A model generated the notes under the pieces. The model was given only the letters and a program-made list of their open reading frames with translations, had not been told where the DNA came from and did no database searches. From a virus, in IMG/VR virus record IMGVR_UViG_3300042387_002109, positions 1 through 47,398 of that record: a stretch of 47,398 bases of DNA. The stretch is one strand, 5' to 3'. Numbering within the stretch: position 1 is the stretch's first letter; every line of letters begins with the position of its first letter. Of this stretch, positions 1 through 47,398 are shown in pieces. The translations under genes were made by a program, and so were the position numbers.

Positions 1-540
1 TTTATACTTACTTGTAATTATATTGAGCGTTTGATTGAACCACTTCAATCACGTTGTGAAACTCATCTACTAACACCTCCATCTAAAGGTAATGTTGCAA
101 AACACGTTTGCACTAGTATTTTAGATGCTGAGGGGGTTCAATATGAAATGGCAGATGTAGCAACTATAATTAAGGAATATTATCCTGATGTTCGTTCTAT
201 TATTAAGGTATTACAACAGAATGTTAGAGACGGTAAATTATCTGTAGCCGCTTTAGATGCTAATTGGACTAAACAACTAATTCAAATATTGAATAAACGC
301 GATAAAAATGCCTGGTATCAAGTTCGCCAACTTGTAGCTGATAGTCAAGTAGATGACTTTCAAACCGCTTATCGATATATGTTTGAGCATCTAAATGAAT
401 TTAGCTATGGACACGATGCTGAATTATCAGTTATATTAGATGATTTTATCTGGAGAAGTGGGGTTGTGCCAGATAAAGAAATTAACTTTGCAGCCGCAAT
501 AGCAAAAATATTAGAAACAACTAAAAAACAAGTATTATGA
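1..540 (+). CDS. Clamp-loader ATPase subunit (T4 gp44-like), 5' truncated by window edge
   Basis: The frame is open from base 1, so the gene begins outside the window; 179 C-terminal residues are visible. It opens with FILTCNY, the usual sensor-1 strand of AAA+ clamp loaders. The SRC motif (LQSRCE) follows; it is the arginine-finger motif by which one subunit contacts ATP on its neighbour. The rest is helical (lid and collar), as in T4 gp44. Such a subunit loads the sliding clamp on DNA for phage replication. The next gene overlaps by ATGA, and a gp62-like gene lies about 670 bp downstream, the classic partner. Walker A and B lie upstream and cannot be checked. Confidence 0.85.
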   Translation, partial: FILTCNYIERLIEPLQSRCETHLLTPPSKGNVAKHVCTSILDAEGVQYEMADVATIIKEYYPDVRSIIKVLQQNVRDGKLSVAALDANWTKQLIQILNKRDKNAWYQVRQLVADSQVDDFQTAYRYMFEHLNEFSYGHDAELSVILDDFIWRSGVVPDKEINFAAAIAKILETTKKQVL

Positions 541-725
541 TAACAAAACAAGAACTACTTGAAAATGTAGATAAATACTACAATGAAGCTAAAGAAGTTT
601 ATAATAAAGAAAAAGAAGATTTAATTAAATTATTATCTTCATCTGCTGCTAAAGCAGCTCATTTGTTTGAAATAAAAAGTAAAGAAGAGTGGTTAGAAGA
701 CGAATTAAAAAAGTACAATAACTAA
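537..725 (+). CDS. Small charged helical protein, unknown function
   Basis: A 62-residue ORF whose ATG overlaps the stop of the clamp-loader gene (ATGA), which implies translational coupling. The protein is rich in Lys and Glu and is predicted to be almost wholly helical. I see no catalytic motif, zinc site or membrane segment. Its position between the two clamp-loader genes suggests a replication-associated accessory role, but that is inference from context only. Confidence 0.6.
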   Translation: MITKQELLENVDKYYNEAKEVYNKEKEDLIKLLSSSAAKAAHLFEIKSKEEWLEDELKKYNN

Positions 726-740
726 AAAACAAGTAATATA

Positions 741-980
741 ATGGAACAGCAATTAAACATCAGTTTAGATAAGACTACAGGACTATCATGTGATGAATGT
801 GGTAACGAAATATTTCAAGAAGGAGTAATGCTTAGAAAAGCATCTCGATTCCTAACAGGCACAGCACAGGATGCTATGATCCCAATCCAAGTATTTGCCT
901 GTAGTAAATGCGGTCATGTAAATGAAGAATTCCTCCCATTACAATTAAGATCAAGTAAAGAAGAAAATAATGTTCTTTAA
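741..980 (+). CDS. Zinc-ribbon protein, unknown function
   Basis: A 79-residue protein with two CxxC knuckles (CDEC near residue 17 and CSKC near residue 54), the spacing of a small zinc ribbon. The segment between them is hydrophobic and probably forms the beta hairpins of the fold. It sits between clamp-loader genes, where small zinc proteins of unknown role are common in T4-like phages. It starts 15 bp after the previous stop and its 3' end overlaps the next gene by 11 bp. Confidence 0.7.
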   Translation: MEQQLNISLDKTTGLSCDECGNEIFQEGVMLRKASRFLTGTAQDAMIPIQVFACSKCGHVNEEFLPLQLRSSKEENNVL

Positions 981-1209
981 AAAATATAAAATGCAAATAG
1001 AACAACTTCAACGGGAAAATGAGCATTTAAGAGCTCAAATAGCAGGTCTTGCTTTTAATCTTAAAACAGCAGATGATAAAATTAAGCAATATGATATACA
1101 ATTAGAAAATTTATATAAGAAAAATATGGATTTATCTAATGAAATAAAACACCTCAATATGCTTGCTATGACATCTAACTATAATAAAAACGATTCAAGA
1201 AATTACTAA
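970..1209 (+). CDS. Small coiled-coil protein
   Basis: A 79-residue protein. Residues from about 8 to 65 show heptad-like spacing of Ile, Leu and Met with Lys and Glu between, indicating a long coiled coil and probable oligomer. No enzyme motif is seen. It overlaps the previous gene by 11 bp and its stop abuts the next start, so it is part of the replication-gene transcript. Confidence 0.65.
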   Translation: MFFKKYKMQIEQLQRENEHLRAQIAGLAFNLKTADDKIKQYDIQLENLYKKNMDLSNEIKHLNMLAMTSNYNKNDSRNY

Positions 1210-1580
1210 TGAATATATTTGATCATATTAAGAATATCACAACCAATAAAGGACCCTACTTAGGTGATGAAGGTTGGAATAACTGGATGATCAATCGTTA
1301 TTTAAGTATGGATCCTGATTATTGTGAAGTAGTAAATATAGTACAAAAGAACACTTGGCAGATGAAAGGTGAGTATCTTTACAATCTGTATAAAGATATT
1401 ATCCCTCAACAATACAAGTATCTTAAATATATTAAAGCTAAAAATAAAAAGGAACACAAAGCAGATCAAGTAGAAGCCGTTGCTACTTATTATGAAATAA
1501 GTAAAAGCGAAGCTAAGGAATATATTGATATGCTTCCTAAAGAAGAAATTGAAAACATAATATTACAAATTAATGGGTAA
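1209..1580 (+). CDS. Clamp-loader small subunit (T4 gp62-like)
   Basis: A 123-residue protein resembling the short gp62 proteins of T4-like phages. The N-terminal half has WMINRYLSM followed by a hydrophobic helix, like the segment in which gp62 proteins read roughly 'NR.LS..P'. The C-terminal segment (DQVEAVATYYEISKSEAKEY) resembles the gp62 end in which a helix-turn-helix-like unit precedes the last helix. T4 gp62 itself is longer (187 residues). gp62 binds the gp44 ATPase tetramer to make the clamp loader. Location just after the gp44-like gene supports the call. Assignment is from remembered family patterns, not an alignment. Confidence 0.6.
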   Translation: MNIFDHIKNITTNKGPYLGDEGWNNWMINRYLSMDPDYCEVVNIVQKNTWQMKGEYLYNLYKDIIPQQYKYLKYIKAKNKKEHKADQVEAVATYYEISKSEAKEYIDMLPKEEIENIILQING

Positions 1581-1854
1581 ATATATAGACAGTGCCGAAT
1601 CGTATAGAGATTATTTAATTTATATGGAAAAACAAATAGAAGATACACCTAAACTAGACTCAATTGTCACCTCAGTTATAGATCAATTTACAGCTCGTGC
1701 TAAGATGGGTAAGAAAAAATACGGTGTTGATTTAGACCGTACTGATCTGTCACTAATGGATTGGCTTGAGCACGCTAAGCAAGAACACATGGATGCTATT
1801 TTATATTTGGAAAAAATAAAACAAATAATCATTGGCCAAGAAAAAGCTTTCTGA
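1573..1854 (+). CDS. MazG-like helical nucleotide pyrophosphohydrolase candidate
   Basis: A 93-residue helical protein. Residues 42-80 (RAKMGKKKYGVDLDR, then WLEHAKQEHMDAILYLEKI) fit a family common in phages in which 'KYG..LDR.DLSL.DWL.H..EE..DA..Y' marks an all-alpha, MazG-like fold. In true MazG enzymes acidic residues on two helices bind Mg2+; here E70, H71 and D73 are candidates. If active it would hydrolyse a nucleoside triphosphate, fitting a nucleotide-metabolism role beside replication genes. It overlaps its neighbours by 8 and 23 bp. The fold call is moderate and the substrate unknown. Confidence 0.5.
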   Translation: MGKYIDSAESYRDYLIYMEKQIEDTPKLDSIVTSVIDQFTARAKMGKKKYGVDLDRTDLSLMDWLEHAKQEHMDAILYLEKIKQIIIGQEKAF

Positions 1855-2776
1855 GATCGAATCCAAAATAAAGAATTACCAGTTTCCTGAAATAAATCAC
1901 GCTTTCCAAAGAAGCGTTTCTTATTCTCAGTATTCAATGTGGGTTACTTGCCCTCATAGATGGGCTTTAAAATATATTGAAAATAAAGAACCATACCAAG
2001 CCAGTATCCATACTGTATTTGGAACAGCATTTCATGAAACATTACAATCATACATCACAACAATGTATAATGAAAGTGGAGCTGCAGCTGATAAAATGGA
2101 CCTTGAATCATTATTTCAAGAACGATTTAGAGAAATATATGCTAAAGAATATAAAGCATCAGGTGCTCATTTTACTGATGCTACCGAAATGAGTGAGTTC
2201 TTTGATGATGGTATTGCTATATTAAAGTGGCTTAAATCAAGGCGAAATAAAATATTTACTATTCGCAAGATGAAGCTATTAGGTATAGAATTACCTCTGC
2301 TTCTAAAATTAGCAAACAACATATATTACAAAGCATTTATTGACTTTGCATTATATGATGAAGATTTAAATAAAGTTTATATATATGACATCAAAACGTC
2401 TACGCGTGGATGGAGTGACAACGAAAAAAGAGACGATCAAAAAACTGCTCAAGTCCTACTATACAAAGAGTATTTCGCAAGACAATACGGATGGGACGTT
2501 GAACAAATTGAAGTCGAGTTCTTTATCGTTAAGCGCAAAATCTATGAACAAGCTGAATACCCTATTCCCAGGCTTCAGTCATTCAGACCCGCTAGTGGAA
2601 AAAACAAACGGAAACAAGCAATAGATAACTTTGATATCTTTATTAAAGATTGTTTTGATGAAGTTGGTAAACCACAAATAAAGTCTTACCTTAAAAATGT
2701 AGGTGAGAAATCATGTAAGTGGTGTCCCTATAAAGACAATCAAGAACTTTGCAATAAGGTTGCGTCCTCTATATAA
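1832..2776 (+). CDS. PD-(D/E)XK nuclease, Cas4/RecB-like, with Fe-S cysteines
   Basis: A 314-residue protein of the RecB/Cas4 nuclease superfamily. An N-terminal 'SYSQYSMWVTCPHRW' block gives the first cluster cysteine (about residue 40). 'FGTAFHETL' gives the conserved His. The catalytic core is a D in 'KAFIDFALYDED' and 'YDIKTS' (the D...xIK of motif III). The C-terminal CKWCPYKDNQELC supplies three more cysteines for a probable 4Fe-4S cluster. Such enzymes process DNA ends in replication or recombination. The start is TTG inside the upstream gene. The first ATG (residue 39) would delete the conserved N-terminal block, so TTG is preferred. Confidence 0.8.
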   Translation: MAKKKLSEIESKIKNYQFPEINHAFQRSVSYSQYSMWVTCPHRWALKYIENKEPYQASIHTVFGTAFHETLQSYITTMYNESGAAADKMDLESLFQERFREIYAKEYKASGAHFTDATEMSEFFDDGIAILKWLKSRRNKIFTIRKMKLLGIELPLLLKLANNIYYKAFIDFALYDEDLNKVYIYDIKTSTRGWSDNEKRDDQKTAQVLLYKEYFARQYGWDVEQIEVEFFIVKRKIYEQAEYPIPRLQSFRPASGKNKRKQAIDNFDIFIKDCFDEVGKPQIKSYLKNVGEKSCKWCPYKDNQELCNKVASSI

Positions 2777-2806
2777 ACGTATATATTTATATCAAAATAT
2801 AATATT

Positions 2807-3001
2807 ATGGGAAACAAAATGCAATTAACAAGTGTAAAAGTTCCTGAAGATTTATTTGAGCAATTTAAAATTGCTTGTGTTAAGTACAAATTCAGCGTAC
2901 AAAAATTAACAGAACGCTCTATGTTCTTATACTTAACAAATGAAGACTTTAGAAAAACAATTCACAATCAACTAGACACAGAATTTACTGGAAGTATTTA
3001 A
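2807..3001 (+). CDS. Ribbon-helix-helix-like small DNA-binding protein candidate
   Basis: A 64-residue protein. The N-terminus (LTSVKVPEDLFEQFKIAC) has the pattern of an RHH strand followed by helix 1, and 'FSVQKLTERSMFLYL' could be helix 2. RHH proteins bind operators as dimers, so a transcription-regulator role is possible. A TATATTTA box lies at 2782-2789, 17 bp before the ATG, suggesting its own promoter between the replication genes and the glycosyltransferases. Function is inferred from pattern only. Confidence 0.5.
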   Translation: MGNKMQLTSVKVPEDLFEQFKIACVKYKFSVQKLTERSMFLYLTNEDFRKTIHNQLDTEFTGSI

Positions 3002-3011
3002 AAACAGTTTT

Positions 3012-4472
3012 ATGAAAGAAGGTTATATTCCTAAGGAACAACGTAAAAAAATCTTACTACTTTGCGATGACATTAGAATGACAAGTGGTATTTCTACAAT
3101 GGCGAGAGAAATCGTTATTGGTACCGCTCACCATTATAATTGGGTAAATGTAGGAGGAGCTATTAATCACCCTGATAAAGGCAAACGATTTGATCTAAGT
3201 GGAGATACAAATCAAAATGCTGGTATTGATGATTCTAGCATATCTCTTTACCCAATTGATGGGTATGGCTCCCCAGAATTAATTCGTCAATTAATTCAAT
3301 TAGAACAGCCAGATGCTATTATGTTCTTCACTGATCCAAGATATTGGGTTTGGTTGTTTCAAATGGAACATGAGATTAGAAAAACAATACCTATGATTTA
3401 TCTTAACATATGGGATGATTTACCTTATCCAATGTATAATAAATCATTCTATGAATCATGTGATACATTGTTTGCCATCAGTAAACAAACAGAAAACATC
3501 AATAGATGTGTTTTAGGAGCAGAAATATCAGCTGAAAAAACTATTAAGTACGTTCCTCATGGTATTAATGAAAATATATTCTTTCCGATTGATTCATCTC
3601 ATACTGAATATCTTTCATTACAAGAGTTTAAAAAGCAATTATATGGAAATAAAGAATATGATTTTAATCTCCTATATAATGCAAGAAATATTCGTCGCAA
3701 ATCAGTACCTGATTTGATGCTAGCTTGGAAAATATTTATTGATACCCTACCTGAAGACAAAGCTAAAAAATGTGCTTTAACACTTCATACTCAACCCATA
3801 GATGAGAATGGAACCGATCTATATGCAGTACAGCAGATGTTATTTGGTAATGATTCCAAATACAATATCATTTACTCAAATGGACGCTACCCAGCAAATA
3901 TAATGAATCTACTTTATAATTCAGTTGATGGTGTTGCTCTAGTTTCATCTAATGAAGGTTGGGGATTATCACTTACAGAAGGAATGATGTGTGGTAAACC
4001 AATTATAGCTACCGTAACAGGCGGAATGCAAGATCAAATGCGTTTTGAAGATGAAAATGGTGAATGGATTAAATTTACTCCTGAATTCGGTTCAAATCAT
4101 AGAGGTAAATACAAAAAGCATGGTAAATGGGCATTTCCCGTATTTCCAAGTAATATTAGTTTAATTGGCTCCGTTCCTACACCTTATATATTTGATGATA
4201 GAGCAGACCCACATGGTATCGCTGATCAAATTGAAAAAATGTATGATGTTAAATTAAACAATCCTTCCTATTACGATGAAATTTCAAAAGAAGCCCGCAA
4301 ATGGGTTACATCAGATGAATCAATGCAGTCAGCAAAAAACATGTGTAAGAATGTAATTGACGGTATTGATGAAACATTTGATAAATGGGAACCAAGGTAT
4401 GCTTTTGAATTAATTAAAGTAGAACCACTAGAACAACCAAAACATTTTGTAAAACAAGTTATAGCACAATAA
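3012..4472 (+). CDS. Glycosyltransferase, GT4-like (GT-B fold)
   Basis: A 486-residue protein with GT-B architecture. An N-terminal Rossmann-like half contains KKILLLCDD and GISTMAREI. The C-terminal donor-binding half contains 'SSNEGWGLSLTEGMMCGKP', the E-x7-E type signature of GT4 enzymes, followed by 'IIATVTGG'. GT4 enzymes move a sugar from a nucleotide sugar onto an acceptor. The acceptor could be host surface glycan, phage DNA or a virion protein; nothing here decides. First gene of the long glycan cluster, 1 bp from the next glycosyltransferase gene. Confidence 0.85.
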   Translation: MKEGYIPKEQRKKILLLCDDIRMTSGISTMAREIVIGTAHHYNWVNVGGAINHPDKGKRFDLSGDTNQNAGIDDSSISLYPIDGYGSPELIRQLIQLEQPDAIMFFTDPRYWVWLFQMEHEIRKTIPMIYLNIWDDLPYPMYNKSFYESCDTLFAISKQTENINRCVLGAEISAEKTIKYVPHGINENIFFPIDSSHTEYLSLQEFKKQLYGNKEYDFNLLYNARNIRRKSVPDLMLAWKIFIDTLPEDKAKKCALTLHTQPIDENGTDLYAVQQMLFGNDSKYNIIYSNGRYPANIMNLLYNSVDGVALVSSNEGWGLSLTEGMMCGKPIIATVTGGMQDQMRFEDENGEWIKFTPEFGSNHRGKYKKHGKWAFPVFPSNISLIGSVPTPYIFDDRADPHGIADQIEKMYDVKLNNPSYYDEISKEARKWVTSDESMQSAKNMCKNVIDGIDETFDKWEPRYAFELIKVEPLEQPKHFVKQVIAQ

Positions 4473-4473
4473 T

Positions 4474-5769
4474 ATGAAACCACTAGTTTTTATAAGCTGC
4501 CCAATCGATACATTTTCCGGTTATGGGGCTAGATCAAGAGATATTGCTTTAGCAATTATCAAATCAGAAAAATATGATGTAAAAATACTATCACAACGTT
4601 GGGGAGCTACTCCATTTGGATTTCTCCAACAAAATAACCCCGACCATAAATTAATGCTTGATTGTATCTGGGCTCAACCTCATCTTCCTAAACAACCAGA
4701 TTGCTGGATTCAAATTACAGTACCAAATGAATTTCAGCCTGTAGGTAAGTTTAATATTGGAATGACAGCAGGTATTGAAACTACAATATGTGCTCCTCAG
4801 TGGATTGAAGGAATGAATAGAATGAATCTAAATTTAGTCTCTTCAGAACATGCTAAGAAGGTATTTGAAACTAGTAAATTTGAGGAAAAAAACGAACAAG
4901 GACAAGTACTTCGCTCTATTAAACTAGAAAAACCAGTAGAGGTATTATTTGAAGGAGTAAATACAAACATCTATCAAAGAATAGATGCTGTTAATGAAAG
5001 TGAAGTTTGGAATGTAATAAATGACATTAAAGAAGATTTTAATTATTTATTTGTAGGACATTGGTTACAAGGAGAAATAGGACAAGATAGAAAAGATACA
5101 GGTATGTTAGTTAAAACGTTCCTAGAAACCTTTAAAAATAAAAAACAACGTCCTGGTCTTATCCTTAAAACATCTGCTGGAAATTACTCTATAATGGATA
5201 GAGATAGTATGTTAGAGAAAATTAGGCAAATTGAAGCATCAGTTGATGGTGATTTACCAAATATCTATCTAATTCATGGTGAATTAAGTGATAATGAAGT
5301 AAATGAACTATACAATCATCCTAAAGTAAAAGCACACGTGTCATTTACTAAAGGAGAAGGATATGGTAGACCATTACTTGAAGCATCCATCTCCCAAAAA
5401 CCAGTAATAGCAAGTAACTATAGTGGTCACCTAGATTTTCTAGACCCCGAGATGTCAATTCTATTACCTGGAGAAATAACCCAGATCCATCCTTCAGCAG
5501 TAGTACAAGATATGTTAATTCCTGAAAGTGGTTGGTTTACTGTTAATTATAATAAAGCATCTGAAACTCTTGAAGATGTTTATAAAAATTATAAGAAATA
5601 TGTTGATGGGGCAAAGAGACAAGCATACCGTTCACGTACTGAATTTAGTTTAGAAAAAATGTCCGATAAATTAGTTTCTATTATGGATGAAGAAATCCCT
5701 AAACCGGTACAGCTTAAATTACCTCAATTGAAAAAAATTGAATTACCTAAACTTAAAAAAGTAGACTAA
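4474..5769 (+). CDS. Glycosyltransferase, GT4-like
   Basis: A 431-residue GT-B protein. The N-terminus (ISCPIDTFSGYGARSRDIA) has the glycine-rich acceptor-side loop, and the C-terminal half has 'FTKGEGYGRPLLEAS', the E...E donor-sugar signature, followed by 'QKPVIASNYSGH'. It starts one base after the stop of the preceding glycosyltransferase, so the two are co-translated and may act in sequence. The last 30 residues are a KLPxLKKxELPxLKK repeat, a basic tail that could bind a partner or membrane. Substrate unknown. Confidence 0.85.
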   Translation: MKPLVFISCPIDTFSGYGARSRDIALAIIKSEKYDVKILSQRWGATPFGFLQQNNPDHKLMLDCIWAQPHLPKQPDCWIQITVPNEFQPVGKFNIGMTAGIETTICAPQWIEGMNRMNLNLVSSEHAKKVFETSKFEEKNEQGQVLRSIKLEKPVEVLFEGVNTNIYQRIDAVNESEVWNVINDIKEDFNYLFVGHWLQGEIGQDRKDTGMLVKTFLETFKNKKQRPGLILKTSAGNYSIMDRDSMLEKIRQIEASVDGDLPNIYLIHGELSDNEVNELYNHPKVKAHVSFTKGEGYGRPLLEASISQKPVIASNYSGHLDFLDPEMSILLPGEITQIHPSAVVQDMLIPESGWFTVNYNKASETLEDVYKNYKKYVDGAKRQAYRSRTEFSLEKMSDKLVSIMDEEIPKPVQLKLPQLKKIELPKLKKVD

Positions 5770-6164
5770 TGCAGGAATCACTTATAGTATGTCCTCGATG
5801 TGAAGGAAATGCATGTCATGAAATATCAAATGATAAGCTTACTGTTTGGAGTTGTTTTGGATGTGGTTTTACATCCAACTCAACCCTTACAGAAGATAAA
5901 TTAGAAGAAGTAGAGGTAGTAATTCCTCAACTATATAAAGATATTAAATTTAAAGACGATAAAGGTTATTACTGGTACCCTAATAGCGTAATGCTAGAAG
6001 ATAAATCATTAGTATTTGCTGATGGAAAAACACCAGAAGAATGGAAGTGGGCTGGTGTGCAATCTAAAGATGGTAAAGCTGATATGACAACAGTAAAATA
6101 CTTTGAAGAGAAAGAATTTATGGAAGCTCTAGATTATATAGGCTTCTTTGAAAAACAAAAATAA
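5769..6164 (+). CDS. Zinc-ribbon protein, unknown function
   Basis: A 131-residue protein with an N-terminal zinc ribbon: CPRC at residues 8-11 and CFGC at about residues 29-32. A soluble alpha/beta region rich in Lys and aromatic residues follows. Its start abuts the end of the upstream glycosyltransferase gene and it precedes a GT2 gene. I do not recognise the family beyond the zinc knuckles, so no function is assigned. Confidence 0.65.
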   Translation: MQESLIVCPRCEGNACHEISNDKLTVWSCFGCGFTSNSTLTEDKLEEVEVVIPQLYKDIKFKDDKGYYWYPNSVMLEDKSLVFADGKTPEEWKWAGVQSKDGKADMTTVKYFEEKEFMEALDYIGFFEKQK

Positions 6165-6168
6165 TGTT

Positions 6169-6783
6169 ATGCCTTCAATTAGTTATGCAATTACAGCATG
6201 TAATGAACATGTTGAGTTAGAACGTTTATTAGATCATTTAGAAGACTGGATTAGAGAAGAAGATGAAGTAGTAATTCAATTAGATACTACTGCTACTGAA
6301 GAAGTAAAAGCATTGTGTTTTGATTATATGCGTATTAATTGGAATGTCATTGAGTTTGGATTAAATAAAGACTTCGCATCATTTAAAAATAATCTAAAAA
6401 ATTATTGTACTAAAGATTATATCTTTCAGATAGATGCAGATGAGAATCTTTCTCAAGATTTAATACTTAATCTTCCTGAAATATTAGAACTTAATCCTGA
6501 AATTGAACTATATGCTGTTCCTAGAATTAATACAGTAGAAGGATTAACTCAAGAACATATCCAAAAATGGGGATGGAATGTTAATGAAAATGGATGGGTT
6601 AATTATCCTGATTACCAAACACGTATATTCAAAAATATACCTGAAATAAAATGGATAAATAAAGTTCATGAGCGTTTAGTTGGAGCTAAAACAATAGTTC
6701 CTCTTCCTGAAGGATATGATCTAATCCATCCAAAAACAATTGAAAGGCAAGAAAAACAAAATAATTATTATAATACATTATGA
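6169..6783 (+). CDS. Glycosyltransferase family 2-like protein
   Basis: A 204-residue GT-A type protein. 'SYAITACNEHVELERLL' is the usual N-terminal nucleotide-binding strand and loop of GT2 enzymes, and 'QIDADE' is the DxD metal-binding motif. A C-terminal 'WINKVHERLVG' block is often seen in bacterial GT2 proteins that glycosylate surface polymers. The ATG at 6169 was chosen, 4 bp after the upstream stop; an in-frame TTG at 6148 would lie inside the previous gene. The size is short for GT2, so it is a minimal catalytic domain. Confidence 0.8.
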   Translation: MPSISYAITACNEHVELERLLDHLEDWIREEDEVVIQLDTTATEEVKALCFDYMRINWNVIEFGLNKDFASFKNNLKNYCTKDYIFQIDADENLSQDLILNLPEILELNPEIELYAVPRINTVEGLTQEHIQKWGWNVNENGWVNYPDYQTRIFKNIPEIKWINKVHERLVGAKTIVPLPEGYDLIHPKTIERQEKQNNYYNTL

Positions 6784-7184
6784 GTGAAAGAAAATATCTA
6801 CCAACGTTAAGTGAATTAGTTGATCGTTTAAGTATTGTTCAACTAAAAGAAGTATTCATTGCTGAACATAAAACAGAATATGCTAAAGAAATAGCAGCTA
6901 TAGTACATGACATCCAACTATACTTAGATGAATGTAAAGAACCTGTTACTGCTGAAACAATTAGAGCAATTATAGTTTTATCTCAAATGAATCTACATAT
7001 TTGGCATAATGAATCTAACTACCGTAAAGGAATTAAAGATGGTAACAATCTAGAATTAACCCATGGACTAAACGGTATCCGTAACACATCTAAAAACAAA
7101 ATCCAGGAAGTAATGGGCGGAAGAAAAGATTATAAAATAGACTGTTTAGCTGCTAATTTTAAAGATTGGGAAATTAGTTGGTAA
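6780..7184 (+). CDS. Conserved helical protein of glycan clusters, possibly DUF4254-like
   Basis: A 134-residue helical protein starting with LSELVDRLSIVQLKEVF, with 'MNLHIWHNESNYRKGI' in the middle and 'NGIRNTSKNKI' near the end. The order of a 'LS..LK' helix, a 'N..IWH.E' helix and a final RN-containing helix recalls DUF4254-type proteins found beside glycosyltransferases, but I cannot confirm it. ATGA overlap with the GT2 gene suggests joint expression. No catalytic motif is visible. Confidence 0.55.
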   Translation: MSERKYLPTLSELVDRLSIVQLKEVFIAEHKTEYAKEIAAIVHDIQLYLDECKEPVTAETIRAIIVLSQMNLHIWHNESNYRKGIKDGNNLELTHGLNGIRNTSKNKIQEVMGGRKDYKIDCLAANFKDWEISW

Positions 7185-7194
7185 AAATAAAATT

Positions 7195-7485
7195 ATGAGA
7201 ATATACGTTGATATAGATAATACAATATGTAAAACTGAAGGTAACGATTATATTAATTCTAAGCCTATATTTGAAAATATAGAAAAGATTAATAAATTAT
7301 ACAATGAAGGAAATACAATAATTTATTGGACTGCTAGAGGGGCAATGTCTAAAATAGATTATACTGGCTTAACTTCAAATCAATTAAAGGAATGGGGATG
7401 CCAATTTAATGAACTAAAAATGAATACAAAACCTGCTTACGATTTGTTAATATGTGATAAAACAAAACGAATAGAAGAAATATGA
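7195..7485 (+). CDS. HAD-superfamily phosphatase-like protein (capsule/LPS type)
   Basis: A 96-residue minimal HAD protein. 'IYVDIDNTIC' is HAD motif I (catalytic DxD), 'IIYWTARG' carries the motif II threonine, and 'KPAYDLLICD' near the end corresponds to the motif III/IV region. Small HAD proteins of this kind occur in capsule and LPS loci as sugar-phosphate phosphatases. It overlaps the cytidylyltransferase-like gene by 4 bp. In heptose pathways a phosphatase (GmhB) acts between the kinase and nucleotidyltransferase steps, so this protein is a candidate for that step; this is inference from context. Confidence 0.75.
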   Translation: MRIYVDIDNTICKTEGNDYINSKPIFENIEKINKLYNEGNTIIYWTARGAMSKIDYTGLTSNQLKEWGCQFNELKMNTKPAYDLLICDKTKRIEEI

Positions 7486-7883
7486 AAAAAATATGGGTAA
7501 ATGGTTCATTTGATATTCTTCATATAGGTCATATTAGGTTACTTGAGTATGCTAGTTTATTTGGTAGTATTAGGGTTGGAATCGATACTGACGAACGTAT
7601 CAAGGAAAAAAAAGGACAAGATAGACCATATAATACTTTGGAAGACAGAGTAGAGTTCTTATATTCAATAAAATATATTGATTCTGTTGTTATTTTTAAT
7701 AGTAATGAAGAATTAATTAATAATATTAGAGAATATAATCCTGATATAATGGTTATAGGAGATGATTATAATTATGATTCTATTATAGGCAGAGAATTTA
7801 TTCCTGAAATTAAATTTTTTAAAAAAATACCGGGTAAATCAACAAGTAAAATTTTAAGTTATGGAAAAACCAACAGTTTGTGA
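7482..7883 (+). CDS. Cytidylyltransferase-family protein (HldE C-terminal / TagD-like)
   Basis: A 133-residue nucleotidyltransferase. 'NGSFDILHIGHIRLLEYA' holds the HxGH nucleotide-binding motif, 'RPYNTLEDRVEFL' is the conserved central helix, and 'PGKSTSKIL' near the end matches the 'STS' signature of HldE C-terminal domains. Such enzymes join sugar-1-phosphate or glycerol-3-phosphate to a nucleotide. The phage also has an HldE-like kinase at 18021-18806, so the two halves of a bifunctional HldE appear to be encoded apart. CTP versus ATP use cannot be read from sequence. Confidence 0.85.
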   Translation: MKKIWVNGSFDILHIGHIRLLEYASLFGSIRVGIDTDERIKEKKGQDRPYNTLEDRVEFLYSIKYIDSVVIFNSNEELINNIREYNPDIMVIGDDYNYDSIIGREFIPEIKFFKKIPGKSTSKILSYGKTNSL

Positions 7884-8232
7884 AGGGTGTAAAGTACCTA
7901 AAGGATGGGGTGAAGAATTAATTATTGAAAATAATAATAAATACTGTGGTAAATTACTAATATTCAAAGCAGGCTGCAAATTCAGTATGCATTATCATAT
8001 GATTAAAGATGAAACCTGGTATGTTGATAAAGGAGAATTCACTTATAAATGGATTGACACGGAAACAGCAGATCTAATAGAACAACATCTCAAACCAGGA
8101 GATATAGTAAGACAAAGACCAGGACAACCCCATCAATTGATCGCATTAACCGACGGAGTTGTGTTTGAAATCTCAACACAACATTTTGATTCTGATTCAT
8201 ATCGTGTTTGGAAAGGAGATTCTCAAAAATAA
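7861..8232 (+). CDS. Cupin-domain protein (sugar-phosphate isomerase-like)
   Basis: A 123-residue single cupin. 'SMHYHMIKDETWYVDKGEF' matches cupin motif 1 (HxH...E...G) and 'PGQPHQLIAL' is motif 2 with the third metal His. Such cupins resemble the mannose-6-phosphate isomerase C-terminal domain and are frequent in polysaccharide loci as isomerases or epimerases. Met1 lies within the preceding gene (23 bp overlap). Residues EKPTVCEGCKV suggest an extra Cys pair at the N-terminus. The substrate is not identifiable. Confidence 0.75.
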   Translation: MEKPTVCEGCKVPKGWGEELIIENNNKYCGKLLIFKAGCKFSMHYHMIKDETWYVDKGEFTYKWIDTETADLIEQHLKPGDIVRQRPGQPHQLIALTDGVVFEISTQHFDSDSYRVWKGDSQK

Positions 8233-8236
8233 TAAT

Positions 8237-9280
8237 ATGAAAAAAATTTTAATTATTGGAGGAGGATTATTTGGTTGCTCTATTGCTTTAGAATTATATA
8301 AATCTGGATATAACATTACCTTAATGGAGCAGAATTCAGATATAATGAATAATGCTTCTAAGTGTAACCATAACAGAATACACTATGGTTACCATTACCC
8401 TAGAAGCCCAGAAACAGCAATTCAAAGTTTAGATGGTTTACTTTCTTTTTTATTTAAATATAAAGAAGCAATTATAACTAATTTTCCTAATTATTATGCA
8501 ATAGCTTCTGATCAAAGCAATATAAATTCTTTTGAGTATAGAAAATTTTGTGATCAAGTAGGAATTAGTTATAATTCTGAATATCCTTCTTCTTATATTA
8601 TGAATGATAAATTACTAGAAGATTCATATAGAGTAGAAGAACCTATATTTGATTGGGATGTTCTTAAAAATTTAGTTAAACAAGAATTAAAGAATTCTAA
8701 TATTACTTTAAAACTAAATACTAAATTTACCACACCTGATTTTACAGATTTTGATTTTATAATTAACTGTACTTATTCTGAAATAAATAAAATAAATAAA
8801 TTAGCTGGAGTTCCATTATTAGAATTTAAACTTCAAGATGTTATAATACCTATTTTTGAGTTTAATCATCCTAAAATAGGATTAACAGTTATGGATGGTC
8901 CTTTCTGTAGTGTTATGCCTAAAGGAAATATATCAAATACTTTTCTCCTTTACCATGCTAAATATTCTATATTAAAAGAAACAAAAGAAAATAATATTGA
9001 ATCTTTACAAGATATCTCTAATAATATAAAAAATATTAAAGAAGATTCTTCTAAATATTTCCCCTTTATCAAGGATATAAACTTTACTGACTATTGGAGA
9101 ACAACTAGAGCCATACCTATTAATTCAGATGATGCTAGAATATCTAATATTATTACATATCCTGAAAATCCTAAATTTATAACAGTCTTTTCGGGAAAAA
9201 TAAGTACTTGTGTTAAAATAGCTAAACAAATAAAGCAAGGATTAATTAGTGGAAATTTTAACAATAATATAATTATATGA
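8237..9280 (+). CDS. FAD-dependent oxidoreductase, DAO family
   Basis: A 347-residue protein starting KKILIIGGGLFGCSIALEL, a textbook FAD Rossmann dinucleotide-binding motif (GxGxxG) with the acidic residue at the end of strand 2 (MEQN). The C-terminus has 'FITVFSGKISTCVKIAKQI', the usual FAD-closing strand and helix of the D-amino-acid oxidase group. It probably oxidises an amine or alcohol on a small molecule or sugar. ATG 8237 was chosen 4 bp after the upstream stop; the longer frame begins inside the cupin gene. The gene is markedly AT-rich, like the next three. Confidence 0.75.
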   Translation: MKKILIIGGGLFGCSIALELYKSGYNITLMEQNSDIMNNASKCNHNRIHYGYHYPRSPETAIQSLDGLLSFLFKYKEAIITNFPNYYAIASDQSNINSFEYRKFCDQVGISYNSEYPSSYIMNDKLLEDSYRVEEPIFDWDVLKNLVKQELKNSNITLKLNTKFTTPDFTDFDFIINCTYSEINKINKLAGVPLLEFKLQDVIIPIFEFNHPKIGLTVMDGPFCSVMPKGNISNTFLLYHAKYSILKETKENNIESLQDISNNIKNIKEDSSKYFPFIKDINFTDYWRTTRAIPINSDDARISNIITYPENPKFITVFSGKISTCVKIAKQIKQGLISGNFNNNIII

Positions 9281-9972
9281 GAACTGGATTGATAGGGCAT
9301 GGATATTGGGGTAAAATAATTAGTTCCAAATTAAAAAATAATATTTTATCTCCTCCATTTGATGATGTTGATTGGATGTTTATATCTACTCCTCCTAGTA
9401 CTCACTATAATTTAGTTAAAGAATATATATTAAAAAATAAAAATGTTTTTTGTGAAAAACCATTAACATTAGATTATGATTCTTCTTTAGAATTAATTGA
9501 GTTAGCTAGAATAAAAAATATTAAATTATATATAGATAACATATTTTTATTTAGAGATGAAATAAAAAATATTAATATCATTCCTTCCAATCAGATTGAA
9601 TTTATTTGGTTAAAACAAGGACCTTATAAAAATGACTTAATAAGTGATTTATTGTATCATGATCTTTACTTATTGATTCATTTAGTTGGTTTAAATAAAA
9701 TAGAAAACATAAATAAAATAGAAAATACTGACAATAAACTAAAATTAAATTTTAAATATGGGAATATAAATGTTAGTATAGAATATAATAGAGAATGGGA
9801 TAATAAAAAAACTAAACTTATAAAAACAGAACATCAAACTATAGATTTATCTTTTCCAAAAAATGATCCTTTAGAAGAATCTATAAAAGCTTGTTTTTCT
9901 GATGATATATTATATGATTATAATCATTATTTGAGTTTAGAAACTATTAAATTATTAAAATTATTTTTATGA
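9277..9972 (+). CDS. Gfo/Idh/MocA-family NAD-dependent oxidoreductase, short form
   Basis: A 231-residue protein. 'GLIGHGYWGKII' is the NAD-binding glycine loop, 'STPPSTHYNLV' the following strand, and 'NVFCEKPLTLDYDSSLEL' contains the conserved EKP motif that holds NAD(P) in this family. Members oxidise or reduce nucleotide-activated sugars. At 231 residues it is well short of the usual 330 or so, so the C-terminal substrate domain is reduced. ATGA overlaps on both sides show tight coupling with the oxidoreductase and glycosyltransferase neighbours. Confidence 0.75.
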   Translation: MRTGLIGHGYWGKIISSKLKNNILSPPFDDVDWMFISTPPSTHYNLVKEYILKNKNVFCEKPLTLDYDSSLELIELARIKNIKLYIDNIFLFRDEIKNINIIPSNQIEFIWLKQGPYKNDLISDLLYHDLYLLIHLVGLNKIENINKIENTDNKLKLNFKYGNINVSIEYNREWDNKKTKLIKTEHQTIDLSFPKNDPLEESIKACFSDDILYDYNHYLSLETIKLLKLFL

Positions 9973-10844
9973 TAAACATCCTAATTCATATTTTGCCTCA
10001 AGAAATAGACCAACTAGAACAAACACTAATTCAACTAAAAAAAAGTAGTAAATATATAACTAATGAAAATTTTTTAGTGGAAGTTGTTTTAAATAATAAT
10101 TTAACAGATTGGGATCAAAGTAAAATAGATAAAAACTTTTTTTCTAATAAATTATTTAATTTAGAACTTTTAACTAAAAGCTGGGCTGAAACTAATTTTT
10201 GGGTTAGTGAAAACAATGAAGTATTAGGATGTACGGATTCTCATAGATTAGCAGCAATGAATTATAACCCAGATGCTTTTTTATGGCTTGATGTAGATAT
10301 TGTCTTTAGTGACACCTTATTATACCATATGGTTGAAAGTTATAAATTAATTAACCAAAATGAAAAATACACTATTATTACTCCAGAAACTACAAGAGTA
10401 TGGGATAATACATGGGATGTAATTACTAATGAAAAAGCTTTAGTCGATGCTGCTTCTCATGAAAATTATTTTAATAGGGATCCTTATTTAACTACAGGAT
10501 TAATGGGAGATGTTAGTTTAAGAAAAATAGATACTTTTAAGTTTGCTAGTGGGTGGGCTACTTTATTATCTAATGATTTAATAAAAAAAGTAACAATACC
10601 TGATGAAATGGGTTCCTATTATATGGATGATACTTTTATTATGACTTGTTGCGAATATGGTAAACAAAAAGGATTTAACGCTTCTCAATATGTTTTAGTT
10701 AATGAAGTTATTATTGAAAATAATAAATTTAGATACAATTATTATAAAGATTATATCTATAGTATAAATAGAAAAGAAGAATTTATTAAAATAGCACAAA
10801 CTAATTTTAGTTACTCTGTTAACAAATTTTTAAATAATTTATAA
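9969..10844 (+). CDS. GT-A-type glycosyltransferase-like protein
   Basis: A 291-residue protein. 'AFLWLDVDIVFSDTLLYHM' contains a DxD motif in the setting typical of GT-A glycosyltransferases (LDVD preceded by a hydrophobic strand). 'YYMDDTFIMTC' near residue 220 looks like the acidic catalytic-base segment. The N-terminus (INILIHILP) is a first Rossmann strand. It is very AT-rich. It overlaps the previous gene by ATGA and the next start coincides with its stop. Likely one sugar-transfer step; donor and acceptor unknown. Confidence 0.65.
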   Translation: MINILIHILPQEIDQLEQTLIQLKKSSKYITNENFLVEVVLNNNLTDWDQSKIDKNFFSNKLFNLELLTKSWAETNFWVSENNEVLGCTDSHRLAAMNYNPDAFLWLDVDIVFSDTLLYHMVESYKLINQNEKYTIITPETTRVWDNTWDVITNEKALVDAASHENYFNRDPYLTTGLMGDVSLRKIDTFKFASGWATLLSNDLIKKVTIPDEMGSYYMDDTFIMTCCEYGKQKGFNASQYVLVNEVIIENNKFRYNYYKDYIYSINRKEEFIKIAQTNFSYSVNKFLNNL

Positions 10845-11731
10845 TGTTTAAACTATTTACAAACTTTAGATTAGAAAAAGATTTTCATATTTTAAAAAAA
10901 TATGAAAACAAACCTATAACTTTATTTAATGATTATATTCCTAAAAATATTGATGAATTAAACTATAATCCTTATAACTTTATTATAATACATGAACCTA
11001 ATGAGTTTTTTGGTTTTCATGACTGGGTTAGAAATAATAATCATTTATTTAATATTATATTAACATGGGATGAAAATATATTAAATTCTTGCTCTAATTC
11101 ATCTTTATTTACTTGTAATTACCAACAAGATTCTTCTGAATATTATAGTGGCTTTATTAATAAAGATAAAAAATTTGAAGTATCATTTTTAAGTGGTGCC
11201 AAAACTATTACTGAAGGACATAAATTAAGAAATCAAATATATAAACTTAAAGACCAAATATCTATACCTAAAAAATGGTTCCATGTCCTAGAAGATTTTG
11301 ATCACAATGCAGGAGTAAGACCAGGATATGGAAATTATACTAAAGATTTATCTTATATTCCTGATTATTTGGAGTCTAGTCCTCAAGTTTTTGGTAAAAG
11401 AATATGTTTTAATGAATCTATGTTTCATGTCTGCGTTGAGAATGTAAAATATAATAATTGGTACACAGAAAAAATTGGAGAAGCATTCTGTACCAAAACA
11501 GTACCAATTTATTGGGGTTGTCCTAATATAGGAGATTTTTATGATGAAAGAGGAATTATTACCTTCAATAATCTAGAAGAACTCCCTAACATAATCAATA
11601 ATCTAACCCCAGAAAAATACCATAAGATGAAACCATATATAGATTATAACTATGAAGTAGCTTTATTGGATTCTTTTTCTAATAAATTAGATTTATTTTT
11701 TGAACAAATAATTAAACTTAATAATTTTTAA
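10844..11731 (+). CDS. GT10 (alpha-1,3-fucosyltransferase-like) glycosyltransferase
   Basis: A 295-residue protein. The C-terminal third has 'MFHVCVENVKYNNWYTEKIG' followed by 'AFCTKTVPIYWGCPNIGDF', closely matching the GT10 signature (F..CFENS...YVTEK...AF....VP.YWG.PN). GT10 enzymes use GDP-fucose to fucosylate glycans, best known from Lewis-antigen synthesis in Helicobacter and Bacteroides. Bacteroidota capsules often contain fucose, so the phage could alter such glycans. The gene is strongly AT-rich, as if acquired with its three upstream neighbours. Confidence 0.85.
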   Translation: MFKLFTNFRLEKDFHILKKYENKPITLFNDYIPKNIDELNYNPYNFIIIHEPNEFFGFHDWVRNNNHLFNIILTWDENILNSCSNSSLFTCNYQQDSSEYYSGFINKDKKFEVSFLSGAKTITEGHKLRNQIYKLKDQISIPKKWFHVLEDFDHNAGVRPGYGNYTKDLSYIPDYLESSPQVFGKRICFNESMFHVCVENVKYNNWYTEKIGEAFCTKTVPIYWGCPNIGDFYDERGIITFNNLEELPNIINNLTPEKYHKMKPYIDYNYEVALLDSFSNKLDLFFEQIIKLNNF

Positions 11732-11733
11732 AC

Positions 11734-12672
11734 ATGAAAAAAATTTTAATTACAGGTGGAGCTGGATATTTAGGTTCCGTTTTAACAGAAGTATTATTAA
11801 ATAAGGGATATCGTGTAACGGTATTAGATAATCTAATTTATAAACAGATATCTGTTGCTCCTTTTGCTTATCATCCTAATTTTGATTTTATATTAGGTGA
11901 TGTAACCAATGAATCACTTCTAAAATCATTAGTTGAATCACATGATGTAATTATTCCTTTAGCTGCTATTGTAGGTATGCCTGCTTGTAAAGCTCAACCT
12001 GAATTAACAGTTAAAGTTAATTACGAACAAGTAAAAAATATTACTAAATGGGTTACCAAAAACCAAATGGTATTAATTCCAAACACTAATTCTCAGTATG
12101 GTTCATCAACTGAAGTTATTACTGAAGAGTCCCCATTTAAACCACTTTCATTATATGCTGAGACTAAATGCGATGCTGAAAAGGTAGTATTAGACTCAGG
12201 TAATGGGATTGCCTTAAGATTAGCAACTGTGTTTGGGATGTCTTATAGAATGAGAATGGATTTACTTGTGAATGATTTTGTTTATAAAGCATTAGAAAAT
12301 GGTTACCTAGTATTGTTTGAATCTCATTTTGTTCGTAATTATATTCATGTTAGAGATATTGCTAATACATTCCTATTCATGATTGAAAATTATGAAAAAT
12401 GTAATAATAATGCATTTAATGTAGGGTTAACCTCAGCTAATTGTTCCAAATTAGTATTAGCAGAAACAATCAAAAAATATATCCCCGATTTGGTTATTGT
12501 TCAAAATGATTTTAAACAAGATTTTGATCAAAGAAACTATATTGTTTCAAATGCTAAGTTGGAAAATCAAGGATGGTTACCTACATTCACACTAGAAAAT
12601 GGTATCCAAGAATTAATTAAAGGATATCAACTGATTACTAAATTTAAAAATAAAGATTTTACAAACCTATGA
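11734..12672 (+). CDS. NAD-dependent epimerase/dehydratase (extended SDR)
   Basis: A 312-residue protein with 'ILITGGAGYLGSVLTEVL', the GxxGxxG NAD-binding loop of extended SDRs. 'YAETKCDAE' is the catalytic YxxxK, and 'NSQYGSS' supplies the upstream catalytic Ser or Thr region. 'GIALRLATVFG' and 'NYIHVRDIANTF' match the substrate-binding segments of nucleotide-sugar epimerases and dehydratases. It makes or converts a nucleotide sugar for the cluster. Full family length; ATGA overlap with the radical-SAM gene. Confidence 0.9.
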   Translation: MKKILITGGAGYLGSVLTEVLLNKGYRVTVLDNLIYKQISVAPFAYHPNFDFILGDVTNESLLKSLVESHDVIIPLAAIVGMPACKAQPELTVKVNYEQVKNITKWVTKNQMVLIPNTNSQYGSSTEVITEESPFKPLSLYAETKCDAEKVVLDSGNGIALRLATVFGMSYRMRMDLLVNDFVYKALENGYLVLFESHFVRNYIHVRDIANTFLFMIENYEKCNNNAFNVGLTSANCSKLVLAETIKKYIPDLVIVQNDFKQDFDQRNYIVSNAKLENQGWLPTFTLENGIQELIKGYQLITKFKNKDFTNL

Positions 12673-14216
12673 TAGACATCCTATTTATATCTCCAGGTAA
12701 TGCTACTGGAGTATACCAAAATTTAGCTAATAATTATGCTGCAATTGAACCTCCAACTTGGGCTTTACTACTAGCCCAATCATGTCGATCAATAGGATAT
12801 ACTGTTGCTCTTATAGATGTTAATGCAGAACAATTGAATAAAGAATCCGTAGAGCAAAGAATAAAAGAATTAAATCCACGTTTAATTTGTTTTGTAGTTT
12901 ATGGCCAAAATGTAAATGCAGGTACTGTTAATATGAGCGGTGCTACTTATTTATCTAAACATTTGAAAAAAGTAAATATTACTACTCCTATTACTTATAT
13001 AGGTTCATATGTTCAAGCGGTTCCTATTAAGGCTCTTAATGATGAATCATCTATTGATTTTGTTTTTACAAATGAAGGTGTTTATGCTCTTAGAAATATA
13101 TTAGCACAAGAAACAATTGATATTAATAATTTAGACCATATTAAGGGTATTGCTTGGAGAAAAAATGGAGTTCCTAAGATAAATGGAGCTGAAAAAATAG
13201 TACCAAACGAAAGAATGGATATTGATCTTCCCGGATATGCTTGGGATTTACTTCCAATGAAAGAAAAACCACTTGATTTATACCGTGCCCCCATGTGGCA
13301 TGCTGAATATGATCAGGAAAAAAGATCACCATATGCTGCAATTCAAACGTCTTTAGGATGTCAATTTGGTTGTGATTTTTGTATGATTAATATTATAAAC
13401 AGAAATGATGAAGACGAAATAGGAGTAGCTGGGAATTATAGTACAATGCGTTATTGGTCTCCTGAATTTATTATCAAAGAGTTTGATAAACTAATTGAAT
13501 TAGGAGTTTATACTATCAAAATTACAGATGAATTATTTCTATTAAATAGAAAATATTATGTACCTCTATGTGAAATGTTAAGAGATAGAGGATATGGAGA
13601 AAAATTAAGAATGTGGGCTTATTCAAGAGTAGATACAGTTAAACGTCCTGAATTATTAAAATTAATACGTTCTGCTGGTATCAAATGGTTAGCTCTAGGT
13701 ATTGAAAGTGGAGATAAAAATGTAAGATTAGAAGTATCTAAAGGAAAATTTGAGGATGTTGATATAAATCAAGTAATAGAACAAGTACACTCAGCTGATA
13801 TTGAAGTAATGGCTAATTATATCTTTGGTTTACCTGGTGATACTCAAGAAAGTATGCAAAAAACTTTGGAATTATCAAAGGAATTATGTACCTTTGGATG
13901 GAATGCATATGCAGCAATGGCATTACCTGGAAGTCAATTATATAAAAATGCTATTATGAATGGAATTCCTTTACCTGATACTTATGAAGGATATTCATTT
14001 CATGGATATGATACACTACCACTACCAACAGATACCTTAACTGGGGCTGAAGTGTTAGAATTTAGAGATAAGGCATTTGATGAATATCATTCATATCTAC
14101 CCTTTTTAGAAAGAATAAAAACTAAATTTGGCCAGATAGCAGTTGATAATATTAATGAAATGCTTAAAGTTAAATTAAGAAGAAAAATAATAGAAAATGA
14201 ACAATCTTCTAACTAA
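12669..14216 (+). CDS. B12-binding-domain radical-SAM enzyme
   Basis: A 515-residue protein. The N-terminal 150 residues resemble a cobalamin-binding Rossmann domain (ILFISPGNATG..., AIEPPTWALLLAQ). The radical-SAM core follows with 'GCQFGCDFC' (CxxxCxxC 4Fe-4S motif), 'ALGIESGD' (SAM-binding strand) and 'NYIFGLPGDT'. Members carry out methylations or rearrangements at unactivated carbons, often on sugars, lipids or antibiotics. In this cluster it probably modifies a nucleotide sugar or glycan. The reaction releases 5'-deoxyadenosine or SAH, both potential substrates of the nucleosidase encoded at 17471-18052. Confidence 0.9.
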   Translation: MIDILFISPGNATGVYQNLANNYAAIEPPTWALLLAQSCRSIGYTVALIDVNAEQLNKESVEQRIKELNPRLICFVVYGQNVNAGTVNMSGATYLSKHLKKVNITTPITYIGSYVQAVPIKALNDESSIDFVFTNEGVYALRNILAQETIDINNLDHIKGIAWRKNGVPKINGAEKIVPNERMDIDLPGYAWDLLPMKEKPLDLYRAPMWHAEYDQEKRSPYAAIQTSLGCQFGCDFCMINIINRNDEDEIGVAGNYSTMRYWSPEFIIKEFDKLIELGVYTIKITDELFLLNRKYYVPLCEMLRDRGYGEKLRMWAYSRVDTVKRPELLKLIRSAGIKWLALGIESGDKNVRLEVSKGKFEDVDINQVIEQVHSADIEVMANYIFGLPGDTQESMQKTLELSKELCTFGWNAYAAMALPGSQLYKNAIMNGIPLPDTYEGYSFHGYDTLPLPTDTLTGAEVLEFRDKAFDEYHSYLPFLERIKTKFGQIAVDNINEMLKVKLRRKIIENEQSSN

Positions 14217-14802
14217 AGAACAATTAATCGCCTTTGAAGACGACATAGCAGAATGTTTTAACAACGCTATGATTAAAGCTCCTATCCATTTATATTATGG
14301 AAATGAAGAGCAAATGATTAATATATTTGAGAAAGTACAACCTGAAGATTGGGTATTCTGTACTTGGCGCTCACATTATCAGTGTTTACTTAAAGGTGTA
14401 CCTCAAGAACAAATAAAAACAGATATATTAGAAGGTAAATCTATTACTCTCTGCTATCCTGAATATAACATATATTCTTCAGCTATTGTAACAGGTAATA
14501 TTCCTATTGCAACAGGTGTTGCGTTAGATATTAAACGTAAAGGTCAAACAAATCATGTTTGGTGCTTTGTAGGTGATATGACATCTGAAACTGGTACCTT
14601 TTTTGAGAATTGGAAATATGCTGTAAATTACGATTTGCCTATCACATATGTAATTGAAGATAATAGTAAATCGGTTTGTACTGTTACTAAAGAAGTATGG
14701 AATAACGATTTATACTTTAAAAATGAAACAAGAAAAATAATTTATTACCAATACGAAACCAAGTACCCTCATGCTGGTGCCGGTAAGCGAATTCAATTTT
14801 AA
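14197..14802 (+). CDS. TPP-dependent enzyme, PP-domain subunit (E1-alpha-like)
   Basis: A 201-residue protein resembling the TPP-binding half of E1 and transketolase enzymes. 'GNIPIATGVALDIKRKG' is the conserved helix before the cofactor site. 'FVGDMTSETGTFFENW', then '...VIEDN', is the GD(x)...N Mg/TPP motif, with GDM replacing the usual GDG. 'SHYQCLLKGVPQEQI' resembles the substrate-channel segment. The partner Pyr domain is the next gene, 2 bp away. It overlaps the radical-SAM gene by 20 bp. The pair could build branched or acyl-extended sugars by carbon-carbon bond formation. Confidence 0.8.
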   Translation: MNNLLTKEQLIAFEDDIAECFNNAMIKAPIHLYYGNEEQMINIFEKVQPEDWVFCTWRSHYQCLLKGVPQEQIKTDILEGKSITLCYPEYNIYSSAIVTGNIPIATGVALDIKRKGQTNHVWCFVGDMTSETGTFFENWKYAVNYDLPITYVIEDNSKSVCTVTKEVWNNDLYFKNETRKIIYYQYETKYPHAGAGKRIQF

Positions 14803-14804
14803 TT

Positions 14805-15341
14805 ATGAAATATTTTGACGAATTAAAACGATCAATGGATTGGCTTAATGAAAAGCCAGATACATTCTTTCTAGGACAAGCAGTAACATATGCTGGTACA
14901 GCTATGACTAACACAGTTAAAGATGTTAATCCATCTAAGATGATGGAAATGCCTGTAAATGAAGATATGCAGATGGGAATGACAATTGGAATGGCATTAA
15001 ATGGTACTGTTCCTATTTCAATTTACCCACGCTGGAACTTTCTATTATTGGCTGCTAATCAAGTAGTTAATCACTTAGATAAAATAAAAATAATGTCAGG
15101 TGGTGGATACACACCTAAAGTAATTATTAGAACATCAATTGGAGCACAACGCCCACTTCATCCACAACATCAACATATTGCTGATTTTACTGGGGGATTT
15201 AAGGCAATGTGTGATTGGGTTGATATAATTAGACTAGATGAACCACATCAAATATTTGAAGCATTTCAATATGCTTATGAAAGAACAGACAACCGCCCTA
15301 CTATTCTAGTTGAATGGGGTGATTATTATGGAGAAAAATAA
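14805..15341 (+). CDS. TPP-dependent enzyme, Pyr-domain subunit (E1-beta/transketolase-like)
   Basis: A 178-residue protein. 'EMPVNEDMQMGMTIGMALNG' contains the glutamate that protonates the TPP pyrimidine ring in E1-beta and transketolase enzymes, and 'ISIYPRWNFLLLAANQVV' is the helix at the subunit interface. It lacks the C-terminal third domain of normal E1-beta proteins (about 330 residues). With its 201-residue partner it therefore forms a minimal PP plus Pyr two-subunit enzyme. Substrate unknown; the next gene encodes a ColD-like dehydratase, suggesting joint work on a deoxysugar. Confidence 0.8.
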   Translation: MKYFDELKRSMDWLNEKPDTFFLGQAVTYAGTAMTNTVKDVNPSKMMEMPVNEDMQMGMTIGMALNGTVPISIYPRWNFLLLAANQVVNHLDKIKIMSGGGYTPKVIIRTSIGAQRPLHPQHQHIADFTGGFKAMCDWVDIIRLDEPHQIFEAFQYAYERTDNRPTILVEWGDYYGEK

Positions 15342-15348
15342 AAATAAA

Positions 15349-16530
15349 ATGAATAATTTCTATTTGCCTTTAATGAGCGATAATATTGATAAATCTGATA
15401 TAGAATCAGTTATTGATTTTCTTACCTCACATCCAATTCCAAAATTGACTAATGGTCCTAAAGTAGTTGAATTTGAAAATAAATGGGGAGAATGGTTAGG
15501 TACAAAATATAATATAATGGTTAATTCTGGAGCATCTGCTAATGAATTAACAATGTTGGCTCTAAAATATATCTATGGAGAAGGTGAAATTATAGTACCT
15601 CCACTAACCTGGATTTCAGACATATCCTCAGTATTATTTGCTGGTTTTGACCCTGTGTTTGTAGATATTAATTTAAAAAACTTATCATTTGATATTGATA
15701 AATTAAAAGCTGCAATTACACCTCAAACTAAAGCTATATTTCTTACTCACGTACTTGGTATTAATGGTTTAACAGATGAGTTAGTTAATATATGTGAAGA
15801 AAAAGGAATATTATTAATTGAAGATGTTTGTGAATCACATGGAGTAACTTTTAAAGGACAAAAAGTAGGATCAATTGGATTTGCTTCTAATTTTAGTTTC
15901 TTCTTTGCTCACCATATGTCAACAATTGAAGGTGGAATGGTTTGTACAGATAATGAATATTTCTATCAAGTATGTAGAGCACTTCGTTCTCATGGTATGA
16001 CTAGAGAAATGACAGATGATAATTTTAAACAACAAATCATTAATGAAAATCCTGATCTAAATAAAGACTTTATATTCCTTGCTCCCGCTCATAACTTTAG
16101 AAGTACTGAAATAAATGCTGTTATTGGATTATCTCAAATTGAAAAATTAGACACTAATAATAGTCGTAGAATAGATAACTTTAGTTATTTCATAGAAAAT
16201 TTAGATTCTAATAAGTATATTACTGATTTAGAAATGGAAGGACAATGTAATTATGCTTTCATAGTAATACTAAAAGAACCTTCATTTGAGTTAAGGGATA
16301 AAGTAGAAAAAACACTTAATGAAAAAGGAATTGAATTTAGAAGAGGATTATCTGGAGGAGGAAATCAATTAAGACAACCTTACTTTAAGAAAAATTATAA
16401 TATTAATTATGATGATTTTAAGAATGTAGATCACGTTCATCATTTTGGTTGGTATATTGGCAATTATCCTACATTGGAACAAGAAAAAATAGATACATTA
16501 CTTAATATCCTCAATAATGATATTTCCTGA
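15349..16530 (+). CDS. DegT-family PLP enzyme with His at the lysine position (ColD/RfbH-like 3-dehydratase)
   Basis: A 393-residue fold-type I PLP protein of the DegT/DnrJ/EryC1 family. 'VNSGASANEL' binds the cofactor phosphate, and 'LIEDVCESHG' holds the Asp that contacts the PLP ring nitrogen. In aminotransferases a lysine follows 'SF....', but here the segment is 'FFFAHHMSTIEGG', placing H188 at that site. That is the hallmark of the PMP-dependent dehydratases ColD and E1/RfbH, which remove the 3-hydroxyl of 4-keto-6-deoxy nucleotide sugars. Length fits ColD (about 390). ATG 15349 is chosen, 7 bp after the upstream stop; an in-frame ATG at 15328 would overlap it. Confidence 0.85.
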   Translation: MNNFYLPLMSDNIDKSDIESVIDFLTSHPIPKLTNGPKVVEFENKWGEWLGTKYNIMVNSGASANELTMLALKYIYGEGEIIVPPLTWISDISSVLFAGFDPVFVDINLKNLSFDIDKLKAAITPQTKAIFLTHVLGINGLTDELVNICEEKGILLIEDVCESHGVTFKGQKVGSIGFASNFSFFFAHHMSTIEGGMVCTDNEYFYQVCRALRSHGMTREMTDDNFKQQIINENPDLNKDFIFLAPAHNFRSTEINAVIGLSQIEKLDTNNSRRIDNFSYFIENLDSNKYITDLEMEGQCNYAFIVILKEPSFELRDKVEKTLNEKGIEFRRGLSGGGNQLRQPYFKKNYNINYDDFKNVDHVHHFGWYIGNYPTLEQEKIDTLLNILNNDIS

Positions 16531-17002
16531 AGTAAAAATATTCCAACCAGACTCATTTGAAGATTATAGAGGTGAATTATATACTGTATTCAATCAAGAC
16601 GAACACGAATTAATCTTTAATCATGATAAAGTAGCTGTTTCAAGACAACACGTATTGAGAGGAATTCATGGTGATGCTAAAGCAACTAAATTAATTACCT
16701 GTTTAAGTGGTGAAATATATCTTGTAGTTATAGATAATAGACCTGAGTCTCCAAATTATCTAAAATGGAATAGTATAATTCTAAATGAAAATAATAAAAG
16801 ACAAATATTAATACCTCCTGGATTTGGGAATGGACATTTAGTATTAAGTGAAAAAGCTGTATTCTTCTATAAATGGTCTTATAAAGGAGAATATCCTGAT
16901 GTTAAAGATCAATTTAGTCTAAATTGGAAAGACCCAAAAATTAACATACATTGGCCAATAGATAACCCTATACTTTCAGAACGAGATAAAAATTCACATT
17001 AA
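16517..17002 (+). CDS. RmlC-like dTDP-sugar 3,5-epimerase family cupin
   Basis: A 161-residue protein matching the RmlC group. 'QHVLRGIHGD' contains the catalytic His, 'KLITCLSGEIYLVVIDNRPE' is the core cupin sheet, and 'ILIPPGFGNGHLVLSE' is the conserved loop. 'WKDPKINIHWP' and 'LSERD' form the typical C-terminus. RmlC enzymes epimerise 4-keto nucleotide sugars at C3 and C5. The usual 'GFAHGF' is changed to 'GFGNGH', which may alter specificity. It overlaps the upstream gene by 14 bp and abuts the apt-like gene. Confidence 0.85.
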   Translation: MIFPEVKIFQPDSFEDYRGELYTVFNQDEHELIFNHDKVAVSRQHVLRGIHGDAKATKLITCLSGEIYLVVIDNRPESPNYLKWNSIILNENNKRQILIPPGFGNGHLVLSEKAVFFYKWSYKGEYPDVKDQFSLNWKDPKINIHWPIDNPILSERDKNSH

Positions 17003-17478
17003 TGAATTGGAAAGAATTTATTCATGAAGTACCTAATTTCCCCAAACCGGGAATATCATTTAAAGACATTTCACCCCTACTAAAATCAGTTAAATTCTCT
17101 GAAGCAATCTCAGAAATGAGAAAATTAGTTCCTAATCCACAATATTGGGTAGGAATTGATTCAAGAGGATTTATATTTGCTTCAGCATTAGCTAATACTT
17201 TTGGAGGTTTAGTTATGTGTAGGAAAAAAGGCAAATTACCTCCACCTACAATAAACCAAGAATATTCTTTAGAATACGGAACCGATACTCTAGAAATCCA
17301 ACCAGGTAATGGAACTGTAGTGATTGTAGATGATGTTTATGCTACTGGGGGGACAATGAATGCTGTTGAGCAGCTATGCCAAAAAGCAGGATATACTGTA
17401 ATAGGTAAGTTAGTATTAGTTGATTTACAATTTCTTCATGAACCTAATAATATTAAAAGTCTAATACAATATGAATAG
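17002..17478 (+). CDS. apt: Adenine phosphoribosyltransferase
   Basis: A 158-residue protein with the full Apt pattern. The N-terminal 'PNFPKPGISFKDISPLL' is the characteristic Apt start, 'GIDSRGFIFASALA' follows, and 'RKKGKLPPPTINQEYSLEYG' is the flexible loop. 'VVIVDDVYATGGTMNAV' is the PRPP-binding signature. It converts adenine plus PRPP to AMP. The adjacent gene encodes an MTA/SAH nucleosidase-like protein that would release adenine, and a PRPP synthetase lies at 38173-39024, so a complete salvage route is encoded in this window. Short but intact for the family. Confidence 0.92.
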   Translation: MNWKEFIHEVPNFPKPGISFKDISPLLKSVKFSEAISEMRKLVPNPQYWVGIDSRGFIFASALANTFGGLVMCRKKGKLPPPTINQEYSLEYGTDTLEIQPGNGTVVIVDDVYATGGTMNAVEQLCQKAGYTVIGKLVLVDLQFLHEPNNIKSLIQYE

Positions 17479-18052
17479 GAAAGTTTTCATAATTGCCATT
17501 GCAGATGAAATAGAAACCCAAGGCAATATCCTAGGATACCCAGTAATGTTTAGTGGAGTTGGTAAAATAAATGCTGCTACAACAGCAGTAATGGCTTTTA
17601 ATTTGGGTTATAATGAAGTAATTAATATTGGATCTTGTGGCTCATTAAAATTATCTGTTGGAGAAGTAGTTAAAATAGGACAAGTATTTCAAGATATTGA
17701 TGCCACTCCTTTATCTGAATATGGAGAAACACCATTTGAAGTTGCTAGTAAACAAATAATATTAGATACAAAGTCTTCTATTACTTGCTTCACTACAGAT
17801 TATTTTTATGATAAATCACAACAATCAAAGTATTCAAAATATTATTTGGATATGGTTGAAAGTAATAGTATATTTGATATGGAATGTTTTGCAATTGCTA
17901 AAGTATGTAAACGCTATGGGATTAAATTTAGTTCATATAAATGGATTTCTGATAGTGGTGAGCATAGTGATTGGAAAAAAAATTGTAAAATAGGATTTGA
18001 AAAAGTAAAAGTTATACTTAATGAGCAATTTGAAAAAGAAAGAATTCAGTAA
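17471..18052 (+). CDS. MTA/SAH nucleosidase-like (PNP/UDP phosphorylase family)
   Basis: A 193-residue protein of the nucleoside phosphorylase/nucleosidase family. 'FSGVGKINAATTAVMAFN' is the first signature, 'VINIGSCGSL' matches the N-[TI]-GS[AC]G strand, and 'QDIDATPLSEYGETPF' matches the 'D.D.T.FGY..G..P' segment of MTA/SAH nucleosidases. 'DMECFAIAKVC' carries the ribose-binding Glu, and 'WISDSGE' has the Asp that protonates the purine. It would release adenine from methylthioadenosine, SAH or 5'-deoxyadenosine. It overlaps apt by 8 bp. It is about 35 residues shorter than bacterial Pfs, so activity needs testing. Confidence 0.8.
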   Translation: MNRKVFIIAIADEIETQGNILGYPVMFSGVGKINAATTAVMAFNLGYNEVINIGSCGSLKLSVGEVVKIGQVFQDIDATPLSEYGETPFEVASKQIILDTKSSITCFTTDYFYDKSQQSKYSKYYLDMVESNSIFDMECFAIAKVCKRYGIKFSSYKWISDSGEHSDWKKNCKIGFEKVKVILNEQFEKERIQ

Positions 18053-18806
18053 TTTTAAAGTATTAGTTATTGGAGACACATGTTATGATGAATTTATATA
18101 TGGTACTGCTGTTAGATTAGCCCCTGAAGCTCCGGTACCTGTATTTAATCCTATTAATACAACTCTCAATAAAGGAATGGCAGGGAATGTAGTAGAAAAT
18201 TTACAAGCATTAAATACTCAAACATACTTTATAAAAAACCCAGAACCAACACCAATTAAAACACGTTATGTTGATGAAAGATCAGGACAGTTATTATTAC
18301 GTGTAGATGCAAACGATAAAGTAGAAAGAATAAATGAAAATACTTTAAAATATATCACTAATAACAAATATAAAGGAGTAACAATGGATGCTATTATAAT
18401 TAGTGATTATGATAAGGGATTTTTAGAAGAAGAAGATATTGATTTTATTTGTAAAAATAATTTCAATGTGTTTATAGATACTAAAAAAATATTAGGTGGA
18501 TGGTGTAAAAATGCATCTTTTATTAAAATTAACCATGTTGAATATCAACGCACAGAATATACAATTCAAGAATTAGGTATTAAAGATAAAATGATTATTA
18601 CTTTATCAAGTAAAGGATGTCAACATAAAGATAAAGTATATCCTGTTGAAAAAGTACAAATTAGAGACGTATCAGGAGCCGGAGATACTTTTTTGTCTGG
18701 GCTAGTATCTGAATTTATATTAACTAAAGATATAGAAAAAGCAATTAGATTTGCTCAACAATGTGCCACAATAGTAGTTCAAAAACCAGGAGTATCAACA
18801 ATATGA
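18021..18806 (+). CDS. PfkB-family sugar kinase, HldE N-terminal/HldA-like
   Basis: A 261-residue ribokinase-fold protein. 'VIGDTCYDEFIYGTAVRLAP' followed by 'EAPVPVF' is the hallmark start of RfaE/HldE heptose-7-phosphate kinases. 'KGMAGNVVENLQAL' is the substrate-binding glycine pair and 'DVSGAGDTFLSGL' contains the GAGD catalytic motif. It probably phosphorylates C1 of a sugar phosphate; a cytidylyltransferase of HldE C-terminal type is encoded at 7482-7883. At 261 residues it is shorter than HldA (about 320). It overlaps the nucleosidase gene by 32 bp and the methyltransferase gene by ATGA. Confidence 0.85.
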   Translation: MSNLKKKEFSNFKVLVIGDTCYDEFIYGTAVRLAPEAPVPVFNPINTTLNKGMAGNVVENLQALNTQTYFIKNPEPTPIKTRYVDERSGQLLLRVDANDKVERINENTLKYITNNKYKGVTMDAIIISDYDKGFLEEEDIDFICKNNFNVFIDTKKILGGWCKNASFIKINHVEYQRTEYTIQELGIKDKMIITLSSKGCQHKDKVYPVEKVQIRDVSGAGDTFLSGLVSEFILTKDIEKAIRFAQQCATIVVQKPGVSTI

Positions 18807-20479
18807 GTAATTATTTTGTAAAGCAAGTAGGAAATATAGTATCTGATACAAAAATAGATACTAATATATTTGAATTTAGACATGAAAAATTCAATGAAGT
18901 AATCCCAGAAGGGTCTATTGTATTAGATATTGGAGCACATGCTGGAGGGTTCAGCCTAATGTTTGGTAGTTGTACAGGTGAAAAAGGTAAAATACTAGCA
19001 TTTGAGCCAAATCCAAAAACATTTGAAAGTTTAAAATATAAGGCCGATAATAATCCTCAATTTAATATTATTCCTTATAATTATGCGTGCACGAATAAAA
19101 AAGGTAAATTTATTTTTAATTATTCAGATCCAAGTTTTGGTGTAGGAATGAATGGTGGTTTTTTTGATTCTTTAAAGTTGGGAAATCAAATAAAACAATT
19201 TCATAACCATCAAATTGAAGTAGATGGCGTTAATATATTAGATTTTTTAAATGAAAATCACAGTAATGAACTTGATAAAATAAAATTTATCAAAACAGAT
19301 ACTGAAGGGTTTGATAAGGAAGTATTAAAAACTCTTTCCCCACTTATTAAAAAGAATAGACCTGTATTAATGGTTGAAGCTTTTAGAGATTTAACTAAAG
19401 AAGAAATATTAGATTTTTGGAATGTACTTAAATCATTTAATTATGAAATTTATGATGTTTCACCTTTAGATAATAAGACAGACTGTACAGGTCCTTTAAC
19501 ATTAGAAGAATTTGAATATTACATTTATAAAGTAGTTGATAATGGTAATTTCTTCTGCTTCCATAAAGATGAAGTAGTTAATTATAATTTACCAACTACA
19601 ATACCTGGTAAAACAGCAGTTGTTGTATTCGGTAGAAATGATGGTTATAAAGAAAAAGAACGTTTTGCTATTCATTTAACTACAATGTTAGAAACATTTG
19701 ATGAAGTAATTTATGTAGATTGGAATTCATCAACTCATAGCTTCCTATATGAAGTATTAGATATGATACCTAAAACAGGCAAACTAAAACACTTCGCAAT
19801 TCCCCCAGAATATGCTAAATTAATGTCTAATAATGATGATAAAGCTCAAATATGTAATAGTGTTTTATCATTTAATTTAGGATTAAGAAGAACAAATGCT
19901 GAATGGATTGTATTATCAACTACAGATATAATCCCGCCAACTAAAGAAACATTACAAAAATTTATTTCACAAGCTAATAAACATTCTTTTTATACTTTTA
20001 GTAGGAGAGATATTGAATATAATGATGTGATTGCTAATTTAGATAAATTAGATGAATATAGAAAAGAATTAGATAAAACAACGGAACCTCGTTATCTTCC
20101 AACAGCAGTAACCCCTAATGATAGATATAGTATTTTCAATTGCTGTGGAGACTTTCAACTAGCTACTAAAAACATTTGGTATAAAATGAGAGGATATGAA
20201 GAACCAATGCTATATGCTTGTTTTGTAGATACTAACGCTCAAAAGAAATCAGTATTATATGGTTTTGATTTAGTTCCTATATATGATATTCCGTTATATC
20301 ATATGAGTCATAAAGGAATGGGAAATGATGGTTCATCACCTTCAAAACAATATTACAATGATGCTATGCAGTGGGTAGAATATTTTGATAAACGTGAAGA
20401 ATTAGGTCACATTTTATATTCTTATAATGCTGATACTTGGGGATACTCTAACGTAGATATTGAATTTGAAGTATTTTAA
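18803..20479 (+). CDS. FkbM-family methyltransferase fused to a GT2-like domain
   Basis: A 558-residue two-domain protein. Residues 1 to about 240 form a SAM-dependent FkbM methyltransferase: 'VLDIGAHAGGFSLMFG' is motif I, 'ILAFEPNPKTFESLK' carries the acidic residue that binds SAM ribose, and 'FIKTDTEGFDKEVLKTL' is the FkbM-specific block. Residues from about 270 on start 'GKTAVVVFGRNDGYKEKERF', include 'EWIVLSTTDIIPP' and end with 'PLYHMSHKGMG', resembling a nucleotide-sugar transferase domain. The fusion suggests O-methylation linked to sugar transfer on one glycan. ATG 18803 overlaps the upstream stop. Last gene of the cluster. Confidence 0.75.
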   Translation: MSNYFVKQVGNIVSDTKIDTNIFEFRHEKFNEVIPEGSIVLDIGAHAGGFSLMFGSCTGEKGKILAFEPNPKTFESLKYKADNNPQFNIIPYNYACTNKKGKFIFNYSDPSFGVGMNGGFFDSLKLGNQIKQFHNHQIEVDGVNILDFLNENHSNELDKIKFIKTDTEGFDKEVLKTLSPLIKKNRPVLMVEAFRDLTKEEILDFWNVLKSFNYEIYDVSPLDNKTDCTGPLTLEEFEYYIYKVVDNGNFFCFHKDEVVNYNLPTTIPGKTAVVVFGRNDGYKEKERFAIHLTTMLETFDEVIYVDWNSSTHSFLYEVLDMIPKTGKLKHFAIPPEYAKLMSNNDDKAQICNSVLSFNLGLRRTNAEWIVLSTTDIIPPTKETLQKFISQANKHSFYTFSRRDIEYNDVIANLDKLDEYRKELDKTTEPRYLPTAVTPNDRYSIFNCCGDFQLATKNIWYKMRGYEEPMLYACFVDTNAQKKSVLYGFDLVPIYDIPLYHMSHKGMGNDGSSPSKQYYNDAMQWVEYFDKREELGHILYSYNADTWGYSNVDIEFEVF

Positions 20480-20496
20480 AATTAGTCTTATATTTA
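20465..20496 (+). promoter_or_regulatory. Bacteroidota-type promoter before clpP-like gene
   Basis: TTTG at 20465-20468 lies 20 nt before TATATTTA at 20489-20496, matching the host consensus TTTG-N19-21-TAnnTTTG. The next gene's ATG lies 17 bp downstream of the box, so this probably starts the clpP-like operon. The TTTG lies within the 3' end of the upstream coding region. Confidence 0.5.
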
Positions 20497-20512
20497 TGAG
20501 AAATCCAAATAC

Positions 20513-21052
20513 ATGGCTGGTAAACGCTCCGATAAGCAACCTCGACTAAGCAGAACCATAACACTAGGAGAAATTAATTCAGAATCAGCTAATGATATAA
20601 TTCAATCAATATATGAAATTAATGATGAGGATATTGGAAAAACGCAAGTAGAGCCAATTAAACTAATAATTAATTCATTTGGTGGAGAAGTATATAGTGG
20701 ACTAGCATTAATAGATACAATTGATAACTCATCGACTCCAGTTTATACAATATGCCATGGCTCAGCCATGTCTATGGCTTTAATAGTATATTCTGCTGGA
20801 CATAATCGATACGCTAGTAGAAATGCTACATTTATGTACCATGAAGCAGCATATCCAATTGAGGGTAAGGTAGCGCATCATAAACAGGAGTTAAAAGAAG
20901 TAGAACGTGTTGATAGTATATGTGATAATTATCTATTATCTAAAACATCATTCACTCAAAAACAATTTAATACTGTTAAAAAAATACAAGGAGAATGGTA
21001 TTTTGATGTGAAAACAGCACAAGAACACGGGTTAGTAAACGAAATTTTATAA
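20513..21052 (+). CDS. ClpP-like serine protease with Asp-to-Glu change in the triad
   Basis: A 179-residue ClpP-fold protein. 'LIINSFGGEVYSGLALIDTI' is the core crotonase-like block, 'CHGSAMSMAL' has the nucleophile S87, and 'ATFMYHEA' has the catalytic His H110. Aligning the C-terminus (GEWYFDVKTAQEHGLVNEIL) with bacterial ClpP places E161 where the third triad residue, Asp171 in E. coli, should be. Phage ClpP-like enzymes act as prohead proteases in some phages, or may work with host ClpX/ClpA. No capsid gene is adjacent, so the role is open. It starts a run of small genes. Confidence 0.88.
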   Translation: MAGKRSDKQPRLSRTITLGEINSESANDIIQSIYEINDEDIGKTQVEPIKLIINSFGGEVYSGLALIDTIDNSSTPVYTICHGSAMSMALIVYSAGHNRYASRNATFMYHEAAYPIEGKVAHHKQELKEVERVDSICDNYLLSKTSFTQKQFNTVKKIQGEWYFDVKTAQEHGLVNEIL

Positions 21053-21074
21053 TATTTATACATAAACGCATATA

Positions 21075-21380
21075 ATGGCTGAAGTAAAACCAAAACTTAG
21101 AGTAGATGTAAATCATAACCCAACTAAAAAGGGTATTAAGGTACAATTCGTATTACCACAAGAAATTGAAGGTGATGCCAAAGCAGCCGCTACACAGAAA
21201 CTACAATCTAAATTAAACCAAGGATTATCCCAATACAATTTAACTGTATCTCAAGATACAGATGTACCATATTCAAATGTAATTGGGTTCTTAATTCCAA
21301 TTGCTGATTTTAAATTATTTATTAAAAATGCAATTAGCGGTGGTAGTAGCGTAGAAACTCCACCTCCACCTGCAGTATAG
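21075..21380 (+). CDS. Hypothetical protein with Pro-rich tail
   Basis: A 101-residue protein I do not recognise. The first 85 residues look alpha/beta (VQFVLPQEIEGDAKAAATQK, then VIGFLIPIADFKLF) and the last 12 are a flexible 'ETPPPPAV' tail. No cysteine, membrane segment or catalytic motif. It starts 22 bp after the clpP-like gene and lies 2 bp before the next gene, so it belongs to that operon. Confidence 0.6.
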   Translation: MAEVKPKLRVDVNHNPTKKGIKVQFVLPQEIEGDAKAAATQKLQSKLNQGLSQYNLTVSQDTDVPYSNVIGFLIPIADFKLFIKNAISGGSSVETPPPPAV

Positions 21381-21382
21381 TT

Positions 21383-21700
21383 ATGATTAAAAACAAAAGA
21401 ATGAGGCGAAAGATACCTGTTTTCAGAGTAAGCTTGCCACCAGGAACTTCCTACAACATATTAACAGAAACTCCTGCCATTCAACAAATCGTTATAGAAG
21501 AGACTTTATTTGCTATTAAAGAAGGCATCAATAAGAAGAAGAAATCCATTATGCTATTTGAATTAGCCAATTCAGAATATTATATTGAGTTGAAGAAAGA
21601 GCAATGGAAGCCATCTCTTGAACATGCAATGGAATATTATGTTGAAAAGGAAGAATACAATAAGTGTATTGAATGTAGAGAATTGATAAATAAACTTTAG
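21383..21700 (+). CDS. Small protein with UVR-motif-like C-terminus
   Basis: A 105-residue protein. The final third (YYVEKEEYNKCIECRELINK) resembles the UVR helix-hairpin motif seen in UvrB and UvrC, where 'A...E.YE.A...RD.I' mediates protein contacts. A central 'MLFELANSEYYIELKKEQW' strand pair precedes it. The 103-residue protein at 25307-25618 has the same order of elements and appears to be a paralogue. Its partner is unknown; a bridging role in transcription or replication is only a guess. Confidence 0.6.
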   Translation: MIKNKRMRRKIPVFRVSLPPGTSYNILTETPAIQQIVIEETLFAIKEGINKKKKSIMLFELANSEYYIELKKEQWKPSLEHAMEYYVEKEEYNKCIECRELINKL

Positions 21701-21702
21701 TT

Positions 21703-22122
21703 ATGGAAGAACACACTCAGGGTATTAAAACATCAATTGAAAGTATAATTGGATCTGATACTGTTTTAAAACGTAAACGTAAAACTGAAGACGATATTAA
21801 CCGTGAATCGTTTGAAAAAATAATTCAAACAATGGAAGCGGTACAAGTTAGATCAACTTTACTTCATAGTGAATTTAATTTAGATCTGCTTAGTTATGAT
21901 GAGAAATTTTATGAAGTTATAGATAGACTATTTACTCTTCATTTTGGACAAGCAGCAGCTGAAATAATATTTTTCTACGTATATGAGAGAATGGATCCTG
22001 ATGGTAACACTAATCAACTATTAGATCAAGATGATAACCCAATACCATTGGAATCACCTTCAGATTTATGGTTATTGGTTAATCATTTAAGGGATAAAAC
22101 TAACAAAACAAAGAAAAAATAG
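21703..22122 (+). CDS. Conserved T4-like-phage hypothetical protein
   Basis: A 139-residue acidic helical protein. The block 'SYDEKFYEVIDRLFTLHFG' then 'QAAAEIIFFYVYERMDPDG' recalls a protein I associate with marine T4-like phages, but I cannot name its function. The C-terminal 'SPSDLWLLVNHLRD' is a second helical block with a Lys-rich tail. No enzyme motif. It starts 2 bp after the UVR-like gene and ends 2 bp before the next, so it is co-expressed. Confidence 0.6.
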   Translation: MEEHTQGIKTSIESIIGSDTVLKRKRKTEDDINRESFEKIIQTMEAVQVRSTLLHSEFNLDLLSYDEKFYEVIDRLFTLHFGQAAAEIIFFYVYERMDPDGNTNQLLDQDDNPIPLESPSDLWLLVNHLRDKTNKTKKK

Positions 22123-22124
22123 TT

Positions 22125-22727
22125 ATGCCTGCTCCAAAAACATATAGTCGAGAAGACATTCTGCGCGCAATGCGCTTTACTAAATCAAACCGTGCTGCCG
22201 CTCGTTATTTAGGATGCTCATATCAACATTATAAACCATATGCTAAATTATTTAGATTAGATGAATCCAACCCAACTTCACCTACTTTATTTGATGCTCA
22301 TAAAAACCAAAGTGGAAAAGGAATCCCAAAATTCCTCCCTAACCGAAGAAAAGAACCAAACGTCAAACTCATATTTGAAACCGGAACCGGATGGGAATCA
22401 TTCACCCCAGAAAAAATCAAATCAAGAGGAATAGCTGAAGGCTATTTAAAGGAACAATGTTATCATTGTGGTTTTGCTGAGCGACGAGTAACTGATTATA
22501 AGGTACCACTATTGCTTAATTTTAAAGATGGTAATCGTAATAATTATCTTGTTGATAATTTAGAACTATTATGCTATAATGATTATTTCTTATTAGTAGC
22601 AGACCCACTAACACCCGATCAGGTACGTCATATTGAAGATAATACACAAGTTAAAGCAGTATCTCATGAGTGGGATTTAGATGATGCTCATCTTGAAAAT
22701 ATGAAAGCATTAGGGCTTTTGGATTAG
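22125..22727 (+). CDS. Degenerate HNH-endonuclease relative with N-terminal HTH
   Basis: A 200-residue protein. Residues 9-37 (SREDILRAMRF, NRAAARYLGCSYQHY) look like a helix-turn-helix, and 'NQSGKGIPKF' follows. The second half has CYHCG and then 'LLLNFKDGNRNNYLVDNLEL' and 'LCYND'. Active phage HNH proteins read 'LHLDHIDGN....NLRFLCPNCH', and the enzyme at 24477-24941 has exactly that. Here the catalytic His residues and the second Cys pair are gone while the scaffold remains. It is probably a DNA-binding, non-cleaving descendant. It ends next to promoter 22718-22749. Confidence 0.65.
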   Translation: MPAPKTYSREDILRAMRFTKSNRAAARYLGCSYQHYKPYAKLFRLDESNPTSPTLFDAHKNQSGKGIPKFLPNRRKEPNVKLIFETGTGWESFTPEKIKSRGIAEGYLKEQCYHCGFAERRVTDYKVPLLLNFKDGNRNNYLVDNLELLCYNDYFLLVADPLTPDQVRHIEDNTQVKAVSHEWDLDDAHLENMKALGLLD

Positions 22728-22749
22728 GCAAAGTAAGGTTATATATTCA
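22718..22749 (+). promoter_or_regulatory. Two-block phage promoter
   Basis: TTTG at 22718-22721, GGCAAAGT at 22727-22734 and TATATTCA at 22742-22749. The TTTG-to-TATATTCA gap is 20 nt, the Bacteroidota spacing, and the GG block starts 15 nt before the -10-like box as in nine other sites in this window. The ATG of the next gene is 18 nt downstream of the box, after an A-rich leader. Confidence 0.6.
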
Positions 22750-22766
22750 CACTATAAATAAAAAAT

Positions 22767-23054
22767 ATGCGTTACGAATTAGCACAACAATTTGCTGAGT
22801 ATCAGCTACCAAAAGAAATTAAAGATGCCTTTAAACAAGGAATCCAAATGGTTGGTTCACTTAACTTTACTAAGATGATGATGTTTGCAAATGAAGTTCA
22901 ATTAACTAATGATGATGTTGATTACTTCATGAACATGAAACCCCAACGTAGTGAAGATGAATCATATGAGGACATGAAAATTAGAGGTCGATTCTCTAAA
23001 ACACTCCTCAAATATAGACCACACCTATACGATTATTCAATTTACAATAAATAA
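22767..23054 (+). CDS. Hypothetical helical protein
   Basis: A 95-residue soluble protein of helical character (MRYELAQQFAEYQLPKEIKD, then MVGSLNFTKMMMFANEVQ) with a basic C-terminus rich in Tyr and Arg. No family recognised. It is the first gene after the promoter at 22718-22749 and starts the short unit that leads to the DUF4494 gene and tRNA-Met. Confidence 0.6.
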   Translation: MRYELAQQFAEYQLPKEIKDAFKQGIQMVGSLNFTKMMMFANEVQLTNDDVDYFMNMKPQRSEDESYEDMKIRGRFSKTLLKYRPHLYDYSIYNK

Positions 23055-23060
23055 AAACAT

Positions 23061-23285
23061 ATGCAATATTTTCAAGTTAAAGTACAATTCACTGTTGAAG
23101 ACAGTAAAGGTAAAGTAAAAAAACAAAATGTAAATTATTTAGTTGATGCACAGTCAGTAACTGAAGCCGAAGCTAGAACAGTAAAATTCCTTACTGATAA
23201 CGATGAACAAGCGTTTGAAGTAAAATCAGCAAGTGAATCTAAAATATTTGATGTTATTTCAACTGGAGCTTCGGAGACTGAATAA
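23061..23285 (+). CDS. DUF4494-family protein
   Basis: A 74-residue protein. 'QYFQVKVQFTVEDSKGKVKK' followed by 'NYLVDAQSVTEAEAR' matches the DUF4494 pattern, in which 'W....V.Y......G..K.....YLVDA.SFTEAEA' is conserved. DUF4494 is essentially confined to Bacteroidota and their phages, which supports the host inference. Function is unknown; proteins of this type are often encoded near replication or RNA genes. It lies 6 bp after the upstream gene and 10 bp before tRNA-Met. Confidence 0.75.
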   Translation: MQYFQVKVQFTVEDSKGKVKKQNVNYLVDAQSVTEAEARTVKFLTDNDEQAFEVKSASESKIFDVISTGASETE

Positions 23286-23295
23286 TGATTAGAAT

Positions 23296-23369
23296 TGACT
23301 CTTAGCTCAGTTGGTTAGAGCATCTGACTCATAATCAGAGGGTCCTCGGTTCAAGCCCGAGAGAGTCAA
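23296..23369 (+). tRNA. tRNA with CAT anticodon (Met, or Ile2 if lysidine-modified)
   Basis: A normal 74-nt cloverleaf. Acceptor TGACTCT pairs with AGAGTCA. The D arm is GCTC..GAGC, the anticodon stem TCTGA/TCAGA has loop CTCATAA, and the T arm is CTCGG-TTCAAGC-CCGAG. The discriminator is A23369 and CCA is not encoded. CAT reads AUG, or AUA if the C is modified to lysidine; the AT-rich genome uses ATA often, so Ile2 is possible. It is followed after 6 nt by a promoter. Confidence 0.93.
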
Positions 23370-23375
23370 CAAAAA

Positions 23376-23407
23376 TTTGGTTCGGTCAAAATAAGATCTT
23401 ATATTCA
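23376..23407 (+). promoter_or_regulatory. Two-block phage promoter
   Basis: TTTG at 23376-23379 (20-nt gap to the box), GGTCAAAAT at 23384-23392 and TATATTCA at 23400-23407. The 18-base string TTGGTTCGGTCAAAATAA at 23377-23394 recurs exactly at 33337-33354, ten kilobases away. An exact TATAAATA lies at 23411-23418. It drives the small membrane-protein gene and perhaps the RNA island. Confidence 0.6.
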
Positions 23408-23425
23408 CGTTATAAATAAAGATAA

Positions 23426-23653
23426 ATGATTTGGTATATTTACATAGTAAGCATTGCATATTGTATTTGGAGAATGAGTGCAAGTTATAATAAGAAGTTT
23501 GGTAACGATCCTATCGGCCCAACACCCGGACTAGAAACACTATTCATTCTACCATTTGCTCCATTGCTTGCTGTTATTGATGCTAGTATGACCTGGATTA
23601 AGTGGTATAAGGAAGCTGAAGAGGCTAAGAGAAGGAATACTAACATATTTTAA
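23426..23653 (+). CDS. Small membrane protein
   Basis: A 75-residue protein with an N-terminal hydrophobic helix (MIWYIYIVSIAYCIW) and a second hydrophobic stretch (LETLFILPFAPLLAVI) near residues 35-50, then a charged tail. Two membrane passes are likely. No family recognised. It lies between tRNA-Met and the first tRNA-like RNA, directly after a promoter. Confidence 0.6.
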   Translation: MIWYIYIVSIAYCIWRMSASYNKKFGNDPIGPTPGLETLFILPFAPLLAVIDASMTWIKWYKEAEEAKRRNTNIF

Positions 23654-23658
23654 TTAAT

Positions 23659-23814
23659 TGTCAGGTGGTGAAAGGATATATCCACGGCATACACACCCAC
23701 TCGTCTCGTGGGCGCTGAATTTGAGATAGGTAACGGGATATGGGTTGACCACAAAGCCGGCTATTTTGTCCACTACTGAATCACAGCATGGAGGTTCAAC
23801 TCCTCCCCTGACAG
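23659..23814 (+). ncRNA. tRNA-like RNA with enlarged D-loop and variable arm
   Basis: A class-II cloverleaf can be drawn in full. Acceptor TGTCAGG/CCTGACA (23659-23665, 23807-23813) is perfect. The D stem is GTG/CAC with a 12-nt extra segment bearing palindrome GGATATATCC (23674-23683) in its loop. The anticodon-like stem CCCAC/GTGGG (23696-23712) has a 7-nt loop TCGTCTC. The variable arm is closed by GCTG/CAGC and holds about 66 nt, and the T arm is GGAGG-TTCAACT-CCTCC. Position 33 is C, not U, so decoding is doubtful. Hand count gives 32 of 60 G+C for 23701-23760, against 11 of 60 for 10021-10080. Confidence 0.65.
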
Positions 23815-23818
23815 CAAT

Positions 23819-23904
23819 TTAGAAGTGTCGAAATACGCGTTTCAATCTGATCGGTAGACGTATCGATAAAAGATGTTCGGAGGTAAAAATCCTTAGCTTC
23901 TAAA
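23819..23904 (+). ncRNA. Degenerate tRNA-like RNA
   Basis: Acceptor TTAGAAG/CTTCTAA (23819-23825, 23897-23903) is perfect. A GTC/GAC pairing fits a D stem, with an inserted hairpin GAAA-TACGCG-TTTC at 23830-23843. 'ATCGGTAGACG' resembles a class-II D-loop. The anticodon-like loop is GATAAAA on a 3-4 bp stem. The T arm is only AGG/CCT with loop TAAAAAT, lacking TTC. It begins 4 nt after the preceding tRNA-like RNA. It is either a decayed tRNA or part of the adjacent large structured RNA. Confidence 0.4.
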
Positions 23905-24342
23905 CTTCTGAACACAGTGAGTCTAAAAAATTAGCCCGCAGGCCACGGGATCGAAAACTCAGGAACGCCTCTCAATATCGAAGCGCACCCATCCTCTAGA
24001 TCGTTAGCTAGCGGTGTAAAGCAATCCCACTGGAGAATAGGATTGCAAAAAGGTTGATTGGAATGTATTAATCAGCAGGGAATTGATAAGCCCCATTGCT
24101 AGACAATGACAAACACAGGTCAAAGCTGATGCAATATGCTGAATTATTCGTCGGTTAGAAAAGCCAATCGTAAAAGCAGATGTCCACTCACCCATCTTCT
24201 GCTTTCCTGAAACTTGTTGACACGCACGACAACTTGGGATGGTGCACGCTGAACAAGCTCTGTGAACGAACACGAAGAATACCTCACTGGTGCGTAGGTA
24301 AGTATCAAGTTCTTCTGACTGTGGGGAATAGACCCACTCTTA
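23905..24342 (+). ncRNA. Large GC-rich structured RNA of unknown family (GOLLD/ROOL-type candidate)
   Basis: This 438-nt stretch has no plausible coding frame but a chain of stems. They are GCAATCC/GGATTGC (24021-24046), TGATT/AATCA (24055-24074), CATTG/CAATG (24094-24108) and AAAGCAGA/TCTGCTTT (24173-24205). Further stems are CTTGTT/AACAAG (24213-24257), GAAGAA/TTCTTC (24274-24315) and GTGGG/CCCAC (24321-24337). Hand counts give 33 of 60 G+C at 23941-24000 and 31 of 60 at 24241-24300, far above the AT-rich genes. It sits between tRNA-like RNAs and tRNA-Leu. GOLLD and ROOL are large phage RNAs known from such settings, but I cannot match their sequences from memory. Confidence 0.55.
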
Positions 24343-24429
24343 GCCCGAATGGAGAAACAGGAAGACTCGCAGCACTTAAAATGCTGTTCGCAGAAAAAGC
24401 GAGTGTCGGTTCGAACCCGACTTCGGGCA
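24343..24429 (+). tRNA. tRNA-Leu (TAA anticodon)
   Basis: A complete 87-nt class-II tRNA. Acceptor GCCCGAA/TTCGGGC, D stem GAG/CTC, anticodon stem CAGCA/TGCTG with loop CTTAAAA (anticodon TAA, reads UUA). The variable arm is TCGC/GCGA and the T arm GTCGG-TTCGAAC-CCGAC. Discriminator A; CCA not encoded. UUA is the main leucine codon in this AT-rich phage, so the tRNA probably supports its translation. Confidence 0.93.
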
Positions 24430-24460
24430 CATATTTAGGTTTATTGGTTTTTATATATCT

Positions 24461-24476
24461 ACCAATATTTATTGGT
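24461..24476 (+). promoter_or_regulatory. Perfect hairpin abutting the HNH start codon
   Basis: ACCAATA-TT-TATTGGT is a perfect 7-bp inverted repeat whose last base touches the ATG at 24477. In T4, homing-endonuclease genes carry RNA hairpins that hide the ribosome site in early transcripts. This could do the same, or serve as a protein-binding operator. Confidence 0.5.
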
Positions 24477-24941
24477 ATGAAACAATATAATACTAAAAAA
24501 TCAAATAGTTGGGAAAAATCGGGTATTAAACCTAAAAACATTACCCAACAAGAGTTCATTGACATATGTAATATTAGTGAATCCATGGCACATGCTGCTT
24601 CTAAATTAGGATTACATTTTAATACATTCAAAAAATACGCCATAAATTATGGTTGTTATAATACAAACCAATCAGGCAAAGGAACAAAGAAAAATAAAGG
24701 TAATGTATTAAAAATTAATGAACTTGTTAGTAGAGCCGGAATAAGAAGGCGCATAATTACAGAAAATCTTATTCCTTATAAGTGTAGTGAGTGTGAAATA
24801 TCAGAGTGGAAAGGCCAAAAACTTTCATTACATTTAGACCACATTGATGGTAATGGTTGGAATCACGAATTATCTAATTTAAGATTTCTTTGTCCTAATT
24901 GTCATTCTTTAACTGATACGTATACGGGGAAAAACAAATAA
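24477..24941 (+). CDS. HNH homing endonuclease-like protein
   Basis: A 154-residue protein. A helical DNA-binding segment (MAHAASKLGLHFNTFKKYA) and 'NQSGKGTKKN' precede a zinc-stabilised HNH core. The core has YKCSEC, 'LSLHLDHIDGN' (catalytic HH with metal ligands), then 'ELSNLRFLCPNCHS', which closes the zinc site and gives the last H. All catalytic positions are kept. ATG 24477 is chosen because the frame to its left runs through tRNA-Leu and the structured RNA. Such genes are mobile in phages and often lie beside tRNA or conserved genes. The degenerate relative is at 22125-22727. Confidence 0.88.
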   Translation: MKQYNTKKSNSWEKSGIKPKNITQQEFIDICNISESMAHAASKLGLHFNTFKKYAINYGCYNTNQSGKGTKKNKGNVLKINELVSRAGIRRRIITENLIPYKCSECEISEWKGQKLSLHLDHIDGNGWNHELSNLRFLCPNCHSLTDTYTGKNK

Positions 24942-24942
24942 A

Positions 24943-25305
24943 ATGAAAAAGAAAAAATCACTCAAGTTAACTGATATAGTTAAGGAAATAGCAAATAATA
25001 AGGATGAATTTCTTCAAATAAAAGAAACACTATCTAATCCTAAACTAACTAAAATAACTCAGGATATAGTTAAAGAATATTTTGAATTATTAAAGGAAGG
25101 AAGATTACCTAAAGAAAAAATATTTACTCCTGAACGTGTAAAACAACGTATTGAACCAGCAGTGAATAACTTACTAGCCTCAGGATTTATTGAAAATGAT
25201 AGTACAACAAAACAAGTAGTATTAAATTGGTTAACAGAATACACTATTGGATTAATTAATGCTATTACTGGTTATACTTTAGATTATAATGAAATAAGAC
25301 CTTAA
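24943..25305 (+). CDS. Hypothetical helical protein
   Basis: A 120-residue Lys-rich helical protein (MKKKKSLKLTDIVKEIANNK at the start; LNWLTEYTIGLINAITGYTL near the end). No family recognised and no motif seen. It starts 1 bp after the HNH stop and lies 1 bp before the UVR-like paralogue, so these three genes form one unit inside the RNA island. Confidence 0.6.
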   Translation: MKKKKSLKLTDIVKEIANNKDEFLQIKETLSNPKLTKITQDIVKEYFELLKEGRLPKEKIFTPERVKQRIEPAVNNLLASGFIENDSTTKQVVLNWLTEYTIGLINAITGYTLDYNEIRP

Positions 25306-25306
25306 T

Positions 25307-25618
25307 ATGGCATGTCATTATTTAACAATGAAAAACAGTGACGAATTCTACATGCGAATGAAGAATCGAGACGCTGATCTTATTTTAAAAATGGCAAAAT
25401 GTGTTTTAAGTGCTTACAAACGAAATAAATCAAGTATTGATATATTTGATATTACGTTTAAAGTACTAAGCGACGGGTTAGTATTTACCATTGATAAACC
25501 ACAATACAAAGAACTATTAGGTAATTGTATGAATGATTTGATTACAATGGAAGAATATGAGCTGTGTGCTGAAATAAAGAAAATACTAGATAAGAAAAAA
25601 ATTAAAGAAGTTCTTTAA
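25307..25618 (+). CDS. Small protein with UVR-motif-like C-terminus (paralogue of 21383-21700)
   Basis: A 103-residue protein. Its end (CMNDLITMEEYELCAEIKKI) is of the UVR type, and it is preceded by strands DIFDITFKVLSDGLVF. The order and length match the 105-residue protein at 21383-21700, which suggests duplication, although identity is low. It ends 5 bp before tmRNA. Function unknown. Confidence 0.6.
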   Translation: MACHYLTMKNSDEFYMRMKNRDADLILKMAKCVLSAYKRNKSSIDIFDITFKVLSDGLVFTIDKPQYKELLGNCMNDLITMEEYELCAEIKKILDKKKIKEVL

Positions 25619-25623
25619 TATAC

Positions 25624-26009
25624 GGGGATAACATGGTATCGATTTGGATGTTGAGGTGATACTACATGCAGGCGTTTGGTAGAGTCGCCTTAGAAAACTG
25701 CAAACAATAACTGACGAAATGTCAACTATGACCTTCAACGACCTTATGGCGTTTGTAGGCGCCGACTACGCTTTAGCAGCCTAGTCCGCACTCGGGTGTG
25801 AGTAACCTAGGAACAGAAGACCACCGAGCGCTCACAATCGACTCGCTAAATAAGGACTGTGGATTAGTTTTCTTGATAGTCATAAAATCAAGTGGTGGAA
25901 ACGACCATAACGGTCAGCCCTACTGATCAGACTTGTTCAGATCTAAGCATGTGAGACGTTAGTATTATTGTCTCTTTCAAAGACGTGGGTTCGAATCCCA
26001 CTATCTCCA
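25624..26009 (+). ncRNA. ssrA: Transfer-messenger RNA (tmRNA)
   Basis: The 5' GGGGATA pairs with the 3' TATCTCC (26002-26008, one G-U pair) and the T arm GTGGG-TTCGAAT-CCCAC precedes it, forming the tRNA-like domain. 'GGTATCGAT' near the 5' end matches the usual tmRNA start. GGCG/CGCC at about 25671-25689 fits pseudoknot 1. A tag frame ends GAC TAC GCT TTA GCA GCC TAG at 25784, giving DYALAA. The likely resume codon is GAC at 25713, after ATAACT, giving a 23-residue encoded tag that begins DEMSTM. tmRNA frees stalled ribosomes. A phage copy with its own tag is unusual. CCA is not encoded. Confidence 0.93.
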
Positions 26010-26020
26010 CTAATCTATTT

Positions 26021-26048
26021 AAAGGCAATCAGAAATGATTGCCTTTTT
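26021..26048 (+). terminator. Rho-independent terminator after tmRNA
   Basis: AAAGGCAATCA-GAAA-TGATTGCCTTT followed by TT: an 11-bp perfect stem with a GAAA tetraloop and U-run. It ends the tmRNA transcript. A TATATTTA box at 26048-26055 directly follows, 14 nt before the next ATG, so a new transcript may start here. Confidence 0.9.
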
Positions 26049-26069
26049 ATATTTATAGCTGGTAAAAGT

Positions 26070-26546
26070 ATGAAACTATTTCTAACAACTATATTAATAT
26101 TCCTGTCTAGTTTATTAAAGGCCCAACCAGTATCTGTATACGTTGGTAATGTGACTAACAAAGTTAAAATAGGTTCACTTACTGGTAATAAAAATCTTGC
26201 ATTTGGTGTTAAGAATATAGTTGAAGAAGCAATACTTGATAAAGGATATGATTTAAATAATAATAGTAGTGCTTTTAAATTAGATCTTGAAATAATTTAT
26301 TTCGATATTCAACAAACATCAACTGGTATAAGTGTATTTCATAAAACAGAAAACGAAACAATAATTCGAATAAAAGGTATTCTTTATACAGATGCTAAAA
26401 AACCTAAAGAATACATTGCAATAGGAAAGTCCTCCGAAATCTCAACATCAACAATGATTATCGATGAAGGTGGTGGTTTTAATCAAGCTTCGGCCCGTTC
26501 TGCATTAAAAAAAACCATTATTAATTTAATTGAAAATTTACTATGA
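26070..26546 (+). CDS. Secreted periplasmic/outer-membrane-associated protein
   Basis: A 158-residue protein with an N-terminal signal peptide (MKLFLTTILIFLSSLLKAQ). The mature part looks like a small alpha/beta domain: VSVYVGNVTNK, then 'NLAFGVKNIVEEAILDKGY', then a long strand pair. That layout is reminiscent of the CsgG/YajG-type fold, where a nucleotide-binding-like sheet is followed by 'A....L...G' helices. I cannot assign a function. ATG 26070 is chosen because it starts the signal peptide; the longer frame overlaps tmRNA. It is the first gene of the envelope cassette and overlaps the next by ATGA. Confidence 0.65.
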   Translation: MKLFLTTILIFLSSLLKAQPVSVYVGNVTNKVKIGSLTGNKNLAFGVKNIVEEAILDKGYDLNNNSSAFKLDLEIIYFDIQQTSTGISVFHKTENETIIRIKGILYTDAKKPKEYIAIGKSSEISTSTMIIDEGGGFNQASARSALKKTIINLIENLL

Positions 26547-28444
26547 AAAAAGTATTATTAGTCATAGCACTTTTAATCAGTTATGTAACAACATTTGCTC
26601 AAACACCTCAAATTGGACATTTCCAAACCTTAACTACTGTTAGAAGAGGTGATACATTAGATGTTACCTGGTTTTACCGTCCGGGTGCTGCCGATGTTCG
26701 CACATTTCAGGTTGACTGGCAGTATAAAAAGACATTATTAACCCATATTTCCACTACAGTTGACGCTTCAGTAAATGGAATGACTCCTGCTGTAAGTTAT
26801 AAGACCTGGGATAATTACAAATACGGTAGTTATTCAAATGGTACTTATAATTACACATCTAATTCAGAGTGGACTATAGGCCGTAACTATTTAGTATTAT
26901 CGAGTGGTTCAACTATTGGATCTAGTGGATATATTATTCACAATAAGTATAAGATTAACTCTGTATCACCAAACTATGTTTCAGATACAATTACTGTAAA
27001 CTGGGCTCGTATGTTTGACGTTAACGGTACTACAATTGGTGATAATGTAGCTCAACTTACAAATCAAAAATTAGCAATTAAACTATTAGGTAACTTAACA
27101 TTATCAGGTAAAGTATGGTTAGGTCCAAGTATGACTTTAAGACCAACAGTATGGTGTTATAAAGCAAGTAATAATGCCTTTATTGATTCCGTAACTGTAA
27201 ACGCTGATGGTAGTTATGTTTTAGATAACGTTGATGAAAATACAAAGTATAAACTAGATGTTAGATTCCCAGCTCCACTTACCGCTATTAGAGATAATGC
27301 CGTAACAATAGCAGATGCTGTTAAGACATATGACGAATACACGGTTACAGATGTTAACCAAACATTTAGTAGAACTTATTTAAAAAATGGCTTAGCTTAT
27401 CTAATTGCTGATATCAATAAGACAGGTACATTAGATGGTGGTGATGCTTATAGTATTTATGCTTCAGTATCTGGCCTGAAACCAATTGATACAGCTAAAT
27501 TAATTAATGTATTTACCAAAAGTGTTTATGACTCATTAGCAATAGGTACTAATCAATGGAATGATTGGGCATCTTATATCAATGGAGTAACATATGTTTT
27601 TGATAGTGTAGGTACAGGTAACCTAACAGGAGTAGACATTAAATACTTTATATTAGGTGATGTTGATAGAACCCACTCTTCTCCAGTATATGATGCGGGT
27701 GGTGCTTTAGTAGCTGCTGCTAAGTATATTGGAACACTTGATGTTAATATTCCAAATGTAACTGCTCCAACAGGTCAAGCAATGTATGCTAATTTCAATA
27801 TGAATACCAATGGTATTAAAAATGACGGCTTACAGTTTGAAATGAAATATGATCCTGCTAAGGTTAAATTTGAAGAAATTATTTCAAATATTCAAGGACC
27901 ATGGTTACAATATCTAACACATGATGAAACAAATGGTATTATCCGTTTTGGAGGAATGAATAATCAAATTTTAGGATCATTAACAGGTAATGTTACTCCG
28001 TTTAAACTTAAATTCTCTCCAATCGGAAATAATGATATTCAAACAAATGTTTATGTTAGACGCTTAATGGATGCTAGTGATAGAAATGGAGATCATTTTA
28101 ATATTAATTTAGCATCAGATTATATAGTATTATCTTCAAGAGCTAACCCGGGATATGTATTGCCTTCACCTGAAAAGGAAATTACAGCTATGATTCGTCC
28201 AAACCCAACTAGTGGTTTTTTTGAGTTAGTAGTAATGTTCCCTAGATCAAATATGAACTCATTAGCTAGAGTTTATGATACTCAAGGACGTTTAATTAAA
28301 GAAATAGGTAAAGTATCTAGTACTGAATACTATACAACTGTAGTTAAGCAAGTAGATTTAACAGCTGCTATAAATGGTAACTATTTATTAGTATTAGATA
28401 ATGGAAACCAGAAACGTTTAACAAAACAATTTATTAAAATTTAA
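26543..28444 (+). CDS. Secreted multidomain protein with type IX secretion C-terminal domain
   Basis: A 633-residue protein. A signal peptide (MKKVLLVIALLISYVTTFAQ) is followed by beta-rich domains, a dockerin/EF-hand-like loop at residues 290-301 (DINKTGTLDGGD) and a cohesin-like segment near 390-545. Residues from about 550 to 633 form a typical T9SS type-A sorting domain: 'IRPNPTSGFFELVV', 'VYDTQGRLIKEIGK', 'VDLTAAINGNYLLVL' and a final 'KQFIKI'. Such domains direct export by the Bacteroidota Por machinery and anchorage at the surface. A phage gene with this signal implies use of the host's T9SS. ATGA overlap with the upstream gene. Confidence 0.8.
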   Translation: MKKVLLVIALLISYVTTFAQTPQIGHFQTLTTVRRGDTLDVTWFYRPGAADVRTFQVDWQYKKTLLTHISTTVDASVNGMTPAVSYKTWDNYKYGSYSNGTYNYTSNSEWTIGRNYLVLSSGSTIGSSGYIIHNKYKINSVSPNYVSDTITVNWARMFDVNGTTIGDNVAQLTNQKLAIKLLGNLTLSGKVWLGPSMTLRPTVWCYKASNNAFIDSVTVNADGSYVLDNVDENTKYKLDVRFPAPLTAIRDNAVTIADAVKTYDEYTVTDVNQTFSRTYLKNGLAYLIADINKTGTLDGGDAYSIYASVSGLKPIDTAKLINVFTKSVYDSLAIGTNQWNDWASYINGVTYVFDSVGTGNLTGVDIKYFILGDVDRTHSSPVYDAGGALVAAAKYIGTLDVNIPNVTAPTGQAMYANFNMNTNGIKNDGLQFEMKYDPAKVKFEEIISNIQGPWLQYLTHDETNGIIRFGGMNNQILGSLTGNVTPFKLKFSPIGNNDIQTNVYVRRLMDASDRNGDHFNINLASDYIVLSSRANPGYVLPSPEKEITAMIRPNPTSGFFELVVMFPRSNMNSLARVYDTQGRLIKEIGKVSSTEYYTTVVKQVDLTAAINGNYLLVLDNGNQKRLTKQFIKI

Positions 28445-28448
28445 CAAT

Positions 28449-28763
28449 ATGTCAGAAGAATTAGAAAACTCAAATGATGGTACTTTGTCTGGATTAAAAA
28501 AGACCATTATCGGTGTAGTAACAACCGCAGTTATGGGATTAGGAACTTGGGGAGTAACCCAAATAACAGGTGGCAATGACGAACCAGCTCCAGTTCAACA
28601 AGCAGCTCCAATAATTAATATCCAAAACACTCAAACACAGCAACAATCAGCAGGTAGTGGAAAAACTGTAATTATTAGAGAAAAAGAAACTATCAAAGAA
28701 ACAGCACCAAAACCTAAAAAGAAAGAGGGTGATCAATTTAAAGAAAAAGAACCTCTGTGGTAA
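28449..28763 (+). CDS. Single-pass membrane protein with charged tail
   Basis: A 104-residue protein. A membrane segment lies at about residues 16-41 (LKKTIIGVVTTAVMGLGTWG). It is followed by a Gln/Pro-rich stretch and a Lys/Glu/Pro-rich C-terminus (ETAPKPKKKEGDQFKEKE). It lacks a signal peptidase site and lipobox, so it is probably an inner-membrane protein with a long periplasmic or cytoplasmic tail. A spanin-like or assembly role is possible but unproven. Confidence 0.6.
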   Translation: MSEELENSNDGTLSGLKKTIIGVVTTAVMGLGTWGVTQITGGNDEPAPVQQAAPIINIQNTQTQQQSAGSGKTVIIREKETIKETAPKPKKKEGDQFKEKEPLW

Positions 28764-28782
28764 TTTATAAAAATTAAAGTAT

Positions 28783-29355
28783 ATGCAACAACCAACAGGA
28801 TTTAAAGAATTATTAAATGCAATGATGCGCCGTAGATGGTTTATCACTGCTATTGTATTAGGTGGTTTTATGATCATCATATTAGGTATATTTGCTGCTA
28901 TAGTAGGTAAAACTGAAATAGGTGGTGAATGGAAAGAATTATTATTGTTATTGTTAGGTGCCTTCATAGGTAGTTATGGCAAAATAATCGATTACTGGTT
29001 CAGTGATACAGATAAAGATAAAATGTTAGTTCAAAAAATGGATGAGGAAGATGGTACTAGCATGTCTCATACAAATGACATGAAAGAATCAAACAAACCA
29101 ATCACACCATTAATTCCAGATGCTTTCATTACGGCTGCTGCTCACGCACATCAAACTAATATGGTTGAACTTGATATGAAAAAAGATCAACAAGAACACG
29201 ATCAAATGATGTCTAAGGATCAACAAGAGCACGAGCAAGAAATGGAAAAATTAGAATTTGAATTTCAATCTCATAGACAATGTGAGCATGAGTGGGGTGA
29301 TAGTGATTATGATGGTGAATTAGAATGCCAAAAATGTGGTAAAATAAAAGATTAA
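28783..29355 (+). CDS. Two-pass membrane protein with coiled coil and zinc-knuckle tail
   Basis: A 190-residue protein. Two hydrophobic helices (about residues 18-43, FITAIVLGGFMIIILGIFAA; and 50-68, LLLLLLGAFIGSYG) are followed by a Gln/Glu/His-rich coiled coil with a near repeat (DQQEHDQMMS, DQQEHEQEME). A C-terminal 'CEHEWGDSD....CQKCGK' has C/H ligands for one zinc. The topology resembles proteins of phage lysis or envelope modules, but I cannot name a family. Confidence 0.65.
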   Translation: MQQPTGFKELLNAMMRRRWFITAIVLGGFMIIILGIFAAIVGKTEIGGEWKELLLLLLGAFIGSYGKIIDYWFSDTDKDKMLVQKMDEEDGTSMSHTNDMKESNKPITPLIPDAFITAAAHAHQTNMVELDMKKDQQEHDQMMSKDQQEHEQEMEKLEFEFQSHRQCEHEWGDSDYDGELECQKCGKIKD

Positions 29356-29376
29356 AAACCAATAAAAATTAAAAGT

Positions 29377-29619
29377 ATGAAACAATTCCTAAAACATCTA
29401 TTTGATGACAGTAACACAATCAATGAAAAATCAGTTGTAGGATTTACTGCATTTGTAATGATGGTAGTAACATTATTAGCTGATATTGTAACTGGTGTAA
29501 TGGGTAAAACAATGCCTATCCATGAGTTTGTATTTGATGGATTTATGGTTATTGTATTAGGTGCCTTTGGTATTGCCTCTGTGGATAAGTTTATAAATAA
29601 AAGAAAAGGTAATGATTAA
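29377..29619 (+). CDS. Small two-pass membrane protein, holin-like
   Basis: An 80-residue protein with two hydrophobic helices (FTAFVMMVVTLLADIVTGVM and FDGFMVIVLGAFGIASV) and a basic C-terminal tail (DKFINKRKGND), the size and topology of small phage holins. 'NEKSVVGFTAF' and 'FGIASVDKFINKRK' recall proteins annotated as holin in marine myophages, from memory. No endolysin gene is recognised nearby, so a lysis role is uncertain. It overlaps the CsgG-like gene by 8 bp. Confidence 0.6.
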   Translation: MKQFLKHLFDDSNTINEKSVVGFTAFVMMVVTLLADIVTGVMGKTMPIHEFVFDGFMVIVLGAFGIASVDKFINKRKGND

Positions 29620-30367
29620 ATATAAAGCTCAAATAAAATCTTTATTAATTGTTATTGTTTGGTTTGCAATAATGTTTTTTATTGCTACTAAAAGTATTGG
29701 TCAAACAATAGGAACAACAAAAACAGAAGACTATAAAGCATCATTTGAGAAAAAATCAAACATTGATAGCTTACTTGAATATGATGGTCCTAAAATCCCT
29801 ATTCAGATACTTAGCTTAGGCATCAGTGAAGAGGTTTATGCTATGTATCCTGAACTAAAGGATAAGCGTGTTGGGTTAGGTGTAACTAATATTGTAGTTG
29901 AATTCTTAGAAGAGACTAACCATTTTACTTTTACTGAAGATAAAACTGAGATTAAAAATAGAATGGTTAAGCAGTTTCAAGCATCACAATCTGGAATTAC
30001 TCAAGATAAGTTAGATGGTAAAGGTAAAATACGTTTAGCTCATTACTTTGCTTATATTGAATGCTATGATTTCTCAGTTTCAGAAGATGAAACAGTAAAC
30101 ATGAAAGATGGAGTTAAAAACACAGTTATAACTCGCTTAGGTTTACAAGTTAAATTCGTTAATGCTGAAACTGGAGAGTACTTTACTGGTTCTGGTTTAG
30201 GTGAAGCTAAGACAGTTAGAGAATTAACATTAATGAATGATGATAACTTTTCGGAGGTTAAATTTAATCAATCAACAATAGGTACTTCAACTAAAAAAGC
30301 ACTTGAAATAGTAGCTGGTAAAATACTACTTCGTATGCATAAAAAAGGCATATTTAAAATGCAATAA
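29612..30367 (+). CDS. CsgG-family outer-membrane/curli-transport-like protein
   Basis: A 251-residue protein. An N-terminal hydrophobic signal (residues 9-28) lacks a lipobox Cys. Then 'RVGLGVTNIVVEFLEETNHF' and 'KNRMVKQFQASQSGI' match the CsgG pattern 'G....ia....l......F.vveR..l..ll.Eq..s.sG'. 'LAHYFAYIECYDF' resembles the 'AdYll.G.i..f' strand, and 'VKFVNAETGEYF' the later one. CsgG forms the outer-membrane pore for curli export; distant phage homologues of unknown role occur in T4-like phages. Here it sits within a cassette of exported proteins. Confidence 0.7.
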   Translation: MIKYKAQIKSLLIVIVWFAIMFFIATKSIGQTIGTTKTEDYKASFEKKSNIDSLLEYDGPKIPIQILSLGISEEVYAMYPELKDKRVGLGVTNIVVEFLEETNHFTFTEDKTEIKNRMVKQFQASQSGITQDKLDGKGKIRLAHYFAYIECYDFSVSEDETVNMKDGVKNTVITRLGLQVKFVNAETGEYFTGSGLGEAKTVRELTLMNDDNFSEVKFNQSTIGTSTKKALEIVAGKILLRMHKKGIFKMQ

Positions 30368-30398
30368 GACACCAAGTATTTAAAATAAAACTTGATGA

Positions 30399-31904
30399 TT
30401 GAGAAAATTAAAAACATATCTAAGTGTGTTACTTATCATTTGTCTCAGTTGGAAAGCTGAGGCACAGACACTTACTTACTCATTTACTGATCCTTGTACT
30501 AAAGCAATAACTTTATTCTCAATTCCTGCTACAGGTACAGTAATATATTTCCAAGGACAATCAAAATCATTTACATCAGCAGATATTCAAAACGGTACAT
30601 TTGCCTCTTGGATAAATCAAGTTTATACTAACTACCGTAAAATAGCTCCTTGTGGACAACAGCAAGGACAAGTAACTCAAAACCAAATCACATCACAGAT
30701 TATAAGCAACACAGTTCAAAGTGTTGTTAGTAGTATTATGAGTCAAGCTCAATCAGCAGCCTCTAGTACTATTACGGGTGTTGCTACATCATCATCAACT
30801 GCTAATGCTTCATTAGCTGGAGGGGACGATGCTGCTAGTAAAAATAATAAGAATAATGATTCAAAACAAAAGAAAAAAGGAAATAATAATACAAATACAA
30901 ATAACCAAAATAATACATCAAGCTCAAGTAACTCTAATAACACTAACGGAAATACTCAAAACAACAGTACGTCAAGCTCAAACAGCTCTAACAATACTGG
31001 TGAAAACACTCAAAACAATAATACATCAAGTTCAAATAGCTCTAATAACAATGGAGGGAACAGCAGTAGTGGGAGTACTAGCAATACTAGTACTGGACAA
31101 ACTACTAATCAAACCAATACTAGAACTGAACAAAAAGGTAAGGAAGTAGTGTCTACAGTTACAATGAATATAGATCAACAAAATCAAAACAGTTCTAAAG
31201 ACGATAATAGCAGTAGTGGAGGAGGTAAAAGTAAAAACGGTAAAAGCGGATCAACTAACCCTCTAATAGTATCATCTGATTTCACAACAGCTCAAAATCT
31301 AGATAAATCATTTACTCCAATCCTTAACTTAAGTATGTCCCAATCATCAATGACAGGAATGTCAAGTTGGGGTTTAACATCAATGATATGGTTTAATTTT
31401 AAGCAGTTTGCCCTATCAGGTAAGTATACAAAGATTAGTTTTAGTAAAGATGGTAAATTAAAATGGATACATAATGTTAATTTAACTGGTGTTTATTCGT
31501 ATGGTAATATAATCGGATTTTTAGGTTATAGTGGAATATTAAATGCTGGAAAGTGGGGTGTAACTGGATTTAATGTAAGTGGAGCTATGACATTAGTAAC
31601 TGGGGAGGAAAAAAATACATTCCTATCACCTTCAATAACAGCATTTTATACTAAACCATTTAAAGGTAATAAACGTTTAACTATATCTCCTGAGTTGTAT
31701 CTTATCTCATCACCACTAATATACTCAACCAAAGAAAAAGTAACAACAACAGACAGAACATTCAGTGCATTTATAGGCAGTGGATTTGACTACCAAATAA
31801 CAAGACGTTTTAAGTTAAATATAAATTATAAGGCAAATTTGTCTACTAACCCAGAATTTCCTATATTATCGTTCTTCCTAATAGGTAGTAAGATTAATTT
31901 ATGA
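30399..31904 (+). CDS. Outer-membrane beta-barrel protein with Asn/Ser/Thr-rich linker
   Basis: A 501-residue protein. A signal peptide (MRKLKTYLSVLLIICLSWKA) is followed by a small domain with one Cys pair. A low-complexity linker rich in Asn, Ser, Thr and Gln covers residues 145-295. The C-terminal 200 residues have regular amphipathic strands (WGLTSMIWFNFKQFALSGKY, WIHNVNLTGVYSYG), as in an outer-membrane barrel. The start is TTG at 30399: the frame has no upstream ATG and the signal peptide begins there. It overlaps the lectin gene by 4 bp. It could display the linker outside the cell or serve as a surface receptor mask. Confidence 0.65.
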   Translation: MRKLKTYLSVLLIICLSWKAEAQTLTYSFTDPCTKAITLFSIPATGTVIYFQGQSKSFTSADIQNGTFASWINQVYTNYRKIAPCGQQQGQVTQNQITSQIISNTVQSVVSSIMSQAQSAASSTITGVATSSSTANASLAGGDDAASKNNKNNDSKQKKKGNNNTNTNNQNNTSSSSNSNNTNGNTQNNSTSSSNSSNNTGENTQNNNTSSSNSSNNNGGNSSSGSTSNTSTGQTTNQTNTRTEQKGKEVVSTVTMNIDQQNQNSSKDDNSSSGGGKSKNGKSGSTNPLIVSSDFTTAQNLDKSFTPILNLSMSQSSMTGMSSWGLTSMIWFNFKQFALSGKYTKISFSKDGKLKWIHNVNLTGVYSYGNIIGFLGYSGILNAGKWGVTGFNVSGAMTLVTGEEKNTFLSPSITAFYTKPFKGNKRLTISPELYLISSPLIYSTKEKVTTTDRTFSAFIGSGFDYQITRRFKLNINYKANLSTNPEFPILSFFLIGSKINL

Positions 31905-33331
31905 GGCTATTACTAATCATATTATTATTCCCCTTTATGCTGTTTGGACAGTCAATTACTGCTCCACCTGGTAGAACTTATCAAGTAAGTGTTAGTGGAC
32001 AAGATGCAAGTGGATTTGTGATTAGTGGGTTTGGATCAGAAACATTATTAACATCAATTAGTTTAGTTAATCCACCATCAGGTACAACATTTAACATAAC
32101 CACAACAACAGGCCTAACTGCAGCAAGTGGATTTACTTTAACTGGAAATAAAACTCGTTTAGTATTTACAGGAACCATTGCTAATGTTAATAATGCATTA
32201 GCATCTTTAAAAGTTAATACGGGCTCTGTACTAGGAAATATTCAAATATCTGTAGCTACAACTGTTAACCCAGCAGGATTTTTCTATAATGGTGTAAATG
32301 GACACTTTTATAGACCAATATCTGCTGGTAACACATACACTGGTGCTAGAGCAGCAGCCTTAACAACAACATTCAAAGGTCAGCAAGGATACTTAGTAAC
32401 AATCACTTCAGCAGATGAAGATGCGTTTATTTTTAATAATGTTCCACAATCTCAAATATGGTTTGCATTAACTGATGAAGTATCTGAAGGTCAATGGAGG
32501 ATTGATGCAGGGCCTGAAAAGGGAACTTTAATCAAAACATCAAACGGACAATTTGCAGGAAATATATCTGGACAATACAATAACTGGGCGCCTGGTGAAC
32601 CTAATAACAGCGGAAACGAAGATTATGCAGTAACGAAGTGGAATGGTTCTCAATGGAATGATTTACCAAATAACTTTAGTTGCCCTTATGTAATTGAATA
32701 TGGAACCTGGACTAATCCAGCTGATGCTACATTTACTGATTTCTATACAGCTAATACTATTAATACAGTAGCAATTACAAATATATTAACAGGTACAGTT
32801 ACAATCCCTGGAGGATTAAGTTCAAGACCATTACTTACACTCTATAGAGTAGTAAATGGAGTTGATCAACTTGTAGACTATAAAACAGTAGCTGTGAACG
32901 GTACTTATACCTTTACTTTACCGAATCAAAATTCAACCTACAAATTAGTACCATCATTAACAACACAAGGTATAACATCAGCTGATTTTGATTTAGTATG
33001 GGGTGAGATACAAAATGAAAGTACACCACCTATTACTGCTCAAGGTTTAGTAATGACTGGAACTAAGCAGTGGAAAGCAGCTGATATAAATGAAAATGGA
33101 ATATTGGATCTAGGCGATACCTATCTAATAGCAGCTCATAACTCAGGGTACAGACCAATAACTAAAGTATTATGGTTCAATCCAACTAATTATGATAATA
33201 TCACTAGATTAAATTTCAATACTATTAACCCAGTAACATCGTTTACTTTAAACGTAGTAACATCAGATATAACTCAAAATATTAAATACTGTATATTAGG
33301 GGATATTAATTTATCTCATTCAAGCCAGTAA
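31901..33331 (+). CDS. Secreted C-type lectin-domain protein, lacking the sorting domain of its paralogue
   Basis: A 476-residue protein with a signal peptide (MRLLLIILLFPFMLFGQ) and a cadherin-like N-terminal region. A C-type lectin domain spans about residues 130-268: 'GYLVTITSADEDAFIF', 'NNWAPGEPNN' with the EPN sugar-binding motif at 233-235, and WND at 252-254. A dockerin-like loop 'DINENGILDLGD' follows. The end, 'YCILGDINLSHSSQ', matches 'YFILGDVDRTHSS' in the T9SS cargo at 26543-28444, where 250 more residues follow. This protein therefore stops exactly where its paralogue continues toward the sorting domain. Confidence 0.75.
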   Translation: MRLLLIILLFPFMLFGQSITAPPGRTYQVSVSGQDASGFVISGFGSETLLTSISLVNPPSGTTFNITTTTGLTAASGFTLTGNKTRLVFTGTIANVNNALASLKVNTGSVLGNIQISVATTVNPAGFFYNGVNGHFYRPISAGNTYTGARAAALTTTFKGQQGYLVTITSADEDAFIFNNVPQSQIWFALTDEVSEGQWRIDAGPEKGTLIKTSNGQFAGNISGQYNNWAPGEPNNSGNEDYAVTKWNGSQWNDLPNNFSCPYVIEYGTWTNPADATFTDFYTANTINTVAITNILTGTVTIPGGLSSRPLLTLYRVVNGVDQLVDYKTVAVNGTYTFTLPNQNSTYKLVPSLTTQGITSADFDLVWGEIQNESTPPITAQGLVMTGTKQWKAADINENGILDLGDTYLIAAHNSGYRPITKVLWFNPTNYDNITRLNFNTINPVTSFTLNVVTSDITQNIKYCILGDINLSHSSQ

Positions 33332-33335
33332 TTTT

Positions 33336-33367
33336 TTTGGTTCGGTCAAAATAATATTATATATTTA
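33336..33367 (+). promoter_or_regulatory. Two-block phage promoter before lipoprotein gene
   Basis: TTTG at 33336-33339, GGTCAAAAT at 33344-33352 and TATATTTA at 33360-33367, with the 20-nt TTTG gap. The block from 33337 to 33354 is identical to 23377-23394. It begins 5 bp after the lectin gene's stop. Confidence 0.6.
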
Positions 33368-33392
33368 CATCAACATAAAACAATTATATATT

Positions 33393-33563
33393 ATGAAAAA
33401 AGTAATGTTCGTATTCGCAGTTGCAACTATGTTGGTTGCATGTGGAGGAAATGCATCAGTTGAAACTACAAACACTGACAGTACAACTGTAGTTGATTCT
33501 TCAGTAGTAGCAACAGATTCAACTGTAGCCGCAATTCCAGCTGATTCAGTTTCAGCAAAGTAA
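33393..33563 (+). CDS. Small lipoprotein
   Basis: A 56-residue ORF. MKKVMFVFAVATMLVACGG is a lipoprotein signal with lipobox LVAC, so Cys17 should be lipidated. The mature 40 residues are Ser, Thr, Val and Asp rich (NTDSTTVVDSSVVATDSTVA), i.e. an unstructured acidic chain. It has its own promoter and is followed by a strong hairpin, so it is a single-gene transcript. It might coat the envelope, act as a superinfection-exclusion lipoprotein like other phage lipoproteins, or be an o-spanin; none is proven. Confidence 0.8.
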   Translation: MKKVMFVFAVATMLVACGGNASVETTNTDSTTVVDSSVVATDSTVAAIPADSVSAK

Positions 33564-33569
33564 TTAAGA

Positions 33570-33586
33570 GGGGGCGATGAGCCCCC
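33570..33586 (+). terminator. GC hairpin terminator (followed by a -10-like box)
   Basis: GGGGGC-GATGA-GCCCCC, 7 bp after the lipoprotein stop. The downstream bases ACTTTAATTTCA contain only a short T-run and also a TAATTTCA box at 33591-33598, just before the next gene's ATG at 33604. Terminator and promoter appear to be joined. Confidence 0.75.
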
Positions 33587-33603
33587 ACTTTAATTTCAAA
33601 GTT

Positions 33604-34098
33604 ATGTATAAGATAAAGCAATTCTTTAAACGTATCTACAATCTATATCGTTGGTTTCCTATCATATGGAAGGATCAGGATTGGGATGATCATTATATTT
33701 TTGAGATTCTTAAATTCAAACTTAAGAATCAAGCTAAATATATTAGCTACCATAATCGTCATATTAGTGCTAAACGCGATGCTGAAATAATGATGTTATG
33801 TGTTCGTTTAATTGAAAAAGTACAAGATGAATATTATGGATGTGAATATCAAGACTATCATAAATCAGAACTTAAATTTATAGATAGTGAATCACACCCA
33901 GGTATGTATGAAATTGAGATAGGATATATTCTAAATAATTATAAAGATTATTTCAAAAAATATCCTCGTATTTATAAGCAGGTTAAAAGTGATGATGAAT
34001 ATAGAACAGCGTTTAATGTTGCTAAAATGAATGAAGAACGCGCTCATAAATTATTATTTAAAATATTAGAACAAAACATTAGAAGATGGTGGGATTAA
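33604..34098 (+). CDS. Hypothetical protein rich in Tyr, Trp and Lys
   Basis: A 164-residue protein (MYKIKQFFKRIYNLYRWF at the start) with an amphipathic, basic and aromatic N-terminus followed by helices. A membrane-associated or nucleic-acid-associated role is possible. I do not recognise the family. ATG 33604 follows the hairpin and box; the longer frame would begin inside the hairpin. It overlaps a small membrane-protein gene at its end. Confidence 0.6.
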   Translation: MYKIKQFFKRIYNLYRWFPIIWKDQDWDDHYIFEILKFKLKNQAKYISYHNRHISAKRDAEIMMLCVRLIEKVQDEYYGCEYQDYHKSELKFIDSESHPGMYEIEIGYILNNYKDYFKKYPRIYKQVKSDDEYRTAFNVAKMNEERAHKLLFKILEQNIRRWWD

Positions 34099-34232
34099 TT
34101 ATTTTAGGATTAGCTATAATAGGAACAATCGCTTGGTTATGGGCTGGTGGGATCGACTATATGGCTAAACACCATCCCGATTATAAAGGTGAAGACTTCT
34201 TTAATGAAGAAGATAAGGATGAAGTATTATAG
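34086..34232 (+). CDS. Very small membrane protein
   Basis: A 48-residue ORF starting inside the end of the previous gene. One membrane helix (MVGLIILGLAIIGTIAWLWA) is followed by an acidic tail (DFFNEEDKDEVL). Such tiny single-pass proteins are common in phages as inhibitors or exclusion factors. No family recognised. Confidence 0.55.
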   Translation: MVGLIILGLAIIGTIAWLWAGGIDYMAKHHPDYKGEDFFNEEDKDEVL

Positions 34233-34258
34233 CAAGCTTTCCAATTGCAAATATATTT

Positions 34259-34492
34259 ATGCCTGCTATGGTACGTACTACATCTGTAAATGGTAAGGAG
34301 TATTATGTAATCACTACTTCAATTGAAGCAGGTGGAATAAAGGCTCCTGTTCAAATGTATATAGATGTTAATAAGTTAAGTAATGTAGATAAACATACCA
34401 TTTGTCGTCACGCCAATCTGCTATTAGACCACCCATTCAAAGTAAGTACACCACAACCAAAGGCTAAAAAGCCATGGTATCAATTTTGGTGA
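34259..34492 (+). CDS. Hypothetical small protein
   Basis: A 77-residue basic protein with predicted beta strands at the start (TTSVNGKEYYVITTSIEA) and a Lys/Pro-rich tail ending KPWYQFW. A TATATTTA box at 34252-34259 overlaps the A of the ATG, so that box is unlikely to be its promoter unless the transcript begins further downstream. Function unknown. Confidence 0.55.
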   Translation: MPAMVRTTSVNGKEYYVITTSIEAGGIKAPVQMYIDVNKLSNVDKHTICRHANLLLDHPFKVSTPQPKAKKPWYQFW

Positions 34493-34493
34493 A

Positions 34494-34516
34494 GGCCAAA
34501 TAATATATTATCTTTA
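34494..34516 (+). promoter_or_regulatory. Two-block phage promoter (variant)
   Basis: GGCCAAAT at 34494-34501 and TATCTTTA at 34509-34516, starting 15 nt apart. The second box fits TAnnTTTR well. The next ATG is at 34521, only 4 nt away, so the main transcript may be leaderless or nearly so. Confidence 0.4.
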
Positions 34517-34520
34517 AATT

Positions 34521-34787
34521 ATGATAGTTAAAGAATTAATTGAATATCTACAAACAATAGATCCTGAATTAAGGGTATTTGTTAAAGGCTACGAAGCTGG
34601 ATTTAATGACGTTAATACTATTAATCATGAAGAAATGGTATTGAATGTGAATGGTGTTTGGTGGTATGGTAAGCATGATTTATTACGTAACATAGAAAAG
34701 AAAGATAAAATACTCGACAAAGAATCAAATCACAACTCCGTTAAAGGAATAATAATAGGTTATGAAGAAGACTTTAGTACTAGGTGA
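34521..34787 (+). CDS. Hypothetical small protein
   Basis: An 88-residue protein whose start, VKELIEYLQTIDPELRVFVK, is typical of small phage proteins with 'L...D.D..V.' repeats. 'GYEAGFNDVNTI' resembles proteins that precede phosphoesterases in phage genomes. No catalytic site seen. It overlaps the metallophosphoesterase gene by 26 bp. Confidence 0.6.
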   Translation: MIVKELIEYLQTIDPELRVFVKGYEAGFNDVNTINHEEMVLNVNGVWWYGKHDLLRNIEKKDKILDKESNHNSVKGIIIGYEEDFSTR

Positions 34788-35502
34788 TACACACGGCCGC
34801 TCAAATTGGAAATTAGCAATACATCAAGAACAACCTGATAGAGTTATCTTTATAGGTGATTATTTTGATTCATTTGAATTTAGTGGTGTAGAGCAAATTG
34901 ATAATTTCAAACAAATAATTCAATACAAAGAAAACAACCCACAAGTTGAAGTTGTATTATTGATTGGTAACCATGATCATCATTACTTTCCCGAAATTGG
35001 TTATACTGGTACTAGCGGATACCAAAGCCGAATCGCCCCGTCAATCACTCAGGTTATAGATGAAAATAGACACCATTTACAAATGGCTTATGGGTTTGAA
35101 AATTATTTATTTACTCATGCTGGGGTAAGTCCTGTGTTTATGGATCAAGTGTTTGGTGAAAATGATTGGAGTGTAGAGAGTGTAGTAGTAGATCTAAATG
35201 AATTATTTAGATATAAACCTATGGCATTTGAATTTAATGGTTTTGATGCTTATGGAGATAATACAACACAAACACCAATTTGGATTAGACCTAGGTCATT
35301 AATGTCTGCTAATAAAAAGCATAAGAAGAGTCTAAGAAAAGACTACATCCAAATTGTAGGACATACAGGAATGAAACGAATAGATATTGATGGTAGTGAT
35401 AAATTCACTGGTGGTAGATATTATTTTATAGACACTATGGAAACATCAGGGGATTATTTGGTTATTCAAGATAATAATATTAATGTTAACTCAGTAAAAT
35501 AA
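34762..35502 (+). CDS. Calcineurin-like metallophosphoesterase
   Basis: A 246-residue protein with the full motif set: 'LVLGDTHGR' (D-x-H), 'VIFIGDYFDS' (GDxxD), 'LLIGNHDHHY' (GNHD/E), 'LFTHAGVSP' (H) and 'IVGHTGM' (GHT). These residues bind two metal ions and hydrolyse phosphoesters. Phage enzymes of this type act on protein phosphates, cyclic nucleotides or nucleic-acid ends; the substrate here is not readable. Phage lambda protein phosphatase is a well-known relative. Confidence 0.9.
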   Translation: MKKTLVLGDTHGRSNWKLAIHQEQPDRVIFIGDYFDSFEFSGVEQIDNFKQIIQYKENNPQVEVVLLIGNHDHHYFPEIGYTGTSGYQSRIAPSITQVIDENRHHLQMAYGFENYLFTHAGVSPVFMDQVFGENDWSVESVVVDLNELFRYKPMAFEFNGFDAYGDNTTQTPIWIRPRSLMSANKKHKKSLRKDYIQIVGHTGMKRIDIDGSDKFTGGRYYFIDTMETSGDYLVIQDNNINVNSVK

Positions 35503-35512
35503 ATGTTATGGA

Positions 35513-35734
35513 ATGAGTAATAGAAGAAATTTCTTAAAGACATTTACAATGGCAGCAGTAGCAGCTGCTCTGCCATTGCCAAATATACAACCTAAAAAAC
35601 TAGTTATTAAATCAACGGGATATGAGGGTATAGGTGTTGGAGTATATGGAGTAGAGCGAATGAGAATAACATCTAACGGTAACATCTGTTTAGGAACAAC
35701 AACTCCAAATACTAAATTAAAATTACATATCTAA
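35513..35734 (+). CDS. Tat-leader peptide with truncated tail-fibre-like segment
   Basis: A 73-residue protein. 'SNRRNFLKTFTMAAVAAALP' fits a twin-arginine signal (RRxFLK plus hydrophobic core). After it 'VERMRITSNGNICLGTTTP' matches the repeat 'RMRIT..GNVGIGT..P' that precedes the C-terminal chaperone in many phage tail fibres, but the ORF ends at once (KLKLHI). It looks like a fibre-protein N- or C-terminal remnant. ATG 35513 precedes the RR. It abuts a second Tat-leader gene. Confidence 0.6.
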   Translation: MSNRRNFLKTFTMAAVAAALPLPNIQPKKLVIKSTGYEGIGVGVYGVERMRITSNGNICLGTTTPNTKLKLHI

Positions 35735-36009
35735 TGGAAAATAATCGTAGATCATTTTTTAAAGGACTAGCAACATTCGCTAGTGGAGTAGTAGCAGCTA
35801 AAGCGGCTTCTTATATTCCAAAGAAAGAAGAACCAAAAGAACAATTATTGGTATCTAGTGCTATTACTCTTAATCATGAAGGTAAAGAATATCACCCATT
35901 GGTAGTAGAAAAAACAACATATGATGGTATGGAATTTGTACCAACCAACATTAGTCATAGTTTCGCTATTCAAGGACATAAACCAAAAATTAGGGAAGCA
36001 AACGTATGA
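35734..36009 (+). CDS. Tat-leader small protein
   Basis: A 91-residue protein. 'NRRSFFKGLATFASGVVAAK' is again a twin-arginine type leader (RRxFFK, then a weakly hydrophobic region). The remaining 70 residues are soluble and predicted beta-rich, with no recognised domain. The start coincides with the previous stop and the end overlaps the thymidylate synthase gene by 4 bp. Two tandem Tat leaders in a phage are unusual. Confidence 0.6.
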   Translation: MENNRRSFFKGLATFASGVVAAKAASYIPKKEEPKEQLLVSSAITLNHEGKEYHPLVVEKTTYDGMEFVPTNISHSFAIQGHKPKIREANV

Positions 36010-37055
36010 ACAACATTGATCGTCAATATAAAGAACTATCATATCATATTCTGAATTTTGGAGTAGATAAAGCAGACCGTACAGGCACAGGTACTAAATC
36101 AATCTTTGGTTGGCAAATTAGACACAATATGAAGGACGGATTTCCATTGCTAACTACAAAAAAGATGGCATGGAAATCGATTGTAACAGAATTGTTATGG
36201 TTTTTAAGAGGAGATACTAACATCAAATTCTTAGTTGATAATGGTTGTCATATTTGGGATGGGGATGCTTATAAGAATTATCTAAATCATACACAACATG
36301 AAGCATCTTATATAAAAGAACAATTTATCAATTTAATTAAAACGGATAAAGATTGGGCAAATGTGTGGGGTGATTTAGGACCAATCTACGGCGCGCAATG
36401 GAGGAAATGGGGAGGATTACAGGATTTAACTGATGATGATAAACCAATTTATTTAGACCAAATCGCAAATCTAATTAACGAACTTAAAACAAATCCAGAT
36501 TCAAGACGATTAATGGTTAGTGCTTGGAATGTAGGTGAGTTAGATCAAATGGTACTTCCACCATGTCATTATGGATTTCAAGTTTATACTAGAAAATTGA
36601 GTTTAACTGAACGACGTAATTTAGTTACTCCTGAAATGCACCAACAAATTTATACTGGAGGTGACTCAAGTACACTATCACATTCAGAAATAGATCAATG
36701 GGGTGTTCCTAAACGAGCAATCTCATTAATGTGGAATCAACGTTCAGTAGATACATTTCTTGGTTTGCCATTTAACATAGCATCCTATGGTTTATTATTA
36801 GAAATTATTGCTAAGGAAGTAAATATGGTACCTGAAGATTTGATTGGCAATTTAGGTGATGTACATTTATATAATAATCATATTGAACAAGCTGAAGAGC
36901 AACTTAGTAGAACACCTTATGAATTACCTAAACTAAAAATAGAAGATGAAGTAGTATGGAAAGAATATGACTGTCTACCTTCATATAAAGTAGGTGATTT
37001 TACTTTAGAAAATTACCAATCACACCCAGCAATCAAAGCACCACTATCAAATTAA
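36006..37055 (+). CDS. thyA: Thymidylate synthase
   Basis: A 349-residue ThyA. 'DRTGTGTKSIFGWQIRH' binds substrate phosphate, 'LLWFLRGDTN' and 'GPIYGAQWRKW' are core motifs, and 'VLPPCHYGFQVY' has catalytic C187. 'LPFNIASYGLLL' and 'GDVHLYNNH' complete the dUMP and folate sites. It methylates dUMP to dTMP with methylene-tetrahydrofolate, supplying thymidine for phage DNA. It is longer than E. coli ThyA (264) because of an insertion around residues 194-235, between FQVY and LMWNQRSVD. ATGA overlap with the upstream gene. Confidence 0.96.
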   Translation: MNNIDRQYKELSYHILNFGVDKADRTGTGTKSIFGWQIRHNMKDGFPLLTTKKMAWKSIVTELLWFLRGDTNIKFLVDNGCHIWDGDAYKNYLNHTQHEASYIKEQFINLIKTDKDWANVWGDLGPIYGAQWRKWGGLQDLTDDDKPIYLDQIANLINELKTNPDSRRLMVSAWNVGELDQMVLPPCHYGFQVYTRKLSLTERRNLVTPEMHQQIYTGGDSSTLSHSEIDQWGVPKRAISLMWNQRSVDTFLGLPFNIASYGLLLEIIAKEVNMVPEDLIGNLGDVHLYNNHIEQAEEQLSRTPYELPKLKIEDEVVWKEYDCLPSYKVGDFTLENYQSHPAIKAPLSN

Positions 37056-37060
37056 TTTAT

Positions 37061-37666
37061 ATGAGTAAATTAAAATATGTACTACAAGATCTTAAATGGT
37101 TGAAGGTATTAAACAGCCCATTTAAACCATTTAATGTTAGATTTTATGCTGGTAAAACACAAATTGGTACCCCATATTTTCTACCTAGAAAATGGATAAA
37201 AGCGACTCCAGAATTGGCTAAAAAGGCAGCATTAGAAACAATAAAGTTTGAAAAACAGTGGAATGAACGAAACCCTAATTATGCTAGAAAAATAAAATCT
37301 TACGAAGACATATATCAAGAGAAACTAACATATAGATTTCCAGTACCACTCAAAGTAGGATTTAGTTACTGTGGGTTAGGATGGAAAACAAAATGGACAG
37401 ATACTGACTTTAGATATGAATGGGGTCCTGTACTATCATTTGTGTTCTTTGGTTATCAAGTAGCACTAATGGTAGGTCATAAACATAGCTCACATTATTG
37501 GGAAGCATGGTTGTATTATGAGTACGCTACTGATAAAACCAAATCAAAGCGTGAACGAATAGAACAATGTAGAAAGGAATTTAACCAAACATGGACAGTA
37601 TCTTCTATGGGCAAAGAAGAAGTCGTAGATTACTATCAACGTATACTTAAAACTAAATATCTATGA
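37061..37666 (+). CDS. Hypothetical protein, Trp/Tyr-rich
   Basis: A 201-residue soluble protein with many aromatic residues. 'FRYEWGPVLSFVFFGYQVAL' and 'KHSSHYWEAWLYYEYATD' suggest a beta-sheet structural or carbohydrate-binding fold. The C-terminal third is helical and charged. I recognise no family. It lies 5 bp after thyA and overlaps the next gene by 4 bp. Confidence 0.6.
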   Translation: MSKLKYVLQDLKWLKVLNSPFKPFNVRFYAGKTQIGTPYFLPRKWIKATPELAKKAALETIKFEKQWNERNPNYARKIKSYEDIYQEKLTYRFPVPLKVGFSYCGLGWKTKWTDTDFRYEWGPVLSFVFFGYQVALMVGHKHSSHYWEAWLYYEYATDKTKSKRERIEQCRKEFNQTWTVSSMGKEEVVDYYQRILKTKYL

Positions 37667-37989
37667 GACACGCAGAACGAAAAGCAAATAAAGAAAGACA
37701 ATTTTTAAAGGAATTGATTGATAAAATGTTTGAACTTGCTGGTCACGATCTTAAATTTGAAGATGTTGAGGGTAGAAAAGATAATTGGTTTCAACAATAC
37801 ACAATGACTGAAGCCCAAAATCAAGAGTGGAAAGAGTGGGGTGTGAAGCATATTAAGAAGAAAAAACGCTATTATTCAAAAATAGCTGAGCGTGAAATGG
37901 CTTTCCTTGATTTATATTGTGGATTAAAAATATCAGACTCTAAATTTTCAAATAATGAAGAAGAAAAAAGCACAACAAACGAAGCGTGA
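37663..37989 (+). CDS. Hypothetical charged protein
   Basis: A 108-residue Lys/Glu-rich helical protein (RHAERKANKERQFLKELIDK at the start; WGVKHIKKKKRYYSK). No motif recognised; the basic stretches could bind nucleic acid. Overlaps the preceding and following genes by 4 and 35 bp. Confidence 0.6.
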   Translation: MRHAERKANKERQFLKELIDKMFELAGHDLKFEDVEGRKDNWFQQYTMTEAQNQEWKEWGVKHIKKKKRYYSKIAEREMAFLDLYCGLKISDSKFSNNEEEKSTTNEA

Positions 37990-38164
37990 GTGGTTTATAG
38001 TAATGAATTCACAATTGGAATACTTTAGTGGAATGATGTATGGTGGTGAGTTAGTGTGGTGTAATGATTATAATGAGGCTAAACCATTAGATAATGAACG
38101 TAAATTCCAAACACTGAAAAGTCTTTGTTATGGTGAAGAATTAGTACTAGATTATATTAACTAA
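37955..38164 (+). CDS. Small protein, unknown function
   Basis: A 69-residue protein. 'REWFIVMNSQLEYFSGM' with 'WCNDYNEAKPL' resembles a frequent small phage protein ('WFV.....YF.GM.......W..D...AKPL'), here with unknown role. The start at 37955 keeps the REWFIV strand. An in-frame ATG at 38003 would remove it, so the longer form is preferred despite overlap with the upstream gene. Confidence 0.55.
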   Translation: MKKKKAQQTKREWFIVMNSQLEYFSGMMYGGELVWCNDYNEAKPLDNERKFQTLKSLCYGEELVLDYIN

Positions 38165-38172
38165 AAATAAAA

Positions 38173-39024
38173 ATGGTAAACCTCAACCTTGCTTATCCCA
38201 ACGTCTCAGATATCACATTTAAAACAGTTCAATTTCCTGATGGTCAACAAGATATAGTACTTCAAACCTGGCCTACACCCTCTCAACCTGTCACTGTTAG
38301 GTCAAGAATGAATTCATTTAAAGACATTGAGTTGATTATATGTGCTAATAAAGCGCTTCGTAATTTAGGTTACACTGAAATTCATTTGAGTGTTCCTTAC
38401 TTTTTGGGAGCTAGAAGTGATAGGAAATTTACAATGGGTGGTAATAATTATCTTAAAGATGTTGTATGTCCTGTTATTAATCTTCAAAAGTTTGCTACAG
38501 TAACTACAATGGACCCTCACAGTGATGTAGTTGAGGCTTGTACTGATAATTTTAGAAAAATTAATAATGTTGAATTAGTAAAATGGGCTCTAACAGATAT
38601 AGACAACACATTTACAGCTCACGATAAAGTAGTAATTGTATCTCCCGACTCAGGAGCTGTTAAAAAAGGATACCATGTAGCTAAACGAGTTGGTTATACA
38701 AGAGAAATTATAACAGCAGCTAAAGTTAGAAACGTAACCACAGGACAGATTTTATACACTAGTGTCCCTATGGAACATGAATACGCTCAGGACTCTAAAT
38801 TCGTTATGATTGATGACATTTGTGATACAGGTAGAACGTTTACTGAAGTGGTTAAAGTAATAAAACAAAAATATCCTGATGCTAAACAATATCTAATTGT
38901 AACTCATGGAGTATTTAGTACAGGATTTGAGGAATTGGCCAAATATTTTGATTACATTTATACTACAAATTCAATAGCAGATGTTACTGGATTTGATTTT
39001 GTTAAACAAATGAATGTATATTAA
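38173..39024 (+). CDS. prs: Ribose-phosphate pyrophosphokinase (PRPP synthetase)
   Basis: A 283-residue protein of the Prs family. 'VPYFLGARSDRKF' matches the conserved 'P....ARQDR' ATP-site segment. 'TTMDPHSDVV' is the 'D.H..Q' region. 'KFVMIDDICDTGRTFTEV' is the PRPP-binding signature. It makes PRPP from ribose-5-phosphate and ATP. Phage Prs genes often accompany NAD salvage; no NAMPT is seen in this window. The PRPP user here is the Apt encoded at 17002-17478. It is about 30 residues shorter than bacterial Prs. Confidence 0.9.
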   Translation: MVNLNLAYPNVSDITFKTVQFPDGQQDIVLQTWPTPSQPVTVRSRMNSFKDIELIICANKALRNLGYTEIHLSVPYFLGARSDRKFTMGGNNYLKDVVCPVINLQKFATVTTMDPHSDVVEACTDNFRKINNVELVKWALTDIDNTFTAHDKVVIVSPDSGAVKKGYHVAKRVGYTREIITAAKVRNVTTGQILYTSVPMEHEYAQDSKFVMIDDICDTGRTFTEVVKVIKQKYPDAKQYLIVTHGVFSTGFEELAKYFDYIYTTNSIADVTGFDFVKQMNVY

Positions 39025-39027
39025 ATT

Positions 39028-39222
39028 ATGAGAACAGAAGCCGAACGCCTTGCACATTATCGAGTAGCATTTTTAGAGAAAGTTAAGAAATGGAAATGGG
39101 ATGCTGTTGAGGAATGTACTTATAAGCAACGTGGTCGCAAAGCTAAAGTAACAACTCGCCCTGAATCAAAACCAAGAACTAAATCAGAACAAGGCGCTTT
39201 TGCTTATAACTGGATAAAATAA
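39028..39222 (+). CDS. Hypothetical small basic protein
   Basis: A 64-residue basic protein (KQRGRKAKVTTRPESKPRTK in the second half), suggesting nucleic-acid binding. No family recognised. It lies 3 bp after prs and 6 bp before the next gene. Confidence 0.5.
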   Translation: MRTEAERLAHYRVAFLEKVKKWKWDAVEECTYKQRGRKAKVTTRPESKPRTKSEQGAFAYNWIK

Positions 39223-39228
39223 TAAATT

Positions 39229-39426
39229 ATGAATAAATACGAAGCATTAGGAGACAATTATTTCGGATTTGAATTATTTGAAGAAGTATTTAAAGTAATT
39301 AATGAACGTGGCTACTCACATGATGATAACATGTTTAAAGCAGGTGTAGCAAGCGCTGAAGCTGCTGTAAGGCGTTTAAGAGAAGAATATTATGAAGCCA
39401 TATCTAAATCAGTAATGGATATGTAG
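39229..39426 (+). CDS. Hypothetical small protein
   Basis: A 65-residue helical protein with a conserved-looking 'GVASAEAAVRRLREEYYEAI' C-terminus. No motif recognised. It ends 14 bp before the nuclease gene. Confidence 0.5.
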   Translation: MNKYEALGDNYFGFELFEEVFKVINERGYSHDDNMFKAGVASAEAAVRRLREEYYEAISKSVMDM

Positions 39427-39440
39427 TGATATTTATAGGT

Positions 39441-40073
39441 ATGAAATACCTATTATCACTCCTTCTATTAATTAGTTTTACTGTTTCAGCTCAAGATACA
39501 GTTACTATTACTCACAAAGCGTACAAAACAACTTATAGCAAATCCAAACATTACCCTGTCAAGGTTGAATGGTGGATAAGTAGAGCATCTATTACGTGTG
39601 ATGTTAAAGCAAAACGTGGAGATAAATTTATACCTGATCCTAAATTAGCTGCTGAAACTAATTTACAATCAGACTATACAGGTCAAGGATTTGATCGTGG
39701 GCATAACTTCCCAGCAGCAGACGCATCATGTGATCAAGTAATAAATGATGAGTCATTTTACTTCAGTAATATGACAGCTCAATACCCAGCACTCAATCGT
39801 GGTGATTGGAAAACATTAGAGGAAATGACACGCACCGAGGCTAAATTATATGACTCAGTTTATGTTTGGTGTGGTTCAGTAGGCGAAGTTAAGAAAATAG
39901 GTAAAGTATCAGTACCAAAGCAATGTTGGAAAGTATTATATACTAAACGTTTAAACACATATAGCGCATTTCTATTCGACAACAATACTACTAAAGCAGA
40001 TGGAGTTAAAAATAATGAAGTACCTTTAGAATTAGTCGAACAAATTTCTGGATTTAAATTTAAAGTTAAGTAA
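39441..40073 (+). CDS. Secreted DNA/RNA non-specific endonuclease (NUC1 family)
   Basis: A 210-residue protein with a signal peptide (MKYLLSLLLLISFTVSAQ, cleavage after about residue 17). 'GFDRGHNFPAAD' contains the DRGH active site (H88 as general base), and 'YFSNMTAQYPALNRGDWKTL' has the Asn ligands for Mg2+. The family (NucA, Serratia nuclease, EndoG) degrades DNA and RNA. Export to the periplasm means it cannot digest cytoplasmic host DNA directly; it may break down incoming rival DNA or released nucleic acid. ATG 39441 starts the signal peptide. Confidence 0.92.
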   Translation: MKYLLSLLLLISFTVSAQDTVTITHKAYKTTYSKSKHYPVKVEWWISRASITCDVKAKRGDKFIPDPKLAAETNLQSDYTGQGFDRGHNFPAADASCDQVINDESFYFSNMTAQYPALNRGDWKTLEEMTRTEAKLYDSVYVWCGSVGEVKKIGKVSVPKQCWKVLYTKRLNTYSAFLFDNNTTKADGVKNNEVPLELVEQISGFKFKVK

Positions 40074-40471
40074 TGTTCGTACCAAACCATTTACACCTAT
40101 TAGTTAAGGGTTATATTTCAAACCCACCAAAGTCAGAAGAAATACTAAACCAATGGTTTAGAGAATTAGTAAATAAAGTCGGAATGGTAGTTGTAGCAGG
40201 ACCTACCTCAGTATACGTTCATGAAGAAGGTAATGAGGGGATAACAGGTACTGTAACGTTAGCTACATCACACGCCTCAATACATGTTTGGGACGCTGCT
40301 AATCCTCCAATGTTCCAATTTGATCTATATAGTTGCTCAGACTTTACACCTGAGCAAGTACTGAATCACATTGATGAGCATTTCAGTTTACAATCAGCAA
40401 CATGGCAGTTTATAGATAGAAACAGTGATGAATTTAAGTTAATTGATAGTGGAAAGTGGAGGGCAGAATAG
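40073..40471 (+). CDS. S-adenosylmethionine decarboxylase-like protein (SpeD family)
   Basis: A 132-residue protein. 'NEGITGTVTLATSHASIHVW' matches the AdoMetDC cleavage region, where 'ESH' gives the pyruvoyl serine. Here it is TSH (T65 S66 H67), so the Glu is replaced. 'FQFDLYSCSDF' has C88 at the place of the catalytic Cys. Active enzymes self-cleave before the Ser and decarboxylate SAM for spermidine synthesis. Related proteins occur in marine phages. With nucleosidase, Apt and Prs in the same window, a SAM/adenine link is plausible. The start coincides with the nuclease stop. Whether it processes is uncertain. Confidence 0.75.
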   Translation: MFVPNHLHLLVKGYISNPPKSEEILNQWFRELVNKVGMVVVAGPTSVYVHEEGNEGITGTVTLATSHASIHVWDAANPPMFQFDLYSCSDFTPEQVLNHIDEHFSLQSATWQFIDRNSDEFKLIDSGKWRAE

Positions 40472-40485
40472 AAATTGTATATTCA
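40462..40485 (+). promoter_or_regulatory. Two-block phage promoter
   Basis: GGCAGAAT at 40462-40469 and TATATTCA at 40478-40485, starting 16 nt apart. The first block lies within the final codons of the SpeD-like gene. The next ATG is 17 nt downstream. Confidence 0.6.
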
Positions 40486-40502
40486 TCTCAAATAAATAAA
40501 AT

Positions 40503-40685
40503 ATGGCTATTCAAACAAAAGACGATGCACAGAGTAAAGCGGATAGGAGAGTAGATAGATCATTTTTTAAAACTACAAAACAAAAACCATTAATGGAAAT
40601 GAAATTCAGCGAAGTAATATCTTTGGCTGATCAGCTTGAGTGGCTTAGATTGAAGAGGATAGAGAAAGATAAACAATATAAATAA
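40503..40685 (+). CDS. Hypothetical small protein
   Basis: A 60-residue charged helical protein (basic N-terminus, ADRRVDRSFFKTTKQK; amphipathic C-terminus). Follows its own promoter and lies 6 bp before the next gene. No family recognised. Confidence 0.5.
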   Translation: MAIQTKDDAQSKADRRVDRSFFKTTKQKPLMEMKFSEVISLADQLEWLRLKRIEKDKQYK

Positions 40686-40691
40686 GTAAAC

Positions 40692-40883
40692 ATGACTAAC
40701 GACACAATGTATTTCAATTGTATGGCTATTGAAGAGTTGGTTCGTAGTATGGTTATGAGAGGTATAGACGACAACCTTAAATTAGTAGCTGCTGTGGATA
40801 AAGAATTCCGTCCCCAAAACTCATGGGAAATGGAGGTATATAGTGAAGCCATTATATATGCTAAGCAGGGAGTATTAAATTAG
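40692..40883 (+). CDS. Hypothetical small protein
   Basis: A 63-residue acidic helical protein (FNCMAIEELVRSMVMRGIDD). No recognised domain. It ends 2 bp before the promoter of the DUF932 gene. Confidence 0.5.
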   Translation: MTNDTMYFNCMAIEELVRSMVMRGIDDNLKLVAAVDKEFRPQNSWEMEVYSEAIIYAKQGVLN

Positions 40884-40885
40884 AA

Positions 40886-40916
40886 TTGGTCGGTCAAAAT
40901 TATTACGGTACATTCA
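40886..40916 (+). promoter_or_regulatory. Two-block phage promoter before DUF932 gene
   Basis: TTGGTCGGTCAAAAT at 40886-40900 and TACATTCA at 40909-40916; the GG block starts 17 nt before the -10-like box. It closely copies the sites at 23376 and 33336. A 29-nt A-rich leader with AAGG follows before the ATG. Confidence 0.65.
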
Positions 40917-40945
40917 ATGTATTAAATAATTAAAAAATAAAGGTT

Positions 40946-41737
40946 ATGTCAAACGAATTGAATTCAAACATTATGATGAGCAGTAACACTTACTCGCTCG
41001 AGCAGATCAAAGCAATTGCCCCATCAGTATTCACTACTGATAAAGCACCTCACCTCACAGACAAATACATTCAAACCCCAACATCACGTGTTGTGGAGGA
41101 TTTGATGAGTATGGGTTGGCAGGTAACTAAAGCCCAAGAAGTTAAAGCACGTAAAGGTAAAGGATTTCAAAAACACATGGTTGTGTTCCGTAATCCAGAA
41201 ATCATGATTAAGGGAGCTGATGGTGATGATTCATTCCCTCAAATTCTACTCACCAATTCACATGATGGTAAAGCAGCGTTCAACTTTAGAGTAGGTATCT
41301 TCAGGTTGGTATGTAGTAATGGATTGGTTATTAGTGATGCTGATTTTAACAATGTATCAATTAGGCACATTAACTACTCATTCGAAACATTGCAAACTAA
41401 GATTCAAGAGGTAATTGCTAAACTACCTAACCTGGTTAATAAGATTAACCTATTCAAACAAACAGAATTGACTGAAGCTCAAATGGCCGACTTCGCTCAG
41501 AAAGCAGCAGCACTCAGGACTAAACAGACCATTAACATTATGGATGTACTTACTCCTGATCGTCCACAAGATGCAGGTAATGACTTGTGGGTAGTATTTA
41601 ATCGCATTCAAGAGAAAGTAATTGGTGGTAACTACAAGTACGGGGGTAAGAATCGTAAAGCCCGTTCTGTTAAGAACTTCCAAAAGGACATTGAGCTGAA
41701 TGAGCAACTGTTTGAGTTGGCTGAGAGTTACCTTTAA
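40946..41737 (+). CDS. DUF932 family protein
   Basis: A 263-residue protein. 'VVEDLMSMGWQVTKAQEVKA', 'KHMVVFRNPE', 'ILLTNSHDGKAAFNFRVGIF', 'RLVCSNGLVI' and 'FNRIQEKVIGG' follow the DUF932 pattern (phage- and plasmid-encoded proteins of unknown function). It is less AT-rich than its neighbours and flanked by a strong promoter and a strong hairpin, so it is a single-gene unit likely to be highly expressed early. Its function is unknown; relatives lie near replication and recombination genes. Confidence 0.85.
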   Translation: MSNELNSNIMMSSNTYSLEQIKAIAPSVFTTDKAPHLTDKYIQTPTSRVVEDLMSMGWQVTKAQEVKARKGKGFQKHMVVFRNPEIMIKGADGDDSFPQILLTNSHDGKAAFNFRVGIFRLVCSNGLVISDADFNNVSIRHINYSFETLQTKIQEVIAKLPNLVNKINLFKQTELTEAQMADFAQKAAALRTKQTINIMDVLTPDRPQDAGNDLWVVFNRIQEKVIGGNYKYGGKNRKARSVKNFQKDIELNEQLFELAESYL

Positions 41738-41747
41738 TATATACTAG

Positions 41748-41769
41748 GTGGGGGTGTCAAAGCCCCCAC
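41748..41769 (+). terminator. GC hairpin after DUF932 gene
   Basis: GTGGGGG-TGTCAAAG-CCCCCAC, 11 bp after the stop. TACATTTA at 41771-41778 follows at once, 16 nt before the next ATG, so this is another joined hairpin and -10-like box. Confidence 0.75.
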
Positions 41770-41794
41770 TTACATTTATTTAAATAATAAGGTT

Positions 41795-42247
41795 ATGATG
41801 TTGAATGAACGAATAGAACAGTATACTCCAATTAAGTATAATCAATGGTATTGGTGGAGACGATTCAAATCGCGTGATACATTACACAAATATCAACCAC
41901 TTGAAGCCAAAATTAAAAATGGTGATTTTGAAGTAAGTGATTACCATTGGTGGAAGTTATGGGAAGATGAATTGGAGAAAGAAGCTATAACCAAATTGGA
42001 AGATCCTGATAAACAACATGAACTTAGATGTTTATTTGGAGAACGCAAACGTAGGTTAGCTGAAGACTATATTAAAGACGAAGCCAAGATACTAGAAGCA
42101 ATGTATAAAGACTTCCGTGTTGAGCTTAAAATGAAACAAGAAGAAGTAGAAGATGAAATGCTTCAGTTTGAAGGTACATTGTCAGAATTCTATTATTATA
42201 TTTATAACAAAAAGAAAACAAATGGAAATCAAAGACATCCTCAGTGA
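41795..42247 (+). CDS. Hypothetical helical protein
   Basis: A 150-residue, Trp/Lys/Glu-rich protein (NQWYWWRRFKSRDTLHKYQP), then long charged helices. No family recognised. The first of two ATGs (41795, 41798) is used; the choice changes one residue. It overlaps the next gene by 26 bp. Confidence 0.6.
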   Translation: MMLNERIEQYTPIKYNQWYWWRRFKSRDTLHKYQPLEAKIKNGDFEVSDYHWWKLWEDELEKEAITKLEDPDKQHELRCLFGERKRRLAEDYIKDEAKILEAMYKDFRVELKMKQEEVEDEMLQFEGTLSEFYYYIYNKKKTNGNQRHPQ

Positions 42248-42419
42248 ATTAATCACAGTAGCAACAAATGTATTGAATGAAAAAGGTCAACCTGAAAATT
42301 TCGATTTGGAAGACTTCATCTCAGCAATGGAAAGTTATTATGAAGAATTGGACGAGATAGGAGCATTTCATTTTGAAGATGAAGGTGACGGATATGAGTT
42401 TGACGAAGACGAATATTAA
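42222..42419 (+). CDS. Small acidic protein
   Basis: A 65-residue, very acidic protein (last third FHFEDEGDGYEFDEDEY). Such acidic small phage proteins often mimic DNA or block nucleic-acid-binding host proteins; this is inference. ATG 42222 is chosen over the longer frame because it gives the helical start MEIKDILSEL. Confidence 0.55.
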   Translation: MEIKDILSELITVATNVLNEKGQPENFDLEDFISAMESYYEELDEIGAFHFEDEGDGYEFDEDEY

Positions 42420-42438
42420 TCAATTAAATTAAAATACC

Positions 42439-42702
42439 ATGAATAGAAATCAGCATCGCCTCCTCAATGACATTCAAATAGCAGACATTACATCTCAGGT
42501 AGCTTACGATTTAATCAAGTATAAAACAGAAACAGCAGAAGTATTAATAGATCATTATTTGAGGGGTGATGCTGAGGGATTATTCGCTATAGTAAGTGAA
42601 TGGATTGAAGTGGCTGAAGATGAAATAAAAAGACAACTCAATATGGAGTTAACAGAAGATTCATTTGATGATGATAATTACACTCCAAGTTACGATTTTT
42701 AA
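42439..42702 (+). CDS. Hypothetical small acidic protein
   Basis: An 87-residue protein with helical core (ADITSQVAYDLIKYKTETAE) and acidic tail (ELTEDSFDDDNYTPSYDF). No domain recognised. It lies 1 bp before a small membrane-protein gene. Confidence 0.55.
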   Translation: MNRNQHRLLNDIQIADITSQVAYDLIKYKTETAEVLIDHYLRGDAEGLFAIVSEWIEVAEDEIKRQLNMELTEDSFDDDNYTPSYDF

Positions 42703-42703
42703 T

Positions 42704-42847
42704 ATGGTTGTAATATCTATCGTTATATTAACTTTAATAGTATTTGTATTTTCATTTACTTCATATATTGATAATAAACCAAAATCAAATAAGATAAGGA
42801 AGTGGTGGAGTAAATATATTACTGATTTAGATGATAATTATAATTAA
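42704..42847 (+). CDS. Very small membrane protein
   Basis: A 47-residue protein: one N-terminal membrane helix (MVVISIVILTLIVFVFSF) and a basic then acidic tail. Start chosen 1 bp after the upstream stop. No family recognised. Confidence 0.55.
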   Translation: MVVISIVILTLIVFVFSFTSYIDNKPKSNKIRKWWSKYITDLDDNYN

Positions 42848-42850
42848 TTT

Positions 42851-42875
42851 GGTGGGCAGCTTAAAGCTGCCTACC
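42851..42875 (+). terminator. GC hairpin with overlapping -10-like box
   Basis: GGTGGGCAGC-TTAAA-GCTGCCTACC, ten pairs with one G-U, 3 bp after a stop. Its last bases run into TACCTTCA at 42872-42879, a promoter-like box 15 nt before the next ATG. Near copy at 44202-44226. Confidence 0.7.
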
Positions 42876-42894
42876 TTCATTCAAATAATAAGTT

Positions 42895-43428
42895 ATGAAA
42901 ACATTAATAATTCATCCACACGACGAATCAACACATTTCCTAAAACCAATATACGAGAGTATACCTAATAAAACAGTTATTACTGGTGGTTGGGGTATTG
43001 TTGAAGTAAGGACTCTAATTTCAATGCATGATCGAATAATAATGATGGGTCATGGTTCACCCAAAGGTCTATTTGGAATTAATTTCAATCGTAGTTATGT
43101 TATAGATGAGGATACAGTAGACTCACTTCAATATAAAAAATGTATATTCATTTGGTGTCATGCTGATCAATTTGTAAAACAAAATGGTTTGAAGGGATTA
43201 TATAGTGGTATGTTTGTAAGTGAAGTAACTGAGGCATTAATATACAAATTAAAAGGCGATAAGCAATTAGTAACCGAATCAAATAACACATTTGCATTTA
43301 TGCTTGGTTCAGTTATTAACCAACCACTTCCCGAAATATATAAGCAAATCAAAAAGGATTATGGTTGGTTAGCGGAGAGAAATGAAATAGCTAAATATAA
43401 TCATGAAAGATTAGCTTTGGCAGAGTAA
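42895..43428 (+). CDS. Candidate caspase-fold (clan CD) cysteine peptidase-like protein
   Basis: A 177-residue alpha/beta protein. 'RIIMMGHGSPKGLFG' ends a hydrophobic strand with H53, and 'KCIFIWCHADQFV' ends the next with C88. This is the order and rough spacing (35 residues) of the His-Cys dyad in caspases and CHAT-type peptidases. A segment near 100-112 (GLYSGMFVSEVTEAL) would form the following helix. The N-terminal 'KTLIIHPHD' is strand 1. If active it would be a phage-coded protease. Alternative: a non-catalytic Rossmann-like protein. It follows a hairpin and box and ends in a promoter. Confidence 0.45.
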   Translation: MKTLIIHPHDESTHFLKPIYESIPNKTVITGGWGIVEVRTLISMHDRIIMMGHGSPKGLFGINFNRSYVIDEDTVDSLQYKKCIFIWCHADQFVKQNGLKGLYSGMFVSEVTEALIYKLKGDKQLVTESNNTFAFMLGSVINQPLPEIYKQIKKDYGWLAERNEIAKYNHERLALAE

Positions 43429-43442
43429 AGATACTACATTCA
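43419..43442 (+). promoter_or_regulatory. Two-block phage promoter
   Basis: GGCAGAGT at 43419-43426 overlaps the last codons of the caspase-like gene; TACATTCA at 43435-43442 starts 16 nt after the first block. The next ATG is 22 nt downstream after AAGGTT. Confidence 0.6.
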
Positions 43443-43464
43443 TTCAAACAAAAAAATAAAGGTT

Positions 43465-43749
43465 ATGCAAGACATTAATTATCCAATCGGATTTACTATT
43501 TTCAAGTTAGATGAAGATAAAGAAGAGTATACCGTTACTGGTTTCCTGGCTAAGGAGTACCGATTTAGGGATTTTGATGGTGCTTATGATCTTGAAGAGT
43601 ATATTCAAAAGCATATCGACTGTTCAGATATTACCTTTGACTCTGAGTATTGTCAGTTTTGGGCTTATACTAAAACTATTGAGCGAGCAAAGCAATTTGT
43701 TGATGATATAACTGCTTGGGTAACTAAAATAAAAGAATTAGTAAATTAA
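43465..43749 (+). CDS. Hypothetical protein
   Basis: A 94-residue alpha/beta protein with acidic centre (FRDFDGAYDLEEYIQKHIDC) and hydrophobic ends. 'TVTGFLAKEYRF' suggests a small beta domain. No family recognised. Own promoter upstream and another promoter after its stop. Confidence 0.55.
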   Translation: MQDINYPIGFTIFKLDEDKEEYTVTGFLAKEYRFRDFDGAYDLEEYIQKHIDCSDITFDSEYCQFWAYTKTIERAKQFVDDITAWVTKIKELVN

Positions 43750-43752
43750 ATA

Positions 43753-43776
43753 GGCAGAGTAAAGGTCATATATTCA
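43753..43776 (+). promoter_or_regulatory. Two-block phage promoter
   Basis: GGCAGAGT at 43753-43760 and TATATTCA at 43769-43776 (starts 16 nt apart). TATAAATA at 43777-43784 directly follows. The next ATG is 27 nt downstream through an A-rich leader. Confidence 0.6.
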
Positions 43777-43803
43777 TATAAATAAAAAATAAAAATAAAA
43801 ATT

Positions 43804-44193
43804 ATGAAAAAATCAACACTCCTCGCAGAATTCGATCAGACAGTTCATTTAGTAAGCTTTTCGATTTCATCAGTATTTACCAAAGACGATGTAATCCAAA
43901 TACTCAGAAATCTTGAAAGTGTACTTAAAGAGCATACAAGTGAAAATGAAGAAACGATACAAGATCGTATTGTTTTAACAACTGAACAACTCGATTCATT
44001 GATAGAGACAGTTACAAATGAAGTATCATCAATGGATGAATATATTATTGATGATTATGAATTGAGTATAAATGATAAAGAGATACAATTAGATAGTGTT
44101 AGTTTGAATGGTGATAGTATAGAGGAGAAAGTAAGTGAAGCCGTTCATGGTTGGTTAAATGATATGAATGATGAAGAAGATTGTGGTTGCTAA
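43804..44193 (+). CDS. Hypothetical acidic protein
   Basis: A 129-residue acidic protein with helices at both ends (DDVIQILRNLESVLKEH; KVSEAVHGWLNDMNDEEDC) and a C-terminal CGC. No recognised family; the acidic face and terminal cysteines are the only notable features. Ends 8 bp before a strong hairpin. Confidence 0.55.
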   Translation: MKKSTLLAEFDQTVHLVSFSISSVFTKDDVIQILRNLESVLKEHTSENEETIQDRIVLTTEQLDSLIETVTNEVSSMDEYIIDDYELSINDKEIQLDSVSLNGDSIEEKVSEAVHGWLNDMNDEEDCGC

Positions 44194-44201
44194 TTAAATT
44201 T

Positions 44202-44226
44202 GGTGGGCGGCTTAAAGCCGCCTACC
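44202..44226 (+). terminator. GC hairpin with overlapping -10-like box
   Basis: GGTGGGCGGC-TTAAA-GCCGCCTACC, a near copy of 42851-42875 with two compensating base changes that keep pairing (CAGC/GCTG becomes CGGC/GCCG). TACCTTCA at 44223-44230 overlaps its end, 15 nt before the next ATG. Confidence 0.75.
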
Positions 44227-44245
44227 TTCATCTAAATCAAATAAT

Positions 44246-44437
44246 ATGAATGAAATTCAAATGTATGATGCTATAACAGCATTCGGAAGACAAGTAATAT
44301 ATGATGTAATGGAGTTAGCAGCATGTTGTGATCTTAAGGTAGCACATAAGTCATTTAAAAGCCTAAATATGAATCGACATGCCGAGTGTATTGAATATAT
44401 GTTTAAAGCAGAATTGAATAAAAAATCAAATAAATAG
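44246..44437 (+). CDS. Hypothetical small protein
   Basis: A 63-residue helical protein with two adjacent cysteines (MELAACCDLKVAHKSFKSLN). No zinc pattern or family recognised. Confidence 0.5.
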   Translation: MNEIQMYDAITAFGRQVIYDVMELAACCDLKVAHKSFKSLNMNRHAECIEYMFKAELNKKSNK

Positions 44438-44440
44438 CTT

Positions 44441-44456
44441 GTGGTTCACACACCAC
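44441..44456 (+). terminator. Short hairpin, weak terminator candidate
   Basis: GTGGT-TCACAC-ACCAC, 3 bp after a stop. No T-run follows. A perfect palindrome CGTATATACG at 44468-44477 lies between it and the next promoter and might be an operator. Confidence 0.4.
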
Positions 44457-44480
44457 CCCACCTAATCCGTATATACGATT

Positions 44481-44504
44481 GGCAGGGTTAAGGTCATATA
44501 TTCA
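44481..44504 (+). promoter_or_regulatory. Two-block phage promoter
   Basis: GGCAGGGT at 44481-44488 and TATATTCA at 44497-44504 (16 nt apart). CGTATATACG (44468-44477) lies just upstream. The next ATG is 21 nt downstream. Confidence 0.6.
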
Positions 44505-44525
44505 ATCAAATAAAAAATTAAGGTT

Positions 44526-44870
44526 ATGGATATTAGAAAAATGATATTATCAGTTTATTTATATCAATTTGATAAGAAACTACACGTTAAAAGATTTATC
44601 AATGATGTAGCAACGTGTACTAATAGAGAAGATTTTATTACTTTACTTGATAAGTGGAATCATCACGAGCCCGAAAGAGTAGTAGATTATATTTTAAATG
44701 AGTATGAGGATTACACAGAAGAATATGTGGATAGACGTATTGCTTGGAGTTTAAGAACAGTAAAAGAAACAACAGGTGTGGAATTTACAATTGATTATAT
44801 TGATACCTATCAATACACAGATATGGAATTAAATGAATTAGAGTATCAATTATTTTCATGGGCAGAGTAA
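44526..44870 (+). CDS. Hypothetical protein
   Basis: A 114-residue acidic helical protein with many Tyr, Asp and Glu residues (VVDYILNEYEDYTEEYVDRR). No recognised domain. Ends SWAE, whose codons form the first block of the next promoter. Confidence 0.55.
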   Translation: MDIRKMILSVYLYQFDKKLHVKRFINDVATCTNREDFITLLDKWNHHEPERVVDYILNEYEDYTEEYVDRRIAWSLRTVKETTGVEFTIDYIDTYQYTDMELNELEYQLFSWAE

Positions 44871-44884
44871 TAGTCATATATTCA
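44861..44884 (+). promoter_or_regulatory. Two-block phage promoter
   Basis: GGCAGAGT at 44861-44868, inside the final codons and stop of the upstream gene, and TATATTCA at 44877-44884 (16 nt apart). The next ATG is 20 nt downstream. Confidence 0.6.
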
Positions 44885-44904
44885 ATCAAATAAAAAATTA
44901 AAGC

Positions 44905-45114
44905 ATGAAACTCGAAATTACACATTCACAAGTATCCCGCACAGCGTATTTCACTATTGAAGATGAAGATGGTAAGGAATACATTGTTAATTTTGCCGAA
45001 AATGATGTATTTGATGAATGGAGGGTAATGGATGAAGATGGTAAGGATATAGATCATGATGTTGATTTATATGATACATTAATAACAATGTGTAATGAAG
45101 AATTAAATAAATAA
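44905..45114 (+). CDS. Hypothetical acidic small protein
   Basis: A 69-residue protein with beta-strand character (TAYFTIEDEDGKEYIVNFAE) and an acidic C-terminal half. No family recognised. Ends 3 bp before the next gene. Confidence 0.5.
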   Translation: MKLEITHSQVSRTAYFTIEDEDGKEYIVNFAENDVFDEWRVMDEDGKDIDHDVDLYDTLITMCNEELNK

Positions 45115-45117
45115 GTT

Positions 45118-45327
45118 ATGACAGCACAAGAAAAAGCAGCACAATTAGCAGCAACAGCAGAATTGATAGTATTAGCAGAGGTAGGTTTTAAATTAACACC
45201 AACCGAACGTAACAGTATTGCTAAGCGCTATGCAATTAATTGTTGTGATGAGGTATTAGGGTTTATGGGTGCGGATAGAGGTTATTCATTTTGGGTTGAA
45301 GTAAAAACAGAATTGGAGAAAATATGA
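45118..45327 (+). CDS. Small helical phage protein, tandem copy 1
   Basis: A 69-residue protein starting MTAQEKAAQL, with a central 'AIAKRYAINCCDEVLGF'-like helix (read as NSIAKRYAINCCDEVL) and ending 'WVEVKTELEKI'. The next gene has the same plan. Family members are frequent in phages of Bacteroidota; role unknown. Confidence 0.6.
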   Translation: MTAQEKAAQLAATAELIVLAEVGFKLTPTERNSIAKRYAINCCDEVLGFMGADRGYSFWVEVKTELEKI

Positions 45328-45521
45328 CACCACAAGAGAAAGCAGATGAACTGTATGTTGGATATTGGCGTTTAACAAACAATGCAAGAATTGCTAAAGA
45401 ATGTGCATTGATGGCAGTTAATGAAATTATCAATAGTGAAAAATTTATTTGGGGTGGGTATAATAGAGATGAATATAGAAGATATTTTCAGGAAGTAAAA
45501 ATTGAAATAGAAAAACTATGA
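45324..45521 (+). CDS. Small helical phage protein, tandem copy 2
   Basis: A 65-residue protein: MTPQEKADEL at the start, 'ARIAKECALMAVNEII' in the middle and 'YFQEVKIEIEKL' at the end, parallel to the preceding gene. ATGA overlap with it supports tandem duplication. Confidence 0.6.
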   Translation: MTPQEKADELYVGYWRLTNNARIAKECALMAVNEIINSEKFIWGGYNRDEYRRYFQEVKIEIEKL

Positions 45522-45907
45522 GTACATTTAAAATTGATTTCTTTGAGTTAGCATTTCTAGCCGAGGCGTGTATACCGCCACGTCCAATTGCTCGAGCTAT
45601 GTTTTGGCAAAGCTTAACGGATAAGTATTGGTATGAAATGACCGAGGGTGAACGTATTCATTTATTTGAGTGGATGTGGAAGAATGGGGTGTATGAAGAT
45701 AGTTTGGAGACAGAAGAGGATACTCAAGTATTTCATGCTAGATTCAATCCAGATAATCAATATACGGTTACGACTGAGAAAATTGGTGTTACGGAAGTAC
45801 ATAGAGCATTTAAGATGGGGGATTATTATTATATAGGCAGAAATACATTAATATTAGATGATTATATTATGTCGATTGAGAAATATACACCTAAAAGAGA
45901 ATACTAA
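45518..45907 (+). CDS. Hypothetical protein
   Basis: A 129-residue soluble protein. 'LAFLAEACIPPRPIARAMFW' and 'MTEGERIHLFEWM' are helical; the rest is beta-like (VTTEKIGVTEVHRAFKMGDY). No family recognised. ATGA overlap with the upstream gene. Confidence 0.6.
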   Translation: MSTFKIDFFELAFLAEACIPPRPIARAMFWQSLTDKYWYEMTEGERIHLFEWMWKNGVYEDSLETEEDTQVFHARFNPDNQYTVTTEKIGVTEVHRAFKMGDYYYIGRNTLILDDYIMSIEKYTPKREY

Positions 45908-45908
45908 T

Positions 45909-46109
45909 ATGACAGTACAAGAAATAGAACAATTAGCCGAAACGCAATGGGAAGGATGTCATCATTGTGATGATAATGATAAGTACTTTTGGATTAATGG
46001 ATATGTAATTGGTTATTTACATGCTAGAGTAGATAATATAGAAGAGAAGATTGAATCAAGTCAAAATAAGATAACAGATATGTTTAATAATTTAATAAAT
46101 AAACTATGA
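45909..46109 (+). CDS. Hypothetical small protein
   Basis: A 66-residue protein with 'WEGCHHCDDNDKYFWINGYV' (one Cys-His-His-Cys cluster that might hold a metal) and a coiled-coil C-terminus. The start at 45909 lies 1 bp after the upstream stop; the longer frame starts inside the neighbour. Confidence 0.5.
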   Translation: MTVQEIEQLAETQWEGCHHCDDNDKYFWINGYVIGYLHARVDNIEEKIESSQNKITDMFNNLINKL

Positions 46110-46267
46110 AAACATTTGGACTATTCATGTTATTAATGTTAGTATGTATATTAATTACATTTAATATATTCAAAGAAGTTGGAGATCGTGAAATTCTACT
46201 AATGACTCTATCCATGTTGATGGCGTATATATTTTATAAATTAATTAAAGAAGAATCAAAAGATTAA
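46106..46267 (+). CDS. Small two-helix membrane protein
   Basis: A 53-residue ORF with two hydrophobic segments (LFMLLMLVCILITFNIF; ILLMTLSMLMAYIFY) and a basic/acidic tail. ATGA overlap with the upstream gene. Topology resembles a minimal holin or inhibitor; unproven. Confidence 0.55.
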   Translation: MKTFGLFMLLMLVCILITFNIFKEVGDREILLMTLSMLMAYIFYKLIKEESKD

Positions 46268-46270
46268 ACT

Positions 46271-46504
46271 ATGGCACAACAAACAGCAGTAGAATGGTTA
46301 GTGAAAATGTTGTACAGCCCAGTATGCAAAGGTTTTATTGAAGGTAGGACACAAATACCATTTCATATCATTGAACAAGCAAAAGCAATGGAGAAAGAGC
46401 ATATAATGAAAGCATTTTCCGATGGACAACAAACACCTATGAATCATCCAACTCTTCCACATTATAGTAGAGATGAATATTACAATGAACAATATGGAAA
46501 ATAA
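46271..46504 (+). CDS. Small conserved phage protein
   Basis: A 77-residue protein. 'TAVEWLVKMLY' with 'IIEQAKAMEKEHIMKAFSDG' matches a small protein often found in phages of Bacteroidota ('TAVEWL...I.QAK.MEKEQI..A...G'), unknown role. It overlaps the next gene by about 11 bp. Confidence 0.65.
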   Translation: MAQQTAVEWLVKMLYSPVCKGFIEGRTQIPFHIIEQAKAMEKEHIMKAFSDGQQTPMNHPTLPHYSRDEYYNEQYGK

Positions 46505-46700
46505 CATAGCAGCAGGTGATATAATAAAAACACGGGTGGGTGGGCCATATAAGGTTATTAGCGTTAAGGATAATTTAGTAACGTTTAAAATGAAAAACGG
46601 AATTGGAATGACTATAACACAACACGTGACGGAATTGGTTAAGGATGTGGATTTGAATTGTGAATATAGTGGATTACCATCTGTTAAGGCATATGAATAA
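46494..46700 (+). CDS. Small beta-barrel-like protein
   Basis: A 68-residue protein. 'AAGDIIKTRVGGPYKVISVK' then 'VTFKMKNGIGMTI' is the strand-loop-strand pattern of a small SH3/KOW-like barrel, which often binds RNA, DNA or protein. ATG 46494 is chosen. Two in-frame ATGs upstream (46473, 46485) lie deeper in the preceding gene and add only MNITMNN. Confidence 0.5.
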   Translation: MENNIAAGDIIKTRVGGPYKVISVKDNLVTFKMKNGIGMTITQHVTELVKDVDLNCEYSGLPSVKAYE

Positions 46701-46706
46701 ATAAAT

Positions 46707-46799
46707 AGTCAGGTGGCGGAATTGGTAGACGCTAATTAACAGATAGAGAGAATAAAGGAATGGTTATCTCTCATACAGGTTCGAATCCTGTCCTGGCTA
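46707..46799 (+). ncRNA. tRNA-Leu/Ser-like RNA with abnormal anticodon region
   Basis: Acceptor AGTCAGG/CCTGGCT (one G-U), D arm GCG-GAATTGGTAGA-CGC and T arm ACAGG-TTCGAAT-CCTGT are canonical. Between D and T arms lie 42 nt that do not give a normal anticodon arm. The strongest structure is a hairpin GAGAG(A)ATAA/TTATCTCTC; an alternative is AGATA/TATCT with a 19-nt loop. The part left for an anticodon arm is TAATTAACAGATA, 13 nt, without a stem. No anticodon can be assigned. Discriminator A, CCA not encoded. Confidence 0.6.
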
Positions 46800-46815
46800 C
46801 AAAATAAGTAGCAAT

Positions 46816-46968
46816 ATGGAACAACAAACAATAGACAGTATAAACGAAACGTTAGATAGGATCGAGGCGAGAATGGATGAAATGAATAAAATGTTGGGTG
46901 AGATAGTGGACGAGATAGATAGATATAAGAATGTACCCAGCAAAACTATAACGAACGAATACGACTAA
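46816..46968 (+). CDS. Small coiled-coil protein
   Basis: A 50-residue, mostly helical protein with heptads (INETLDRIEARMDEMNKMLG). No family recognised. It starts 16 bp after the tRNA-like RNA and lies 2 bp before a membrane-protein gene. Confidence 0.5.
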   Translation: MEQQTIDSINETLDRIEARMDEMNKMLGEIVDEIDRYKNVPSKTITNEYD

Positions 46969-46970
46969 CA

Positions 46971-47099
46971 ATGAGAAATAAACGATTACATCAAATTGAG
47001 AATATAGGTTTCTATGTGACGATAGTGTTCGGTTCAATCGTTATAACGCTTGGTTTTCTAGCGTTGGTGGGCAAGATAGTAATGAGTATATTTAGTTAA
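46971..47099 (+). CDS. Very small membrane protein
   Basis: A 42-residue ORF with one membrane helix (FYVTIVFGSIVITLGFLALV). No family recognised. Ends 10 bp before the next gene. Confidence 0.5.
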   Translation: MRNKRLHQIENIGFYVTIVFGSIVITLGFLALVGKIVMSIFS

Positions 47100-47109
47100 A
47101 TAAATAAGT

Positions 47110-47313
47110 ATGAAAAATAAAGTATGGTACAAAATAGAAATTGCGACAGAGGAGCAAAATGTATCAATATATCCAAGTGAAACCTACGATGGTATTATTG
47201 TGGAGACAAGAGAATTGAGTAATAAAACAAGTCCAATATTATATCTTAACAAAAATGAGATGGAATTGTTGATTGAAAGAATGATTGAGATGATGAAATA
47301 TGTTAAACAATAA
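47110..47313 (+). CDS. Hypothetical small protein
   Basis: A 67-residue protein with beta-like N-terminus (VWYKIEIATEEQNVSIYPSE) and a C-terminal helix rich in Met. No domain recognised. Confidence 0.5.
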   Translation: MKNKVWYKIEIATEEQNVSIYPSETYDGIIVETRELSNKTSPILYLNKNEMELLIERMIEMMKYVKQ

Positions 47314-47322
47314 AAATAAAAT

Positions 47323-47398
47323 ATGAGCGCAAGTAATGTTGTTATGTTGTTAGGTTGGTTAATTTTGATGGTAAGTTTTGTGTGGCCGAGTAATAAAT
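47323..47398 (+). CDS. Membrane protein, 3' truncated by window edge
   Basis: The frame opens at ATG 47323, 9 bp after the previous stop, and is open to the end of the window. The visible 25 residues (MSASNVVMLLGWLILMVSFV, then WPSN) are a membrane helix. Nothing more can be said. Confidence 0.4.
   Translation, partial: MSASNVVMLLGWLILMVSFVWPSNK

What the first reader, a model, noticed from the sequence alone, without database searches (positions are those of the whole stretch)
26543..28444. Phage gene encoding a type IX secretion cargo protein
A signal peptide plus an 80-residue C-terminal domain with the NPTSG, VYDxxG and final KI pattern of T9SS sorting domains. It implies that the phage uses the host Por system to put a protein on or outside the infected cell, a strategy I do not recall being described for phages.
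Basis: partly seen in the sequence, partly recalled or inferred. Interest (0 to 1): 0.8.

Follow-up and report, generated by a model that had tools for sequence, protein, structure and literature searches.

The report
Phage surface module using host secretion
A large family of viruses of Bacteroidota bacteria carries a conserved set of genes for exported proteins, one of which bears the host's own type IX secretion address tag, so the virus probably dresses the surface of the infected cell with a sugar-binding protein complex.

Summary
ORF 26543-28444 (633 aa) has a Sec signal peptide and a C-terminal domain (CTD) above the curated PF18962 and TIGR04183 cut-offs. A CTD alignment finds solved T9SS CTDs. 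79 of 80 homologous viral ORFs keep it, the exception cut by a contig end. But phage-encoded T9SS cargo is already in print (PMC7468147).

What looks new is the context. The protein has two cohesin-like domains and is one part of a conserved phage module of exported proteins: a CsgG-like protein, a probable outer-membrane barrel, a C-type lectin and membrane proteins. Lectin and cargo share a dockerin-like part. In the isolated Flavobacterium phage immuto the cargo is split in two genes, and the module lies far from structural genes. Sampling by the CsgG-like gene, 82 of 109 loci have the CTD on the cohesin protein. In 25 it lacks the CTD and a lipoprotein gene lies downstream (23 directly adjacent, one family). 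None has both, but few evolutionary switches underlie this. I read it as a phage-built surface scaffold displaying a lectin, probably to exclude other phages or hold cells together. Nothing was tested at the bench.

The parts
26543..28444 (+). T9SS cargo gene (T9), 633 aa: signal peptide, cohesin-like 1, CarboxypepD_reg-like/dockerin-like middle, cohesin-like 2, type A CTD
26543..26599 (+). Sec signal peptide, residues 1-19, predicted cut before Q20
   Evidence: sequence pattern; 80 of 80 homologous ORFs fit; no trained predictor available
26612..27088 (+). cohesin-like domain 1 (residues about 24-182); most constrained part, median dN/dS 0.07 over 15 unsaturated pairs
   Evidence: beta-rich in the model, read from sequence; the structural comparison barely tested it
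27098..27682 (+). part shared with the lectin gene (residues 186-380): CarboxypepD_reg-like plus dockerin-like
   Evidence: hhalign to lectin residues 295-475, probability 99.1, E 1.5e-18
27410..27445 (+). dockerin-like calcium loop 1 (DINKTGTLDGGD)
   Evidence: motif recalled; D290, D298, G300, D301 invariant; low model confidence here
27659..27694 (+). second loop-like stretch (DVDRTHSSPVYD)
   Evidence: G372, D373, H378, S379, S380, P381 invariant; low model confidence
27731..28147 (+). cohesin-like domain 2 (residues 397-535)
   Evidence: VIA-align Z 15.7 to 1aoh_A, 133 aligned, 2.1 A; PF00963 in 14 of 22 members, not in the window's own protein at E<=0.1
28199..28441 (+). T9SS type A C-terminal domain
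   Evidence: PF18962, TIGR04183; PDB CTDs
26070..26546 (+). gene B, exported protein with signal peptide, distant relative of F; overlaps the start of T9 by 4 bases
   Evidence: in 81 of 81 loci; hhalign to F probability 92.3, E 5.4e-7; weak PF03923 in 9 of 25 and TraT in 6 of 25 members
28449..28763 (+). gene C, one transmembrane helix with a charged tail
   Evidence: in 79 of 81 loci; weak Rz-like spanin hit E 0.018
28783..29355 (+). gene D, two hydrophobic stretches and a cysteine-rich end, holin-like by eye
   Evidence: in 66 of 81 loci; no family match beyond weak hits
29377..29619 (+). gene E, two hydrophobic stretches, small membrane protein
   Evidence: relatives in 45 of 81 loci, often at another place
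29612..30367 (+). gene F, exported CsgG-like protein
   Evidence: AlphaFold2 pLDDT 72.6, pTM 0.65; Foldseek rows 1-19 all CsgG or curli complex, best E 1.1e-7; VIA-align Z 12.3 to 4uv2_O, 153 aligned, 3.4 A
30399..31904 (+). gene G, exported; DPCT N-terminal part, low-complexity linker, C-terminal half that I take for an outer-membrane barrel (by eye)
   Evidence: in 74 of 81 loci; no convincing Pfam family in 25 members
31901..33331 (+). gene H, exported C-type lectin ending in a dockerin-like tail (GDINLSHSSQ)
   Evidence: PF00059 in 20 of 20 members; shared part
39426..40073 (+). nuclease-like gene with signal peptide; an annotated endonuclease with signal peptide lies next to the module in phage immuto; membership in the module unsure
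   Evidence: phrog_14168 E 4.7e-19; signal peptide by rule; relatives in 8 of 81 T9-sampled loci

Best explanation
The gene encodes a phage protein that the infected Bacteroidota host exports by Sec and then by its own T9SS (type A CTD), so that a cohesin-bearing scaffold is displayed on the cell surface. It works with the genes beside it, which form one exported module. A C-type lectin (H) with a dockerin-like end is held by the scaffold, and the CsgG-like protein (F), its relative (B) and the probable barrel (G) form an outer-membrane pore or assembly site. Most likely the displayed lectin covers or remodels surface glycans during infection, to keep other phages off (superinfection exclusion) or to hold neighbouring cells close. 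Shown by computation: CTD, signal-peptide pattern, cohesin fold of domain 2, CsgG-like fold, lectin domain, shared part of lectin and cargo, synteny. Inferred: actual T9SS export, cohesin-dockerin binding, the pore role of F, B and G, and the purpose.
For: CTD over curated cut-offs and matched to solved T9SS CTDs; signal-peptide pattern in 80 of 80 and CTD in 79 of 80 homologous ORFs. Purifying selection on the CTD, median dN/dS 0.27 over 19 unsaturated of 21 pairs. Cohesin fold Z 15.7. Synteny: B in 81, C in 79, F in 76, G in 74 of 81 loci; sampled from F, the cohesin protein is near in 108 of 109 loci. H and T9 share a 180-residue part. In immuto the cargo is two genes, one ending in GDVNGTGLN and one with cohesin plus CTD; such a fission or fusion suggests that the halves work together. 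Anchor swap: 82 of 109 loci have the CTD on the cohesin protein; 25 have lipoprotein genes instead, 23 of them of one family with a gap of -4 to 13 bases behind the cohesin gene; none has both. Signal peptides concentrate in the module, 5 of 8 genes against 2 of 75 elsewhere. In immuto the module is far from structural genes and the host is a Flavobacterium.
Against: No export, binding or phenotype was measured. The dockerin call is weak: PF00404 in 4 of 20 lectins, best E 0.0073, none listed for the cargo, and the model is of low confidence there (whole model pLDDT 63.4). 32 of 66 F-sampled lectins do not end in the GD..N tail. The window scores only 0.8 bits over the PF18962 cut-off. Genes C, D, E could be lysis proteins, and immuto has an annotated endo-beta-N-acetylglucosaminidase 5.7 kb behind the module. 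The lipoprotein swap rests on few events (2 changes on a quick tree). L239 has an in-frame stop between cohesin and CTD. The host of the window phage is unknown.
Confidence: 0.65

Rival explanations
1. The module is an egress or lysis device: a CsgG-like pore, a barrel and membrane proteins C-E open the envelope late in infection, and the T9SS cargo and lectin loosen the surface layer.
For: Phage CsgGF in Melnitz was proposed to regulate lysis, and that phage also has a tmRNA (PMC9004378, passages); the window has a tmRNA right upstream. C has a weak Rz-like spanin hit; D and E look holin-like by eye. Immuto has an annotated endo-beta-N-acetylglucosaminidase at 22.1 kb, 5.7 kb behind the module.
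Against: The genes that the immuto record calls chitinase, holin and lysozyme lie at 43.7, 44.3 and 146 kb, the module at 10.5-16.4 kb behind replication genes. Immuto's module lacks D and E. A surface-anchored cohesin and a lectin are not obviously needed for lysis.
Confidence: 0.18
2. The cargo and lectin are virion-associated adhesins with host-like sorting domains and no use of T9SS.
For: Phage tails often carry lectin-like and Ig-like folds (recalled); crAss-like phage proteins with T9SS domains lie upstream of the head genes (PMC6949934, passages).
Against: Signal peptides on T9, B, F, G and H would take them out of the cytoplasm, where virions assemble. The module is far from head and tail genes in immuto, and in record G001 the sheath match is at 86 kb and the cargo CTD at 159 kb.
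Confidence: 0.07
3. Host-benefit cargo: an acquired surface adhesin or carbohydrate-binding protein that changes host attachment or nutrition, much as proposed for Cryophage.
For: Bellas et al. proposed that Cryophage cargo lets the host secrete variable enzymes or virulence factors (PMC7468147, passages).
Against: Here the protein is conserved (54-85% identity to 21 aligned homologues), found once per record and tied to a set of neighbours, unlike the variable Cryophage cargo. No homologue came from 84,980 species genomes with the two peptide patterns used, so a bacterial source was not seen.
Confidence: 0.1

Closest known systems
Phage-encoded T9SS cargo of Cryophage (Bellas et al. 2020, PMC7468147, passages)
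   Same: phage genes with T9SS type A sorting domains, proposed to use the host system
   Different: those are three variable genes (endoglucanase, GH39, PA14); here one conserved cohesin scaffold within an exported module
T9SS sorting-domain proteins near BACON proteins in crAss-like phages (de Jonge et al. 2019, PMC6949934, passages)
   Same: T9SS domains in phage proteins
   Different: upstream of the head genes and, in one case, joined to a BACON protein; no CsgG, lectin or cohesin module in the passages read
Curli (CsgG/CsgF) operon of pelagimyophages and Melnitz (PMC7029224, PMC9004378, passages)
   Same: phage operon with a CsgG pore and no recognised CsgA/CsgB; tmRNA in Melnitz too; sibling capture or lysis proposed
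   Different: hosts are SAR11 and OM43 (Proteobacteria); no T9SS domain, cohesin or lectin named in the passages read; tblastn with F at E<=1 hit only the four immuto records among 50,697 phage records
Cohesin-dockerin parts of cellulosomes
   Same: cohesin fold and dockerin-like tails
   Different: no enzymes in the module; the lectin is the likely partner; binding untested
Flavobacterium phage immuto genes 13-19
   Same: the same module: lectin, cohesin/dockerin half, cohesin/CTD half, C, F, G, B
   Different: cargo split into two genes, other gene order, no D or E; B found by profile only (no tblastn match)

Membership tests
T9SS type A cargo | Sec signal peptide | tested here: met
   pattern in window and 80 of 80 homologous ORFs; no trained predictor
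T9SS type A cargo | C-terminal domain over the curated PF18962 and TIGR04183 cut-offs | tested here: met
   27.8 against 27 and 26.4 against 23 bits
T9SS type A cargo | seven-stranded beta-sandwich CTD with a lysine near the C-terminal end | tested here: met
   seven strands in 548-632; end KQFIKI; feature from PMC11285876 (passages); sheet order not compared
T9SS type A cargo | secretion depends on the host T9SS (PorV shuttle) | not testable with these tools
   needs a Flavobacterium with and without porV or gldNO
Cohesin | PF00963 match or cohesin fold | tested here: met
   fold Z 15.7 for residues 398-533; PF00963 in 14 of 22 members, not the window itself at E<=0.1
Dockerin type I | two calcium loops, PF00404 match | tested here: inconclusive
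   PF00404 in 4 of 20 lectins, best E 0.0073; none listed for T9
CsgG (gene F) | CsgG fold | tested here: met
CsgG (gene F) | Pfam CsgG sequence match | tested here: not met
   none of 25 members lists a CsgG family at E<=0.1; so CsgG-like only
CsgG (gene F) | lipoprotein signal and ring of nine | tested here: inconclusive
   signal ends in (A/S/G)Q with no lipobox seen; oligomer not testable
Curli system | CsgA/CsgB amyloid subunits and CsgF | tested here: inconclusive
   none listed by Pfam for the module genes scanned
C-type lectin (gene H) | PF00059 | tested here: met
   20 of 20 members at E<=0.1; window 31.4 against 22.6 bits

The most novel reading that the evidence does not exclude
Phages of Bacteroidota build a multi-protein machine in the envelope of the infected cell: a CsgG-like outer-membrane pore plus a cohesin scaffold that is sent to the surface by the host T9SS (or, in related phages, goes with a lipoprotein anchor instead) and that holds a dockerin-tagged lectin: a cellulosome-style display used for superinfection exclusion or sibling capture.
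Probability: 0.35. Interest if true: 0.88.

Novelty: new variant of a known kind. Interest (0 to 1): 0.72.

Why it matters
If true, a widespread group of phages, including contigs over 300 kb, uses a host secretion system with one dedicated, conserved cargo and assembles a surface complex during infection. That would make phage use of T9SS testable in an isolated phage-host pair (immuto and Flavobacterium sp. LMO8), give a setting to phage CsgG-like genes of unknown purpose, and offer a natural anchor swap (T9SS tail against lipoprotein) as an experiment already done by evolution.

Tried and rejected
Host gene carried by chance: set aside, since 58 IMG/VR loci and 213 of 247 stretches encode relatives while the genome-contig scan with two peptide patterns found none among 38 candidates.

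Lysis cassette: kept as a rival. PorP/SprF shuttle for gene G: no Pfam support in 25 members. Annotated phage curli genes as relatives of F, G, H, C, B: tblastn hit only immuto, and nothing for B. Other CTD types: NCBIfam type C matched 4 of 22 members weakly (best E 0.0077), type B none listed. Papers with phage, cohesin, dockerin and 'viral genomes' together: none; immuto: four listings, none read. FLiP-2 and phage Larrie papers name T9SS only for hosts in the passages seen. Enzyme or toxin domain in the cargo: none in Pfam. PHROGs has no family for the cargo (best E 0.084). The H counts include matches to the cargo itself because of the shared part; I used instead.

Limits of counts: T9-sampled and F-sampled loci overlap in contigs and hold near-copies; the scans are pattern-based and capped at 80 loci. 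51 of 160 F loci with under 5 kb on a side were dropped before the 109 count. Of the 109, L239 (in-frame stop between cohesin and CTD) and L221 fit neither class. The CTD cases L265-267, L273 and L274 were missed by my own profile and added from PF18962. L152 and L153 are near-copies with two lipoprotein genes of another kind, behind a second lectin-like gene rather than behind the first cohesin gene. In L158 my CTD profile hit the lipoprotein itself (17.1 bits). Of 68 complete T9-sampled lectins 65 end in the GD..N-type tail; of 66 F-sampled ones 34 do, and 13 of the 15 exceptions shown are immuto-like. An earlier count gave 117-136 aa for the lipoproteins and 24 loci; the checked figures are 117-130 aa and 23.

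Full report
The observation. The window is a virus record of 47,398 bases. ORF 26543-28444 encodes 633 aa. It begins with a Bacteroidota-like Sec signal peptide and ends in a domain that passes the curated cut-offs of PF18962 (27.8 against 27 bits) and TIGR04183 (26.4 against 23 bits). These scores are modest, so I tested the family. Of 22 aligned members PF18962 matches 22 and TIGR04183 18 at E<=0.1. An alignment of 16 CTDs finds solved T9SS-type chains: 8glk_D, titled Endonuclease I (E 1.2e-5), 5jvk_A (uncharacterized, 5.5e-6), Mirolase 8qb1 (0.006), Gingipain R2 5hfs (0.036). It also lists chains that must be chance, such as Thin (3.8e-5) and ribosomal S4, so the list is noisy. The model shows seven strands in the CTD, as reported for T9SS CTDs (PMC11285876, passages).

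Conservation. One IMG/VR scan gave 58 loci; a profile scan gave 213 stretches with relatives, 80 kept. Of 80 homologous ORFs (81 loci searched) 80 fit a signal-peptide pattern and 79 carry the CTD; L137 is cut by its contig end. Among seven close relatives median dN/dS over unsaturated pairs is 0.07 for cohesin 1, 0.16 for cohesin 2, 0.20 for the middle, 0.20 for the signal peptide and 0.27 for the CTD: the CTD is the least constrained part but still under purifying selection. In 59 of 59 virus records with a PF18962 match over the cut-off it is the only one over it. G018 was below the cut-off, and one search was aimed at records thought to lack the CTD, 16 of whose 48 had no match at all.

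What the cargo is. Residues 398-533 have the cohesin fold (VIA-align Z 15.7 to 1aoh_A, 133 aligned, 2.1 A; PF00963 in 14 of 22 members). Residues 24-182 look like another cohesin but were barely tested. Residues 186-380 are homologous to residues 295-475 of the lectin gene H (hhalign probability 99.1, E 1.5e-18). This shared part holds a loop of dockerin type (DINKTGTLDGGD, motif recalled) and a GD(V/I)(D/N)..HSS stretch at which the lectin ends. By profile the dockerin call is weak, and the model is poor there.

The module. In 81 loci the neighbours recur: B in 81, C in 79, D in 66, E in 45, F in 76, G in 74; some loci are cut by contig ends. F folds like CsgG (Foldseek rows 1-19, best E 1.1e-7; VIA-align Z 12.3), although Pfam sees no CsgG in 25 members. 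H has a C-type lectin domain in 20 of 20 members. Five of eight module genes have a strong signal peptide against two of 75 others in the window (Fisher p 4e-5; home-made rule, module chosen beforehand for its conservation). Sampling by F instead, the cohesin protein is near in 108 of 109 loci with 5 kb on both sides.

The isolated relative. Among 50,697 phage records only the four immuto records of Flavobacterium sp. LMO8 matched the cargo, F, G, H or C. There the cargo is split: immuto_14 has signal peptide, a cohesin-like part and a dockerin-like end (GDVNGTGLN); immuto_15 has signal peptide, cohesin and CTD. The module lies at 10.5-16.4 kb behind replication genes; baseplate, tail and head genes lie between about 82 and 154 kb; chitinase and holin lie at 44 kb and lysozyme at 146 kb, but an annotated endo-beta-N-acetylglucosaminidase lies at 22 kb. 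Relatives reach 321 kb; of 16 records searched 12 have a tail-sheath match, 9 of them over the cut-off, and the window has none. So at least those nine are contractile-tailed phages.

Anchor swap. Of the 109 F loci, 77 have the CTD on the cohesin ORF by my profile and 5 more by PF18962. In 23 the cohesin ORF stops 5-9 residues after the cohesin and a 117-130 aa lipoprotein gene follows at -4 to 13 bases; its domain resembles the CTD (hhalign probability 90.2, E 1.5e-6; PF18962 below cut-off or silent). L152 and L153 have two other lipoprotein genes further on. None has both a CTD on the cohesin ORF and a lipoprotein of this family. On a quick tree of F this needs only 2 changes, so it is few events, but it fits a need for the cohesin at the outer surface by one of two anchors. 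That the lipoproteins face outward is inference from acidic residues after the cysteine.

Mechanism and purpose. I infer Sec export, T9SS passage of the cargo by its type A CTD, display of the scaffold, capture of the lectin, and F, B and G at the outer membrane. The window and immuto also carry sugar-modifying genes (window 3-17 kb: glycosyltransferases, epimerase, aminotransferase; immuto 49-60 kb), which fits surface remodelling. Superinfection exclusion is my first guess, sibling capture (proposed for pelagimyophage curli, PMC7029224, passages) the second; the sequence does not decide between them.

Known or new. Phage T9SS cargo is in print as a prediction (PMC7468147, passages; PMC6949934, passages), and so are phage CsgGF modules (PMC9004378, PMC7029224, passages). 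I found no paper that joins T9SS cargo, cohesin and CsgG-like genes in phages in ten searches of the open library; most subscription papers are not held there, and I judged most hits by their listings.

Noticed in passing
window 25624-26012: Phage-encoded tmRNA (RF00023, 72.2 bits) right upstream of the module; Melnitz also has a tmRNA and CsgG genes.
   Followed up: partly
window 3012-20479: Glycosyltransferases, nucleotide-sugar epimerase, DegT aminotransferase and FkbM methyltransferase, and by eye a radical-SAM-like protein at 12669-14216; immuto has a similar glycan island at 49-60 kb.
   Followed up: partly
window 39426-40073: Signal-peptide nuclease-like protein; an annotated endonuclease with signal peptide (immuto_12) sits next to the module in immuto. 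Could degrade incoming or environmental DNA.
   Followed up: partly
L182:8338-8700, L163:8341-8703, L186:6905-7261 and 20 more loci: Small lipoproteins with a T9SS-CTD-like domain directly behind a cohesin gene that lacks the CTD.
   Followed up: yes
L152:3472-5778, 5775-6505: Second lectin protein that itself ends in a cohesin-like part, followed by two other lipoprotein genes: another arrangement of the same parts.
   Followed up: no
L239:7916-8677: In-frame stop between the cohesin and the CTD of the cargo; broken gene, assembly error or real split not decided.
   Followed up: no
L220 and L221 (genome contigs): Contigs in a Bacteroidetes and an Ignavibacteriales metagenome bin encode F; the first carries the cohesin protein with CTD and may be a misbinned phage or a provirus.
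   Followed up: no
window 26070-26546: Gene B family weakly matches TraT, the plasmid surface-exclusion protein, in 6 of 25 members (best E 0.014): a lead towards exclusion, not a test.
   Followed up: no

Follow-up and report, generated by a model that had tools for sequence, protein, structure and literature searches.

A very small protein with a predicted caspase-type fold and a putative histidine-cysteine dyad in large Bacteroidota phages, Lak megaphages and bacteria

Bacterial antiviral systems are already known to include effectors that are peptidases of the caspase fold; in particular, passages of two reports on Craspase (PMC10028731, PMC9729208) describe the clan CD peptidase Csx29 in an antiviral role. 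A search of the open-access literature found no report of a caspase-fold peptidase family in tailed phages, and the accessible passages of PMC9503650, PMC10799925, PMC8195603 and PMC12409349 yielded no description of such a phage family. Here we analyze a protein encoded in a stretch of viral DNA of 47,398 nucleotides (IMG/VR record IMGVR_UViG_3300042387_002109; hereinafter, the window) whose source virus infects Bacteroidota bacteria. The models discussed below place this newly recognized, very small, single-domain protein in clan CD. Taken as a whole, the findings appear to be best explained by a minimal, stand-alone clan CD peptidase with a non-structural function in host takeover or counter-defence, an explanation that we consider reasonably probable. 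The features of the gene and of its product are collected in Table 1.

Table 1. Features of the gene for the predicted caspase-fold protein and of its immediate upstream region (positions in the window)
Feature	Position	Strand	Remarks
GC-rich 11-bp hairpin	42851..42875	+	Directly before the gene; paired changes in L009-L012
ORF of the predicted caspase-fold protein	42895..43428	+	177 aa, ATG start; single domain, without pro-domain or fused domain
H7-P-H-D10, end of strand 1	42913..42924	+	H7 and D10 in every relative covering them
G52-H53-G54 (GHG)	43048..43056	+	After strand 47-51; H53 codon 43051-43053
W87-C88-H-A-D (WCHAD, residues 87-91)	43153..43167	+	After strand 82-86; C88 codon 43156-43158
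S104-G-M-F-V-S109-E110-V-T-E113 block	43204..43233	+	M106, S109 and E113 in 177/177
N169, near the C-terminus	43399..43401	+	Invariant, 177/177

Pairwise dN/dS values between the window gene and six relatives fall between 0.14 and 0.34, which indicates purifying selection and hence a gene that is maintained by selection. H53, the proposed catalytic histidine, and C88, the proposed catalytic cysteine and nucleophile, are each present in 176 of the 177 aligned relatives. The sole exception, a fast-evolving protein on a long branch of the tree (L126), has lost both residues, with the histidine replaced by asparagine and the cysteine by phenylalanine; such joint loss would be the behaviour expected of a catalytic pair, although this is a single, anecdotal case. 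The patterns used in the search for relatives contained either GHG or GM[FI][IV]SExxEA, so that circularity had to be considered. Among the 97 rows that lacked the GHG patterns and carried GM[FI][IV]SExxEA, 96 keep both H53 and C88, and thus the conservation of the two residues was not made by the search. In two members of the family (L086 and L147; 268 and 298 aa, respectively), the GHG and WC motifs are separated by an insertion of about 90 residues, possibly a regulatory loop.

Searches against Pfam, PHROGs, NCBIfam, PADLOC and PDB sequences did not place the window protein in any family with significance, and profiles of its relatives had no significant match in the PDB. When 58 members were compared with Pfam, Peptidase_C50 (separase) appeared in two, at E-values of up to 1 and with a best E-value of 0.046, below the curated cut-off, and membership in this family by sequence was rejected. 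The same holds for Peptidase_C14 (PF00656) and CHAT (PF12770), neither of which was matched in Pfam. For these two families, comparison profiles were built and aligned with the 177-row family by hhalign, with the scores judged against 44 decoys; the resulting probabilities (0.3% for CHAT and 0.8% for Peptidase_C14) are not significant, and both scores fall inside the range of the decoys. The Peptidase_C14 alignment matches the two GHG motifs with each other and C88 with the catalytic cysteine motif, but since decoys score as high, this coincidence of motifs is only suggestive. In PADLOC-DB, which contains no model matching the window protein, single members of the family yielded weak matches to LmuA (E 0.0044) and to PDC-M22B (E 0.0081). 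The protein is, then, outside every curated family tested and belongs to a large family without a name.

Structure prediction is more informative. The first-pass annotation had read the protein as a possible caspase-fold peptidase, with two hydrophobic strands ending in GHG and WCHAD, and had proposed a search with an AlphaFold model. The model, built from the window protein and 55 aligned sequences (pLDDT 97.8, pTM 0.92), contains strands at residues 3-6, 26-29, 47-51, 82-86 and 101-104, set among helices. Both motifs do end predicted strands: H53 lies after the third core strand and C88 after the next, the fourth, which is the order expected of the caspase fold (catalytic histidine after strand 3, cysteine after strand 4) and which is found in caspases and separase. 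In a Foldseek search of the PDB, this model first retrieved flavodoxin-like and Rossmann folds, with low TM-scores of 0.3-0.4 and only one E-value below 0.001; the top flavodoxin-like match was 3ha2 (E 5e-4, TM 0.38). In BFVD, the match was a single viral protein without a name (A0A1P8DJ94; E 2.3e-4, TM 0.54). Since raw Foldseek favours the flavodoxin-like and Rossmann folds, clan CD takes the lead for the window model only after realignment. Realignment covered the top 1000 PDB chains from Foldseek, and the best 50 of these 1000 are clan CD folds. The best match is a SAVED-CHAT peptidase (Z 12.1, 153 of 177 residues, 3.0 A), followed by procaspase-7, separase and legumain-type proteins at about 9.8, gingipain RgpB at 9.2 and Csx29 at 8.8, with Raptor also present. 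In linear terms, model residues 1-177 correspond to separase residues 1946-2114 with closely similar spacing, the separase nucleophile C2029 being residue 84 of that stretch, compared with C88 here.

A second AlphaFold model (pLDDT 95.5), headed by a chromosomal relative from Prevotella and restricted to sequences from bacterial genomes, leads to the same place. Five SAVED-CHAT chains stand at the top when Foldseek is run directly on this model, and the 50 best realigned entries listed are again clan CD folds, including SAVED-CHAT (Z 10.1, 159 residues), separase (9.3), GPI transamidase (8.7), metacaspase (8.5) and MALT1 (8.2). The clan CD realignments of both models span about 135-160 residues. 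With two models derived from different member sets that both realign best to clan CD, the caspase-fold idea is supported, and a predicted caspase-type (clan CD) fold over most of the domain, with a conserved histidine followed by a conserved cysteine, can be considered well supported. From the conservation and the predicted fold, we infer that H53 and C88 form the clan CD dyad; peptidase activity is likely.

The family is widespread among viruses. Searches of IMG/VR found first 103 and later 287 stretches that encode relatives, the phage records concerned reaching 380 kb in length, and among named phages, relatives are present in Lak megaphage groups A, B and C (all those sampled) and on one unverified faecal contig. 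In GTDB genomes, 124 stretches encode relatives, mainly in Bacteroidota; a scan of GTDB contigs with a narrow alignment gave no match, and relatives were found with a wider one. In an even sample of one class of Bacteroidota, 7 of 295 genomes encode a relative, so the gene is sporadic in bacteria; some relatives lie on bacterial contigs without evident phage context, and the plasmid collections yielded none. The window itself, a 47-kb virus record, is by itself weak evidence of phage origin because no terminase was found in it. However, a terminase large-subunit domain scores above the cut-off in 12 of 26 records (the window and 25 related ones), among them G306, whose locus L015 encodes a relative with 67% identity to the window protein. 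The earlier description of the protein as phage-coded therefore holds for the family, with relatives on records that carry terminase and prohead-protease genes and in Lak phages; bacterial genomes contain members of the family as well. In the phylogenetic tree, phage and host members are largely separate, and the clade of the window protein is purely phage. The tree requires 13 changes of label between phage and host, a count that may be inflated by errors of IMG/VR classification and MAG binning, and at least three of these are forced by well-supported branches, which implies that the genes crossed between phage and host several times. In one case, the family gene of a record named as a bacteriophage (MT837816.1, L007) groups tightly with the copy in a Prevotella MAG (L162), so that this record may be bacterial DNA.

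Other contents of the window are noted briefly. Positions 3012-20479 encode two glycosyltransferases, oxidoreductases, an NDP-sugar epimerase/dehydratase, a DegT aminotransferase, a PfkB kinase and a methyltransferase, perhaps a cluster for surface glycans or glycosylation that the phage carries. Two further products, one that has a T9SS C-terminal sorting domain (Por_Secre_tail; 26543-28444) and one that has a C-type lectin domain (31901-33331), hint that a Bacteroidota phage encodes proteins of the surface or of adhesion. A thymidylate synthase, a ribose-phosphate pyrophosphokinase and an NS-type endonuclease (36006-37055, 38173-39024 and 39426-40073) are typical of large phages. The hairpin that precedes the gene is probably a terminator or the 3' end of the upstream gene, and is outside the mechanism of the caspase-fold protein. 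It shares the form GGTGGGC(A/G)GCTTAAAGC(T/C)GCCTACC with a hairpin at 44202-44226, each lying a few bases past one gene and ahead of the next, and a third hairpin is located at 41745-41772. Upstream of the gene in the relatives L009-L012, both sides of the stem change together (GGTGGGCACAATTATTGTGCCTACC), and it seems that the RNA structure is kept.

No immediate neighbour of the gene is shared across the family, and the commonest neighbours are small phage ORFs restricted to one phage group, which argues against an antitoxin, inhibitor or substrate gene dedicated to it. In Lak-B5, the gene is preceded by phosphoribosyltransferase-like and FolD-like genes, as read from sequence. In Bacteroidales, the chromosomal copies lie in islands with genes for NUDIX-NrtR, DUF1810, gp30.3-like, ADP-ribosylglycohydrolase, VWA, PP2C (sequence only), AAA and phosphatase proteins; the islands of L166, L140, L145, L158 and L133 also contain NADAR-like, LMW phosphatase and DSP phosphatase genes. 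In G007, two CHAT proteins are encoded within 25 kb on the same contig as the family gene.

Could the protein be a virion-maturation protease that processes head or tail precursors during assembly, in line with the suggestion of the initial annotation that it might be a processing enzyme? Maturation proteases are common in phages. However, all 12 related phage records tested contain a match to the T4-type prohead protease S77, above the cut-off in 10, and each of the twelve has exactly one gene of the caspase-fold family. In all ten cases above the cut-off, this gene is more than 50 kb from the S77 match on the record (the two lie, for example, at 125.7 and 3.4 kb in G306 and at 95.0 and 37.4 kb in G307), which makes it a non-structural accessory gene in those phages; both an S77 identity and a place in the head gene cluster are rejected. 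With relatives also occurring on bacterial contigs that lack evident phage context, a role in virion maturation appears very improbable. Another departure from the caspase interpretation would be a Rossmann or flavodoxin-like protein that binds nucleotides or flavins, with GHG and WC as structural or binding residues. Such a protein would be in keeping with the first Foldseek matches of the window model (3ha2 among them, E 5e-4, TM 0.38) and with the nucleotide-metabolism genes next to the gene in Lak phages. Against this stand the 50 realigned entries listed for each model, which are clan CD folds, the preference of Foldseek for SAVED-CHAT when given the second model, and the invariant cysteine and histidine at successive strand ends, lost jointly, which fit a dyad; we consider such a binder highly unlikely.

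Two further explanations retain the fold and change the activity or the purpose. The protein might be a transamidase, peptide ligase or deamidase, in which the Cys-His pair modifies a host or phage protein rather than cutting it. Clan CD does include GPI transamidase (Z 8.7) and asparaginyl peptide ligases (Z 9.6), as well as the inactive Raptor, and the fold and the dyad alone cannot separate transamidases and ligases from peptidases; the top fold matches, however, are peptidases (SAVED-CHAT and separase), and among known clan CD enzymes, those whose dyad is intact mostly cleave peptides. A non-endopeptidase seems unlikely, if conceivable. Alternatively, the phages might have captured a host effector and kept it against rival phages, as a peptidase of defence or superinfection exclusion akin to the bacterial CHAT and caspase effectors. 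Compatible with such a capture are the phage-host label changes in the tree, at least three of them forced, the island setting of the bacterial copies, with ADP-ribosylglycohydrolase, NUDIX-NrtR, VWA, PP2C and phosphatase genes, and the antiviral role of clan CD peptidases in bacteria, as described in passages on Craspase Csx29 (PMC10028731, PMC9729208). Yet the CHAT effectors known so far are joined to sensors, by fusion or by some other tie, whereas this family has no sensor domain, linked signalling enzyme or conserved partner, and the window protein matches no PADLOC model; we give a captured effector a low probability.

We return, then, to a stand-alone clan CD peptidase, whose most plausible role is in host takeover or counter-defence. 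In such an enzyme, H53, which ends one core strand, would activate C88, which ends the following strand, for attack on the peptide bond. The substrate pocket would be shaped by H7, D10 and T13, after strand 1, and by the SGM(F/I)xSExxE block. The H7-D10-T13 stretch is located where caspases and legumain have their substrate-pocket residues; H7-P-H-D10 is a candidate S1 pocket, and the S104-E113 block probably lines the active-site cleft. The acidic D10 might, speculatively, suggest a basic P1 residue. The protein has no pro-domain, no long loop like the caspase inter-subunit linker and no sensor domain and, with no fixed partner either, is probably active once made. Its activity would be set by expression and its specificity by the choice of substrate: the phage would make the enzyme during infection, and the enzyme would act in trans, cutting one or a few host proteins, possibly those of defence systems. 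Several exchanges would have taken place between phage genes and the related genes in Bacteroidota chromosomal islands. The full scenario, in which widespread, undescribed mini caspase-type peptidases serve large Bacteroidota phages and Lak phages in cutting host proteins and have been exchanged with bacteria, is offered tentatively, as possible rather than probable. If it is true, large Bacteroidota phages and Lak megaphages may themselves use caspase-type proteolysis, which would then serve phages too in the arms race. Furthermore, the family hints at what one gene of abundant uncultured phages may do and offers a very small natural enzyme of the predicted caspase fold with an easily tested predicted active site.

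How does this protein compare with the known systems? The T4-type prohead protease S77 (PF03420) is a protease family of the same phages, yet a different family and a different gene. Caspases and metacaspases (PF00656) have the same predicted fold (Z about 8-10), but the phage protein is shorter and lacks a two-subunit processing site and a pro-domain. Gingipain RgpB (4ief) and legumain (4n6o) likewise share the predicted fold (Z 9.2-9.6); they are secreted, multidomain or zymogenic, and the phage protein has no match to their sequence families. Separase (Peptidase_C50; 9hms, 5mz6), with Z-scores of 9.8 and 9.3, is a giant eukaryotic protein under securin control without significant sequence similarity to the phage family, and yet the domain length and the spacing are almost equal. 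Known CHAT proteins (PF12770) carry fused SAVED or TPR sensors and act under the guidance of signals or RNA, whereas the phage protein is a lone domain of 177 aa, from a family without significant sequence-profile similarity to CHAT. Nevertheless, it is the CHAT peptidases, namely SAVED-CHAT of type III CRISPR (8tl0) and Craspase Csx29 (8eex), that provide the best structural match to the two models (Z 12.1 and 10.1 for SAVED-CHAT), being prokaryotic proteins that also have the histidine after one strand and the cysteine after the next.
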